Below are positions 1 to 36,241 of a DNA stretch of 36,241 nucleotides, piece by piece. The DNA comes from a virus. The stretch is taken from IMG/VR virus record IMGVR_UViG_3300036859_000504, positions 1 to 36,241 of that record. One strand, written 5' to 3'. The position numbers were made by a program, and so were the translations under genes. Within the stretch, counting starts at the first letter, position 1, and every line of letters begins with the position of its first letter. The notes below the pieces were generated by a model. The model was not told where the DNA came from, searched no databases, and was given only the letters and a program-made list of their open reading frames with translations.

Positions 1-2
1 CG

Positions 3-1361
3 AAGGCCGCCGAGGTCCGCTTCGCCGGCGACTTCCTCGAGCGGCTGTACCGGGCGAAGAAGCGCGAATCGGGGCCGCTCTTCCTGGTCGTCGACGAGGC
101 AGACATGTTCGCGCCACAGCGCCCGGGCCCGGAGCAGACGCGGACCCTCGGCGCGCTCGAGGCGATCGTCCGCCGCGGCCGGATCAAGGGCCTCGGCGAC
201 CTGCTGATCACGCAGCGTGCCGCCGTCCTGAACAAGAACGTGCTGACCCAGACCGAGGTCCTCGTCGTCATGCAGACGACCGGGCCCCAGGACCGCGCGG
301 CGATCGACGACTGGATCGCCGGCAACGCCACGCGCGACCAGCGCGACGTCGTCCTCGAGTCGCTGGCATCGCTCGAGCGCGGCGAGGCGTGGGTGTGGAG
401 CCCGTCTTGGATGAAGCTGCTGCGCCGCGTCCGGATCCGCGCCCGCTCGACCTTCGACTCGAGCCGGACGCCCGAGGTCGGGGAATCGGCGATCGAGCCG
501 CGGGCGTTCGCCCAGGTCGACCTCGACAAGCTCGGCGCGCGGATCCGTGCGACGGTCGACCAGGCGAAGGCGAACGACCCAGCCGAGCTCCGGAAGAAGA
601 TCGTCGCGCTCGAGCGCCAGCTGGCCGAGCGCCCGACCGAGAAGGTCGTCGAGACCGTCGAGGTCCGCGTCGAGGTCCCGGTGCTCAACGGCCAGGTCGA
701 TCGGCTCGAGCACCTGTTCACCGCGCTGCAGCCGGTCCTGACGCTCGTCAACGACGCGGCGTTCGGCATCACCGAGGGGCTCCACGAGCTCGGCAACGTC
801 CGGGCCGACATCCTCGCGGCAATCGGCCGCGTCAATCAGACCCCAACCAGGGAGCGGGGGGAGCGAGCGCCAAGGGGTGTGCCGGCTGAACCGGCCCGCG
901 GCCGCGGCGACACAGCGGCGGCAACGCTCGCACCGGCGGCTCCGCGCCGCGATCCCGCTCCCGCCCTTGCCGCTGGCGAGGGTCGGCCGCTGAAGGCGGG
1001 CGCCCGCCGGATGCTGTCGGCCCTCGCCCAGCTCCACCCGACGCCTCTGACGCGCGGCCAGATCGCGACGCTGTCGGACATCAGCCCGACGTCGGGCACC
1101 TTCAGCGACTACCTCTCGGCGATCCGGAGCGCCGACTACATCGCCGAGGACGGCCGGACGATCGCCCTCTCGCCCGTAGGGCAGGAGCTCGTTGTCACTG
1201 AGCTCGGGCCTTATCCGCGCCGGCGAGGCGCTGTTCCTGGGCTCGGATCGATGACCCACATCGCCGCGTTCCTGGCCGGCGTCACGGCGGGCGCCCTCGC
1301 CATGCTCGCCTGGTCGCTCTACGTCGCGCTGCACGCTGACGGGACAGTGCCGCGTGGCTGA
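3..1361 (+). CDS. HerA/FtsK-like ATPase, 5' partial
   Basis: The 5' end is cut by the window edge; 452 residues remain. Visible near the start is a Walker B strand (FLVVDEADMF, about residues 27-36), followed by LLITQRAAVLNKN and a segment ending near GEAWVWSP. This is the C-terminal half of the ATPase core of HerA-type (DUF87) helicase/translocases found in bacteria and phages; the Walker A part is outside the window. A predicted coiled coil follows (around ALERQLAERPTEKVVETV), then a Pro/Ala-rich linker and a winged-helix-like end (ARRMLSALAQLHPTPLTRGQ). Role inferred: ATP-driven DNA translocation or processing. Oddity: the last ~36 residues form a hydrophobic segment that may be a separate small gene starting at the ATG at 1251, with a frameshift just upstream (see findings). 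Confidence 0.75.
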   Translation, partial: KAAEVRFAGDFLERLYRAKKRESGPLFLVVDEADMFAPQRPGPEQTRTLGALEAIVRRGRIKGLGDLLITQRAAVLNKNVLTQTEVLVVMQTTGPQDRAAIDDWIAGNATRDQRDVVLESLASLERGEAWVWSPSWMKLLRRVRIRARSTFDSSRTPEVGESAIEPRAFAQVDLDKLGARIRATVDQAKANDPAELRKKIVALERQLAERPTEKVVETVEVRVEVPVLNGQVDRLEHLFTALQPVLTLVNDAAFGITEGLHELGNVRADILAAIGRVNQTPTRERGERAPRGVPAEPARGRGDTAAATLAPAAPRRDPAPALAAGEGRPLKAGARRMLSALAQLHPTPLTRGQIATLSDISPTSGTFSDYLSAIRSADYIAEDGRTIALSPVGQELVVTELGPYPRRRGAVPGLGSMTHIAAFLAGVTAGALAMLAWSLYVALHADGTVPRG

Positions 1362-1776
1362 GCTCGAGCAGCCGTACACGCCCGACGAGGTCGCCGCGCT
1401 GCTGCGTGTCGAGCGATCGACGGTCATGGCCATGCAGCGCGACGGCCGACTGACGAAGGTGCCCGGGCTCCGGGTGGTGCGGATCACCCGCTCGAGCGTC
1501 GAGCGGATCCTGAAGGGGGAATACGATGGCGACGATGGGGAGGCACGGCGACGGAGGGATCACGAGGCGACCGGACGGCCGCCTGCAGGTCGCGATCACC
1601 CTGTCGTCGGGGAAGCGCCTGTACCGCTACGTCGCCCGGATGGACGATCGGGCGGCCCAGCGTCGGCTGGCCGACAAGGCACTCCGCGAGCTGCGCGAGG
1701 CCCGGCGCCTCGAGCTCGAGCCGGAACGGCAGACGCTCGAGGTCTACCTCCGCTCGTGGCTCGGGTCGCTCCGTGA
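1354..1776 (+). CDS. Excisionase-like helix-turn-helix protein
   Basis: GTG start inside the stop region of the upstream gene. Residues ~8-50 (YTPDEVAALLRVERSTV, MQRDGRLTKVPGLRVVRI) match the MerR/excisionase-type winged HTH found in Xis proteins and integrase partners. The gene sits directly before the integrase, the usual place of a recombination directionality factor. Only the first ~58 residues look like a real protein; the rest (Arg/Pro/Gly-rich) overlaps the integrase by about 250 bases in another frame, which is unusual. Either the natural stop was lost by mutation or the tail is non-functional. Role inferred: control of integration/excision or of integrase transcription. Confidence 0.6.
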   Translation: MAELEQPYTPDEVAALLRVERSTVMAMQRDGRLTKVPGLRVVRITRSSVERILKGEYDGDDGEARRRRDHEATGRPPAGRDHPVVGEAPVPLRRPDGRSGGPASAGRQGTPRAARGPAPRARAGTADARGLPPLVARVAP

Positions 1777-2463
1777 CGCGCGCCATGCCCGGGTCCGGCC
1801 GCGGACGCTCGAGTTCTACACGATGATCACGGAGCAGCGGATCATCCCCGTCCTCGGCGGGATCCGGCTCGATCGACTCAATGCGGCCGCGGTTCAGTCG
1901 TGGCTCGACGGGCAGGAGGGCAGCGCCCGGACGATCCACCACTGCCGCGCCGTCCTTCGCCGGGCCCTCAACATCGCGGTCCGCCAGCGCGTCCTCGGGC
2001 GATCGCCTTCACGCGCTGTGGCGAACTGCCGGATGCCGACACGTTCGAGGGGCGATCCGCTGACGATCGTCGAAGCTACGACGTCGACCTCGACAGCGGG
2101 TTCGTCACCGTGACGGCCCAGCTGGCCCGTAAGGACGGGGCGTGGATCCGCGTCGCGACGAAGACACGCCAGAAGCCGCGGATCGCCCTAGATCCCGCGA
2201 CAGTCGAGACGCTTCGAGCCCACCAGCTGCGCCAGGCCGCCGAGCGGACCGCGGACTGGGAGTTCTGGGGCCTCGTCTTCGTCACCCCGGCGGGGATGCC
2301 CTGGGGCCGGAGCTCGACGCTGCTCGAAGACCTCGGCGTGGACGAGGCGATCCGGATGCACCGTCTCGGCCACGTCACGAAGCGGATGGCCCGGCGCTAC
2401 GCGCACGGCTCGGAGACTCAGGACCGGGTCGCGTCTGAGCTCCTCGCGAGGGCGATCTCGTGA
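1526..2463 (+). pseudogene. int: Tyrosine integrase, broken by two deletions
   Basis: The N-terminus (MGRHGDGGITRRPDGRLQV, the AP2-like arm-binding region) and the SAM-like core-binding domain (RTLEFYTMITEQRIIPVLGG to ALNIAVRQRVLG) are typical of phage tyrosine recombinases. The frame then breaks near 2072-2079: the plus-2 frame reads to DPLTIVEA, and the protein resumes in another frame at SYDVDLDSGFVTV. The region carrying catalytic Arg I is missing at this junction. A second, in-frame loss near 2310-2325 joins WGRSSTL directly to LLEDLGVDEAIRMHRLGH, removing the HxLRH box. The late LGH (about 2365-2373) and the nucleophile Tyr (RRYAHG, codon 2398-2400) survive. Without Arg I and HxxR no recombinase activity is expected, so I call it a pseudogene. 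An assembly error is the alternative explanation. Confidence 0.82.
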
Positions 2464-2717
2464 AGACGGTTGTCGAGCGCCGCCACTGGCGCGAGCGGCT
2501 GGGTCAGATGCTCGGCGAGTCCGTCATCGAGGTCGTGGACGTCATCGCCTTCGTCGCGATCCCTAGCCTCGAGTATCGGAGCAGCTGGGATGGCGAGCAG
2601 CGCGTCTCGAGCCCACGCGTCGCTGCGGTGGTGATCGGGCCCGACGGGCAGTACGACGCCGCGCCTCTGTCGGAGCTCCGCCGGGTCACCGCCCAGGAGC
2701 CGGAGTCGGCTCGATGA
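2460..2717 (+). CDS. Hypothetical small protein
   Basis: An 85-residue frame whose GTG start overlaps the integrase stop (GTGA). I do not recognise the family. It has an amphipathic N-terminus (VVERRHWRERLGQML), a hydrophobic strand (VIEVVDVIAFVAI) and a C-terminal part with VAAVVIGPDGQYDAAPL. No cysteines or membrane helix are evident. It ends just before the attachment site and may be cotranscribed with int. Confidence 0.5.
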   Translation: MKTVVERRHWRERLGQMLGESVIEVVDVIAFVAIPSLEYRSSWDGEQRVSSPRVAAVVIGPDGQYDAAPLSELRRVTAQEPESAR

Positions 2718-2723
2718 CACAGA

Positions 2724-2745
2724 TCGATGTCAGATTCGATGTCAG
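2724..2745 (+). repeat. Arm-type direct repeat, left copy
   Basis: A 22-base sequence made of two tandem copies of TCGATGTCAG separated by AT. It recurs exactly at 2902-2923 in the same orientation. The pair brackets the tRNA-derived core, the arrangement expected for integrase arm-binding (or Xis-binding) sites of an attP. Confidence 0.7.
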
Positions 2746-2812
<67 letters not shown>

Positions 2813-2901
2813 GACTCCACAGTGGCTGATCATCGCACGCTGACTGGATCGCAGCGACAGTGAGGCGCTGTCGGTGGTCGTCGGTGGTCGTCGTCGAGCA
2901 T

Positions 2902-2923
2902 TCGATGTCAGATTCGATGTCAG
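2902..2923 (+). repeat. Arm-type direct repeat, right copy
   Basis: Identical to the 22-base repeat at 2724-2745, about 178 bases away on the other side of the tRNA-derived core. Between core and repeat lie a short dyad (CGACAG-7-CTGTCG, 2855-2873) and a 10-base tandem repeat (TCGGTGGTCG twice, 2871-2890), which could be accessory protein sites. Confidence 0.7.
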
Positions 2924-2939
2924 GGCCCTGGTGACCACG

Positions 2940-3215
2940 ATGGTCAAGAGCGGTCCACCCCACCACTGGTCAGGGGCCCGCCATCGGCTCGGCACCGCGC
3001 CGGCGGATCCCCGCTTCGGCGGCCGGCCGCGGCGGGAGCCGGTGCCCGAGTGCTACCGCTGCACCGAGGTCCGACGAAAGCTGACCAGCATCCGGATCGT
3101 CGCCGGCGGGACCACGCTCGGGAGCGCGCTCCTGTGCGGCGAATGCATCAGCGAGCTGATCCCGCTCGACCCTGATCCGCTGCACGTCGACGGGGATCTA
3201 ACGGCGACTGCTTGA
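2940..3215 (+). CDS. Small cysteine-rich (zinc-ribbon-like) protein
   Basis: About 91 residues from the ATG at 2940. The frame is open back to 2874, but that part runs through the attachment repeats. The C-terminal half holds two CxxC pairs (CYRC and CGEC, about 30 residues apart), a pattern typical of small zinc-binding domains in phage early proteins. A GTG at 3042 would give a 57-residue protein with just this domain and is an alternative start. Function unknown; DNA, RNA or protein binding is plausible. Confidence 0.5.
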   Translation: MVKSGPPHHWSGARHRLGTAPADPRFGGRPRREPVPECYRCTEVRRKLTSIRIVAGGTTLGSALLCGECISELIPLDPDPLHVDGDLTATA

Positions 3216-3275
3216 CGCAATCGGTTCTAGTCGCTCGCGGATGACCTGGCAGACGATCCCTCCCTCCTCAGCGGC

Positions 3276-3305
3276 CGGGCCGGACGACGAGCAGCGTCCG
3301 GCCCG
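3276..3305 (+). terminator. GC-rich hairpin, candidate terminator
   Basis: A perfect 11-bp stem (5' arm CGGGCCGGACG, 3' arm its reverse complement) closes an 8-base loop. It lies in the 110-base gap between the attachment-side gene and the lysis cluster. No T tract follows, so intrinsic termination is uncertain; a transcript-processing or attenuator hairpin is equally possible. Confidence 0.45.
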
Positions 3306-3325
3306 CTCCGTCCTGATGGCCTGAT

Positions 3326-3541
3326 GTGCCGATCCCGATCGAGTGGCTCGTCGGCCCGGTCGCGGCGCTGGCCCTGGCGCTGGTCGTCATCGGCGCCCTG
3401 TACCGGCTCCTCAAGGACTACATCGCCGACATCCGGGCCGAGCGGGACGCCTGGAAGGCTCGGTCCCTTGCCAGCGACGATCGACTCGAGCGGCTGGCCG
3501 ACGCCTTTGAGGCTGGCTTCAAGAAGGCCGCCCCGAAGTGA
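3326..3541 (+). CDS. Small single-TM protein with cytoplasmic coil, lysis cluster
   Basis: 71 residues from a GTG start. One strong transmembrane helix (VGPVAALALALVVIGALY, residues ~9-26) is followed by a charged helical tail (DIRAERDAWKARS, DDRLERLADAFEAG). This layout resembles small membrane proteins next to phage endolysins (holin, antiholin or spanin-like), but no family can be assigned from sequence. It overlaps the next start (GTGA). Role in lysis is inferred from position: it begins a run of membrane proteins that leads into the M23 peptidase. Confidence 0.6.
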   Translation: MPIPIEWLVGPVAALALALVVIGALYRLLKDYIADIRAERDAWKARSLASDDRLERLADAFEAGFKKAAPK

Positions 3542-3750
3542 ACTGGTTCCGTAGCGTGCTCGCCCACTTCGGCTTCGCCCGCCAGTTGCCAACGTCCGAC
3601 GACCTGCGAAAGACGTGGCCGAAGCACCGCCGCGCCATCAGCAAGGCCGACCGGGTGATCGCGGACTACCGCCGTCAGGATGGGCTCATCGAGCTGCGCG
3701 TCGTGCGGCGGTCGCGATCCCCGACCTGCTGCCGCTTCTGGTCGCGATGA
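3538..3750 (+). CDS. Hypothetical basic protein
   Basis: 70 residues, GTG start overlapping the previous stop, stop overlapping the next ATG (ATGA). Rich in Arg/Lys with no membrane helix; the middle (SKADRVIADYRRQDGLIELRV) looks helical. I do not recognise it. The tight translational coupling on both sides supports a real gene in the lysis cluster. Confidence 0.5.
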   Translation: MNWFRSVLAHFGFARQLPTSDDLRKTWPKHRRAISKADRVIADYRRQDGLIELRVVRRSRSPTCCRFWSR

Positions 3751-4076
3751 CGCTGATCGCCCTGCCGATCGTCCAGTGGGCAGCCGTCGGGTTCTTCGCG
3801 GCGCGCTCGCTCGAGGATCCGACCATCGTCAGCCTCCGGGCCCGAGTCCAGGATGCCCTCGCGCTGGCGATCGCCCAGACCGTCGGGGGCGGGCTCGGGC
3901 TGATCGTCGTGCTGCGCGCCCTGTCGCTCATCCCGCCGGTCGATCGCGGCGTGTTCCTCGTCGGCATCTCGTTCGCGCTGCTCATGGTGGCGGCGCCGGC
4001 GGTCAACTGGCTGCTGACCTGGAAGCCCTGGCGCCGGGAGTTGGGCGTCGCCGCCGGAACCGAGGAGGCTGGCTGA
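3747..4076 (+). CDS. Three-helix membrane protein, holin candidate
   Basis: 109 residues from the ATG at 3747, chosen because it overlaps the upstream stop as ATGA; the frame is open farther upstream, but that part is a shadow. Three hydrophobic segments are visible: LIALPIVQWAAVGFFAA, IAQTVGGGLGLIVVL and GVFLVGISFALLMVAA. Small size, three helices and position just before a cell-wall peptidase suggest a class I-type holin or a partner of the holin at 5525. No sequence family is recognised. Confidence 0.6.
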   Translation: MTLIALPIVQWAAVGFFAARSLEDPTIVSLRARVQDALALAIAQTVGGGLGLIVVLRALSLIPPVDRGVFLVGISFALLMVAAPAVNWLLTWKPWRRELGVAAGTEEAG

Positions 4077-4080
4077 CTCT

Positions 4081-4932
4081 ATGGCACTCGGCAGGCCAAT
4101 CGCCCCGTCGCTGCTCGTCACGCAGCGCGCCGGCGGCAGCTACCACAACCCGACGACCGGCATCGGCGAGCCGCCCGGCTATTTCGTCAAGGGCTCGAAC
4201 GGGCTGTACCTCAAGGGCTACGGCTCGAAGTTTCCGGGCTCCACCTACCAGAAGTACCTGCACAAGGGCCTCGACCTGACCGGCTCGCTCGAGGCGGCGG
4301 TCCAGGCAATCGAGGCGGGAACGGTCGTCAAGGTCAACGCGACGATCGGCCAGATCGTCGTCCGGTTCCAGGGTCACACCGAGAGTTTCTACGGCGCGGT
4401 CCATTGCAACTCGATCGCGGTAGCGGTCGGGGCGAAGGTCGCGAAGGGCCAGCGGATCGGCGGGATGGGCAAGAAGGGCAACGCCTCCGGCATCCACGAC
4501 CACCTGACGATCGAGGTCATCGAGAAAGGCTCCGACGGCGTCAAGCGCCGGCTGTTCTACGACCCCGTGCGGTTCTACCCGCCGCGGACGTTCCGCTACA
4601 AGCTCGCGTATCGGGCCGCCGCGATCGCCGCTGGCCTCGCCGACGCGGACGGCTACCTGCCAGGCGGCGACCTCATGTACGCCGACGCGATCTACCCGAT
4701 CCGTGCCGTCACGGTCAACGACGGCGTGTACGTGCGCTCGAAGCCCGACAAGGCGGCGCCACCACTGACCCTGACGACGAGCGTGACGCCGGCCACGCAG
4801 GTCAACGAGATCCCCGGCGGCGACTACACGCTCGGGGGGGTCACGGCGAACCTTTGGGCGAAGGTTCGGCTGCCCATCGCCGGCGTCGTCACGACGGGCT
4901 ACGTCGCCAAGCCGCTGATCAAGGTCGTCTGA
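4081..4932 (+). CDS. M23 family zinc endopeptidase (endolysin) with SH3-like tail
   Basis: 283 residues. The LytM/M23 metal site is visible: His61 and Asp65 in HKGLDL, and His139/His141 in GIHDHLTIEV. The usual intermediate glycine-rich strand (AKGQRIGGMGKKGN) is present, and His108 (YGAVHCNSI) matches the position of the second catalytic histidine. M23 enzymes cut peptide cross-bridges of peptidoglycan. The C-terminal ~70 residues (VNDGVYVRSKPDKAAPPL to GYVAKPL) look like a bacterial SH3 domain for wall binding. No signal peptide, so release would need a holin. Neighbours on both sides are membrane proteins and a second predicted peptidase, which supports an endolysin role. Confidence 0.85.
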   Translation: MALGRPIAPSLLVTQRAGGSYHNPTTGIGEPPGYFVKGSNGLYLKGYGSKFPGSTYQKYLHKGLDLTGSLEAAVQAIEAGTVVKVNATIGQIVVRFQGHTESFYGAVHCNSIAVAVGAKVAKGQRIGGMGKKGNASGIHDHLTIEVIEKGSDGVKRRLFYDPVRFYPPRTFRYKLAYRAAAIAAGLADADGYLPGGDLMYADAIYPIRAVTVNDGVYVRSKPDKAAPPLTLTTSVTPATQVNEIPGGDYTLGGVTANLWAKVRLPIAGVVTTGYVAKPLIKVV

Positions 4933-5507
4933 TGGTTCCCCAGTTCACCCAGGGCGTGTTCAGCCAGCGGTACTGGCGCGGCGTGGGCGACGTCGACGAC
5001 TGCGCGATCCTCGCGGCGATCGCCTGCGTGCATGCCTGCGCGCCGTGGGCCGCCCTGCCGAGCGCGACCGCGTTCCGGGCTGCCGCCGGCAACCCGGATG
5101 ATCCGTCGGCGCCTGACGGTCTCGGCATGGACCAGGTCGTCAAGGCGATCAAGGCGCTCTGGCCGGCCATCGGCGCGAAGCTCACCATCAGCGGCGGGAC
5201 CGGGACATGGGCGTCGTTCATGGCGGCGCTGAAGGCCGGTCGCTGTGCCTCGGCGTCGGTCTACTCGGCCGCGATGGCGACCCGCGACGGCAAGCCCGTC
5301 CGGCACTCGGTCAGCGTGTACTGGAACGGCTCGATCCTGCGGGTCGTCAACCCGCTCCGCCGGCCGCACTCGATCGGCACCGAGATCAGCGAGGCGACCC
5401 TCAAGGCGGCGATGGACGCCATGCCCGAGGCCGGGCTCTGGTACGTCCTCTTCCCGACGGTCGCCGAGGCCTTCACCACCCATCCGCTCTACCCAACCGC
5501 GAGCTAG
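4932..5507 (+). CDS. Papain-like cysteine peptidase/amidase candidate
   Basis: 191 residues from ATG 4932, overlapping the M23 stop by one base (TGATG). Candidate triad in papain order: Cys24 in DDCAILAAI at the start of a helix, His125 in RHSVSVYW, Asn140 in RVVNPL. This resembles C39/CHAP-like folds used in cell-wall hydrolysis, but the overall sequence is divergent and could be an inactive or differently used fold. Position directly after the M23 enzyme suggests the two act together on peptidoglycan, as a split endolysin or a lysin plus accessory. No signal peptide. Confidence 0.6.
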   Translation: MVPQFTQGVFSQRYWRGVGDVDDCAILAAIACVHACAPWAALPSATAFRAAAGNPDDPSAPDGLGMDQVVKAIKALWPAIGAKLTISGGTGTWASFMAALKAGRCASASVYSAAMATRDGKPVRHSVSVYWNGSILRVVNPLRRPHSIGTEISEATLKAAMDAMPEAGLWYVLFPTVAEAFTTHPLYPTAS

Positions 5508-5524
5508 AAAGGGAGGAACTAACC

Positions 5525-5884
5525 ATGGACCAGCTGCTGGGGCAGCTCACGAACACCATCGAGGGCAAGGCGATCGCCGCGATGGCGGCACTCGCACTGC
5601 TCGACTTCGTCACCGGGTCGCTGCGTGCGATCCAGTCGGGGCAGTTCACCCTCGACGCCTTCGCGACGTGGGTCCGCACGTCGCTGATCCACGTCGTGAT
5701 CGTCACCCTGGTGATCATCACCGGCAAGGCGCTGGGGCCGATTAGCTTCGGCGACATCTCGATCGACGTCATCGGCCTCGCCGGCCTCGCCGCGGCCGCG
5801 TCGTTCTGCGCCACGGCGATCAAGTCGATCGTCGACAACCTCAACCCGCGCGTCGCCGACGTCGTTCCTCCGGACGCGACCTAG
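5525..5884 (+). CDS. Holin, toxin-secretion/phage-lysis type
   Basis: 119 residues with a strong ribosome site (GGGAGG, 8 bases before the ATG). Segment AALALLDFVTGSLRAIQSG carries the D(F/Y)xTG signature after the first helix, typical of the phage_holin_4 (toxin secretion/lysis) family. Further hydrophobic helices are LIHVVIVTLVIITG and IDVIGLAGLAAAASF. It is expected to form pores in the inner membrane and let the endolysins reach the wall. It has its own strong ribosome site while its neighbours are mostly coupled, consistent with high expression late in infection. Confidence 0.78.
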   Translation: MDQLLGQLTNTIEGKAIAAMAALALLDFVTGSLRAIQSGQFTLDAFATWVRTSLIHVVIVTLVIITGKALGPISFGDISIDVIGLAGLAAAASFCATAIKSIVDNLNPRVADVVPPDAT

Positions 5885-5890
5885 GTCGAC

Positions 5891-6355
5891 GTGGCCACCG
5901 CGTACCTTCGGGGCTCGGGCCCCGATCCCTTCCCGGGGACCTCGCCTCACGCGGGCGAGGTCCTCGACGCGCTGGCCGCCTACCTCCGCCTTCGTGCCGA
6001 TCAGCTGGGCCTGGCGACCTGGCGTCTCGCGGTCAGCCGCGGCATCCCGAACTCGTCGACCGCGCTCGCCGAGACGTATTTCCGCGATTCGGCGACCGAG
6101 GCCGTGATCGCGTTCAGCCCGAACTTCTTCGACTACGCCGAGCCCGAGCGTCGGTCGACGATCCTGCACGAGATCCTGCACTGCTGGTTCCACCCGATCT
6201 CGCGCTGGGCCCGCGATGCTGTCGAGGGGGAGCTCGGCCAGCGATGGGAGACACTCTTCGAGTCGTCGCTCGGCGAGCTCGAGGAGCAGGCCGTCGACGC
6301 GCTCGCTCACGCCCTGGCGCCGCTGTTCCCTGAAAGCCCGGGGGCGGCCGCGTGA
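5891..6355 (+). CDS. HExxH metallopeptidase-like protein (ImmA/IrrE-like)
   Basis: 154 residues, GTG start 6 bases after the holin stop. It has the zinc motif HEILH (in ILHEILHCWFH) and a downstream Glu-rich helix LEEQAVDALAHAL, which could supply the third ligand as in ImmA/IrrE-type gluzincins. A histidine four residues after the motif is an alternative ligand. Phage ImmA-like proteins cleave repressors, but this one sits between holin and terminase instead of beside a repressor, so its target is unclear. It could process a virion protein or act on the wall. Confidence 0.6.
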   Translation: MATAYLRGSGPDPFPGTSPHAGEVLDALAAYLRLRADQLGLATWRLAVSRGIPNSSTALAETYFRDSATEAVIAFSPNFFDYAEPERRSTILHEILHCWFHPISRWARDAVEGELGQRWETLFESSLGELEEQAVDALAHALAPLFPESPGAAA

Positions 6356-6531
6356 GCCGCCGTCGGAAGCGCCGCCAGCTGCCGCGGAGCGTCGTGTACT
6401 CGAGCGCGCTGCAGAAGCTGTGGCGCCACCAGGTACCGACGCCGGCGGAGGCGCGAGAGCTCCGGCGCAACAAGCTTCCCGATGGGTCCTACCCGCTCGT
6501 GCCGCTCGTGCGTCCGACGGTGACCCGATGA
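6352..6531 (+). CDS. Small basic protein upstream of HNH
   Basis: 59 residues, GTG start overlapping the previous stop (GTGA), stop overlapping the HNH start (ATGA). The N-terminus is strongly basic (SRRRKRRQLPRS). The rest (SALQKLWRHQVPTPAEAREL, then KLPDGSYPLVPLVRP) gives no recognised family. Perfect coupling on both sides argues it is real. Nucleic-acid binding is plausible, possibly as a packaging accessory, since no small terminase is otherwise seen. Confidence 0.6.
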   Translation: MSRRRKRRQLPRSVVYSSALQKLWRHQVPTPAEARELRRNKLPDGSYPLVPLVRPTVTR

Positions 6532-6863
6532 GCCTCGACGACCTCCGGGCCCTGTACCAGACGTCGCGTTGGCGCCGGGCCGCGCACGCCTTCCTTCGAC
6601 TGCACCCGGTCTGCATCCGCCCGGGCTGCGGCCAACGGGCGACGGTCGTCGACCACATCATCCCGCGGTCGACCGCCCGCGACGAGGCCGAGTTGCAGCG
6701 TCTGACCTGGGACCGATCGAACTGGCAGCAGATGTGCAAGCCGGACCACGACGCGAAGACCCGGCGAGAGAACGGCTGGGACAAGCCGAAGCGGCGGCCG
6801 CGGGTCGGCGTCCCGGCATCGGCCGTCGTGCGCCGCGACTACACCGCGAGGGCGGCCGTATGA
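6528..6863 (+). CDS. HNH endonuclease
   Basis: 111 residues. The zinc/HNH core is clear: CIRPGCGQRATVVDHIIPRS, then WDRSNWQQMCKPDHDAKT, with the Cys pairs and His-Asn-His residues in the right order. Such HNH proteins are encoded next to the large terminase in many siphophages, where they nick DNA and work with the terminase during packaging, often in cos phages. Start coupled to the upstream stop (ATGA) and stop coupled to the terminase ATG. Confidence 0.88.
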   Translation: MSLDDLRALYQTSRWRRAAHAFLRLHPVCIRPGCGQRATVVDHIIPRSTARDEAELQRLTWDRSNWQQMCKPDHDAKTRRENGWDKPKRRPRVGVPASAVVRRDYTARAAV

Positions 6864-8338
6864 CAGCTGCGGTCGCCCTCGCCACCCCGCGCACGCTCCG
6901 CGCGATGCCTCGCCGGCGCGGCAAGGTCGTCGGCTCCCCGACTCCTCGCCTCGGCCCGCCGCCGCCGCTGAAGCACGACCTCGCTGGCTTCCGCGGCATC
7001 TGCCGTGAGCTCGGCATCTCGCCGATTCCCTGGCAGGAGTGCGCCGCGACCTACCTCGAGGCCCAGCGTCCGGACGGCCGGCACCTGTACGGCGAGGTCC
7101 CGGTCATCGTCAGCCGACAGAACGGGAAGACGACGCTGCTGATCCCGCTGATCACGAAGCGCCTCCGCGCGGGCCGCCGGATCATGCACACCGCCCAGAA
7201 CCGGGAGCTGCCGCGCGAGGTCTTCGGCCAGGTCGCCGACATCATGGGCGACGGCGGGGAGCTGCTGAAGCGCCGCGGCCGCGTCGTCATGCCGCGGTTC
7301 GCGAACGGCCAGGAGGAGATCCGCCTCAGCAACGGCGGCGTGTACCGGATCGTCGCCCCGACTCGCGGCGGCGCCCGAGGTCCGTCGAACGACGACGTGA
7401 TCATCGACGAGGTCCGCGAGCTCGACAACTGGGAGTTCATCGGGGCGGCGAAGCCGACGACGACCGCGAGCCCGGACCCCCAGATCGTGTACCTGTCGAA
7501 CATGGGCGACGAGGAGAGCGTCGTCCTGACGGCGCTTCGCGATCGCGCCGGCGTGGATCCGCGGCTGGCGTACCTCGAATGGTCTGCCGATCCCGAGCTC
7601 GACGCCGGCGACCGGGCTGGCTGGCTGCAGGCGAACCCCGCGATCGGCCACATGCCGGGCGTCCTGGACACGCTCGTCGACGAGTACCGCGCCAACAAGC
7701 TCGGCGGCACGATGGCCATCTTCGAGATGGAGCACCTGTGCCGCTCGCAGAACACGCGGCGCGAGCTGCTGGTCAACCTCGGCCTGTGGAAGGGCCGCGA
7801 GGTCGACGACCTCGGCGCCCCGGCCCGGCCGGTCATGGCCGTGAGCATGGATCCGGGCGGCCGCCGGGCCTCGGCAGCGATCGCCTGGCGGAGGTCCGAG
7901 AAGTCGATCGCGATGCGCCTCGTGTACGACGTCACCGGTTCGCCGATCGACGTCGACACGCTCGGCCGCGACCTGCGCGCCGACGCCAAGCGCCTGGGCA
8001 TCACGCTGGTCGGCTTCAACCCGATGACCGACGCCCAGCTCGCGCGGTACTTCCTCCGCAAGGAGCCGATCAGCGGCATGAAGTGGGCGAACGGATCCGC
8101 CCGGTTCGTCGAGCTGATCACCGCCGGGCTGCTCGAGTGGCACGACGCCGAAGCAGTCACGACCGACCTGTCCTGGACGGCGCGCAAGGCGCACGAGGCG
8201 TCGGGCACCTTCGAGGCTGTCCGGGCCAGCGATGACCGGCCGATCACCGCGGCGAACGCGGCGATCGCCGCCGTGTGGCTCGCCTCCGAGCCTCGTCGAG
8301 CGGATCCCGCGCGGCAGCCCGGGACGATGGCCCTCTGA
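6860..8338 (+). CDS. terL: Terminase large subunit
   Basis: 492 residues. The ATPase half shows a Walker A-type motif SRQNGKTT (residues 85-92), Walker B VIIDE (180-184) and the coupling motif LSNMG (212-216). The nuclease half starts near Asp331 in VSMDPGGRRA and continues to EAVRASDDRPITAANAAIAAVWLA. This is the motor that packages DNA into the prohead and cuts it. The first ~35 residues are low-complexity and basic. The start overlaps the HNH stop (ATGA), and the portal ATG overlaps its stop. Confidence 0.95.
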   Translation: MTAAVALATPRTLRAMPRRRGKVVGSPTPRLGPPPPLKHDLAGFRGICRELGISPIPWQECAATYLEAQRPDGRHLYGEVPVIVSRQNGKTTLLIPLITKRLRAGRRIMHTAQNRELPREVFGQVADIMGDGGELLKRRGRVVMPRFANGQEEIRLSNGGVYRIVAPTRGGARGPSNDDVIIDEVRELDNWEFIGAAKPTTTASPDPQIVYLSNMGDEESVVLTALRDRAGVDPRLAYLEWSADPELDAGDRAGWLQANPAIGHMPGVLDTLVDEYRANKLGGTMAIFEMEHLCRSQNTRRELLVNLGLWKGREVDDLGAPARPVMAVSMDPGGRRASAAIAWRRSEKSIAMRLVYDVTGSPIDVDTLGRDLRADAKRLGITLVGFNPMTDAQLARYFLRKEPISGMKWANGSARFVELITAGLLEWHDAEAVTTDLSWTARKAHEASGTFEAVRASDDRPITAANAAIAAVWLASEPRRADPARQPGTMAL

Positions 8339-9912
8339 TGCCGACCCTCGACCTCCGCAAGCCGCTGCCCCTCACGCCCGAGTGGTGGCTCAAGCACCTG
8401 CTCGTGAAGCTGAAGACCCGCGCGCCGATGGCCCGCGAATACGACGAGTTCCACGAGGGCCAGCAGCGCCTGGCGTTCGCGTCCGACAAGTTCGCCCAGG
8501 TCTTCGGCCGTCGATATGCGCGGCTGCCGTCGAACTTCATGCCGCTCGTCGTGAACGCCGAGAAGGACCGGCTCGTCATCCAGGGCTTCCGGTTTGCGAA
8601 CCGGCAGGCGGGCGACAACACGGCCTGGTCGATCTGGCAGGAGAACCAGCTCGACGCGGAGAGCTTGATCGCCCACGAGATCGCGCTGGTCAAGGGCCAG
8701 GCGTTCGCGCTGGTCACGCCCCAGAACGGCAAGACGCCGCTGATCACGATCGAGGATCCGACCGAGGTCGTCGTCGAGGCGGCGTCGGGCAATCGCCGGC
8801 TGCGCCAGGCCGCGTTGAAGGTGTACCGCGACGACGACGACCGGATGCGGGCCTACCTGTACCTGCCCGACGAGATCTACCGCTTCCGCTCCGAGCGGCC
8901 GGTCAAGGGCGGGACGAACACCTGGGAGTCGATCAGCTGGGAGCCCTACGCCGAGGAGGGCGAGGAGTTCCCGATCAAGAACCCGCTCGGCGTCGTACCC
9001 GTGATCCCGCTGACGAACCGGCCGCGACGCGACGGATCCGGGCGCTCCGAGATCGCATCGATCATGGGCAACCAGAACGCGATCAACAAGCTTCGCTTCG
9101 ACGCCCTGGTCGCGTCCGAGTTCGTGGCGTTCCCACAGCGGTGGGCGACAAACATCGAGATCCCGACGGATCCCGACACCGGCAAGCCGATCGCGCCGTT
9201 CCGCCCAGGCGTCGACACCGTCTGGATTGCGCGCCGGCCGGACCCCGACGAGGCGGCCCAGTACGGCGACAAGTTCCCGTCCGCCGCGTTCGGCCAGTTC
9301 CCGGCGGCCGACCTTCGGCCCTACTTCTCGGCGATCGATTCCGAGCTCGGGCTCATGGTCGCTGCATCGGCGACGCCGTACTACTACCTCTTCGGATCCC
9401 CGTCCTCGGTGCCGCCGACCGGCGAGTCGATCAAGAGCTCCGAGGCGGCGCTCGTGAAGAAGGTCGCCGCCCAGGAGCTGCACTTCGGCGAGGGCTGGGA
9501 GGAGGTCATGCGGCTGTCGCTGATCGCCGTCAACCAGCAGACGAAGGCGAAGACCGACGGCGAGGCGATCTGGCAGGACGCGGAGACGCGCAACGAGGGC
9601 GCTCGCACCGATTCGGTCCTGAAGCAGTGGACGTCGGGCCTGCTGCCCGACGAGTTCGCCCTCGAGGAGCTGGGCTACAGCCCGCAGGCGATCGCCCGCA
9701 TCGCCGCGATGAAGGCCGCGGCCACGCCGCAGCGCGTCGACGCTGCCGGCGCCCTGGTCCGCGCCGGCTATGACCCGGCCGACGCGCTGCGCGCCGTGGG
9801 CCTCGATCCGATCAAGCACCTCGGCCTGCTGCCAGTCACGGTGCAGCCGGTCCGAACCCCAACCGTTGCCGCGACACCACCCGGTGCGATGTCCGCATCG
9901 GAGCCTGGTTGA
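8338..9912 (+). CDS. Portal protein (SPP1 gp6-like)
   Basis: 524 residues. Typical features of the SPP1-type portal family are visible: N-terminal EYDEFHEGQQRLAFAS, central PLTNRPRRDGSGRSEIAS, NQNAINKLRFDALVASEF, and a C-terminal stem/clip region with YYYLFGSPSSVPPTGESIK. A dodecamer at one capsid vertex forms the DNA channel and docks the terminase. Position right after terL and before the scaffold supports the call. The last ~40 residues are Pro/Thr/Val-rich. Confidence 0.92.
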   Translation: MPTLDLRKPLPLTPEWWLKHLLVKLKTRAPMAREYDEFHEGQQRLAFASDKFAQVFGRRYARLPSNFMPLVVNAEKDRLVIQGFRFANRQAGDNTAWSIWQENQLDAESLIAHEIALVKGQAFALVTPQNGKTPLITIEDPTEVVVEAASGNRRLRQAALKVYRDDDDRMRAYLYLPDEIYRFRSERPVKGGTNTWESISWEPYAEEGEEFPIKNPLGVVPVIPLTNRPRRDGSGRSEIASIMGNQNAINKLRFDALVASEFVAFPQRWATNIEIPTDPDTGKPIAPFRPGVDTVWIARRPDPDEAAQYGDKFPSAAFGQFPAADLRPYFSAIDSELGLMVAASATPYYYLFGSPSSVPPTGESIKSSEAALVKKVAAQELHFGEGWEEVMRLSLIAVNQQTKAKTDGEAIWQDAETRNEGARTDSVLKQWTSGLLPDEFALEELGYSPQAIARIAAMKAAATPQRVDAAGALVRAGYDPADALRAVGLDPIKHLGLLPVTVQPVRTPTVAATPPGAMSASEPG

Positions 9913-9931
9913 CGTAGGGAGGTAAACCCCG

Positions 9932-10543
9932 ATGGGAAATCAGTCCGCGGGCGCGATGCCCGTCGCGGGTGGCGCGACGCCACCCCAGACGCCGGCCCAG
10001 CCGGCAGCTCCGACAGCTCCGGCCACGCCGGCGGCGCCCGCGACGGGCGACCCCGAGGACCTGGGCGAGGGGGGCAAGCGAGCACTGAAGGCCGAGCGTG
10101 ACGCTCGATCCGCCGCCGAGCGCGAGCGGGACGAGTTCAAGACGCGGCTCGAGGAGCTCGAGAACTCGTCGAAGACCGAGCACGAGAGGGCAATCGCCCA
10201 GGCGAAGAAGGACGGCGCGACCGAGGTCCTCACGAGGGTCCAGGCGCAGGTCCGTCGGTCGGAGGTCAGGGCGGCGCTCTCAGCAGCCGGCGTGTCGAGC
10301 TCGATGCTCGACCTGGCGGCGAAGGCCGACGAGTTCGCGGAGCTCAAGGTGACCGACGAGGGTGTCGTGCAGGGACTGGATCAGGCGATCGCCGACCTCA
10401 AGAAGGCGCTGCCGGACCTGTTCAAGGCACAGCCCGCCGGCGGTGGCAAGGCACCGGACTTCGGCGGTGGTCCGCGAGGGACCCCGGCTGGCGCCGGCAC
10501 CGACCTGAACACGTTCATCCGACGCGCTGCGGGGCGCGCGTAG
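9932..10543 (+). CDS. Capsid scaffold-like protein
   Basis: 203 residues with a strong ribosome site (AGGGAGGT). Ala/Pro/Thr-rich N-terminus, then a long charged helix (LKAERDARSAAERERDEFKT, ELENSSKTEHERAIAQ), then a globular end and a Gly/Pro-rich tail. Size, coiled coil and position between portal and major capsid protein match phage scaffolding proteins. These occupy the prohead interior and leave before or during packaging. No protease is seen nearby. Confidence 0.8.
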   Translation: MGNQSAGAMPVAGGATPPQTPAQPAAPTAPATPAAPATGDPEDLGEGGKRALKAERDARSAAERERDEFKTRLEELENSSKTEHERAIAQAKKDGATEVLTRVQAQVRRSEVRAALSAAGVSSSMLDLAAKADEFAELKVTDEGVVQGLDQAIADLKKALPDLFKAQPAGGGKAPDFGGGPRGTPAGAGTDLNTFIRRAAGRA

Positions 10544-10570
10544 CAAACCAGCCCCGCCGAGAGGAGATCC

Positions 10571-11524
10571 ATGGCCACGTACAACAGCCTGACCGACCGG
10601 ACGGACGCCGGTGCTCTGTCGACCGAGGAGGTCGCCTCGAGCATCATCGAGGGCCTGCCGGCGCAGTCGGCCGCGCTCCGCACCTTCCGGCGGGTCAACA
10701 TGTCCAAGGCCCAGCAGCGGATGCCGGTGCTGTCCGCGCTGCCAGTCGCCTACTGGGTGACCGGCGACACGGGCCTCAAGCAGAGCTCCGAGCTCGCCTG
10801 GGGCAACAAGTACCTCGACGTCCGCGAGCTCGCGGTCATCGTCCCGATCCCGATCAACGTGGTCGACGACAGTGACTTCGACATCGCCGGCGAGGCGGTC
10901 CCCCGCCTGATCGAGGCGTTCGGCGCCAAGCTCGACGCCGCGACGCTGATGAACGTCGACAACCCCTGGCCGGAGACGTACCAGAAGGGCATCGTCCGCC
11001 AGGCGTTCGACGCCGGCAACTACCACGTCGAGGGCACGTCGGCCGCGCCCCACGACGACTTCGCGGGCGACGTCAGCGACACGTTCGCGAAGGTCGAGGA
11101 GGACGGCTTCGACGTCAACATCGTCTACGCCCGCCGGAAGGTCCGGGCCCGGTTGCGGAACCTCCGCGACGACAACGGCAACCCGATCTACCAGCCCGTC
11201 GCCCAGGGCAACCCGGCGACGATCTACGGCGAGCAGCTCGAGTTCGTCCCGGGTGGCCCGTGGGTGAACAACTACGAGCTCGTGGCCGGCGATCGCAACG
11301 CGGCGATCCTCGGCGTCCGCAAGGACTTCGAGTTCCAGGTGTTCACCGAGGGCGTCATCAGCGACGACTCCGGCAACGTCGTGCTGAACCTGATGCAGCA
11401 GGACGCCATCGCGATACGCGCCACGGGCCGGTTCGCGTTCGCGGTCGCCAACCCGATCAACGCCGAGGGCGTGTCGGAGGGCAGCCGCTTCCCGTTCGCC
11501 GTCCTGGTCAACGCCGGCTCGTAA
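10571..11524 (+). CDS. Major capsid protein, HK97 fold
   Basis: 317 residues, ribosome site GAGGAG 5 bases before the ATG. The sequence reads as a Phage_capsid/HK97-type shell protein: MPVLSALPVAYWVTGDTG, KYLDVRELAVIVPIPINVVDDS (E-loop/P-domain strand), FGAKLDAATL, and a C-terminal A-domain ending IAIRATGRFAFAVANP. No cleavable N-terminal delta domain is evident, which fits a separate scaffold gene. Its strong start and spacing suggest high expression. Confidence 0.93.
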   Translation: MATYNSLTDRTDAGALSTEEVASSIIEGLPAQSAALRTFRRVNMSKAQQRMPVLSALPVAYWVTGDTGLKQSSELAWGNKYLDVRELAVIVPIPINVVDDSDFDIAGEAVPRLIEAFGAKLDAATLMNVDNPWPETYQKGIVRQAFDAGNYHVEGTSAAPHDDFAGDVSDTFAKVEEDGFDVNIVYARRKVRARLRNLRDDNGNPIYQPVAQGNPATIYGEQLEFVPGGPWVNNYELVAGDRNAAILGVRKDFEFQVFTEGVISDDSGNVVLNLMQQDAIAIRATGRFAFAVANPINAEGVSEGSRFPFAVLVNAGS

Positions 11525-11545
11525 GCCGACCGGCCTGACCGAATC

Positions 11546-12139
11546 GTGATCACCCTCGGGGAGGCCCGCGCACGGGGCATCCCGCTCCCGGCCGACGATG
11601 TTGTCGCGCAGGACATCATCGACGAGCAGAAGGCGTGGCTTGTCCGGAAGCTGCGCGGGCCCCTCGAGGGATCACGCACCGAAACCTTCCACGTCGGCTA
11701 CGGCAGGACGACCGGCAAGCTCGCCCTCGCCCGCTACACTGACGCGGTCACTGTCACCGACGGCGGATCCGCGCTGGCCGCCAGCCAGTTTCGCCTCGTC
11801 GACTCCGGCTCGGCGATCGAGCGCCTGGAAACGGGCTCGTCGCTGTGGTGGACCGGGCCCTACGTGGCCGTGCTCTACGCGCCGAACGACGAGGACGAGG
11901 TCCGCCGCGTGCTCTTCGACCTGGTCGCCCTGGCAGCCACGCCTGCGGAGGCCCATTCCTCCGAGCAGATCGGCGCCTACTCGTACTCCGGTGGCGGCGT
12001 GGCCACCCGTGCCGCGTCCCGGGCGGTCTTGGCCGCGAGCCTGATCCCGAAGCGCGATCCGCTCGTGTCGATGGTCGCGGTGAGCCGGCGGCTCGCGATC
12101 GAGGATCCCGTGATCAACCGGGCCGAGTCTGAGCTGTGA
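11546..12139 (+). CDS. Head-tail connector (adaptor) protein
   Basis: 197 residues, GTG start. Position directly after the major capsid protein and its make-up (an N-terminal helical part, a beta-rich middle with YTDAVTVTDGGSALAASQFRLVD, then a helix EDEVRRVLFDLVALAATP) fit head-tail adaptor proteins of the gp6/gp15 type, which sit under the portal. Sequence identity to a named family is weak by eye, so the role rests mostly on gene order. Confidence 0.65.
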   Translation: MITLGEARARGIPLPADDVVAQDIIDEQKAWLVRKLRGPLEGSRTETFHVGYGRTTGKLALARYTDAVTVTDGGSALAASQFRLVDSGSAIERLETGSSLWWTGPYVAVLYAPNDEDEVRRVLFDLVALAATPAEAHSSEQIGAYSYSGGGVATRAASRAVLAASLIPKRDPLVSMVAVSRRLAIEDPVINRAESEL

Positions 12140-12510
12140 GCTACGCGGGCCTGCTCGTCCACCCGCTCGCGATCGTCACGCCGGCCATCGCGGATCCGGA
12201 CGACGTCGACGGCTACGGGCAGCCGATCGCCGGCACGCCGACGACCGTGCTCGTGAACGGGATGGTTCAGCCGAAGACCGCGCGCGAGATCGCGCTGGCC
12301 AGCCAGGGCGGCACCGAGGTCGGCGACCACACGATCTTCCTGCTTCCCCGCAAGATCCACGCGGCAGCGTACATCCGCGACCAGCCCGACTCCGGCCGGC
12401 GCTTTGACATCGTCGGGATCCGGAGCTTCGAGTTCGGGTCGGTGCCCCACCTCGAGGTCGACTGCCGCCTCGTCGGCTCGACCGAGGGCCCGACGGTGCA
12501 CGGCTCGTGA
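12136..12510 (+). CDS. Head closure (stopper) protein
   Basis: 124 residues, GTG start overlapping the previous stop. Beta-rich, with GMVQPKTAREIALASQGGTE, DHTIFLLP and a C-terminal strand HLEVDCRLVG. This is the usual pattern and position of stopper/head-closure proteins (gp16 of SPP1, FII of lambda group) that seal the filled head and receive the tail. Confidence 0.65.
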   Translation: MSYAGLLVHPLAIVTPAIADPDDVDGYGQPIAGTPTTVLVNGMVQPKTAREIALASQGGTEVGDHTIFLLPRKIHAAAYIRDQPDSGRRFDIVGIRSFEFGSVPHLEVDCRLVGSTEGPTVHGS

Positions 12511-12665
12511 CCCGGCGGCGGCGCAGCTTGCTGCTCCGGCTCGTGGAGCGGCTGTACGTCTGGGCGCAGGAACGCGAGCGGCGGATCGATCGCCAGGCGA
12601 ATGCCGCGTGGTGGTCGCGGATGACGGAGCACTACCGCCGGGCTGATGCCGGGCGACTCGAGTAG
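12507..12665 (+). CDS. Small basic hypothetical protein
   Basis: 52 residues, GTG start overlapping the previous stop (GTGA). Arg/Trp-rich helix (LLLRLVERLYVWAQERERR, then QANAAWWSRMTEHYRRA). Not recognised. Coupled translation supports a real gene. It is the last gene before the glycosylation island. Confidence 0.5.
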   Translation: MTRRRRSLLLRLVERLYVWAQERERRIDRQANAAWWSRMTEHYRRADAGRLE

Positions 12666-12668
12666 CCC

Positions 12669-13322
12669 GTGATCACGATCGTCCTGTGCAACGGCTCCGA
12701 GGACAAGTGGCAGGACCACCGCGGCGTCCGGCGCCACTTCGTCGAGATCGCCGGCGAACGCCTGATCGACCGGACCGTCCGCCAGTTCGGCAGCCGCGCC
12801 GACGTCGTCGTCTCGGGGCCTGACCTCCGGTACAAGGTCCCCGGCGCCGCCCTCTACGTGCCGCTCGACGAGCCTGACAACCTCGACGCCGACATCCTCC
12901 TGTCGACCCGGGCGCTGTGGTCGAGCCTCGACCGGACGCTCGTCGTGCTCGGTGACACATGGTTCAGCGACGCCGGGGTCGATGCGATCGTTGGCCTCGG
13001 CGACCACCGCTGGTTCTACGTGGGTCGCGAGCACGGCTCCCGCTTCTCGGGCACCGACTACGGCGAGATCTTCGCGCTCTCGTTCTGGCCCGAGCACCAG
13101 GCCGAGCTCCTCGCGGTGATGCTCGAGGTCCGTCGGCGGCAGCGCGACGAGGGCCTCTGGCGCGGCGGGCTGTGGGAGCACTACCGGATCCTGCGGGGCA
13201 TCGACCCGCTCGAGCACCGGATCGACGGCCACTTCCTCGAGGTCGACGACGAGACCGAAGACTTCGACTTCGGCCCGGCGTTCGAGACTTGGCTGCTCGC
13301 ACGCGAGGGGATGCCGGCGTGA
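12669..13322 (+). CDS. Nucleotidyltransferase-like protein (MobA/GlmU-type fold)
   Basis: 217 residues, GTG start 3 bases after the previous stop. The N-terminus (ITIVLCNGSEDKW) aligns by eye with the nucleotide-binding loop of sugar-nucleotidyltransferases, followed by HFVEIAGERLIDRTVRQ and a strand with a likely metal Asp (LVVLGDTWFSD). The usual loop lysine (GxPK) is replaced (GVRRHF), so the chemistry may differ. It probably makes or handles an activated sugar for the transferases downstream. Its stop overlaps the start of the tandem glycosyltransferase (GTGA). Confidence 0.65.
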   Translation: MITIVLCNGSEDKWQDHRGVRRHFVEIAGERLIDRTVRQFGSRADVVVSGPDLRYKVPGAALYVPLDEPDNLDADILLSTRALWSSLDRTLVVLGDTWFSDAGVDAIVGLGDHRWFYVGREHGSRFSGTDYGEIFALSFWPEHQAELLAVMLEVRRRQRDEGLWRGGLWEHYRILRGIDPLEHRIDGHFLEVDDETEDFDFGPAFETWLLAREGMPA

Positions 13323-14878
13323 CCGCGGTCTTCCTCGTCCCGCGCCGCAACGACAACGGGCACAGGGACCAGCTGTGGCAGTACGCCCGGGCTCGCTGGG
13401 AGCAGTACTTCCACGACGTCGCGGTCGTCGAGGGCCACCACGACGATGGGCCGTTCAACCGGGCGGCGGCGATCAACCGCGCGGCGCGCGCCGCCGGCGA
13501 GTGGGACGTCGGCATCATCATCGATTCGGACGTCCTGCTCTCGGTCAGCCAGGTCCGCGCCGCGATCGACAGTGCGACATCGACCGGCAAGGTCACGTGG
13601 GGCCACCGGCGCTGGCGGGGGATCCGTGAGGACGCGACGGTGCGCCTGGTCGCCGACCAGCGCGATCTTGGCGCGGAGCTGAACCGAGACGAGCTCGACC
13701 TGATCGTCGAGCGCACCAACCCACTGTCCTGGTCCTGCTGCATCGCGGTGCCTCGCCCGGTCTTCGACGACCTCGGTGGGCTCGACGAGCGGTTCAAGGG
13801 CTGGGGCTTCGAGGACATGGCGTTCCAGTCGGTGATTTGCGGGCTGTACGGCTACGAGCGGATCGAAGGCGACGTCGTCCACTTGTGGCACCCGAGGTCC
13901 GAGGAGCGGATCCTGAAGGGCGAGACGCGCGCGACGGCGACGCCGGAGTACGTGACGAACGCCCGCCTCGGCCGGCGCTACATGGTCGCCCTGCGCCGAG
14001 ACCATGCTCTCCACGATCGCGGCGACCAGCCGGCTTTGGAGGAGGAGCGGCAGCGCGACATCGACAACCTCCGGCGTGATGACGCCAAGTACGACGACGT
14101 CGCGCGCCGCCACGGCCTGCCCGATTGGACGAGCTGGTGGCCGACTCTCGAGGAGCTGCGTGACGGGGCGAAAGCCGTCGAGGCCGAGGCGGCGGCGAGC
14201 TCGGTCACAGTGGTCGTCACGACCGGCGGCGACGAGGCGAACTGGGCCGAGCGGTCCGACTACCTGCGGCGATCGCTCGAGTCGCTGAACGACCGGGTCA
14301 CGGGGCCGATCGTCCAGCGCGTCGTGTACTCGGACTGGGCGGGCCACGCCGAGGAGCTGGCTGCGATCGCCGAGGAGGAAGGCTTCTACGTGGTCGGCGG
14401 CGGTCACCACGGCTACACAGGGGCCAGGCGCCGGCTCTGGGCATACCTGGCGAAGCGGGCCCGGGGCACGTTCATCTTCGCGGCCGAGGATGACTTCACG
14501 TACGACCGCGACGTCGACCTGGCGCCGATGATCGAGACGCTTGAGGCACGGCCCGAGCTCCGCCAGCTGGCGCTCCTGCGCGGCCCGTACTACCCGCGCG
14601 AGCTCGAGGCAGGCGGCGTGCTGCAGTCGCTGGCCACGCCGCACGAGCTGGTCAACCACAGGGCGCACCCGTTCGTCACGCACCGCGACCACTTCACGGC
14701 CAACCCGTCGCTCTTCCGGCGATCGCTGACGAGCGTCGAGTGGCCGAACGCGGCGAGCTCGGAGCGCGTCTTCGGCGACGTGGTCCTTCGGGATCCGTCC
14801 GCCCGCTTCGCGTACTGGGGCGCTGGCGAGCCGTGGGTCAGCCACGTCGGGGCGGTCCGCGCCGGGACCAGCTACTGA
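13319..14878 (+). CDS. Two-domain glycosyltransferase (GT-A + GT-A-like)
   Basis: 519 residues. Domain 1 (~1-195): GT-A fold with the metal motif DSD (residues 69-71, IIIDSDVLL) and the galactosyltransferase-type motif LDERFKGWGFEDM (acceptor/catalytic Asp/Glu, 155-167), followed by VVHLWHP (His188), as in GT7 C-terminal-type enzymes. A helical linker follows (~200-290). Domain 2 (~295-519) restarts as a GT-A-like fold: SVTVVVTTGGDEANW, then TFIFAAEDDFTY with EDD (390-392) in the DxD position. Expected role: adding two sugars, or polymerising, on a virion or cell-surface acceptor. No membrane helix, so cytoplasmic. Tightly coupled to both neighbours. Confidence 0.8.
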   Translation: MTAVFLVPRRNDNGHRDQLWQYARARWEQYFHDVAVVEGHHDDGPFNRAAAINRAARAAGEWDVGIIIDSDVLLSVSQVRAAIDSATSTGKVTWGHRRWRGIREDATVRLVADQRDLGAELNRDELDLIVERTNPLSWSCCIAVPRPVFDDLGGLDERFKGWGFEDMAFQSVICGLYGYERIEGDVVHLWHPRSEERILKGETRATATPEYVTNARLGRRYMVALRRDHALHDRGDQPALEEERQRDIDNLRRDDAKYDDVARRHGLPDWTSWWPTLEELRDGAKAVEAEAAASSVTVVVTTGGDEANWAERSDYLRRSLESLNDRVTGPIVQRVVYSDWAGHAEELAAIAEEEGFYVVGGGHHGYTGARRRLWAYLAKRARGTFIFAAEDDFTYDRDVDLAPMIETLEARPELRQLALLRGPYYPRELEAGGVLQSLATPHELVNHRAHPFVTHRDHFTANPSLFRRSLTSVEWPNAASSERVFGDVVLRDPSARFAYWGAGEPWVSHVGAVRAGTSY

Positions 14879-15114
14879 TGTCGGTCATCGTCAAGGGCGG
14901 CCTCGCCCGCTACCGCGCCGTCCAGCGTGACGGCGACCGATCGTGGCTCATGGAGTGCCCAGGCTGTGGGACATGGGCGAACCTCGACAACGACCAGTGG
15001 CTCGGGCTCGTCTCGGTCGACCATGCTGCTGACGGCTGCACCGGCGGCTACCACGAGACGCACAACTACGCGGCGGACCTCGAGGCCCACATCGACGAGG
15101 CCCAAACGAGCTGA
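14878..15114 (+). CDS. Small zinc-binding protein in glycosylation island
   Basis: 78 residues, ATG overlapping the upstream stop (TGATG). It has a CPGCG knuckle (residues ~26-30), then VDHAADGC and GGYHETHNY, giving Cys/His ligands for one zinc. No enzyme family is recognised. Its place between two glycosyltransferases suggests an accessory role, but this is only context. Confidence 0.6.
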   Translation: MSVIVKGGLARYRAVQRDGDRSWLMECPGCGTWANLDNDQWLGLVSVDHAADGCTGGYHETHNYAADLEAHIDEAQTS

Positions 15115-15116
15115 CC

Positions 15117-16169
15117 GTGGACGCGATCGCCTGCGAGCGGCAGTTCATCGATCATGCGGCCCCGGTCTGGCGTCTCCTCCCGCCACGGCACCGGGGCCGC
15201 TTCCTGACCGACGCCTCCCTGGTCGAGCACGCTCGCGGCCGCGGCATCGAGGCCGAGGCGATCGACACTGGCGCGCTGCGCCGGAGCTCGTTGCCGCCGA
15301 CGGCGAATCCAGGTCCCGGGCCCGCCGCGTTCGTCGTCTCGATCGGCGACACGAAGGTCGCCCGCCGCCTGGGCTACCGCCGGTTCGCGTTCATGGAGCA
15401 CGGCGCCGGCCAGGCGTACATCGGCGATCGCGATGCCGTCGCCCAGCGCCACCCGTCCTACGCCGGTGGCGTCGACCGTGAGGACGTCGAGCTCTTCCTG
15501 GTGCCGAACCAGTACAGCGCCGGCCTGTGGCGGCGGGCGTACCCGGAGGCCCGCGTCGACGTCGTCGGCAGCCCGAAGCTCGAGGACCTGTACCAACTGG
15601 TCGCCGAGCGGGTGGAAAGCGACCGGCCCGTCGTGGCGATCTCTTTCCACTGGCCTGCGTTCACCTGCGAAGAGGCGGGATCCGCGCTGGGGCATTACCT
15701 GAAGATGCTGCCGGCGCTTGTTGCCGCTTACCAGGTCATCGGCCACGCTCACCCGAAGGGTGACTGGCCTGCCCGCGTCGCCCGGCATTACCGCCGGGCC
15801 GGCATCCCGTTCGTCGAGGACTTCGCCGACGTCGTTCGCCAGGCCGACGTCTACGTGTGCGACAACAGCTCGACGATCTTCGAGTTCGCGGCCACCGGCC
15901 GGCCGGTCGTCGTGCTGAACAAGCCCGAGTACCGGCGCGACGTGAGCCACGGCGGGCGCTTCTGGGACTGGGCGACGGTCGGGATCCAGGTCGATCAGCC
16001 CGACGCGCTCGTGCCGGCGATCGCCCGGGCGCTCGAGGATCCGCCGGCGATCCGCGCCGAGCGGGAGCGCGTGCTCGAGCTCGTCTATCCGGTGCGACAT
16101 GGCGCCGGCGAGCGCGCGGCCGCGGCGATCGCGGACTGGTTGACGCAACCGGCGACGGTGGCCGCCTGA
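15117..16169 (+). CDS. GT-B glycosyl/glycerophosphotransferase-like (TagF-type)
   Basis: 350 residues, GTG start. The C-terminal half carries the donor-site pattern of CDP-glycerol glycerophosphotransferases: HAHPKGDW, then DVYVCDNSSTIFEFAATGRPV and LNKPEYRR. The N-terminal half has AFMEHGAGQAYIGD, matching the HG motif near the acceptor site. Members add glycerol-phosphate or sugars to wall polymers or, in phages, possibly to virion proteins. No membrane anchor. It ends the island, its stop overlapping the tail-terminator ATG. Confidence 0.78.
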   Translation: MDAIACERQFIDHAAPVWRLLPPRHRGRFLTDASLVEHARGRGIEAEAIDTGALRRSSLPPTANPGPGPAAFVVSIGDTKVARRLGYRRFAFMEHGAGQAYIGDRDAVAQRHPSYAGGVDREDVELFLVPNQYSAGLWRRAYPEARVDVVGSPKLEDLYQLVAERVESDRPVVAISFHWPAFTCEEAGSALGHYLKMLPALVAAYQVIGHAHPKGDWPARVARHYRRAGIPFVEDFADVVRQADVYVCDNSSTIFEFAATGRPVVVLNKPEYRRDVSHGGRFWDWATVGIQVDQPDALVPAIARALEDPPAIRAERERVLELVYPVRHGAGERAAAAIADWLTQPATVAA

Positions 16170-16597
16170 TGGTCGATCCGACTGGCGCCCTGATCGTCGA
16201 GCTGCGCAACGCCAACATCGCGGGCAAGCGCGTGCGCGGTGGCGAGCCGGCACCGAAGGCGAACGGCTACGAGGGCGACGCGCTCGGGCCCGGGTATTAC
16301 AAGCGGTTCGTCGTCGTGTCCAGGCTCGGCTACGACCGCCTGCACCGCGCGCCGGTCGCGTTCCATCGCATCGCCGTCCGAGCCTACGGCGCGACGTTCG
16401 AGGACGCGGCCGCGCTGATGGGCGAGATCTCTGACCTGCTCGACAACGCCGGCCCGCGGCTGACGGCGTCGGGCGTCGCGATCCACCAGTCGCTTGACGT
16501 ATCCGGCGGTAATGCGCAACGGGATCCGGACACGGGTCAGCCATACGAAGCGGGTGTGATCGAGCTCATCGCGGGGACCCAGGTCGTCGCGGTCTAG
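16169..16597 (+). CDS. Tail terminator/completion protein
   Basis: 142 residues. The alpha/beta pattern (DPTGALIVELRN, FHRIAVRAYGATFEDAAALMGEISDLLDN, then a C-terminal strand YEAGVIELIAGTQVV) matches tail-terminator proteins (gp17 of SPP1, gpU group). These cap the tail tube and join it to the head. In ordinary siphophages this gene follows the head-closure gene directly; here 3.5 kb of glycosylation genes lie between them. Confidence 0.7.
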   Translation: MVDPTGALIVELRNANIAGKRVRGGEPAPKANGYEGDALGPGYYKRFVVVSRLGYDRLHRAPVAFHRIAVRAYGATFEDAAALMGEISDLLDNAGPRLTASGVAIHQSLDVSGGNAQRDPDTGQPYEAGVIELIAGTQVVAV

Positions 16598-16637
16598 CCC
16601 TCCGGCTCACGGGTCGGTCGAAGGCGAAGGAGCGGGA

Positions 16638-16880
16638 TTGGAGATCTGTGCGCGGACGGGCTGCAGCCACGTCCAGGCGCTGCACGAGGGGCGGACCGGG
16701 CACTGCCGGTTGAACGGCTGCCGATGCGATGAGTTCCGCGCCCCGGCACCCGAGCCCGTCCCGACCGTCGCCGTCACCACCCAGGCGATGACCGGCCCGA
16801 CCGTCAGCGTGGAGGCGTTCACGGCGATCGTGACCGTGATCGCGTTCGCCGCCGGCGTCGTGCTGGGGATCAACCTGTGA
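16638..16880 (+). CDS. Cys-rich protein with C-terminal membrane helix
   Basis: 80 residues from a TTG start, chosen because AAGGAG lies 5 bases upstream. The N-terminus has a Cys/His cluster (CARTGCSHVQALH, GHCRLNGCRC) likely to bind zinc. A Pro-rich linker and one C-terminal hydrophobic helix (AFTAIVTVIAFAAGVVLGI) follow. Function unknown; the layout suggests a membrane-tethered zinc domain. It interrupts the tail genes together with the next gene, as small inserted genes often do. Confidence 0.6.
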   Translation: MEICARTGCSHVQALHEGRTGHCRLNGCRCDEFRAPAPEPVPTVAVTTQAMTGPTVSVEAFTAIVTVIAFAAGVVLGINL

Positions 16881-17383
16881 CCGCCGAGCCGCGCACCACG
16901 ACGATCGAGGGACAGGCGACGCTCGTCGTCGCGAACGCCTCGTCGCTGCCGTCTAGCCTCGCGACCCTGCTCGGCGAGATGGCCCCGTTCGGCTTCGCGG
17001 AGCGTGCCGACTTCGCGCTCGCCGGAACGCGCCCGGCCTGCGAGGTCCTGCGCGTCCACCGCTGGCAGACCTTCCGCGTCGGGCGCTGGTCGAACCCTCG
17101 CGACTTCGGAGCCGTCGTCGGCCACGACAAGGTCAGGGGCCAGGTGGTCCCGCGGACGGTCACCGTCCCGCGCGGCCTGCGCCACCTGCGCCTCGAGATG
17201 TGCGCCGACTGCGGAGCCGTCGCCGTCCACGACATCACGCCTGAGAAGTGGGCCGGAGCTCGGCCCGCGACCCTCGTGAACCTCGCGACCGGCGCGCGCC
17301 GGATCGCTTCAGCAGTCGGGCAGCCCGACCTGGTCATCGGCTGGTACTCCGGCAAGCGCCGGGCCGGCCGCGAGTACCGATGA
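16877..17383 (+). CDS. Hypothetical protein in tail region
   Basis: 168 residues, GTG start overlapping the upstream stop. I do not recognise it. There is a CxxC pair (MCADCGAVAVHD, residues ~112-123) and a basic Arg/Gly-rich end. A segment LATLLGEMAPFGFAERADF is helical. Position between tail terminator and tail tube would permit a minor tail role, but the inserted Cys-rich gene before it suggests both are accessory. Confidence 0.5.
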   Translation: MTAEPRTTTIEGQATLVVANASSLPSSLATLLGEMAPFGFAERADFALAGTRPACEVLRVHRWQTFRVGRWSNPRDFGAVVGHDKVRGQVVPRTVTVPRGLRHLRLEMCADCGAVAVHDITPEKWAGARPATLVNLATGARRIASAVGQPDLVIGWYSGKRRAGREYR

Positions 17384-17421
17384 AGCGGCCCAGCCGCAGC
17401 TAGTCAGCACAGGAGTCACGA

Positions 17422-17964
17422 ATGCCCACCGGAAACGGCATCACAGCGGACACCCCGGTCAACCTCGTCGTCGGCGCCGGCGTACTCCTCCGGGCGCACG
17501 CCTACTTCGGGGCGTCGATCGACAACAACCTCTTCGCGGTCGATCGCGAGATGTTCACGCCGGACCTCAACGGGATCATGGCCGATCTCATGGGGACCGA
17601 CTACATCACGCGCTCGGTCGGCCGCATCGAGGCGACGATCCCCGAGGTCGGCGCGAACGTCATCGCGGCCGGCATCCCGGGCGCGACCGTCGACACGTCG
17701 ACGCCCGGCCAGACCCTCATCAGCGAAGCCACGGCCCGGCGCATCCCCGATGCGTCGTACGCCGACTGGGAGCTGGACATCGACCGCCTCAACGGCGGCC
17801 AGTTCCAGTTCGAGGTCGACAACGCGATCAACACCGCGGCGTTCGAGGGCGAGCTGCAGGACGACGGCCTGTTCGCCCCGCGCTACGTGCTCGCCGGGCG
17901 CATCGATCCCGATGCCCTGTCGACCTCGCCCTGGCGGATCCGGATCCTCGACACGGCGTCGTGA
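17422..17964 (+). CDS. Major tail tube protein
   Basis: 180 residues with ribosome site AGGAG (17411-17415). Beta-rich sequence with VNLVVGAGVLLRAHAYFG, RSVGRIEATIPEVGANVIA, FQFEVDNAINTAAFEG and WRIRILDTAS. Size and position before the frameshifting chaperone genes and the tape measure identify the tube subunit that stacks in rings around the tape measure. Well-spaced strong start agrees with high expression. Confidence 0.78.
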   Translation: MPTGNGITADTPVNLVVGAGVLLRAHAYFGASIDNNLFAVDREMFTPDLNGIMADLMGTDYITRSVGRIEATIPEVGANVIAAGIPGATVDTSTPGQTLISEATARRIPDASYADWELDIDRLNGGQFQFEVDNAINTAAFEGELQDDGLFAPRYVLAGRIDPDALSTSPWRIRILDTAS

Positions 17965-18773
17965 TCGCGGACCCGCTCGTCGCCGTCCTGGCGCTGGCCC
18001 TGGGCCTCCTCGTGGGGCTATGGGCCGGCGCCGGGCTCGGCCTCCGTCTCGCAGCCCGCCGGCGCGCCGCGCTCGGCGCCCATGCCCAGCTGGCGCGCCT
18101 CTGGCCGGCCGAGCTCCCCGGTCGGTCGGCGGCCGACATCCTGGCCGGCGTGGTGCGCGTGTCGCTGGGCGGGACGGCCTACGAGCTGCCGGTCCTACCG
18201 CGCGCCGCGTCGCGCGCCTGGCTCGAGCAGCTGGACGCGCGGTTCGCCGAGCTGGCCAGGGACCTCGAGAAGGCCGGCAACGACGCCCCGGTCATCATGT
18301 CCCGCCTGGTCAGTGAGGCCGACGCCCTCTACGACATGCTCCTGTCCTACGACGAGCACCGCGTGCTGCCGTCGCGCGATGACATCGACGCGATCGCCAC
18401 GGACACCGAGATCCTCCGTGCGGTGCTCGAGGTCTGGCGGGCCGTGAACCCTTTAGCCGCCACCGTGGCCGAGGCGAGCGTCCTGACGCCGACGCCCTCT
18501 CCCGAGCCGCGGACTTCGCCGCCAGCGTCTACGGCTGGGGTCCAGCCTTCATCGAGCGCGACCTCACCGACGAGCAGCTCGTCTGGTACTTCGACGCCGC
18601 CCAGGACCGCCTCGAGCGCACCACGCACGCGGAGTTCGAGCGGCTCGTCGGAGCGGTCCGGCTCGGCACCATCTTCGCCCACGACTCGCGCCAGCACTCG
18701 CGCTGGCGCTCGCGCTCGCGCGGCGCGAAGCCCGCTCGCCCCCTCTCCGGCGCCGAGCTCGAGGCTGCCGTGA
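17961..18773 (+). CDS. Tail assembly chaperone, unshifted product (gpG-like)
   Basis: 270 residues in the zero frame; GTG start overlapping the tail tube stop. Residues 1-165 look like a protein: a hydrophobic N-terminal helix (LVAVLALALGLLVGLWAGAG), then AHAQLARLWPAELPG and DMLLSYDEHRVLPSR. After the slip site at 18449-18455 the zero frame turns into a Ser/Pro/Thr/Arg-rich tail without normal composition, the signature of reading over a sequence selected in another frame. Known gpG/gpGT pairs bind the tape measure during tail assembly. A hydrophobic start is unusual for this family. A start downstream of the helix is possible. Confidence 0.65.
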   Translation: MIADPLVAVLALALGLLVGLWAGAGLGLRLAARRRAALGAHAQLARLWPAELPGRSAADILAGVVRVSLGGTAYELPVLPRAASRAWLEQLDARFAELARDLEKAGNDAPVIMSRLVSEADALYDMLLSYDEHRVLPSRDDIDAIATDTEILRAVLEVWRAVNPLAATVAEASVLTPTPSPEPRTSPPASTAGVQPSSSATSPTSSSSGTSTPPRTASSAPRTRSSSGSSERSGSAPSSPTTRASTRAGARARAARSPLAPSPAPSSRLP

Positions 18774-18823
18774 TGCGGGTCGCGCAGCTGTTCCCGGGCA
18801 ACGTCATCGCGGCGGCCGCCTGA
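17961..18823 (+). CDS. Tail assembly chaperone, -1 frameshift product (gpGT-like)
   Basis: Predicted fusion of zero-frame codons 17961-18455 (165 residues) with the -1 frame from 18455 to the TGA at 18821-18823 (122 residues), 287 in all. The -1 segment has normal protein composition: DALSRAADFAASVYGW, AFIERDLTDEQLVWYFDAAQD, LERTTHAEFERLV and AELEAAVMRVAQLFPGN. It ends one base before the next gene's ATG, as expected for the real downstream part. By analogy with lambda gpGT, the T part would recruit the tail tube protein. Confidence 0.8.
18449..18455 (+). promoter_or_regulatory. -1 ribosomal slippery heptamer CCCTTTA
   Basis: Read in frame as C-CCT-TTA it fits X XXY YYZ exactly. TTA is a rare codon in this G+C-rich genome, so its presence here is telling. 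Frame quality switches at this point from the zero frame to the -1 frame, and the site lies between tail tube and tape measure, where siphophages have their programmed frameshift. Confidence 0.82.
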
Positions 18824-18824
18824 C

Positions 18825-19328
18825 ATGGCCGCACGCCAGTCGCGCGTCGTGCTCAACCGCGCCGCCCTCAACGAGATCGACGGCGGCCTGGCGGATGGCG
18901 TCTTCGACATCGCCCGCGCGATCGCCGTCGTGGCTGCCTCGCGGGCGCCGGACGCGCCACCCTACGGCGAGGGGCTCGTCGACGCCGGTGGCGCTGCCAT
19001 CTGGGTCCGCGGCCGGAAGGTCGCCGAATCCACCACGGGCCCGGGCGGCAAGGTCGACAAGCCGCGCGGCCTGACGCTGAAGAGCGCCGGCGCGACGATC
19101 GTCGGCGTCGTCGGGTTCGGCTTCCCCGCCCTCTTTGTCGAGCTCGGCACGATCCTGATGCGGGCCATTCCGTTCCTCACGCCGGCGGCGATCGAGGTCA
19201 TCGGCAACCAGGCGCAGCTCCTCCTCTCGAAGGCGATGGCGCGCCGGCTCCGCGGTGAACGATCGGCGAACACGGCACGGATCCAGGAGAGGATCGCAGC
19301 GAGCCGGGCACGGCAGGCCGCGGCATGA
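18825..19328 (+). CDS. HK97 gp10-like tail/neck protein
   Basis: 167 residues. A segment near the end (FVELGTILMRAIPFLTPAA) is the hallmark of the HK97 gp10-like family (normally FxEFGT...PFLRPA). The N-terminal helix contains ALNEIDGGLADGVFDIARAIA. Members usually lie before the tail terminator and act at the head-tail joint; here the gene lies between the tail chaperones and the tape measure, an uncommon order. Its stop overlaps the tape-measure ATG. Confidence 0.7.
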   Translation: MAARQSRVVLNRAALNEIDGGLADGVFDIARAIAVVAASRAPDAPPYGEGLVDAGGAAIWVRGRKVAESTTGPGGKVDKPRGLTLKSAGATIVGVVGFGFPALFVELGTILMRAIPFLTPAAIEVIGNQAQLLLSKAMARRLRGERSANTARIQERIAASRARQAAA

Positions 19329-21946
19329 ACATCGGGTCGGTATTCCTGACCCTGCTCGCCGATGGGTCGAAGCTCGCACCACAGGTCCAGCAGGAGGCCG
19401 CCAAGGCCGGCGACGCCGGCGCGAAGACGCTCGGCCAGCGGCTGTCGGGGGGCCTCAAGGGCGAGGCGTTCAAGGTCCTCGGCGGTGTCGCGTCCGCGGC
19501 GTTCGGGCTGATGACGAAGGGCGCCCTCGAGCTCGAGAACGTGCAGGCGCGGATCCGCGCCGAGACGAGCGCGACGGCCGACGAGGCGGCGGCTGCGGCG
19601 AAAGTCGTGAACAAGGTCGCCGGCGACGAGCGCATGTCGCTCGAGGCGGTCAGCGACATCGCGATCAGGGTGCGGCGCGACATCGGTGCGATCGGCCCAG
19701 AGGCGGACAAGCTGACAGCGAAGATCGCGAAGTTCGCGCGCGTCACCCGCCAGGAGGGCGGTGCCGCGGTCGCCGACATCGACGACCTGATGGATGCGTG
19801 GGGCCTGACCGTCGACGATCTCGATGGGCTCCTGGACAAGCTCGTCGTCTCGGGCAAGAAGTTCGGCGGCACCATCACGGCGGACCAGAAGGCCCTCGCG
19901 GCCATGGCGCCGCAGCTGAAGGCGTTCAACCTCAACATCGACGACGGCATCGCCCTCCTGGACCTGTTCAAGGCATCGGGCCTCGACGCTGCAGGCATCC
20001 CGCGGGCCCTCAACAGCGCGATCCAGAAGCTCGACGGCCGGCCGCTGCAGGACTTCATCGCCGAGCTCGCGGCGATCGAGGATCCGGGCGAGCGGGCGCG
20101 GCGAGCGATCGAGGTCTTCGGCGCCCGCGCCGGCGCGCAGCTGGCGAACGCGATCAAGCCGGGCATGGATTCGCTCGAGGACTTCAAGATCAGCACCGAG
20201 GAGGCGGCGGGCGCGGTCGATGCGGCGGCCGACGTCCTCGATAGCACCTGGTCCGGCCGGCTCTCGAAGTTCTTCAGCCAGGTCGGTGCCGCGGCCCGCG
20301 GCTTCGGTGCCGATCTCGGCGCCGCCACGACGGCGCTGGCGAGCCTCGGCACCCTCCTCGCGACCATGGGTGGTGGAAAGCTCCTGAAGGGCCTCGCGGC
20401 CGTCACCCTGAAGCCCCTGGCGGGCCTGGGGGTCCGGATCGCGACTTTCATCGCCACCGAGCTCGCCACGAGCACCGTTGCCTCGCGGCTCAGCGACGGC
20501 CTGGCGTCGGGCTTCAGCAAGGTTCCTGGCTCTTCGGCGATGAAGAGCGGGATCAACAGGCTGGGCGCGGCGCTCGGCTCGCCGCTCGGGAAGGCGATCG
20601 GCCTCGCGGCGGCGATCGCGTTCGTGGTCTGGTTCGCCGACGAGCTCAACAAGCGCAAGGACGAGGTCGCAGCCCAGGCGAAGACCATTGGCGATTCGGT
20701 CGGCGAGCAGATCAAGAACGGCACCGACGCCCAGCTCGAGCAGTCCCTCGCGGCCCTCAGAGAGGGCATGGCCGCGATCGAGGCCGCCACGAAGCGCGGT
20801 CCGATCCAGATGGCGACACCCGAGCAGATCGACGCCCTGAAGGCCCTTGTCGAGCAGTACAACATCGTCCAGGAGGAGCTGAACCGGCGCGCGGCGATCA
20901 ACGCCGGCGTGGCCGAATCACAGCTGCGGGGCGCGAAGAGCGGCGTCGCCAGCGCCGCGGCCGAGCTGGCGATGGAGATTCCCAACGGCTTCACTCGCAA
21001 CCAGGCGGCCGCGGCGGGGCGGATGCAGGCCTTCCTCGACATGACCATCGGCCAACGGCTAGTGGCCATGGGCCCCGTCGTTCTTCGACGTGCGGCGGAG
21101 CTCGCGCTCGGCATCGCCTCGGGCCTGCGCGATCGTCGATCGGCGATCGACGCCGCGATGGACCAGCTGCGCGAGGACATCAAGAACAGGCTCACGCCGT
21201 CGAAGGAGGTCGCGCACGACATCGGCCTCTTGTTCAGCAAGACCCTCGCCCGCGGCCTGAAGGACGCGGACCCGGTGATCAAGGCCCAGGCCGAGGGAAC
21301 GCGGGCGCTGATCGAGGCGCAGCTGATCGAGACGATCAAGGCCGGCGGCGAAGCCGGGAAGAAGATCCAGGAGGAGCTCGAGGCGAAGCTGAAGTCGAAG
21401 GACCCCGCGGTCAAGGCCCAGGCGGAGCGGACGAAGAGCCTCGTCGATGCCGCGCTGAAGGCCCAGCCGGCGAAGACGCCGGGCGAGGTCATCGGCGACC
21501 AGCTGAACGCCGATCTGAAGGACAAGGGGACGACGCTCGGGAGGACCGCGTACGACCTCGGCCGGACGATCGCGAAGAACCTGATGGCCGGCGTGAAGGG
21601 CACGGGCTACGTGGCACCGTCTCCCTCGCCCACCGGCCGGCATTACAGCGGGCCGCAGGAGTTTCATAAGGGTACGTGGGGCGTTCAGGGCGACCAGCTG
21701 GCGTTCGTCCACGACCGCGAGATCATCGTGCCCGAAGCCGAATCGGAGGCCATCCGCGCCGGCACGGCAACCCTCGGCGCGGTCCCGACCGGGCCGATCA
21801 TCGGCTCGCTCAGCCTCAGCGTCGACGCACGTGGCAACCCGAACCCCGATGCCACAGGCGCCGCGGTCAAGCAGGGCGTCGCCGACGCCATGGCCGACGT
21901 CTTCCGCGACCAGTCCCTGCGCGGCCTGACGGGGACGCGACCATGA
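19325..21946 (+). CDS. Tape measure protein
   Basis: 873 residues, the largest gene here. N-terminal region LTLLADGSKLAPQVQQEAAK and the PhageMin_Tail-type core (ELENVQARIRAETSATADEA to LNIDDGIALLDLFKASGLDA) are typical. A hydrophobic stretch near the middle (LGKAIGLAAAIAFVVWFADEL) would cross the membrane during DNA ejection. Long helical repeats follow (e.g. two related segments AGKKIQEELEAKLKSKDPAVK and ARGLKDADPVIKAQAEG). Tail length scales with residue number, so a tail of roughly 130 nm is expected by the usual ~0.15 nm per residue rule. Confidence 0.93.
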   Translation: MNIGSVFLTLLADGSKLAPQVQQEAAKAGDAGAKTLGQRLSGGLKGEAFKVLGGVASAAFGLMTKGALELENVQARIRAETSATADEAAAAAKVVNKVAGDERMSLEAVSDIAIRVRRDIGAIGPEADKLTAKIAKFARVTRQEGGAAVADIDDLMDAWGLTVDDLDGLLDKLVVSGKKFGGTITADQKALAAMAPQLKAFNLNIDDGIALLDLFKASGLDAAGIPRALNSAIQKLDGRPLQDFIAELAAIEDPGERARRAIEVFGARAGAQLANAIKPGMDSLEDFKISTEEAAGAVDAAADVLDSTWSGRLSKFFSQVGAAARGFGADLGAATTALASLGTLLATMGGGKLLKGLAAVTLKPLAGLGVRIATFIATELATSTVASRLSDGLASGFSKVPGSSAMKSGINRLGAALGSPLGKAIGLAAAIAFVVWFADELNKRKDEVAAQAKTIGDSVGEQIKNGTDAQLEQSLAALREGMAAIEAATKRGPIQMATPEQIDALKALVEQYNIVQEELNRRAAINAGVAESQLRGAKSGVASAAAELAMEIPNGFTRNQAAAAGRMQAFLDMTIGQRLVAMGPVVLRRAAELALGIASGLRDRRSAIDAAMDQLREDIKNRLTPSKEVAHDIGLLFSKTLARGLKDADPVIKAQAEGTRALIEAQLIETIKAGGEAGKKIQEELEAKLKSKDPAVKAQAERTKSLVDAALKAQPAKTPGEVIGDQLNADLKDKGTTLGRTAYDLGRTIAKNLMAGVKGTGYVAPSPSPTGRHYSGPQEFHKGTWGVQGDQLAFVHDREIIVPEAESEAIRAGTATLGAVPTGPIIGSLSLSVDARGNPNPDATGAAVKQGVADAMADVFRDQSLRGLTGTRP

Positions 21947-22320
21947 CCCTCAGCCTGCTCTCGCTCGGCACCGCGACCGACCTGCTCGACGCCTCGTTCT
22001 CGGGCTTCGCGCACCCGCCGAGCAAGGAGCTGCTGCCCCTCCTCGAGAACACGGTCGGCTCGACCGGCAACGTCGTCGTGCAGCAGGGCTCGCTCGGACG
22101 GCGGCGAGCGTCACTCACCTTCATCGCCCGAGACACCACGCAGAAGAACCTCATCCGCGGCTACGACGAGACCGGCGAGGCCGTCGACTTCGTCGATTTC
22201 GACGGCTCCACGCGCTCGGTCATGGTGCTCGACTTCAGCAGCGCCCTCCGGTTCGGCGACGTGTGGAGCATCACGGTGACGCTCCTGGAGCTCTCCGGGC
22301 CCGTGCCAGCCGGTTCCTAA
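21943..22320 (+). CDS. Distal tail/minor tail protein
   Basis: 125 residues, ATG overlapping the tape-measure stop (ATGA). It has ENTVGSTGNVVVQQGS, RRRASLTFIARDTTQKNLI and WSITVTLLEL, a beta-rich pattern suggesting a tail-tip adaptor. Placement directly after the tape measure and before the hub matches the distal-tail (Dit) position, though it is shorter than classical Dit proteins and lacks their carbohydrate-binding extension. Confidence 0.65.
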   Translation: MTLSLLSLGTATDLLDASFSGFAHPPSKELLPLLENTVGSTGNVVVQQGSLGRRRASLTFIARDTTQKNLIRGYDETGEAVDFVDFDGSTRSVMVLDFSSALRFGDVWSITVTLLELSGPVPAGS

Positions 22321-22323
22321 GCG

Positions 22324-24684
22324 ATGGCCCAGGACATTACCCCCGAGCTCGAGGCGATCCTCCTGCAGGAGCTGCAGGTCGGCGACGACAAGCCTCGCGC
22401 CGAGCTCGAGATCGACTACGTCGATCCGGCGACCCCGGCAGCCACGCTCAGCTCGTGGCGGTACCTCGAGGGCGCGACCGGCCATTCCGCAGGGTTCGAG
22501 GCTCCCGCTTTCGTCGACTCGGGCTGGTCACTCGGGGACCAGGCATTCGGCCTGAACGACCTGACGTATGACGGGCCGATCGTCACTCCCTGGCCCGGGC
22601 ACAACGATGACCTGTGCCTGCGGGCCCATCTCGACGTCCCGGCCGACGTCACGGCCGTCCAGCTCCGTGTCCGGATCGATGTCTCGGGCGAGGTCTGGGT
22701 CAACGGCGCGAGCATCGGCACGGTCCTGTTCAGCGACAACCCGTACAAGGTCTTCGACCTCGTCTCCTGGAACGTCGGCGACAACGTGATCGCCGTCCGG
22801 GCCCACGCGGACGACAACCAGAACCGGTTCACCCTCGAGGTCGTGACCGAACCTTCGTACGTGGCCACCGAGGTGATCCAGGTCGCCTCGATCGACCTCG
22901 ACCGCAGCCGGAAGATGGCCGCGGCACAGCTGGACGCGCTGCTCGACAACGAGCTGAACGATCGCGGCTGGTACACGCAGCCGTCGATCGTCTTCGCGCC
23001 CAACAACCCGGTCCGCGCGTTCGCCTGGTACGGCGACCCAGCCAACCGCGTGCGTGTCTTCACGGGGCTCTTCGATCGGATCGCCGAGCACCGCAACCCG
23101 AAGCGGATCTCGGTCAAGGCCCGAAGCCGGATGAAGTGGATGCTCGGGCAGGGCTTCGTCGCGACGGCACCCCAGGGCGCCGACGAGGAGGGCGCCGTCC
23201 GGACCGAGGACAACGGGGTCTACCTCGGCAAGAGCCCCGAGTACATCTTCGGCGACATCTGCGACCGCGCCGGCTGGCCGTCGGCCGATCGATCGGTGGG
23301 CACGTCGGGCTTCACGCTCGCCGAGTACGACCTCACCGACAAGGGCTCGTGGGCCGACCAGATCGCTGGCGCCGACCGCCTCACCACGGCGACCGGCTGG
23401 GATCTCTGGGAGGACGAGCTCGGGGTCATCCACTTCGAGCCGAGCCCACTGATCGCCACGCTCGAGCCCACGCCTGCCTGGGACTTCGCCGCCGGCGTGA
23501 ACGTCCTGGCGCTCGACCACCAGGTCGACGACGAGGCGCGCGCCACCCGGGTCGAGGTCGGCGGCCCGATGACGAGCGCCGTCCCGATCTGGGAGCAGAC
23601 CTGGTCGACGTCAGTCCTCGACTACCCGGCCGGCGCCTGGTACGACCCGGCGGATCCCGACAACATCAGGGTCATCGACCGACGGACGAAGTACATCTAC
23701 ACGATCCGCCAGAGCGACCGGGCGATCGTCGCGAAGCGGTACCTCGGCGGCTATCCGTTCGGGCTGTCTGGCGATCCCCTGGACCCCAGCCACTACTACG
23801 TGCTGAACGCGCCCTTCTGGAACACGGGCTCACAGACCGGCAACTCGGTCAAGGAGTACCGGAAGAGCGACAACGCCCTGCTCGCCACACACGCCCTGCC
23901 CGACGGCAAGTGGTCGTCGCTCAAGACCGACGGCGTGAACCTCTGGCTGGCCAACTACGGCGACCACAAGATCTACAAGCGATCGATGACCGCGGTCGCG
24001 GTCAGCTCGGCCACGATCAGCTACGGCGGGGCCGTTCAGGAGAGGCCCACCGGGATCTGGATCAACGGCACGACGATGGGCGTGTTCTTCTCCGCCTACA
24101 AGCGGTTCCTGCTCGTCACCACCGCGGCGCCGACCGTCGTCACCGGCGTCCAGTCCACCGAGGGCACGCGCATCGCCGGCGGCGAGGCCGACACCGACAC
24201 CGACACCGACCTGTACGTCGTATCGGGCAAGGGCAGCTGGGGCCTGACGTCGGGCATGGTCGCGAAGTTCGCCCTGGCCGAGCTCGTGACGACCGACGTG
24301 ACCGCGCTCGCGATCGACTACGACCTCGAGGACGAGCTCGGCCGGCAGTCGGGCATTGCCGATCGCGACCACGGCGACTGTCCCAACGACGGCACCACAC
24401 ACCCGTTCGAGGCGCGCCCGGCGACGTACTCGATGAAGGTCGTGCAGTCGCTCGCCCAGGCGCAGGACGTCGCCGACGCGCAGCTGGCGCTGCTGTCGAG
24501 GCTCCGGCGGGTGCTCGACCTCGGGACAATCGGGCATCCCGGGATCCAGATCAACGACCCGATCAGCTACGTCGACGCGATCGCGGGCATCGATTCGACC
24601 TGGATCATCGATTCGTACCGGATCAAGGTCGCCCAGACCTACATCCAGACGATGAGCCTCCTGCCGTGGGAGGCCCCGGCGTGA
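22324..24684 (+). CDS. Tail hub (Tal-like) with sugar-binding and propeller-like inserts
   Basis: 786 residues. Residues ~44-175 look like a galactose-binding jelly roll as in glycosidases (DDLCLRAHLDVPADVT, RIDVSGEVWVNGASIGT, DNVIAVRAHADDNQN). Residues ~180-420 and ~660-786 fit a tail-hub protein (ASIDLDRSRKMAAAQLDALL, VYLGKSPEYIFGDICDRAGW, GIQINDPISYV, ends QTMSLLPW). Between them, ~425-655, lie short repeats resembling a beta-propeller (WYDPADPDNIRVIDRRTKYI, HYYVLNAPFWNTG, LKTDGVNLWLANYGDHKI, RPTGIWINGTTMGV, LYVVSGKGSWG). The hub plugs the tail and contacts the host; the inserts are likely receptor-facing. Assignments of the inserts are by pattern only. Confidence 0.72.
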   Translation: MAQDITPELEAILLQELQVGDDKPRAELEIDYVDPATPAATLSSWRYLEGATGHSAGFEAPAFVDSGWSLGDQAFGLNDLTYDGPIVTPWPGHNDDLCLRAHLDVPADVTAVQLRVRIDVSGEVWVNGASIGTVLFSDNPYKVFDLVSWNVGDNVIAVRAHADDNQNRFTLEVVTEPSYVATEVIQVASIDLDRSRKMAAAQLDALLDNELNDRGWYTQPSIVFAPNNPVRAFAWYGDPANRVRVFTGLFDRIAEHRNPKRISVKARSRMKWMLGQGFVATAPQGADEEGAVRTEDNGVYLGKSPEYIFGDICDRAGWPSADRSVGTSGFTLAEYDLTDKGSWADQIAGADRLTTATGWDLWEDELGVIHFEPSPLIATLEPTPAWDFAAGVNVLALDHQVDDEARATRVEVGGPMTSAVPIWEQTWSTSVLDYPAGAWYDPADPDNIRVIDRRTKYIYTIRQSDRAIVAKRYLGGYPFGLSGDPLDPSHYYVLNAPFWNTGSQTGNSVKEYRKSDNALLATHALPDGKWSSLKTDGVNLWLANYGDHKIYKRSMTAVAVSSATISYGGAVQERPTGIWINGTTMGVFFSAYKRFLLVTTAAPTVVTGVQSTEGTRIAGGEADTDTDTDLYVVSGKGSWGLTSGMVAKFALAELVTTDVTALAIDYDLEDELGRQSGIADRDHGDCPNDGTTHPFEARPATYSMKVVQSLAQAQDVADAQLALLSRLRRVLDLGTIGHPGIQINDPISYVDAIAGIDSTWIIDSYRIKVAQTYIQTMSLLPWEAPA

Positions 24685-26252
24685 GCAAGAACCCCACCCG
24701 CAACTACGCGATCGAGTACGTCGGCGGCAAACAGACCGACGTCGAGAGCATCGTCTCGGCGGCGATCGCCGCGGCCGCGGATCCCACCGGCGATCCCGTC
24801 GGCGACGTCATCGACACGGGTGACGAGGGTGCGACCTTCGACCTCGGCTGGTTCATCGTCACGGACTACGGCGCGACAGGCGACGGCGCCACCGACGACA
24901 CCGTGGCGATCCAGACCACGATTGACGCGGCCTACGCCGCGGGCGGCGGCGTCATCTACTTCCCGCCTGGTGTCTACATCATCGGTGGGGCGCTGCAGGA
25001 CACGGGCGCGTTCAATGGTCAGCTCTTGCTCCCGGACATCGACGACGCCGACCCTCACATCGTGATCACCTTCCGGGGCGCGCTTCGCCCCGGCCTCCAT
25101 CCTGCCTACGGAACAGACATCTCCCTCGACTCTGCGCACAGCATCCTCAAGTCGACCCTCACCGGGGCGTCAGGGACCGCCGCGGTCTTCTCGGCCGGCA
25201 ACTACACGCCGCCGCTGTTCAACAACGGCAACAACCTCGAGGTGAACGTCGAGGACTTGGTCTGCCTCGGCCCCGACAATCCGACGTTCACGTTCTGGAA
25301 CCTCGTCTCCGCGCAGGCCGGAGCGATCCGGGACCTGCAGATCAGCACGCCCGGGGGGTTCGCCGGGTCGGCCGTCCAGCCGACGCACTCGAACGCCTAC
25401 GGCATCAAGCTCCCAGCGGTCTTCCGCTCGAACTTCACCGAGACGACTGGGCTCTCGGTCGGCGGCTTCTACACCGGCGTCCTGAACGGCGAGCGTGCCG
25501 ATCATCGCGGCCTGCTGCTCGGCATCTGCATCGTGTGCTTCGAGCAGCCCGAGATGTATTACGCCTCGGTTGTCCACTCAATGCAGCTGACGAGCTTCCA
25601 GTACGGCATCCGGGCCTCGGGCGGCGATTCGCGCCTGGACATCCTCGACTACTCGGCCGAGCACACGACCTCGCCGGCGTGGATGGTCACGATCGCCGAC
25701 CTCGACGACGCATCGAACCGGATCCGCGGCTACATCCGGCACCAGAACGCTGTCACTGGCGGGGCGCTCGATAACACCTTCACGAAGACCGGCGGAGCGA
25801 ACGTGCTCGCCGAGGTGAAAGGCCCGTGGTGGGGCGGCCTGACCGTAAAGGAGGAGGGCGTCGCGCTCGCGACCCTCGCGACATCGATCGACTTCGCCGG
25901 AGCCGGCGTCACAGCAACAGGGACCGGAGCCGCGAAGACCGTCACGATCCCCGGTGGGGCCTCGACCCTGGACGACCTGACCGACGTGACGATCACGAGC
26001 GTCGAGGACGGCGAAATGCCGCGCTGGAACGGCTCGGCGTGGGTCAACGATCCAGGCGTGATCTGCGTCGACCCCGGCACGCCGACCTACGACACCGGCT
26101 CGCCGCCGGGTATCACGATGGCTACCGATTGGGGCGTCGACGGGTCGGGGCTGCCGTACTACGACGATGGCGGCGCCACGGCCGGCGAGGAGGCCGCGCT
26201 GTTCTACGACCCGCTGACCGACCACTACTTCCTCATCGCCTACGAGCTCTAG
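24681..26252 (+). CDS. Pectate-lyase-like beta-helix tailspike
   Basis: 523 residues, GTG start overlapping the hub stop. Residues 58-101 carry the classic start of a right-handed beta-helix spike (VTDYGATGDGATDDTVAI, then AAGGGVIYFPPGVYII), as in the Pectate_lyase_3 family. The helix continues to about residue 380, with rungs rich in Asn, Gly and aromatic residues. A linker and a C-terminal part (STLDDLTDVTITSVEDGE, PRWNGSAWVND) resemble fibre-tip modules. Such spikes bind and often cut capsular or wall polysaccharides; catalytic residues cannot be fixed by eye. The upstream in-frame extension is a shadow of the hub. Confidence 0.82.
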   Translation: MSKNPTRNYAIEYVGGKQTDVESIVSAAIAAAADPTGDPVGDVIDTGDEGATFDLGWFIVTDYGATGDGATDDTVAIQTTIDAAYAAGGGVIYFPPGVYIIGGALQDTGAFNGQLLLPDIDDADPHIVITFRGALRPGLHPAYGTDISLDSAHSILKSTLTGASGTAAVFSAGNYTPPLFNNGNNLEVNVEDLVCLGPDNPTFTFWNLVSAQAGAIRDLQISTPGGFAGSAVQPTHSNAYGIKLPAVFRSNFTETTGLSVGGFYTGVLNGERADHRGLLLGICIVCFEQPEMYYASVVHSMQLTSFQYGIRASGGDSRLDILDYSAEHTTSPAWMVTIADLDDASNRIRGYIRHQNAVTGGALDNTFTKTGGANVLAEVKGPWWGGLTVKEEGVALATLATSIDFAGAGVTATGTGAAKTVTIPGGASTLDDLTDVTITSVEDGEMPRWNGSAWVNDPGVICVDPGTPTYDTGSPPGITMATDWGVDGSGLPYYDDGGATAGEEAALFYDPLTDHYFLIAYEL

Positions 26253-26261
26253 GGAGAAGCC

Positions 26262-26780
26262 ATGACCCGCGTCGATCTCGCCCGCCTGTCCGATGTCGCG
26301 TCGGGCGTCGCCTCGGGCTCATCGTTCCCCGGCACGCCCACGACCGGCGACCTGTTCTTCCACACGACCTACGACATGCTGTTCGAGTACGACGGCACGC
26401 GCTGGCTCTGCACCTGCCAGCACACGCTCGAGTTCCGGTTCGATACCGCCATCCCCCTGACGGCCAGCGGTGGCTGCCGAGCGGGTCATCCAGGCCACGG
26501 GCTCGGCCTGGAGATTTGGGGTCAGAAGTTCCATTGCGCCACCTTCGTCATCACCACGAACGACGGCACCAAGTACTGGACATACACCCTCGATACGGAA
26601 GGTTCGGTGCTGTCCACCATCAGCAACGCGGCCAGCGCCGTCGTGGTGGAATCAGACGACGTGAACGCCGTCCTCAGCCGTGCCGCGTACCCGTGGTTTA
26701 CCGTCACCGTCACGAAGGTGAGCACGCCTGGAAACTGCTACACGCCCCCGTTCCTCGACTACCGGTTCATCGGGGCGTAG
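26262..26780 (+). CDS. Tail fibre/tip protein
   Basis: 172 residues with ribosome site GGGAGA. The N-terminus (LARLSDVASGVASG, then GTPTTGDLFFHTTYDMLFEYDG) has the trimeric-fibre pattern seen at the tips of phage fibres, where 'DG(T)xWL' repeats occur. The rest is beta-rich (YWTYTLDTEGSVLSTIS, WFTVTVTKVS). Last gene of the structural operon. It probably caps or assists the tailspike. Confidence 0.65.
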   Translation: MTRVDLARLSDVASGVASGSSFPGTPTTGDLFFHTTYDMLFEYDGTRWLCTCQHTLEFRFDTAIPLTASGGCRAGHPGHGLGLEIWGQKFHCATFVITTNDGTKYWTYTLDTEGSVLSTISNAASAVVVESDDVNAVLSRAAYPWFTVTVTKVSTPGNCYTPPFLDYRFIGA

Positions 26781-26783
26781 TTC

Positions 26784-27971
26784 CTAGGGTCCGACACAGA
26801 GCAGGCAGAGCGGGTCGCTGTAGGCCATGACGCCGGGCCAGCTGACCGACCACGCGACGATCGCGAGCACGTTCGACACTAGCGCCATGCCGGCGAGCAT
26901 CGCGACCGCCGGCCGCCCCCAGCGGGGTACCGCCGGCCAGGCCGACGCGAACACCAGGAGCAGGAACGGGACGCCGAAGTAGAGGTACTGCCAGCCGCCG
27001 GGGACGTTCAGCCCGGTCCGGCTGAGGCTGAGGATCCCGTACTCGGTCAGCAGCCCGACGATGCCGACCGCGGCCAGGCGTCGATCAGGGACGCGGAGCA
27101 GGAGGACGAGGGCCGGGAGCAGCAGCAGATAGGCCAGCGGGCCGAGGCCGGTCAGCGCCGAGGCCGACGCCTGCATGCCGCCGACGATCCAGTCGATGAG
27201 CCCCGCCGTGGCCGCGGGCCCGGTGTAGTGGACCATCGCCCCGCGCCCGACCAGCAGGTACCAGACGCCGTACACGACGACCGGGACGGCCGATGCGACG
27301 AGAGCGCGCCGGCTCCAACCGTACAGGGCGGCTGCCGGGACCATGAACAGCGCGAAGCCTTGCGTCGCGATCGCGAGGCCCAGCAGGACTGCCGCCAAGC
27401 CCGGGCGCTCGCGGATCACGACGATCGCCCACATCGCGAGTGCCCCCGATGCGATTGCGCCCATCTGGAATGCCCAGAAGAGGTTCAGCGCGGCGCTCCC
27501 GAGGAAGAGCAGGATCGCGGCCGCGGCCAGGGCGGGCCCGCTCCCGACGTGTCGATCGACGAGCGCGTAGACCGCCGCGACGAAGGCGACGTGCGTCGCG
27601 AAGAGGACCACGAGGAACGGCAGGTACGAGCTCGTCCCGAAGGCAGCGATCAGTGCCGAATACGCGATCGCGTGGACCGCGACGAAGTGCTCGGCGTGCG
27701 GCAGGAACCAGCTGGCGGGGTCGGTGATCGACCGCTGCTGGATGAACGTCCAGTCATCGTGCCAGAACGCTGAGCTCCGGCTCGTTAGCACCAGGAGGAA
27801 GGCAACCGCGATGATGCTCAGCGAGACGAACCCGCGATGTCGCCGGACCAGGGCCGCCACGGCGGTGAGCCGCGGGTGATCGGTTTCCCCTACTCTGCCC
27901 ACGCCCCGGCCCCGCGTCGAGACGAGCGATCCCGCCCAGGCGGCCAGCCGCGCTCGAGCGACCGGGGTCAC
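26784..27971 (-). CDS. GT-C-like polytopic membrane protein
   Basis: 395 residues on the minus strand, GTG start overlapping the preceding small gene's stop. After a basic N-terminus and first helix (LSIIAVAFLLVLTS), the motif FWHDDWTFI (Asp72-Asp73) lies in the first external loop, as in GT-C transferases (PMT/ArnT-like and phage Gtr-type proteins). About nine further hydrophobic helices follow (e.g. FLVVLFATHVAFVAAVYALV, LAYLLLLPALVLLL, YFGVPFLLLVFAS). GT-C enzymes use lipid-linked sugars outside the membrane. In a temperate phage this is the usual position and style of a lysogenic-conversion gene. It stops 3 bases from the fibre gene's stop, in a tail-to-tail layout. Confidence 0.72.
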   Translation of the reverse strand: MTPVARARLAAWAGSLVSTRGRGVGRVGETDHPRLTAVAALVRRHRGFVSLSIIAVAFLLVLTSRSSAFWHDDWTFIQQRSITDPASWFLPHAEHFVAVHAIAYSALIAAFGTSSYLPFLVVLFATHVAFVAAVYALVDRHVGSGPALAAAAILLFLGSAALNLFWAFQMGAIASGALAMWAIVVIRERPGLAAVLLGLAIATQGFALFMVPAAALYGWSRRALVASAVPVVVYGVWYLLVGRGAMVHYTGPAATAGLIDWIVGGMQASASALTGLGPLAYLLLLPALVLLLRVPDRRLAAVGIVGLLTEYGILSLSRTGLNVPGGWQYLYFGVPFLLLVFASAWPAVPRWGRPAVAMLAGMALVSNVLAIVAWSVSWPGVMAYSDPLCLLCVGP

Positions 27972-28066
27972 TTGCGCCGTGCCCGCCTGAACATCGAGAG
28001 GATCACCCCAACGACGCCGATCGCAGCCAGGGCCAGCAGGACGATCCCGATCGTGTCATCCGGCAC
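27968..28066 (-). CDS. 32-residue membrane peptide upstream of GT-C gene
   Basis: GTG start at 28066; the stop overlaps the GT-C start as GTGA. One hydrophobic helix (IGIVLLALAAIGVVGVIL) is followed by a basic tail (SMFRRARRK). Coupled translation suggests it is expressed and needed with the GT-C protein, either as a subunit or as a translation leader. Too short for family assignment. Confidence 0.55.
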   Translation of the reverse strand: MPDDTIGIVLLALAAIGVVGVILSMFRRARRK

Positions 28067-28182
28067 CACGCACCCCCGAGTTATCCACAGCCTCTGACAA
28101 CCAACCTGTCACGCGACGTCCACAGCTATTTCGCCAGATCGTGGACAAGGCTACTGACATCGAGCGACGGTCGGCCTACCGT
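28067..28182. promoter_or_regulatory. Regulatory gap with DnaA box and dyads
   Basis: This gap between two minus-strand genes contains no credible gene. It has one perfect DnaA box (TTATCCACA, 28081-28089), a dyad TGACA-7-TGTCA (28095-28111), an inverted pair GTCCAC/GTGGAC (28118-28123 and 28141-28146) and one inverse copy of the att-type motif (CTGACATCGA, 28154-28163). It is a likely promoter/operator region for the GT-C pair, and possibly a replication-related site. Confidence 0.45.
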
Positions 28183-28413
28183 TCACTGCTCGACCGCGAC
28201 CTGGCGGCGCCGGCAAGCACGGGGGCTCCGGCCATGACCAGTGTCCTTGGTCATCAGCAGGTTCGGGACCGAATCCCCGTTCGCCCACCGCGTGACCGTG
28301 CTCGCGTCGCGGTTGATCGCCTTCGCGAGGTCCGGCGACTTCCAGCCCTTCGCGGCCATCGCGGCGTTCAGCGCATAGGCGAGCCTGCGCCGCATCTCTG
28401 CATCGGTATCCAC
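28183..28413 (-). CDS. Short HTH repressor-like protein
   Basis: 76 residues from a GTG at 28413. The frame is open to 28539, but the extra part is Pro/Arg-rich and covers the operator region. An XRE-type HTH is clear at ~11-50: LAYALNAAMAAKGWKSPDLA, then AINRDASTVTRWANGDSVP. After NLLMTK the sequence becomes Arg-rich (GRSPRACRRRQ) and stops, without the dimerisation or cleavage domain of CI-type repressors. It may be a truncated repressor or a small stand-alone regulator. Divergent from the HTH gene at 28551, the layout of a lysogeny switch. Confidence 0.62.
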   Translation of the reverse strand: MDTDAEMRRRLAYALNAAMAAKGWKSPDLAKAINRDASTVTRWANGDSVPNLLMTKDTGHGRSPRACRRRQVAVEQ

Positions 28414-28550
28414 CAGGGCGAGGCTACGCAGGCCGAGCGCCAGCTGGACAGGGACAGGCGCGGTGAACGGGACCGAGCGCGGCGCCCGGTCAGAAAATCC
28501 CGGCGGATTACCTATTGCCATCGCGCCGCAAGTATGCAATCCTGCGGCAC
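28414..28550. promoter_or_regulatory. Divergent promoter/operator region
   Basis: It lies between the divergent HTH genes. It contains a perfect dyad AATCC-CGGC-GGATT (28496-28509), and AATCC recurs at 28538-28542. TTGCCA (28515) and TATGCA (28533) are weak promoter-like elements on the plus strand; their spacing is too short to assign a promoter with confidence. A/T content is higher than in surrounding genes, as expected for a control region. Confidence 0.45.
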
Positions 28551-28748
28551 ATGCGCAAGAGTCACGCCAGAGATTCGGTGGCAGCCCGCACCGGCCGCGA
28601 CGTCGACGAGCTCCTGAAGGAACTCTACGTCGAGAAGGGCTACAACTTCATCGAGATCGGAAAGGCGCTGGGCGTCAGCCGCGAGCTCGTGCGCCAGTGG
28701 GTCAACGACGCGGGTCTTCAGCGGCCGCCGGCCGAGGCGGTCCTGTGA
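28551..28748 (+). CDS. Small HTH regulator (Cro-like position)
   Basis: 65 residues from ATG 28551; an upstream TTG at 28515 would add 12 residues. HTH at ~31-55: YNFIEIGKALGVSRELVRQWVND. The N-terminal part (VAARTGRDVDELLKELYVEKG) is helical. First gene of the rightward early operon and divergent from the short repressor-like gene, so a Cro-like or early activator role is inferred. Its stop overlaps the next GTG. Confidence 0.65.
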   Translation: MRKSHARDSVAARTGRDVDELLKELYVEKGYNFIEIGKALGVSRELVRQWVNDAGLQRPPAEAVL

Positions 28749-28948
28749 GCCTCCTGTCGCGCGTGGTCGAGGCCACAACCTGCCGTGTCCAGGGCTGCGA
28801 TCGCGCACGGGCCCGCGATGCCCAGGTCTGCGCCGCTGACGTGACCGAGCTCTTTATGAACCGGCTCGACCGGCAGCCCGACGGCTCCTACACGCGCCGC
28901 CGCACCTTCGCCGCCCGCGACCTGACCGGGTCGCTGAGGGTCGCGTGA
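28745..28948 (+). CDS. Small Cys-containing protein
   Basis: 67 residues, GTG start overlapping the upstream stop (GTGA), stop overlapping the next ATG. Cysteines in CRVQGC and VCAADV could bind one metal. The C-terminal part (RQPDGSYTRRRTFAARDL) is basic. Not recognised; early operon member. Confidence 0.5.
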   Translation: MSLLSRVVEATTCRVQGCDRARARDAQVCAADVTELFMNRLDRQPDGSYTRRRTFAARDLTGSLRVA

Positions 28949-29049
28949 TGCGCGCCCTGGTCATCGTCCTCGCCGTCTTCGGCCCCTGGCTCGTCATCGG
29001 CCTCGCGCTGTACGCGGTCGCCCGCCTCGCCGGGCTGGTGCCGGCGTGA
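28948..29049 (+). CDS. 33-residue membrane peptide
   Basis: ATG overlaps the upstream stop (TGATG) and the stop overlaps the next GTG. It is almost entirely one hydrophobic helix (LVIVLAVFGPWLVIGLALYAV). Coupled translation supports it as a real gene, perhaps a partner of the membrane protein that follows. Confidence 0.5.
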   Translation: MRALVIVLAVFGPWLVIGLALYAVARLAGLVPA

Positions 29050-29255
29050 GCACGACCGGCGATCCGACGACCGACGTCGTCCTGCTGTTCGGCGTCGTGG
29101 CGCTGCTCCTGGGACTGCTGGTGGTCCTCGCCTGGCCGGTGGAGCACACCGAGCGGGGCGGCCGCTGGGCCGATCGCCTCCTGGTCTGGCTGTTCGGTGA
29201 GACACCCTGCTGCCTGGGCAGGACCTGCGACCGCTGCCGGGGGATCGTCCGATGA
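29046..29255 (+). CDS. Single-TM protein with C-terminal Cys motif
   Basis: 69 residues, GTG start. Helix VVLLFGVVALLLGLLVVLAW (residues ~11-30), then a basic amphipathic part and a CxxC-type end (PCCLGRTCDRCRG). Predicted inner-membrane protein with a cytoplasmic metal or redox motif. Function unknown. A superinfection-exclusion role is possible, but nothing in the sequence proves it. Confidence 0.55.
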   Translation: MSTTGDPTTDVVLLFGVVALLLGLLVVLAWPVEHTERGGRWADRLLVWLFGETPCCLGRTCDRCRGIVR

Positions 29256-29671
29256 CCCCGGCGCTCGCGAAGACCATCGATGCGGCGCGCGACCTCGCCT
29301 GGCGCCCGACGTCGAACCTCGGCGGCCGTCGCGCCGTGGCCTACGAGCCGCGCCTCGAGGCGCACCGGCGGCTGGTCGACGCCCTGGCCGGCGTCACGGG
29401 CCTCTCGGCCAACGCCGCGCCCGAGCTGCGGTACCTGCTGGCCGCGAGCCGCCGGGTCGCCGCCTGCAGCTTCTCGAACCGGATGGGCCACCCGTACTAC
29501 GAGCGAAAGCAGGCCGTCGCCGAGCTGCGCGGCTGCCTCATCACCTACGACCGATCGCTGGTTCCGGCCTCGCGATCCGGCCTCGACTCCGTAGATCTGA
29601 CCGTCCCGGCGGTCGAACGGCGGAGACGCGGCCGGATCGGGACGCCGGAGCTGGTGCCGGCGCTCCTCTGA
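29252..29671 (+). CDS. Hypothetical protein, early region
   Basis: 139 residues, ATG overlapping the upstream stop (ATGA). Mostly helical, with RLEAHRRLVDALAGVTGLSA, PELRYLLAASRRVAACSFSN and YYERKQAVAELRGCLITYD. I do not recognise it. Its neighbour downstream is a DNA-processing nuclease, so a role in DNA metabolism is possible but unsupported. Confidence 0.5.
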   Translation: MTPALAKTIDAARDLAWRPTSNLGGRRAVAYEPRLEAHRRLVDALAGVTGLSANAAPELRYLLAASRRVAACSFSNRMGHPYYERKQAVAELRGCLITYDRSLVPASRSGLDSVDLTVPAVERRRRGRIGTPELVPALL

Positions 29672-29754
29672 CCCAGCCGGACCGGGGGCGGGCACTTCCC
29701 CGGTTCGGCCAGAGCCTCACCGATCGCCCCCTGCTCAGCACATCGGAGATACCA

Positions 29755-30723
29755 GTGGCACCGAGGAAGAAGGCCCCGACCGCGACGCCTGCGAAGAAGG
29801 CGGGCCCACGCAACGCCCGCCAGACGCGCGCCGGTCGCCTGTACGAGTGGCGATCGCCGGGCGCGACCATCGGGTCGGAGCCCGAGCGATTCTGGTCCGT
29901 CACGACCCTGATCAAGACCGGGCTGCCGTCGCCGGCGCTCATGGCCTGGGGCATGAAGTCGGTCGCCGAGTACGCCGTCGCCAACCACCGGACCCTGTCG
30001 GCGATGCTCGAGGCGGTCCGCGTCCGGAAGACCGCCGGCGGCCTCGCGATCGTCACGGATCCCGACGCGGTCGCCGCGGCGATCGATTGGCTGAAGGGCT
30101 CGCCGTACCGCGAGCGCGACCGCAAGGCCGACATCGGCACCGCGGTCCACGCGGCGATCGAGGCCCACATCCTGGGCACACCGGCGCCGGCCCCGTCCGA
30201 AGAGACGGCGGGGCACCTGGCGCAGTTCGCCCGCTTCATCGAGGTCTTCAACCCGACCTTCGAGCTCGCCGAGGCGACGGTCTACAACCGGACGGCGAAG
30301 TACGCCGGCACCCTCGATCTGATCGCGACGATCCCGGGCCGCGGCCGCGCGCTCATCGACACGAAGACCTCGGCGTCGGGCGTGTACCCCGAGGCGGCGC
30401 TGCAGATGTCGGCCTACCGCTTCGCCGAGTTCATCGGGCTGCCCAACGGCACCGAGGCACCCGTGCCAGAGGTCGACGGCTGCGCGGTCCTGTGGCTGCC
30501 GGGCGGCGATGACCCCGACGGCTACGCCCTGATCCCGGTGATCGCCGACGAGGCGGTCTTCCGGGCGTTCCGCCACATCGTCGAGGTCGCGCGCTGGCAG
30601 GAGGAGACGTCGAAGGGCGTCGTCGGCCAGCCGCTGCCCGTGCCCGGTGCCGAGCCCGTCGCCGCCGGCGAGGCCGTCACCGCTGAGCTGTTCGCCCCCG
30701 CCCAGGAAGCCGCGGTCGCATGA
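29755..30723 (+). CDS. RecB/Cas4-like PD-(D/E)XK nuclease
   Basis: 322 residues from GTG 29755; the frame is open farther upstream but GGAG precedes this start and the earlier part is a shadow. Nuclease motifs in order: GTAVHAAIEAH (128-138), Glu173 in LAEATVYN, AGTLDL with Asp188, IDTKT with Asp202 and Lys204, and the motif IV QMSAYRFAE (217-225). The N-terminus is Lys/Ala/Thr-rich. Such phage nucleases process DNA ends in recombination or replication, often with a recombinase. Expected to act on phage or host DNA in the cytoplasm. Confidence 0.82.
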   Translation: MAPRKKAPTATPAKKAGPRNARQTRAGRLYEWRSPGATIGSEPERFWSVTTLIKTGLPSPALMAWGMKSVAEYAVANHRTLSAMLEAVRVRKTAGGLAIVTDPDAVAAAIDWLKGSPYRERDRKADIGTAVHAAIEAHILGTPAPAPSEETAGHLAQFARFIEVFNPTFELAEATVYNRTAKYAGTLDLIATIPGRGRALIDTKTSASGVYPEAALQMSAYRFAEFIGLPNGTEAPVPEVDGCAVLWLPGGDDPDGYALIPVIADEAVFRAFRHIVEVARWQEETSKGVVGQPLPVPGAEPVAAGEAVTAELFAPAQEAAVA

Positions 30724-30743
30724 CCGCACGAGGAGGAAGCGCT

Positions 30744-30986
30744 ATGCCACGCCGCATCAGCATCGAGATCAAGGTCGAGGAACAGTCGGGCAGCAACAGC
30801 TACAGCTGGTCGACGCTGGCGAGCGCCGAGTTCGTGTCGAGCGTCGAGCTCTTTGCGCCAGAGCAGACCGTCGCCGGGATGGTCGCCGGCGTCTCGCAGC
30901 TCCTGACCATTGCCCAGATCAAGAGCGATGCCGATCGCGCCCTTGACCAGGCCTACGCGGCCGCTGACGACCAGGTGCCGGCGTGA
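30744..30986 (+). CDS. Small hypothetical protein
   Basis: 80 residues with a strong ribosome site (AGGAGGAA, 6 bases before the ATG); the frame is open further up but this start is best. Beta N-terminus (RRISIEIKVEEQSGSNSY), then a helix (QLLTIAQIKSDADRALDQ). Not recognised. Strong start and tight coupling to the next gene suggest it works with the gp3-like protein. Confidence 0.55.
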   Translation: MPRRISIEIKVEEQSGSNSYSWSTLASAEFVSSVELFAPEQTVAGMVAGVSQLLTIAQIKSDADRALDQAYAAADDQVPA

Positions 30987-32317
30987 CGACAGCCGTAGCC
31001 GCACCCGTCGAGCCTCGAGGGCTCGGGATCCAGCGTCGCCTCGTCGAGCTCGGGCGGATCCGCCTGGGCGAGAAGGGCTCGAAGGGCGAGCCCAAGCGCC
31101 TGAGCAAGTTCCGGCTCACGTCTGCCAGCCGGCCGCTCCTCGAGGCCGCGCGCCGCGTCTACGGCGGCACGGCCGTACGCGCCTGGCAGGGCGCGCCCGA
31201 CGAGGGCATGTGGGAGCTGTACACCGACGCCGACTCGATCGACGTCATGGTCCCGCCGACGATCAACGCCTACAGCCAGTTCTACGAGGTCTGGGACGCC
31301 GGCGGCTGCAGCCTGCGCTGCGACGGCAACTGGGAATCGATCGCCGAAGAGCCGTGCAGCCACGACCACACCGGCGACCAGCTGGCGCCGAACGGCCAGC
31401 CTTGGAAGGTCACGACCCGGGTGTCGGTGATCCTTCCGAAGCTCCCGGGCATCGGCACCTGGCGCCTCGAGACGCACGGCTGGAACGCCGCATCGACGCT
31501 GCCGGCGACGCTCGACCTGATCGGCCAGGCCGGTCGCTGGATCCCGGCGGTCATCCGCCTCGAGCAGCGGTCGTCGACGACCCGCGACGAGAAGACCGGG
31601 CGCGCGCTCAAGCGCCGGTTCGTGGTCCCGGTGATCGACCTCGCGGGCGTGAGCTTCTTCGAGATGCTCGAGGCCGGCCAGGTGTCCGACGCCTACGAGC
31701 AGCCTGGACCCGCGCTGGGCGCCGGGCCGGGCTCGCTGGCCCTCCCGCCGGGGCCAGCGCGTCCACCGGCGTCCACGCGCGTCACGCGCCCGCCCATGGC
31801 CGAGGAGCCGCCGCTCGAGGACGAGACAGCGCCGCTGTCGACGCCGGTCGATCGCGCGTTCCCCGAGGAGCCGGCCGACGACGCGGTCTTCGCGGCCGCG
31901 CCAACGCCGCCGGCCGAGGCACCGGCAGCCGAGCCCGAGCTCGCTCTCGGCGATCGCATCGCCGCGCAGCTGAAGTTCGCGGCCGCGCCAACGCCGCCGG
32001 CCGAGGCGCCGGCAGCCGAGCCCGAGCTCGCTCTCGGCGATCGCATCGCCGCGCAGCTGAAGAAGGCCCGGAAGGCCGAGCGCGAAGCCGCTGCCAACGA
32101 CGAGCAGCGCGAGGCCCTCGCCCAGGCGTTCTCCGGCGTGCCAGGACCCGCGATCATCGCCGGCGTCCGGCACCTCTTCCCGACCGCCGTCGGCGAGGAC
32201 GGTCGCGCGCACCTGTCGCAGGCCGAGGCGGCCGCGGTCCTCGTCGCCGTCGAGGCGGTCGGCGCTGAGGCCTTCCGGACGAGCTGGACGGCCCTGGCGA
32301 CCGGGACGCCGGCATGA
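30983..32317 (+). CDS. phiC31 gp3-like (RDF family) protein with tandem duplication
   Basis: 444 residues, GTG start. The N-terminal ~235 residues match the phiC31 gp3-like family: RLSKFRLTSASRPLLEAARR, AVRAWQG, WELYTDADSIDVMVPP, CSLRCDG, TRVSVILPKLPGIGTWRLET and HGWNAAS. In phiC31 the protein is the recombination directionality factor of a serine integrase and is also linked to DNA metabolism. Metal ligands look altered: C109, C113, C125 then His127/His129. A Pro/Ala-rich linker holds a 29-residue segment twice in tandem (303-331 and 332-360), and a helical C-terminal domain follows. No serine integrase is in the window. Confidence 0.72.
   Translation: MTTAVAAPVEPRGLGIQRRLVELGRIRLGEKGSKGEPKRLSKFRLTSASRPLLEAARRVYGGTAVRAWQGAPDEGMWELYTDADSIDVMVPPTINAYSQFYEVWDAGGCSLRCDGNWESIAEEPCSHDHTGDQLAPNGQPWKVTTRVSVILPKLPGIGTWRLETHGWNAASTLPATLDLIGQAGRWIPAVIRLEQRSSTTRDEKTGRALKRRFVVPVIDLAGVSFFEMLEAGQVSDAYEQPGPALGAGPGSLALPPGPARPPASTRVTRPPMAEEPPLEDETAPLSTPVDRAFPEEPADDAVFAAAPTPPAEAPAAEPELALGDRIAAQLKFAAAPTPPAEAPAAEPELALGDRIAAQLKKARKAEREAAANDEQREALAQAFSGVPGPAIIAGVRHLFPTAVGEDGRAHLSQAEAAAVLVAVEAVGAEAFRTSWTALATGTPA
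31889..32062 (+). repeat. 87-bp tandem direct duplication
   Basis: Copies at 31889-31975 and 31976-32062 differ by a single base (a silent Ala codon GCA/GCG). It adds 29 residues in frame to the linker of the gp3-like protein. The near identity points to a recent duplication. Confidence 0.9.
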
Positions 32318-32568
32318 CGTTGCGGGAGGCGGCACGGCAGCTCACACGGCTGGCCCAGGACGCCCGCGACATCGCCGGGCGTGTCGATGGGCCGTCGCCT
32401 GAGCACTGGGCGGCCGCGCGCGACATTCGCGCCGTGGCGGCCAACCTCGACCACCGAGCCGTCCTCGCCGAGCGCACGGGCGTCGCCTTGGGCGAGCCGG
32501 ATCCCGATGACCTGAGCTGGCTCGCCGCGGCCGCGCCCGGCGAGATCTCCGAGGTCTACGGTCGATGA
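32314..32568 (+). CDS. Small helical hypothetical protein
   Basis: 84 residues, ATG overlapping the upstream stop (ATGA) and stop overlapping the next ATG. Helical, with EAARQLTRLAQDARDIAGRV and HWAAARDIRAVAANLDHRAV. No known family; early operon. Confidence 0.5.
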   Translation: MTLREAARQLTRLAQDARDIAGRVDGPSPEHWAAARDIRAVAANLDHRAVLAERTGVALGEPDPDDLSWLAAAAPGEISEVYGR

Positions 32569-32795
32569 CGCGCCGCCGTCCCGCGCCCGTCGACCTGCCA
32601 GGCGAGCCCCTGGTCGTCGACGGCACGAAGTACCGGATCCGCGAGGTCCTCGTCTCGTCGACCCCTGAGCGGCCGGCCATCGTCCGCGCCCGGACGTCGT
32701 ACGGCGGCGCGGAGCTCGAGGCGACGGTCGACGAGTACGACCCGGTCCCGGGCGTGTGCCGGGGCACGCAGGTCGCTGGCTGGTCGCGCGCATGA
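32565..32795 (+). CDS. Small hypothetical protein
   Basis: 76 residues, ATG coupled to the upstream stop (ATGA). Beta-rich, with EPLVVDGTKYRIREVLVS, AIVRARTSYGGAEL and EATVDEYDPVPG. Looks like a small barrel domain. No family recognised. Coupled to the next gene (ATGA). Confidence 0.5.
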   Translation: MTRRRPAPVDLPGEPLVVDGTKYRIREVLVSSTPERPAIVRARTSYGGAELEATVDEYDPVPGVCRGTQVAGWSRA

Positions 32796-34168
32796 CCTTC
32801 ACGATCCCGCCCGACAGCCCCAAGGCCGCTTTCGCCCAGGCGTTCGGCAACGAGCTCGTCAAGGCGTCGCTGACGACCGGCGTGCCGTTCAAGGAGCTCG
32901 AGCGCGTCACCGGCGTGGGCCACACGGCCATGGACAACTATCGCCGCGGCTACTCGCTCCCGAAGACCGAGGTCGCCGGCGTCCTGGCCGAGACGCTGCA
33001 CTGGCCGCGGCTCCGCGACATCGTCGTCCAGGCGCGCACGGACACCTGCCGTCGCGCCGGCTGCGGGCGGACGTTCAGGAACGAGGGCGGCAGCCCGAAG
33101 GTCTACTGCTCGGAGATGTGCCGGCGGATCGCTGAGAATCTCCGGATCGCGGCCACGCGGATCCGCCAGGGCGGCCAGCTGAAGGCCCGCACACCGGACG
33201 GCGTGATGACCGAGAACCGCCGGAAGGGCGAGGCGATTCGACTGCTCCGATCGGGGATGCGGATCGCCGACGAGCGGGCGCTGCTACTGCAGCAGTCGGT
33301 CGACGCGATGTGCCGCGGCTGCGAGCCGGAGGGCGTCTGCCGGACGGAGGAATGCCCGCTTCGCAACTTCAGCCCGCTGCCGCTCGCGAAGCACGACGTC
33401 GGCGAGCCGCGGACGTCGTTCCAGATCCACGCCGCGGGCTGGACTCCGAAGCGCCGGCAGGCATTCGCCGCGGCGATGACGGCGGCTCACGCCGACCCTG
33501 AGCGTCACGCCAAGATGGACGAGGCACGCACACGAGGCCAGAAGCGCGGCTACCGCATCGGTCTGGCGAAGGCGCACGCACGGTCGAAGGCCGACATGCG
33601 CGTCGCCTCGAAGAAGGCGTGGGCCACCAGGCGGGCCAGGGGCAAGGTCGGGCCGAACGAGACGGCCTTCACGTCCGATCGCGCTCGGGTCGTGGCCACC
33701 GTGCGCCAGAACAACGAGCGCCGGCAGCGCGAGGCCGCCGCGAAGCTGATCGGCACCGCGCTGTACGTCGGGCGTGATCGCCGAGCGACGCCCGACCAGC
33801 GGCGCGAGATTGCCCGCCTGTACCACGTCGAGCAGCGGCCGCCATCGGAGCTCGCGCTGGCCACAGGCCTGACGTCGACGACCATCTGGCGAATCGCGGC
33901 CTCGCTCCGTGACGAGTTCACGACGTCCGCCGAGGAGCGCGCCCAGGCTATCGAGAAGGTCGCCGCAGAGACGGACGATCAGCTGCGGCACGACCTCGCC
34001 TACTGGGCCGTGGCGGTCGCCGACCACGAGAAGCGGTACGTCGAGCTGACGAACCAGCGCGCGGACGTCACCGACCTGTTCCAGGAAGCCCAGGCATGGG
34101 TCCGGATCGTCACCGACGAGCTCGCGCAACGCCGTGAGAACGCCCGGGCGCGGAGCGGCCCGTCGTGA
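32792..34168 (+). CDS. Multidomain DNA-binding protein: HTH, zinc ribbon, NUMOD-like, HTH
   Basis: 458 residues from ATG 32792 (ATGA with the upstream stop). Residues ~15-70: an XRE-like HTH (TGVPFKELERVTGVGHTAMD, YRRGYSLP). ~86-110: zinc ribbon (C86, C91, C106, C110). ~174-197: a second Cys cluster (CRGCEPEGVCRTEECPL) followed by RNFSPLPL. ~217-285: two basic repeats resembling the NUMOD DNA-binding motifs of homing nucleases (WTPKRRQAFAAAMTAAHADP; SKADMRVASKKAWATR). ~336-372: a resolvase-like HTH (REIARLYHVEQRPPSELALA, TSTTIWRI). ~380-450: coiled-coil end. No nuclease motif is seen. Probably a regulator or replication-associated DNA binder. Confidence 0.6.
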   Translation: MTFTIPPDSPKAAFAQAFGNELVKASLTTGVPFKELERVTGVGHTAMDNYRRGYSLPKTEVAGVLAETLHWPRLRDIVVQARTDTCRRAGCGRTFRNEGGSPKVYCSEMCRRIAENLRIAATRIRQGGQLKARTPDGVMTENRRKGEAIRLLRSGMRIADERALLLQQSVDAMCRGCEPEGVCRTEECPLRNFSPLPLAKHDVGEPRTSFQIHAAGWTPKRRQAFAAAMTAAHADPERHAKMDEARTRGQKRGYRIGLAKAHARSKADMRVASKKAWATRRARGKVGPNETAFTSDRARVVATVRQNNERRQREAAAKLIGTALYVGRDRRATPDQRREIARLYHVEQRPPSELALATGLTSTTIWRIAASLRDEFTTSAEERAQAIEKVAAETDDQLRHDLAYWAVAVADHEKRYVELTNQRADVTDLFQEAQAWVRIVTDELAQRRENARARSGPS

Positions 34169-34368
34169 AGCCCGTCATCGCCTGGCTCGCCGAGCGCGAT
34201 GGCACAGCCCACGCCCACGTGGGTCGCGGCCGTGTCATCCGGGCCGCCTGCGGCGCGCGGGCGGTTGATCCACGCCATTCCTGGCCGACCGAGCGCCTCC
34301 ACCCGGAGTGCGTCGAGGCCGTCAAGAAGCTCGAGGCAGACGCGGCCGCACTTTCGCGATCGCGCTGA
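34165..34368 (+). CDS. Small zinc-binding protein
   Basis: 67 residues, GTG start coupled to the previous stop (GTGA). It has HAHVGRGRVIRAACGARAV and then LHPECVEAVKKLE; His/Cys pairs resemble the small zinc-finger proteins common in actinophage early regions. The C-terminal part is a charged helix. Confidence 0.55.
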   Translation: MKPVIAWLAERDGTAHAHVGRGRVIRAACGARAVDPRHSWPTERLHPECVEAVKKLEADAAALSRSR

Positions 34369-34384
34369 AGAAGAGGAGGACGCC

Positions 34385-34585
34385 ATGGACCCGATCCTCG
34401 CCGTCTACGCAGTCAAGCTGACTGTCAGGACCAGCACGGCCACCGACCCGGATGGCCCGGGCGTTCCGGTGCCGACCAACGACCAGGTCGGAGAGGCCCT
34501 GAGCGCGGCGCTCGCCGAGTTGTACGAGGCCGGCCTCTGGACCGTGTCCGTCAACGCCACGTCGGTCGAGCGCACCGACGACTGA
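34385..34585 (+). CDS. Small hypothetical protein
   Basis: 66 residues, ribosome site GAGGAGGA just upstream of the ATG. Beta strand-helix-strand pattern (ILAVYAVKLTVRTST, DQVGEALSAALAELYEAG, WTVSVNATSVERTDD). No family recognised, but the strong ribosome site suggests good expression. Confidence 0.6.
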   Translation: MDPILAVYAVKLTVRTSTATDPDGPGVPVPTNDQVGEALSAALAELYEAGLWTVSVNATSVERTDD

Positions 34586-34628
34586 CCCCACCCAGCGACC
34601 GCCCAGGAAGGGCACGAGGAGGCCACCC

Positions 34629-34940
34629 ATGGCAGAGCGCGCGCTCCGATCGATCAACGGATCCGGGCAGACGGGCATGGACGAGACGCCCGTCGAGAAC
34701 AAGGAGCTGATCGACCTGCTCGAGAAGCGACTCCGGCTGCAGGACGACAAGTCAGAGGTCGCGAAGGCGTACAGGGACGCCCACAAGGCCGCGCTGGCCG
34801 AGATCGACAAGCTCGACATCCCCGATGGCCAGGCGATCCGGATCGGACGCTTCAGGATCACGCGCTCCGCCGTCGCGGCTCGGCACGTCGAGTTCGACAC
34901 CGACCCGACGTCGCGCCTGACCATCGAGCTCTTCAGCTAG
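34629..34940 (+). CDS. Helical hypothetical protein
   Basis: 103 residues, ribosome site GAGGAGG. A long charged helix (ENKELIDLLEKRLRLQDDKS, EVAKAYRDAHKAALAEIDKL) then a beta end (IRIGRFRITRSAVA). This helix-plus-small-domain layout is seen in many phage replication and recombination accessory proteins; no specific family is claimed. Confidence 0.6.
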   Translation: MAERALRSINGSGQTGMDETPVENKELIDLLEKRLRLQDDKSEVAKAYRDAHKAALAEIDKLDIPDGQAIRIGRFRITRSAVAARHVEFDTDPTSRLTIELFS

Positions 34941-34954
34941 CCCGGCGCGCTCAC

Positions 34955-35776
34955 GTGGCCCACTCGATCCGGGGGCGCCTCGTCCAGGTGCCCATCGAGC
35001 TGCTCGACGACGGGACGAACGTCCGCTCCGCGGGGACGCGCCGTCGTCGTGGTGAGCTCGTCGCCTCCGATCGCGGCCTGCGCGATTCGATCCGCGAGCT
35101 CGGCGTCCTGCAGCCGATCACGGTGTGCCGGCACGGCAAGCGGTTCACGGTGCTCTACGGGCACCGCCGGACCGCGGCCGCGCGCGCCGCGGGGCTCACC
35201 GAGATCCCGGCGATCGTCGAGCCTGAGCCGTCCGAGAAACCCATCCGGCAGCTGGTCGAGAATCAGCACCGCTTGCCGGTCAACCCGATCGACATCGCCC
35301 GGACCCTCCGGGCGTACCTCGACGAGCACCCCGAGACCAAGCAAGCTGATCTCGCGCGCATGCTCGGGCGCTCGAGCTACTGGGTCAGCACCAAGCTCGC
35401 CCTCCTCGACATGGAGCCCGACGCCCAGGAGGCGGTCGCCGCGGGCCGCATCGGCCAGGGCTCGGCGTACGCGGCCCACAAGGCGAGCACCAGTCAGCGC
35501 GCGGGTCGGCCACGCGTCTTCCGCCTGGACCGCCTCGACGATGACCGGGAGCCGTCACGGTCGCGCTCCGTCGTCGTGCCCCTGCCATCGGGGGGGGTCC
35601 GGGACAAGCCCGGCCAGGCGACGATCAGCGTCGAGCGGGGCGAGCTGCCTACGATCGAGCTGATCCTCGAGGACGGCGCCGGGCACGGCGTGATGCTCAC
35701 CCTGGCTCGCGACGCCGCGCGGATGCTGGGCCATCGGCTCATGCAGGCCTACCAGGCCACGGCGGTGGCGTCGTGA
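34955..35776 (+). CDS. ParB-like protein
   Basis: 273 residues, GTG start. N-terminal ParB/Srx domain: VPIELLDDGTNVRS, LRDSIRELGVLQPITV, and the nucleotide-binding box YGHRRTAAARAAGL (GHRR 69-72), then VENQHR (101-106). A central KorB-type HTH follows (KQADLARMLGRSSYWVSTKL, ~129-148). C-terminal ~90 residues are unlike chromosomal ParB. In phages such proteins serve plasmid-like partition, regulation or DNA modification; no ParA is in the window and no parS cluster is obvious. Its stop overlaps the next GTG. Confidence 0.82.
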   Translation: MAHSIRGRLVQVPIELLDDGTNVRSAGTRRRRGELVASDRGLRDSIRELGVLQPITVCRHGKRFTVLYGHRRTAAARAAGLTEIPAIVEPEPSEKPIRQLVENQHRLPVNPIDIARTLRAYLDEHPETKQADLARMLGRSSYWVSTKLALLDMEPDAQEAVAAGRIGQGSAYAAHKASTSQRAGRPRVFRLDRLDDDREPSRSRSVVVPLPSGGVRDKPGQATISVERGELPTIELILEDGAGHGVMLTLARDAARMLGHRLMQAYQATAVAS

Positions 35777-36033
35777 GATTCCACCGACCGGATCCCGACG
35801 CCGTCACGATGGCCTGTCGTCGCTGCGGGCGCCTCTGTGAGCCCCACGACGGCCACGGTGGGCACTATCGGCACGCCCGCGTTCTCTGTGGTGCCCCGAT
35901 GCGCTACGGCCAGTCCTGCGCCCGCCAGGCGGGCCACCGCGGCGCTGGGACCTGGGGAGCCGGCCACCGGACCGCTGACGCCCTGGCGTTCGACCGCGCG
36001 CGGCCGCAGCCGCACAGGCGGGCAGCGGCATGA
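35773..36033 (+). CDS. Small Cys/His-rich protein
   Basis: 86 residues, GTG start overlapping the ParB-like stop (GTGA). Two metal-binding stretches: CRRCGRLCEPHDGHGGHYRH and LCGAPMRYGQSCARQAGH, the second like the C..H fingers of phage early proteins. The end is basic. Function unknown. Confidence 0.6.
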   Translation: MRFHRPDPDAVTMACRRCGRLCEPHDGHGGHYRHARVLCGAPMRYGQSCARQAGHRGAGTWGAGHRTADALAFDRARPQPHRRAAA

Positions 36034-36241
36034 CGACCGAGGCGCGCACCATCACCGCGGCCGACGTCATCGCCGAGCGGCCGGACATGCAGCCGACGGG
36101 CGAGTTCTACCTCGAGCTGGCCATGACCGGCGCGGTCGTGGCCGCGGTGACGCCCTACGCGAGGCGCGAGGTCGCTGGCTTCCTGCGCGTCCTCCTGGCC
36201 CGCGCCCCGCTCGCCGACGCGGCCGCCTACGAGCCCCACCG
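36030..36241 (+). CDS. Hypothetical protein, 3' partial
   Basis: Starts at an ATG overlapping the previous stop (ATGA) and runs off the window after 70 codons. Visible sequence includes TITAADVIAERPDMQPTGEF and EVAGFLRVLLARAPLADAAA. No family can be assigned from this part. Confidence 0.5.
   Translation, partial: MTTEARTITAADVIAERPDMQPTGEFYLELAMTGAVVAAVTPYARREVAGFLRVLLARAPLADAAAYEPH

What the first reader, a model, noticed from the sequence alone, without database searches (positions are those of the whole stretch)
12669..16169. Glycosylation island inserted between head-closure and tail-terminator genes
Four coupled genes (nucleotidyltransferase-like, two-domain GT-A protein, zinc miniprotein, TagF-like GT-B) sit inside the virion operon where siphophages normally have none. 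They would be made together with capsid and tail proteins. Glycosylated virions are known in some mycobacteriophages. This set looks like a self-contained system that activates a sugar, adds two residues and then a glycerol-phosphate or further sugar.
Basis: partly seen in the sequence, partly recalled or inferred. Interest (0 to 1): 0.8.

Follow-up and report, generated by a model that had tools for sequence, protein, structure and literature searches.

The report
Glycan-transfer gene island inside virion operon
An uncultured soil phage carries, spliced into the genes that build its head and tail, a small set of sugar-transfer enzymes related to ones known to coat some mycobacteriophages with sugar, and the same enzyme pair recurs in the same kind of place in dozens of unrelated phages, so the phage most likely decorates its own particles.

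Summary
The four genes are real, overlapping or nearly so, and sit exactly between a head-closure and a tail-terminator gene. B (13319-14878) is a two-domain GT-A protein; its first domain is homologous to Che8 gp109 and Catdawg gp35, glycosyltransferases of mycobacteriophage virion-glycosylation loci, its second to Bread gp238. D (15117-16169) is a GT-B protein of the Glyphos_transf superfamily, absent from PHROGs, found in at least 163 viral contigs; in 56 of 65 non-redundant loci core virion genes lie within 8 genes, on both sides in 33, in several unrelated head-gene contexts. B and D are the conserved core; the slots around them swap between relatives (nucleotidyltransferase A here; TagD-like, GT2, pyruvyltransferase, methyltransferase or fibre genes elsewhere). 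A is a MobA/IspD-like nucleotidyltransferase of unproven substrate; C has no homologue. Virion glycosylation is the best reading (about 0.7). The 'self-contained, activates a sugar, then glycerol-phosphate' pathway is only partly supported: D scores equally against TagF and UDP-GlcNAc 2-epimerase. Precedent: Cluster O phages carry glycosyltransferases between portal and protease genes. New variant of a known kind.

The parts
12136..12510 (+). Upstream flank: head-closure (Hc1) gene
   Evidence: phrog_501 E 0.0046 and phrog_763 E 0.0072; conserved in the relatives
12507..12665 (+). 52-aa micro-ORF linking Hc1 to A
   Evidence: overlaps the Hc1 stop (GTGA); 49% identical over 43 aa to L014:3412-3540 at the same place
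12669..13322 (+). A: MobA/IspD-like nucleotidyltransferase (substrate unknown)
   Evidence: phrog_33187 9e-31; family profile against PDB: CTP:inositol-1-P cytidylyltransferase 6e-9, LicC 1e-5; relatives hit NTP_transf_3 up to 6e-11
13319..14878 (+). B: two-domain GT-A glycosyltransferase (about residues 1-230: beta4GalT/GT7C-like with DSD and GWGFED motifs; about 290-519: second GT-A with EDDF)
   Evidence: domain homologues Che8 gp109, Catdawg gp35, Bread gp239 (first) and Bread gp238 (second)
14878..15114 (+). C: 78-aa CxxC miniprotein, possibly metal-binding, not conserved
   Evidence: no Pfam hit; NF041591 E 0.0067 below cut-off; no tblastn hit in the fetched loci
15117..16169 (+). D: GT-B transferase of the Glyphos_transf/epimerase superfamily
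   Evidence: PF04464 hit in 14 of 14 aligned family members; AlphaFold2 model pLDDT 89.5, GT-B fold; virion-operon location across 65 loci
16169..16597 (+). Downstream flank: tail-terminator gene, start overlaps the D stop
   Evidence: phrog_123 E 3.5e-6
10571..11524 (+). Major capsid protein, candidate acceptor
   Evidence: phrog_10 6e-43; acceptor role inferred from Cluster O and Che8 precedent
17422..17964 (+). Major tail protein, candidate acceptor
   Evidence: phrog_885 4e-12; acceptor role inferred

Best explanation
The island is a virion-glycosylation module made as part of the late structural operon. B carries two GT-A transferase domains; the most likely course is that one puts the first sugar on an exposed residue (probably Ser/Thr) of a capsid or tail-tube protein and the other extends it, and D (GT-B) adds a further residue. 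A probably makes or supplements the nucleotide-activated donor for one step; C is accessory. Sugar phosphates come from the host. Shown here: the genes, their coupling, B's homology to enzymes of known virion-glycosylation loci, and the recurrent placement of B and D among virion genes. Inferred: acceptor protein, sugar identity, order of addition, the role of A.
For: B's first domain matches Catdawg gp35 and Che8 gp109 (5.7e-19 and 9.8e-18 at Z=1e5) and its second matches Bread gp238. Cluster O phages carry gp35-type genes between portal and protease, and such enzymes are reported to modify capsid and tail-tube proteins (PMC11600133, PMC12363180, both citing Freeman 2023). D: 65 loci non-redundant at 90% identity, core virion genes on both sides in 33, on one side in 23 (many contigs end there), 61 of 65 with another glycan-type gene within 6 genes; 121 of 128 neighbouring genes on the same strand, 88 of those 121 overlapping or abutting, median gap -4. 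The head genes differ between these loci (several portal and capsid families), so the placement recurs. Close relatives keep B and D between Hc1 and tail terminator at 53-74% identity. Some islands also hold fibre genes.
Against: No virion of this phage exists to test. No acceptor motif was found. The annotated phage collection holds no close whole-island relative. A homologues are often far from virion genes (20 of 57 loci near them, none flanked on both sides). A in the window lacks the family's usual lysine.
Confidence: 0.7

Rival explanations
1. The enzymes modify the host cell surface late in infection (for example to stop released phages adsorbing to debris or to exclude superinfection), using wall glycopolymers as acceptor; D would be a true TagF-like wall transferase.
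For: D passes the Glyphos_transf cut-off. TagD-like, rhamnosyltransferase-like, pyruvyltransferase and PseB-like genes in related islands are typical of surface-polymer loci.
Against: Genes are embedded in and coupled to virion genes rather than standing apart; no membrane-anchored or lipid-carrier enzyme is in the island; B's homologues belong to virion-glycosylation loci.
Confidence: 0.15
2. The island makes a phosphodiester-linked alcohol (teichoic-acid-like) decoration: A, or TagD-like enzymes in relatives, makes a CDP-alcohol and D transfers the alcohol phosphate onto a sugar laid down by B. (A chemical variant of the best explanation, not exclusive of it.)
For: All 14 aligned D proteins hit Glyphos_transf. 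TagD-like genes whose best PDB match is B. subtilis TagD (1e-23) sit in related islands. The A family's best PDB matches are CTP:inositol-1-P cytidylyltransferases, with LicC also found. A is fused to a LicD domain in L205. A lies beside D in a Chloroflexi MAG contig.
Against: Profile comparison gives D-TagF E 2.5e-4 and D-epimerase 1.3e-4, no discrimination. Foldseek ranks UDP-GlcNAc 2-epimerases first. TagD-like genes are present in only 9 of 65 D loci and mostly go with GT2 (7 of 9).
Confidence: 0.2
3. The island glycosylates phage DNA bases.
For: Some phage glycosyltransferases do this in other phages (own knowledge).
Against: No search linked B or D to DNA glucosyltransferases; B's relatives are virion-glycosylation enzymes.
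Confidence: 0.02

Closest known systems
Cluster O mycobacteriophage (Corndog/Catdawg) O-methyltransferase plus three glycosyltransferase block
   Same: Glycosyltransferase genes inside the virion operon, overlapping each other; B first domain homologous to Catdawg gp35; reported to modify capsid and tail-tube proteins (PMC11600133)
   Different: Located portal-protease there, head closure-tail terminator here; no D-type GT-B and no A-type nucleotidyltransferase; B is one fused protein here
Mycobacteriophage Che8 gp108-gp110 glycosylation locus
   Same: B first domain homologous to gp109; three adjacent glycosyltransferase genes
   Different: At the far right end of the genome, not among head-tail genes; lacks A and D
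Cluster C mycobacteriophage glycosyltransferase pair (Bread gp238/gp239)
   Same: The two proteins are homologues of B's second and first domains
   Different: Separate genes in reverse order, in a 154-kb genome, outside the head-tail gene block
TagF/TarL CDP-glycerol or CDP-ribitol polymerases (PF04464, PDB 3l7i, 8va1)
   Same: Same GT-B superfamily, above the Pfam cut-off; PNxYSA, HxHP and DNSS regions align with TagF
   Different: About 11-14% identity by structure; epimerases fit equally well; donor untested
CTP:inositol-1-P cytidylyltransferase, LicC and IspD (MobA-like NTP transferases)
   Same: A family N-terminal half aligns with them
   Different: Window copy has RR in place of PK; substrate and activity unknown

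Membership tests
Phage virion-glycosylation locus (Che8/Corndog type) | Glycosyltransferases homologous to those of the characterised loci | tested here: met
   B first domain vs Che8 gp109 and Catdawg gp35
Phage virion-glycosylation locus (Che8/Corndog type) | Genes in or next to the virion operon | tested here: met
   Between Hc1 and tail terminator, overlapping
Phage virion-glycosylation locus (Che8/Corndog type) | Glycan covalently on capsid or tail-tube protein | not testable with these tools
   No virions exist; needs mass spectrometry
PF04464 Glyphos_transf / TagF | Score above the curated cut-off | tested here: met
   26.4 vs 22.1 bits for the window; a hit in 14 of 14 members at E up to 0.1
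PF04464 Glyphos_transf / TagF | Closer to TagF than to other GT-B families | tested here: not met
   hhalign E 2.5e-4 to TagF vs 1.3e-4 to epimerase; Foldseek ranks epimerases first
PF04464 Glyphos_transf / TagF | Uses CDP-glycerol or CDP-ribitol | not testable with these tools
   Enzyme assay needed
MobA-like NTP transferase (IspD/LicC clan) | Family-level profile match | tested here: met
   Relatives hit NTP_transf_3 up to 6e-11; A7 profile vs PDB 6e-9
MobA-like NTP transferase (IspD/LicC clan) | Lys of the PK motif in the window copy | tested here: not met
   GVRRHF against GVPKHL in most of the family
MobA-like NTP transferase (IspD/LicC clan) | Predicted fold | tested here: inconclusive
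   AlphaFold2 pLDDT 40.6
beta4GalT/GT7C-like GT-A (B first domain) | DXD-like and GWGxED motifs | tested here: met
   D69/D71 and GWG-ED invariant or nearly so in A2; PF02709 E 0.0015, below its cut-off

The most novel reading that the evidence does not exclude
A widespread, undescribed class of phage islands, built round the D family, decorates virions with short teichoic-acid-like glycans: phage-encoded cytidylyltransferases (A or TagD-like) make CDP-alcohols and D transfers the alcohol phosphate onto a sugar that B attaches to capsid or tail protein.
Probability: 0.2. Interest if true: 0.85.

Novelty: new variant of a known kind. Interest (0 to 1): 0.55.

Why it matters
Virion glycosylation has been shown in only a few mycobacteriophages. 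Here genes of the same type, with an additional GT-B family (D) that PHROGs v4 does not contain, sit among virion genes in many unrelated environmental phages, including contigs of Solirubrobacteraceae, Chloroflexi and Coriobacteriia MAGs. If D and B act on virion proteins, glycan-coated virions are common outside mycobacteria, and the swapping side enzymes (methyl, pyruvyl, cytidylyl, dehydratase) suggest that the coat diversifies quickly. That makes the question of what virion glycans do for a phage in its own environment testable.

Tried and rejected
Structure prediction of A failed (pLDDT 40.6), so its class rests on profiles. phmmer and profile search of D against PDB sequences found nothing meaningful. 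A first D-epimerase hhalign was invalid because unrelated ORFs were in the set; repeated with filtered sequences. Myrna gp234/gp238 and Che8 gp108/gp110 showed no profile match to B, D or A. A recent insertion was looked for by GC and not seen. A strict empty site was sought: L335 (capsid 58% identical) has the compact order without the island, but its downstream genes are not homologous to the window's, so it is a mosaic, not a clean empty site. Freeman 2023 itself is not in the library and is cited through other papers. Corndog records were not found by accession; Catdawg was used instead. Viral-structure search of D gave only generic GT-B matches, among them a Bacillus phage SP-15 CDP-glycerol glycerophosphotransferase at rank 13. 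DNA modification was considered and rejected.

Full report
Observation. The window is a 36,241-base virus record of about 70% GC. Genes in order: terminase 6860-8338, portal 8338-9912, scaffold-like 9932-10543, major capsid 10571-11524, adaptor-like 11546-12139, head closure 12136-12510, the island, tail terminator 16169-16597, major tail 17422-17964, tail chaperone, neck protein 18825-19328, tape measure 19325-21946, tail proteins, and a tail-spike-like protein 24681-26252. They overlap or nearly abut. A conserved 52-aa micro-ORF (12507-12665) closes the apparent gap between head closure and A. No sigma-70-like promoter or terminator was found across the region, and GC does not change.

What the proteins are. 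B is two GT-A domains. The first has DSD and GWGFED motifs and weak matches to beta-1,4-galactosyltransferase and chondroitin synthase. Profiles of the two domains match mycobacteriophage glycosyltransferases: first domain, Bread gp239, Catdawg gp35 and Che8 gp109; second domain, Bread gp238. In a Solirubrobacteraceae MAG contig the two domains are separate genes beside D, so B is a fusion of two enzymes. D is a GT-B protein. All 14 aligned family members hit Glyphos_transf and the model is confident (pLDDT 89.5). However, Foldseek puts UDP-GlcNAc 2-epimerases first and TagF/TarL from rank 27, and profile comparison does not separate the two. D has no PHROG match. A belongs to the MobA/IspD-like nucleotidyltransferases: a 32-sequence profile gives PDB matches to CTP:inositol-1-phosphate cytidylyltransferase (6e-9) and LicC (1e-5). 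The window copy reads RR where most of the family has PK. C is a 78-aa CxxC protein with no homologue among the loci examined.

Relatives of the whole island. Close relatives (capsid protein 59-87% identical) carry B and D between head closure and tail terminator or, on shorter contigs, as far as the contig reaches. None of the close relatives checked carries A there. Its place holds a GT2 protein (L016; L004, after fibre genes), GT2 plus a TagD-like cytidylyltransferase (L006, L014, L009, L035), GT2 plus a methyltransferase (L003), or a polysaccharide pyruvyltransferase (L015). The TagD-like profile matches B. subtilis TagD at 1e-23, but the sequences score below the NCBIfam equivalog cut-off, so 'TagD-like' is as far as it goes. 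Several islands hold fibre or collar-like genes (L014, L004, L040). More distant relatives by capsid protein (about 43-52% identity) mostly have the compact head-tail order without these enzymes.

D across phages. D relatives were confirmed in 163 viral contigs, of which the best 80 were kept. After removing 90%-identical copies, 65 loci remain. Core virion genes lie within 8 genes on both sides in 33 and on one side in 23; 9 showed none by my profiles, of which L030 is annotated with capsid and tail genes around D. D sits between portal and capsid, capsid and adaptor, or head closure and tail terminator, with unrelated head-gene families. 61 of 65 have another glycan-type gene within 6 genes. 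Nearby enzymes include B-type GT-A, rhamnosyltransferase-like, methyltransferases, pyruvyltransferase and a PseB-like dehydratase. In contrast A relatives are near core virion genes in 20 of 57 loci and flanked on both sides in none. Caveats: genes were called with my own codon-usage script, family labels are profile hits at 1e-5, and the loci extend only about 7 kb each side, which favours finding neighbours.

Function. Enzymes of virion-glycosylation kinship placed inside and coupled to virion genes, repeatedly and in different head contexts, are best explained by action on virion proteins. Cluster O phages are the direct precedent: the O-methyltransferase and glycosyltransferases between portal and protease were described with the suggestion of capsid modification (PMC4351075), and later papers state that such enzymes modify capsid and tail-tube proteins (PMC11600133, PMC12363180). 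The sugar, acceptor and order of addition are inferences.

The glycerol-phosphate question. For it: Glyphos_transf hits, TagD-like genes in some islands, A's cytidylyltransferase-leaning matches, an A protein fused to LicD in L205, and A next to D in a Chloroflexi MAG. Against it: D fits epimerases equally well, and TagD-like genes go with GT2 rather than with D as such. I give it about 0.2.

Other fusions. In L164, L166 and L167, A is fused to a GT-A domain with a GWGQ(E/D)D motif like that of B's first domain, which links nucleotidyl transfer with this glycosyltransferase type.

Verdict. Observation confirmed; interpretation partly supported; new variant of a known kind; interest 0.55.

Noticed in passing
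window 17961-18823: Tail assembly chaperone: codon bias moves from frame 0 to frame -1 at about 18450-18500 and the -1 frame stays open to 18823, as expected for the programmed frameshift of siphophage chaperones; the Ser/Pro/Thr-rich end of the frame-0 ORF is probably not made.
   Followed up: partly
window 26784-27971 (- strand): A polytopic-looking membrane protein of up to 395 aa on the opposite strand after the tail genes, no Pfam or PHROG match; it looks like a GT-C-type membrane glycosyltransferase and could be a host-surface gene.
   Followed up: partly
window 18825-19328: The neck/tail-completion gene lies before the tape measure gene here, whereas in relatives its homologue is between D and the tail terminator: a local rearrangement.
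   Followed up: no
window 1526-2717: Integrase N-terminal domain in 1526-2113 followed by two further short ORFs: a possibly broken or split integrase.
   Followed up: no
L205:5142-7721: One 859-aa protein with LicD, A-type nucleotidyltransferase and rhamnosyltransferase-like domains, next to a TagD-like gene.
   Followed up: partly
L164:1084-2814, L166:2633-4393, L167:6992-8332: A-type nucleotidyltransferase fused to a GT-A domain with a GWGQ(E/D)D motif.
   Followed up: partly
L014:6896-7918, L040:11100-12344: Fibre genes (tail-fibre/collar-like; collagen repeats with Gp10_C) inside or beside the glycan islands, possible acceptors.
   Followed up: partly
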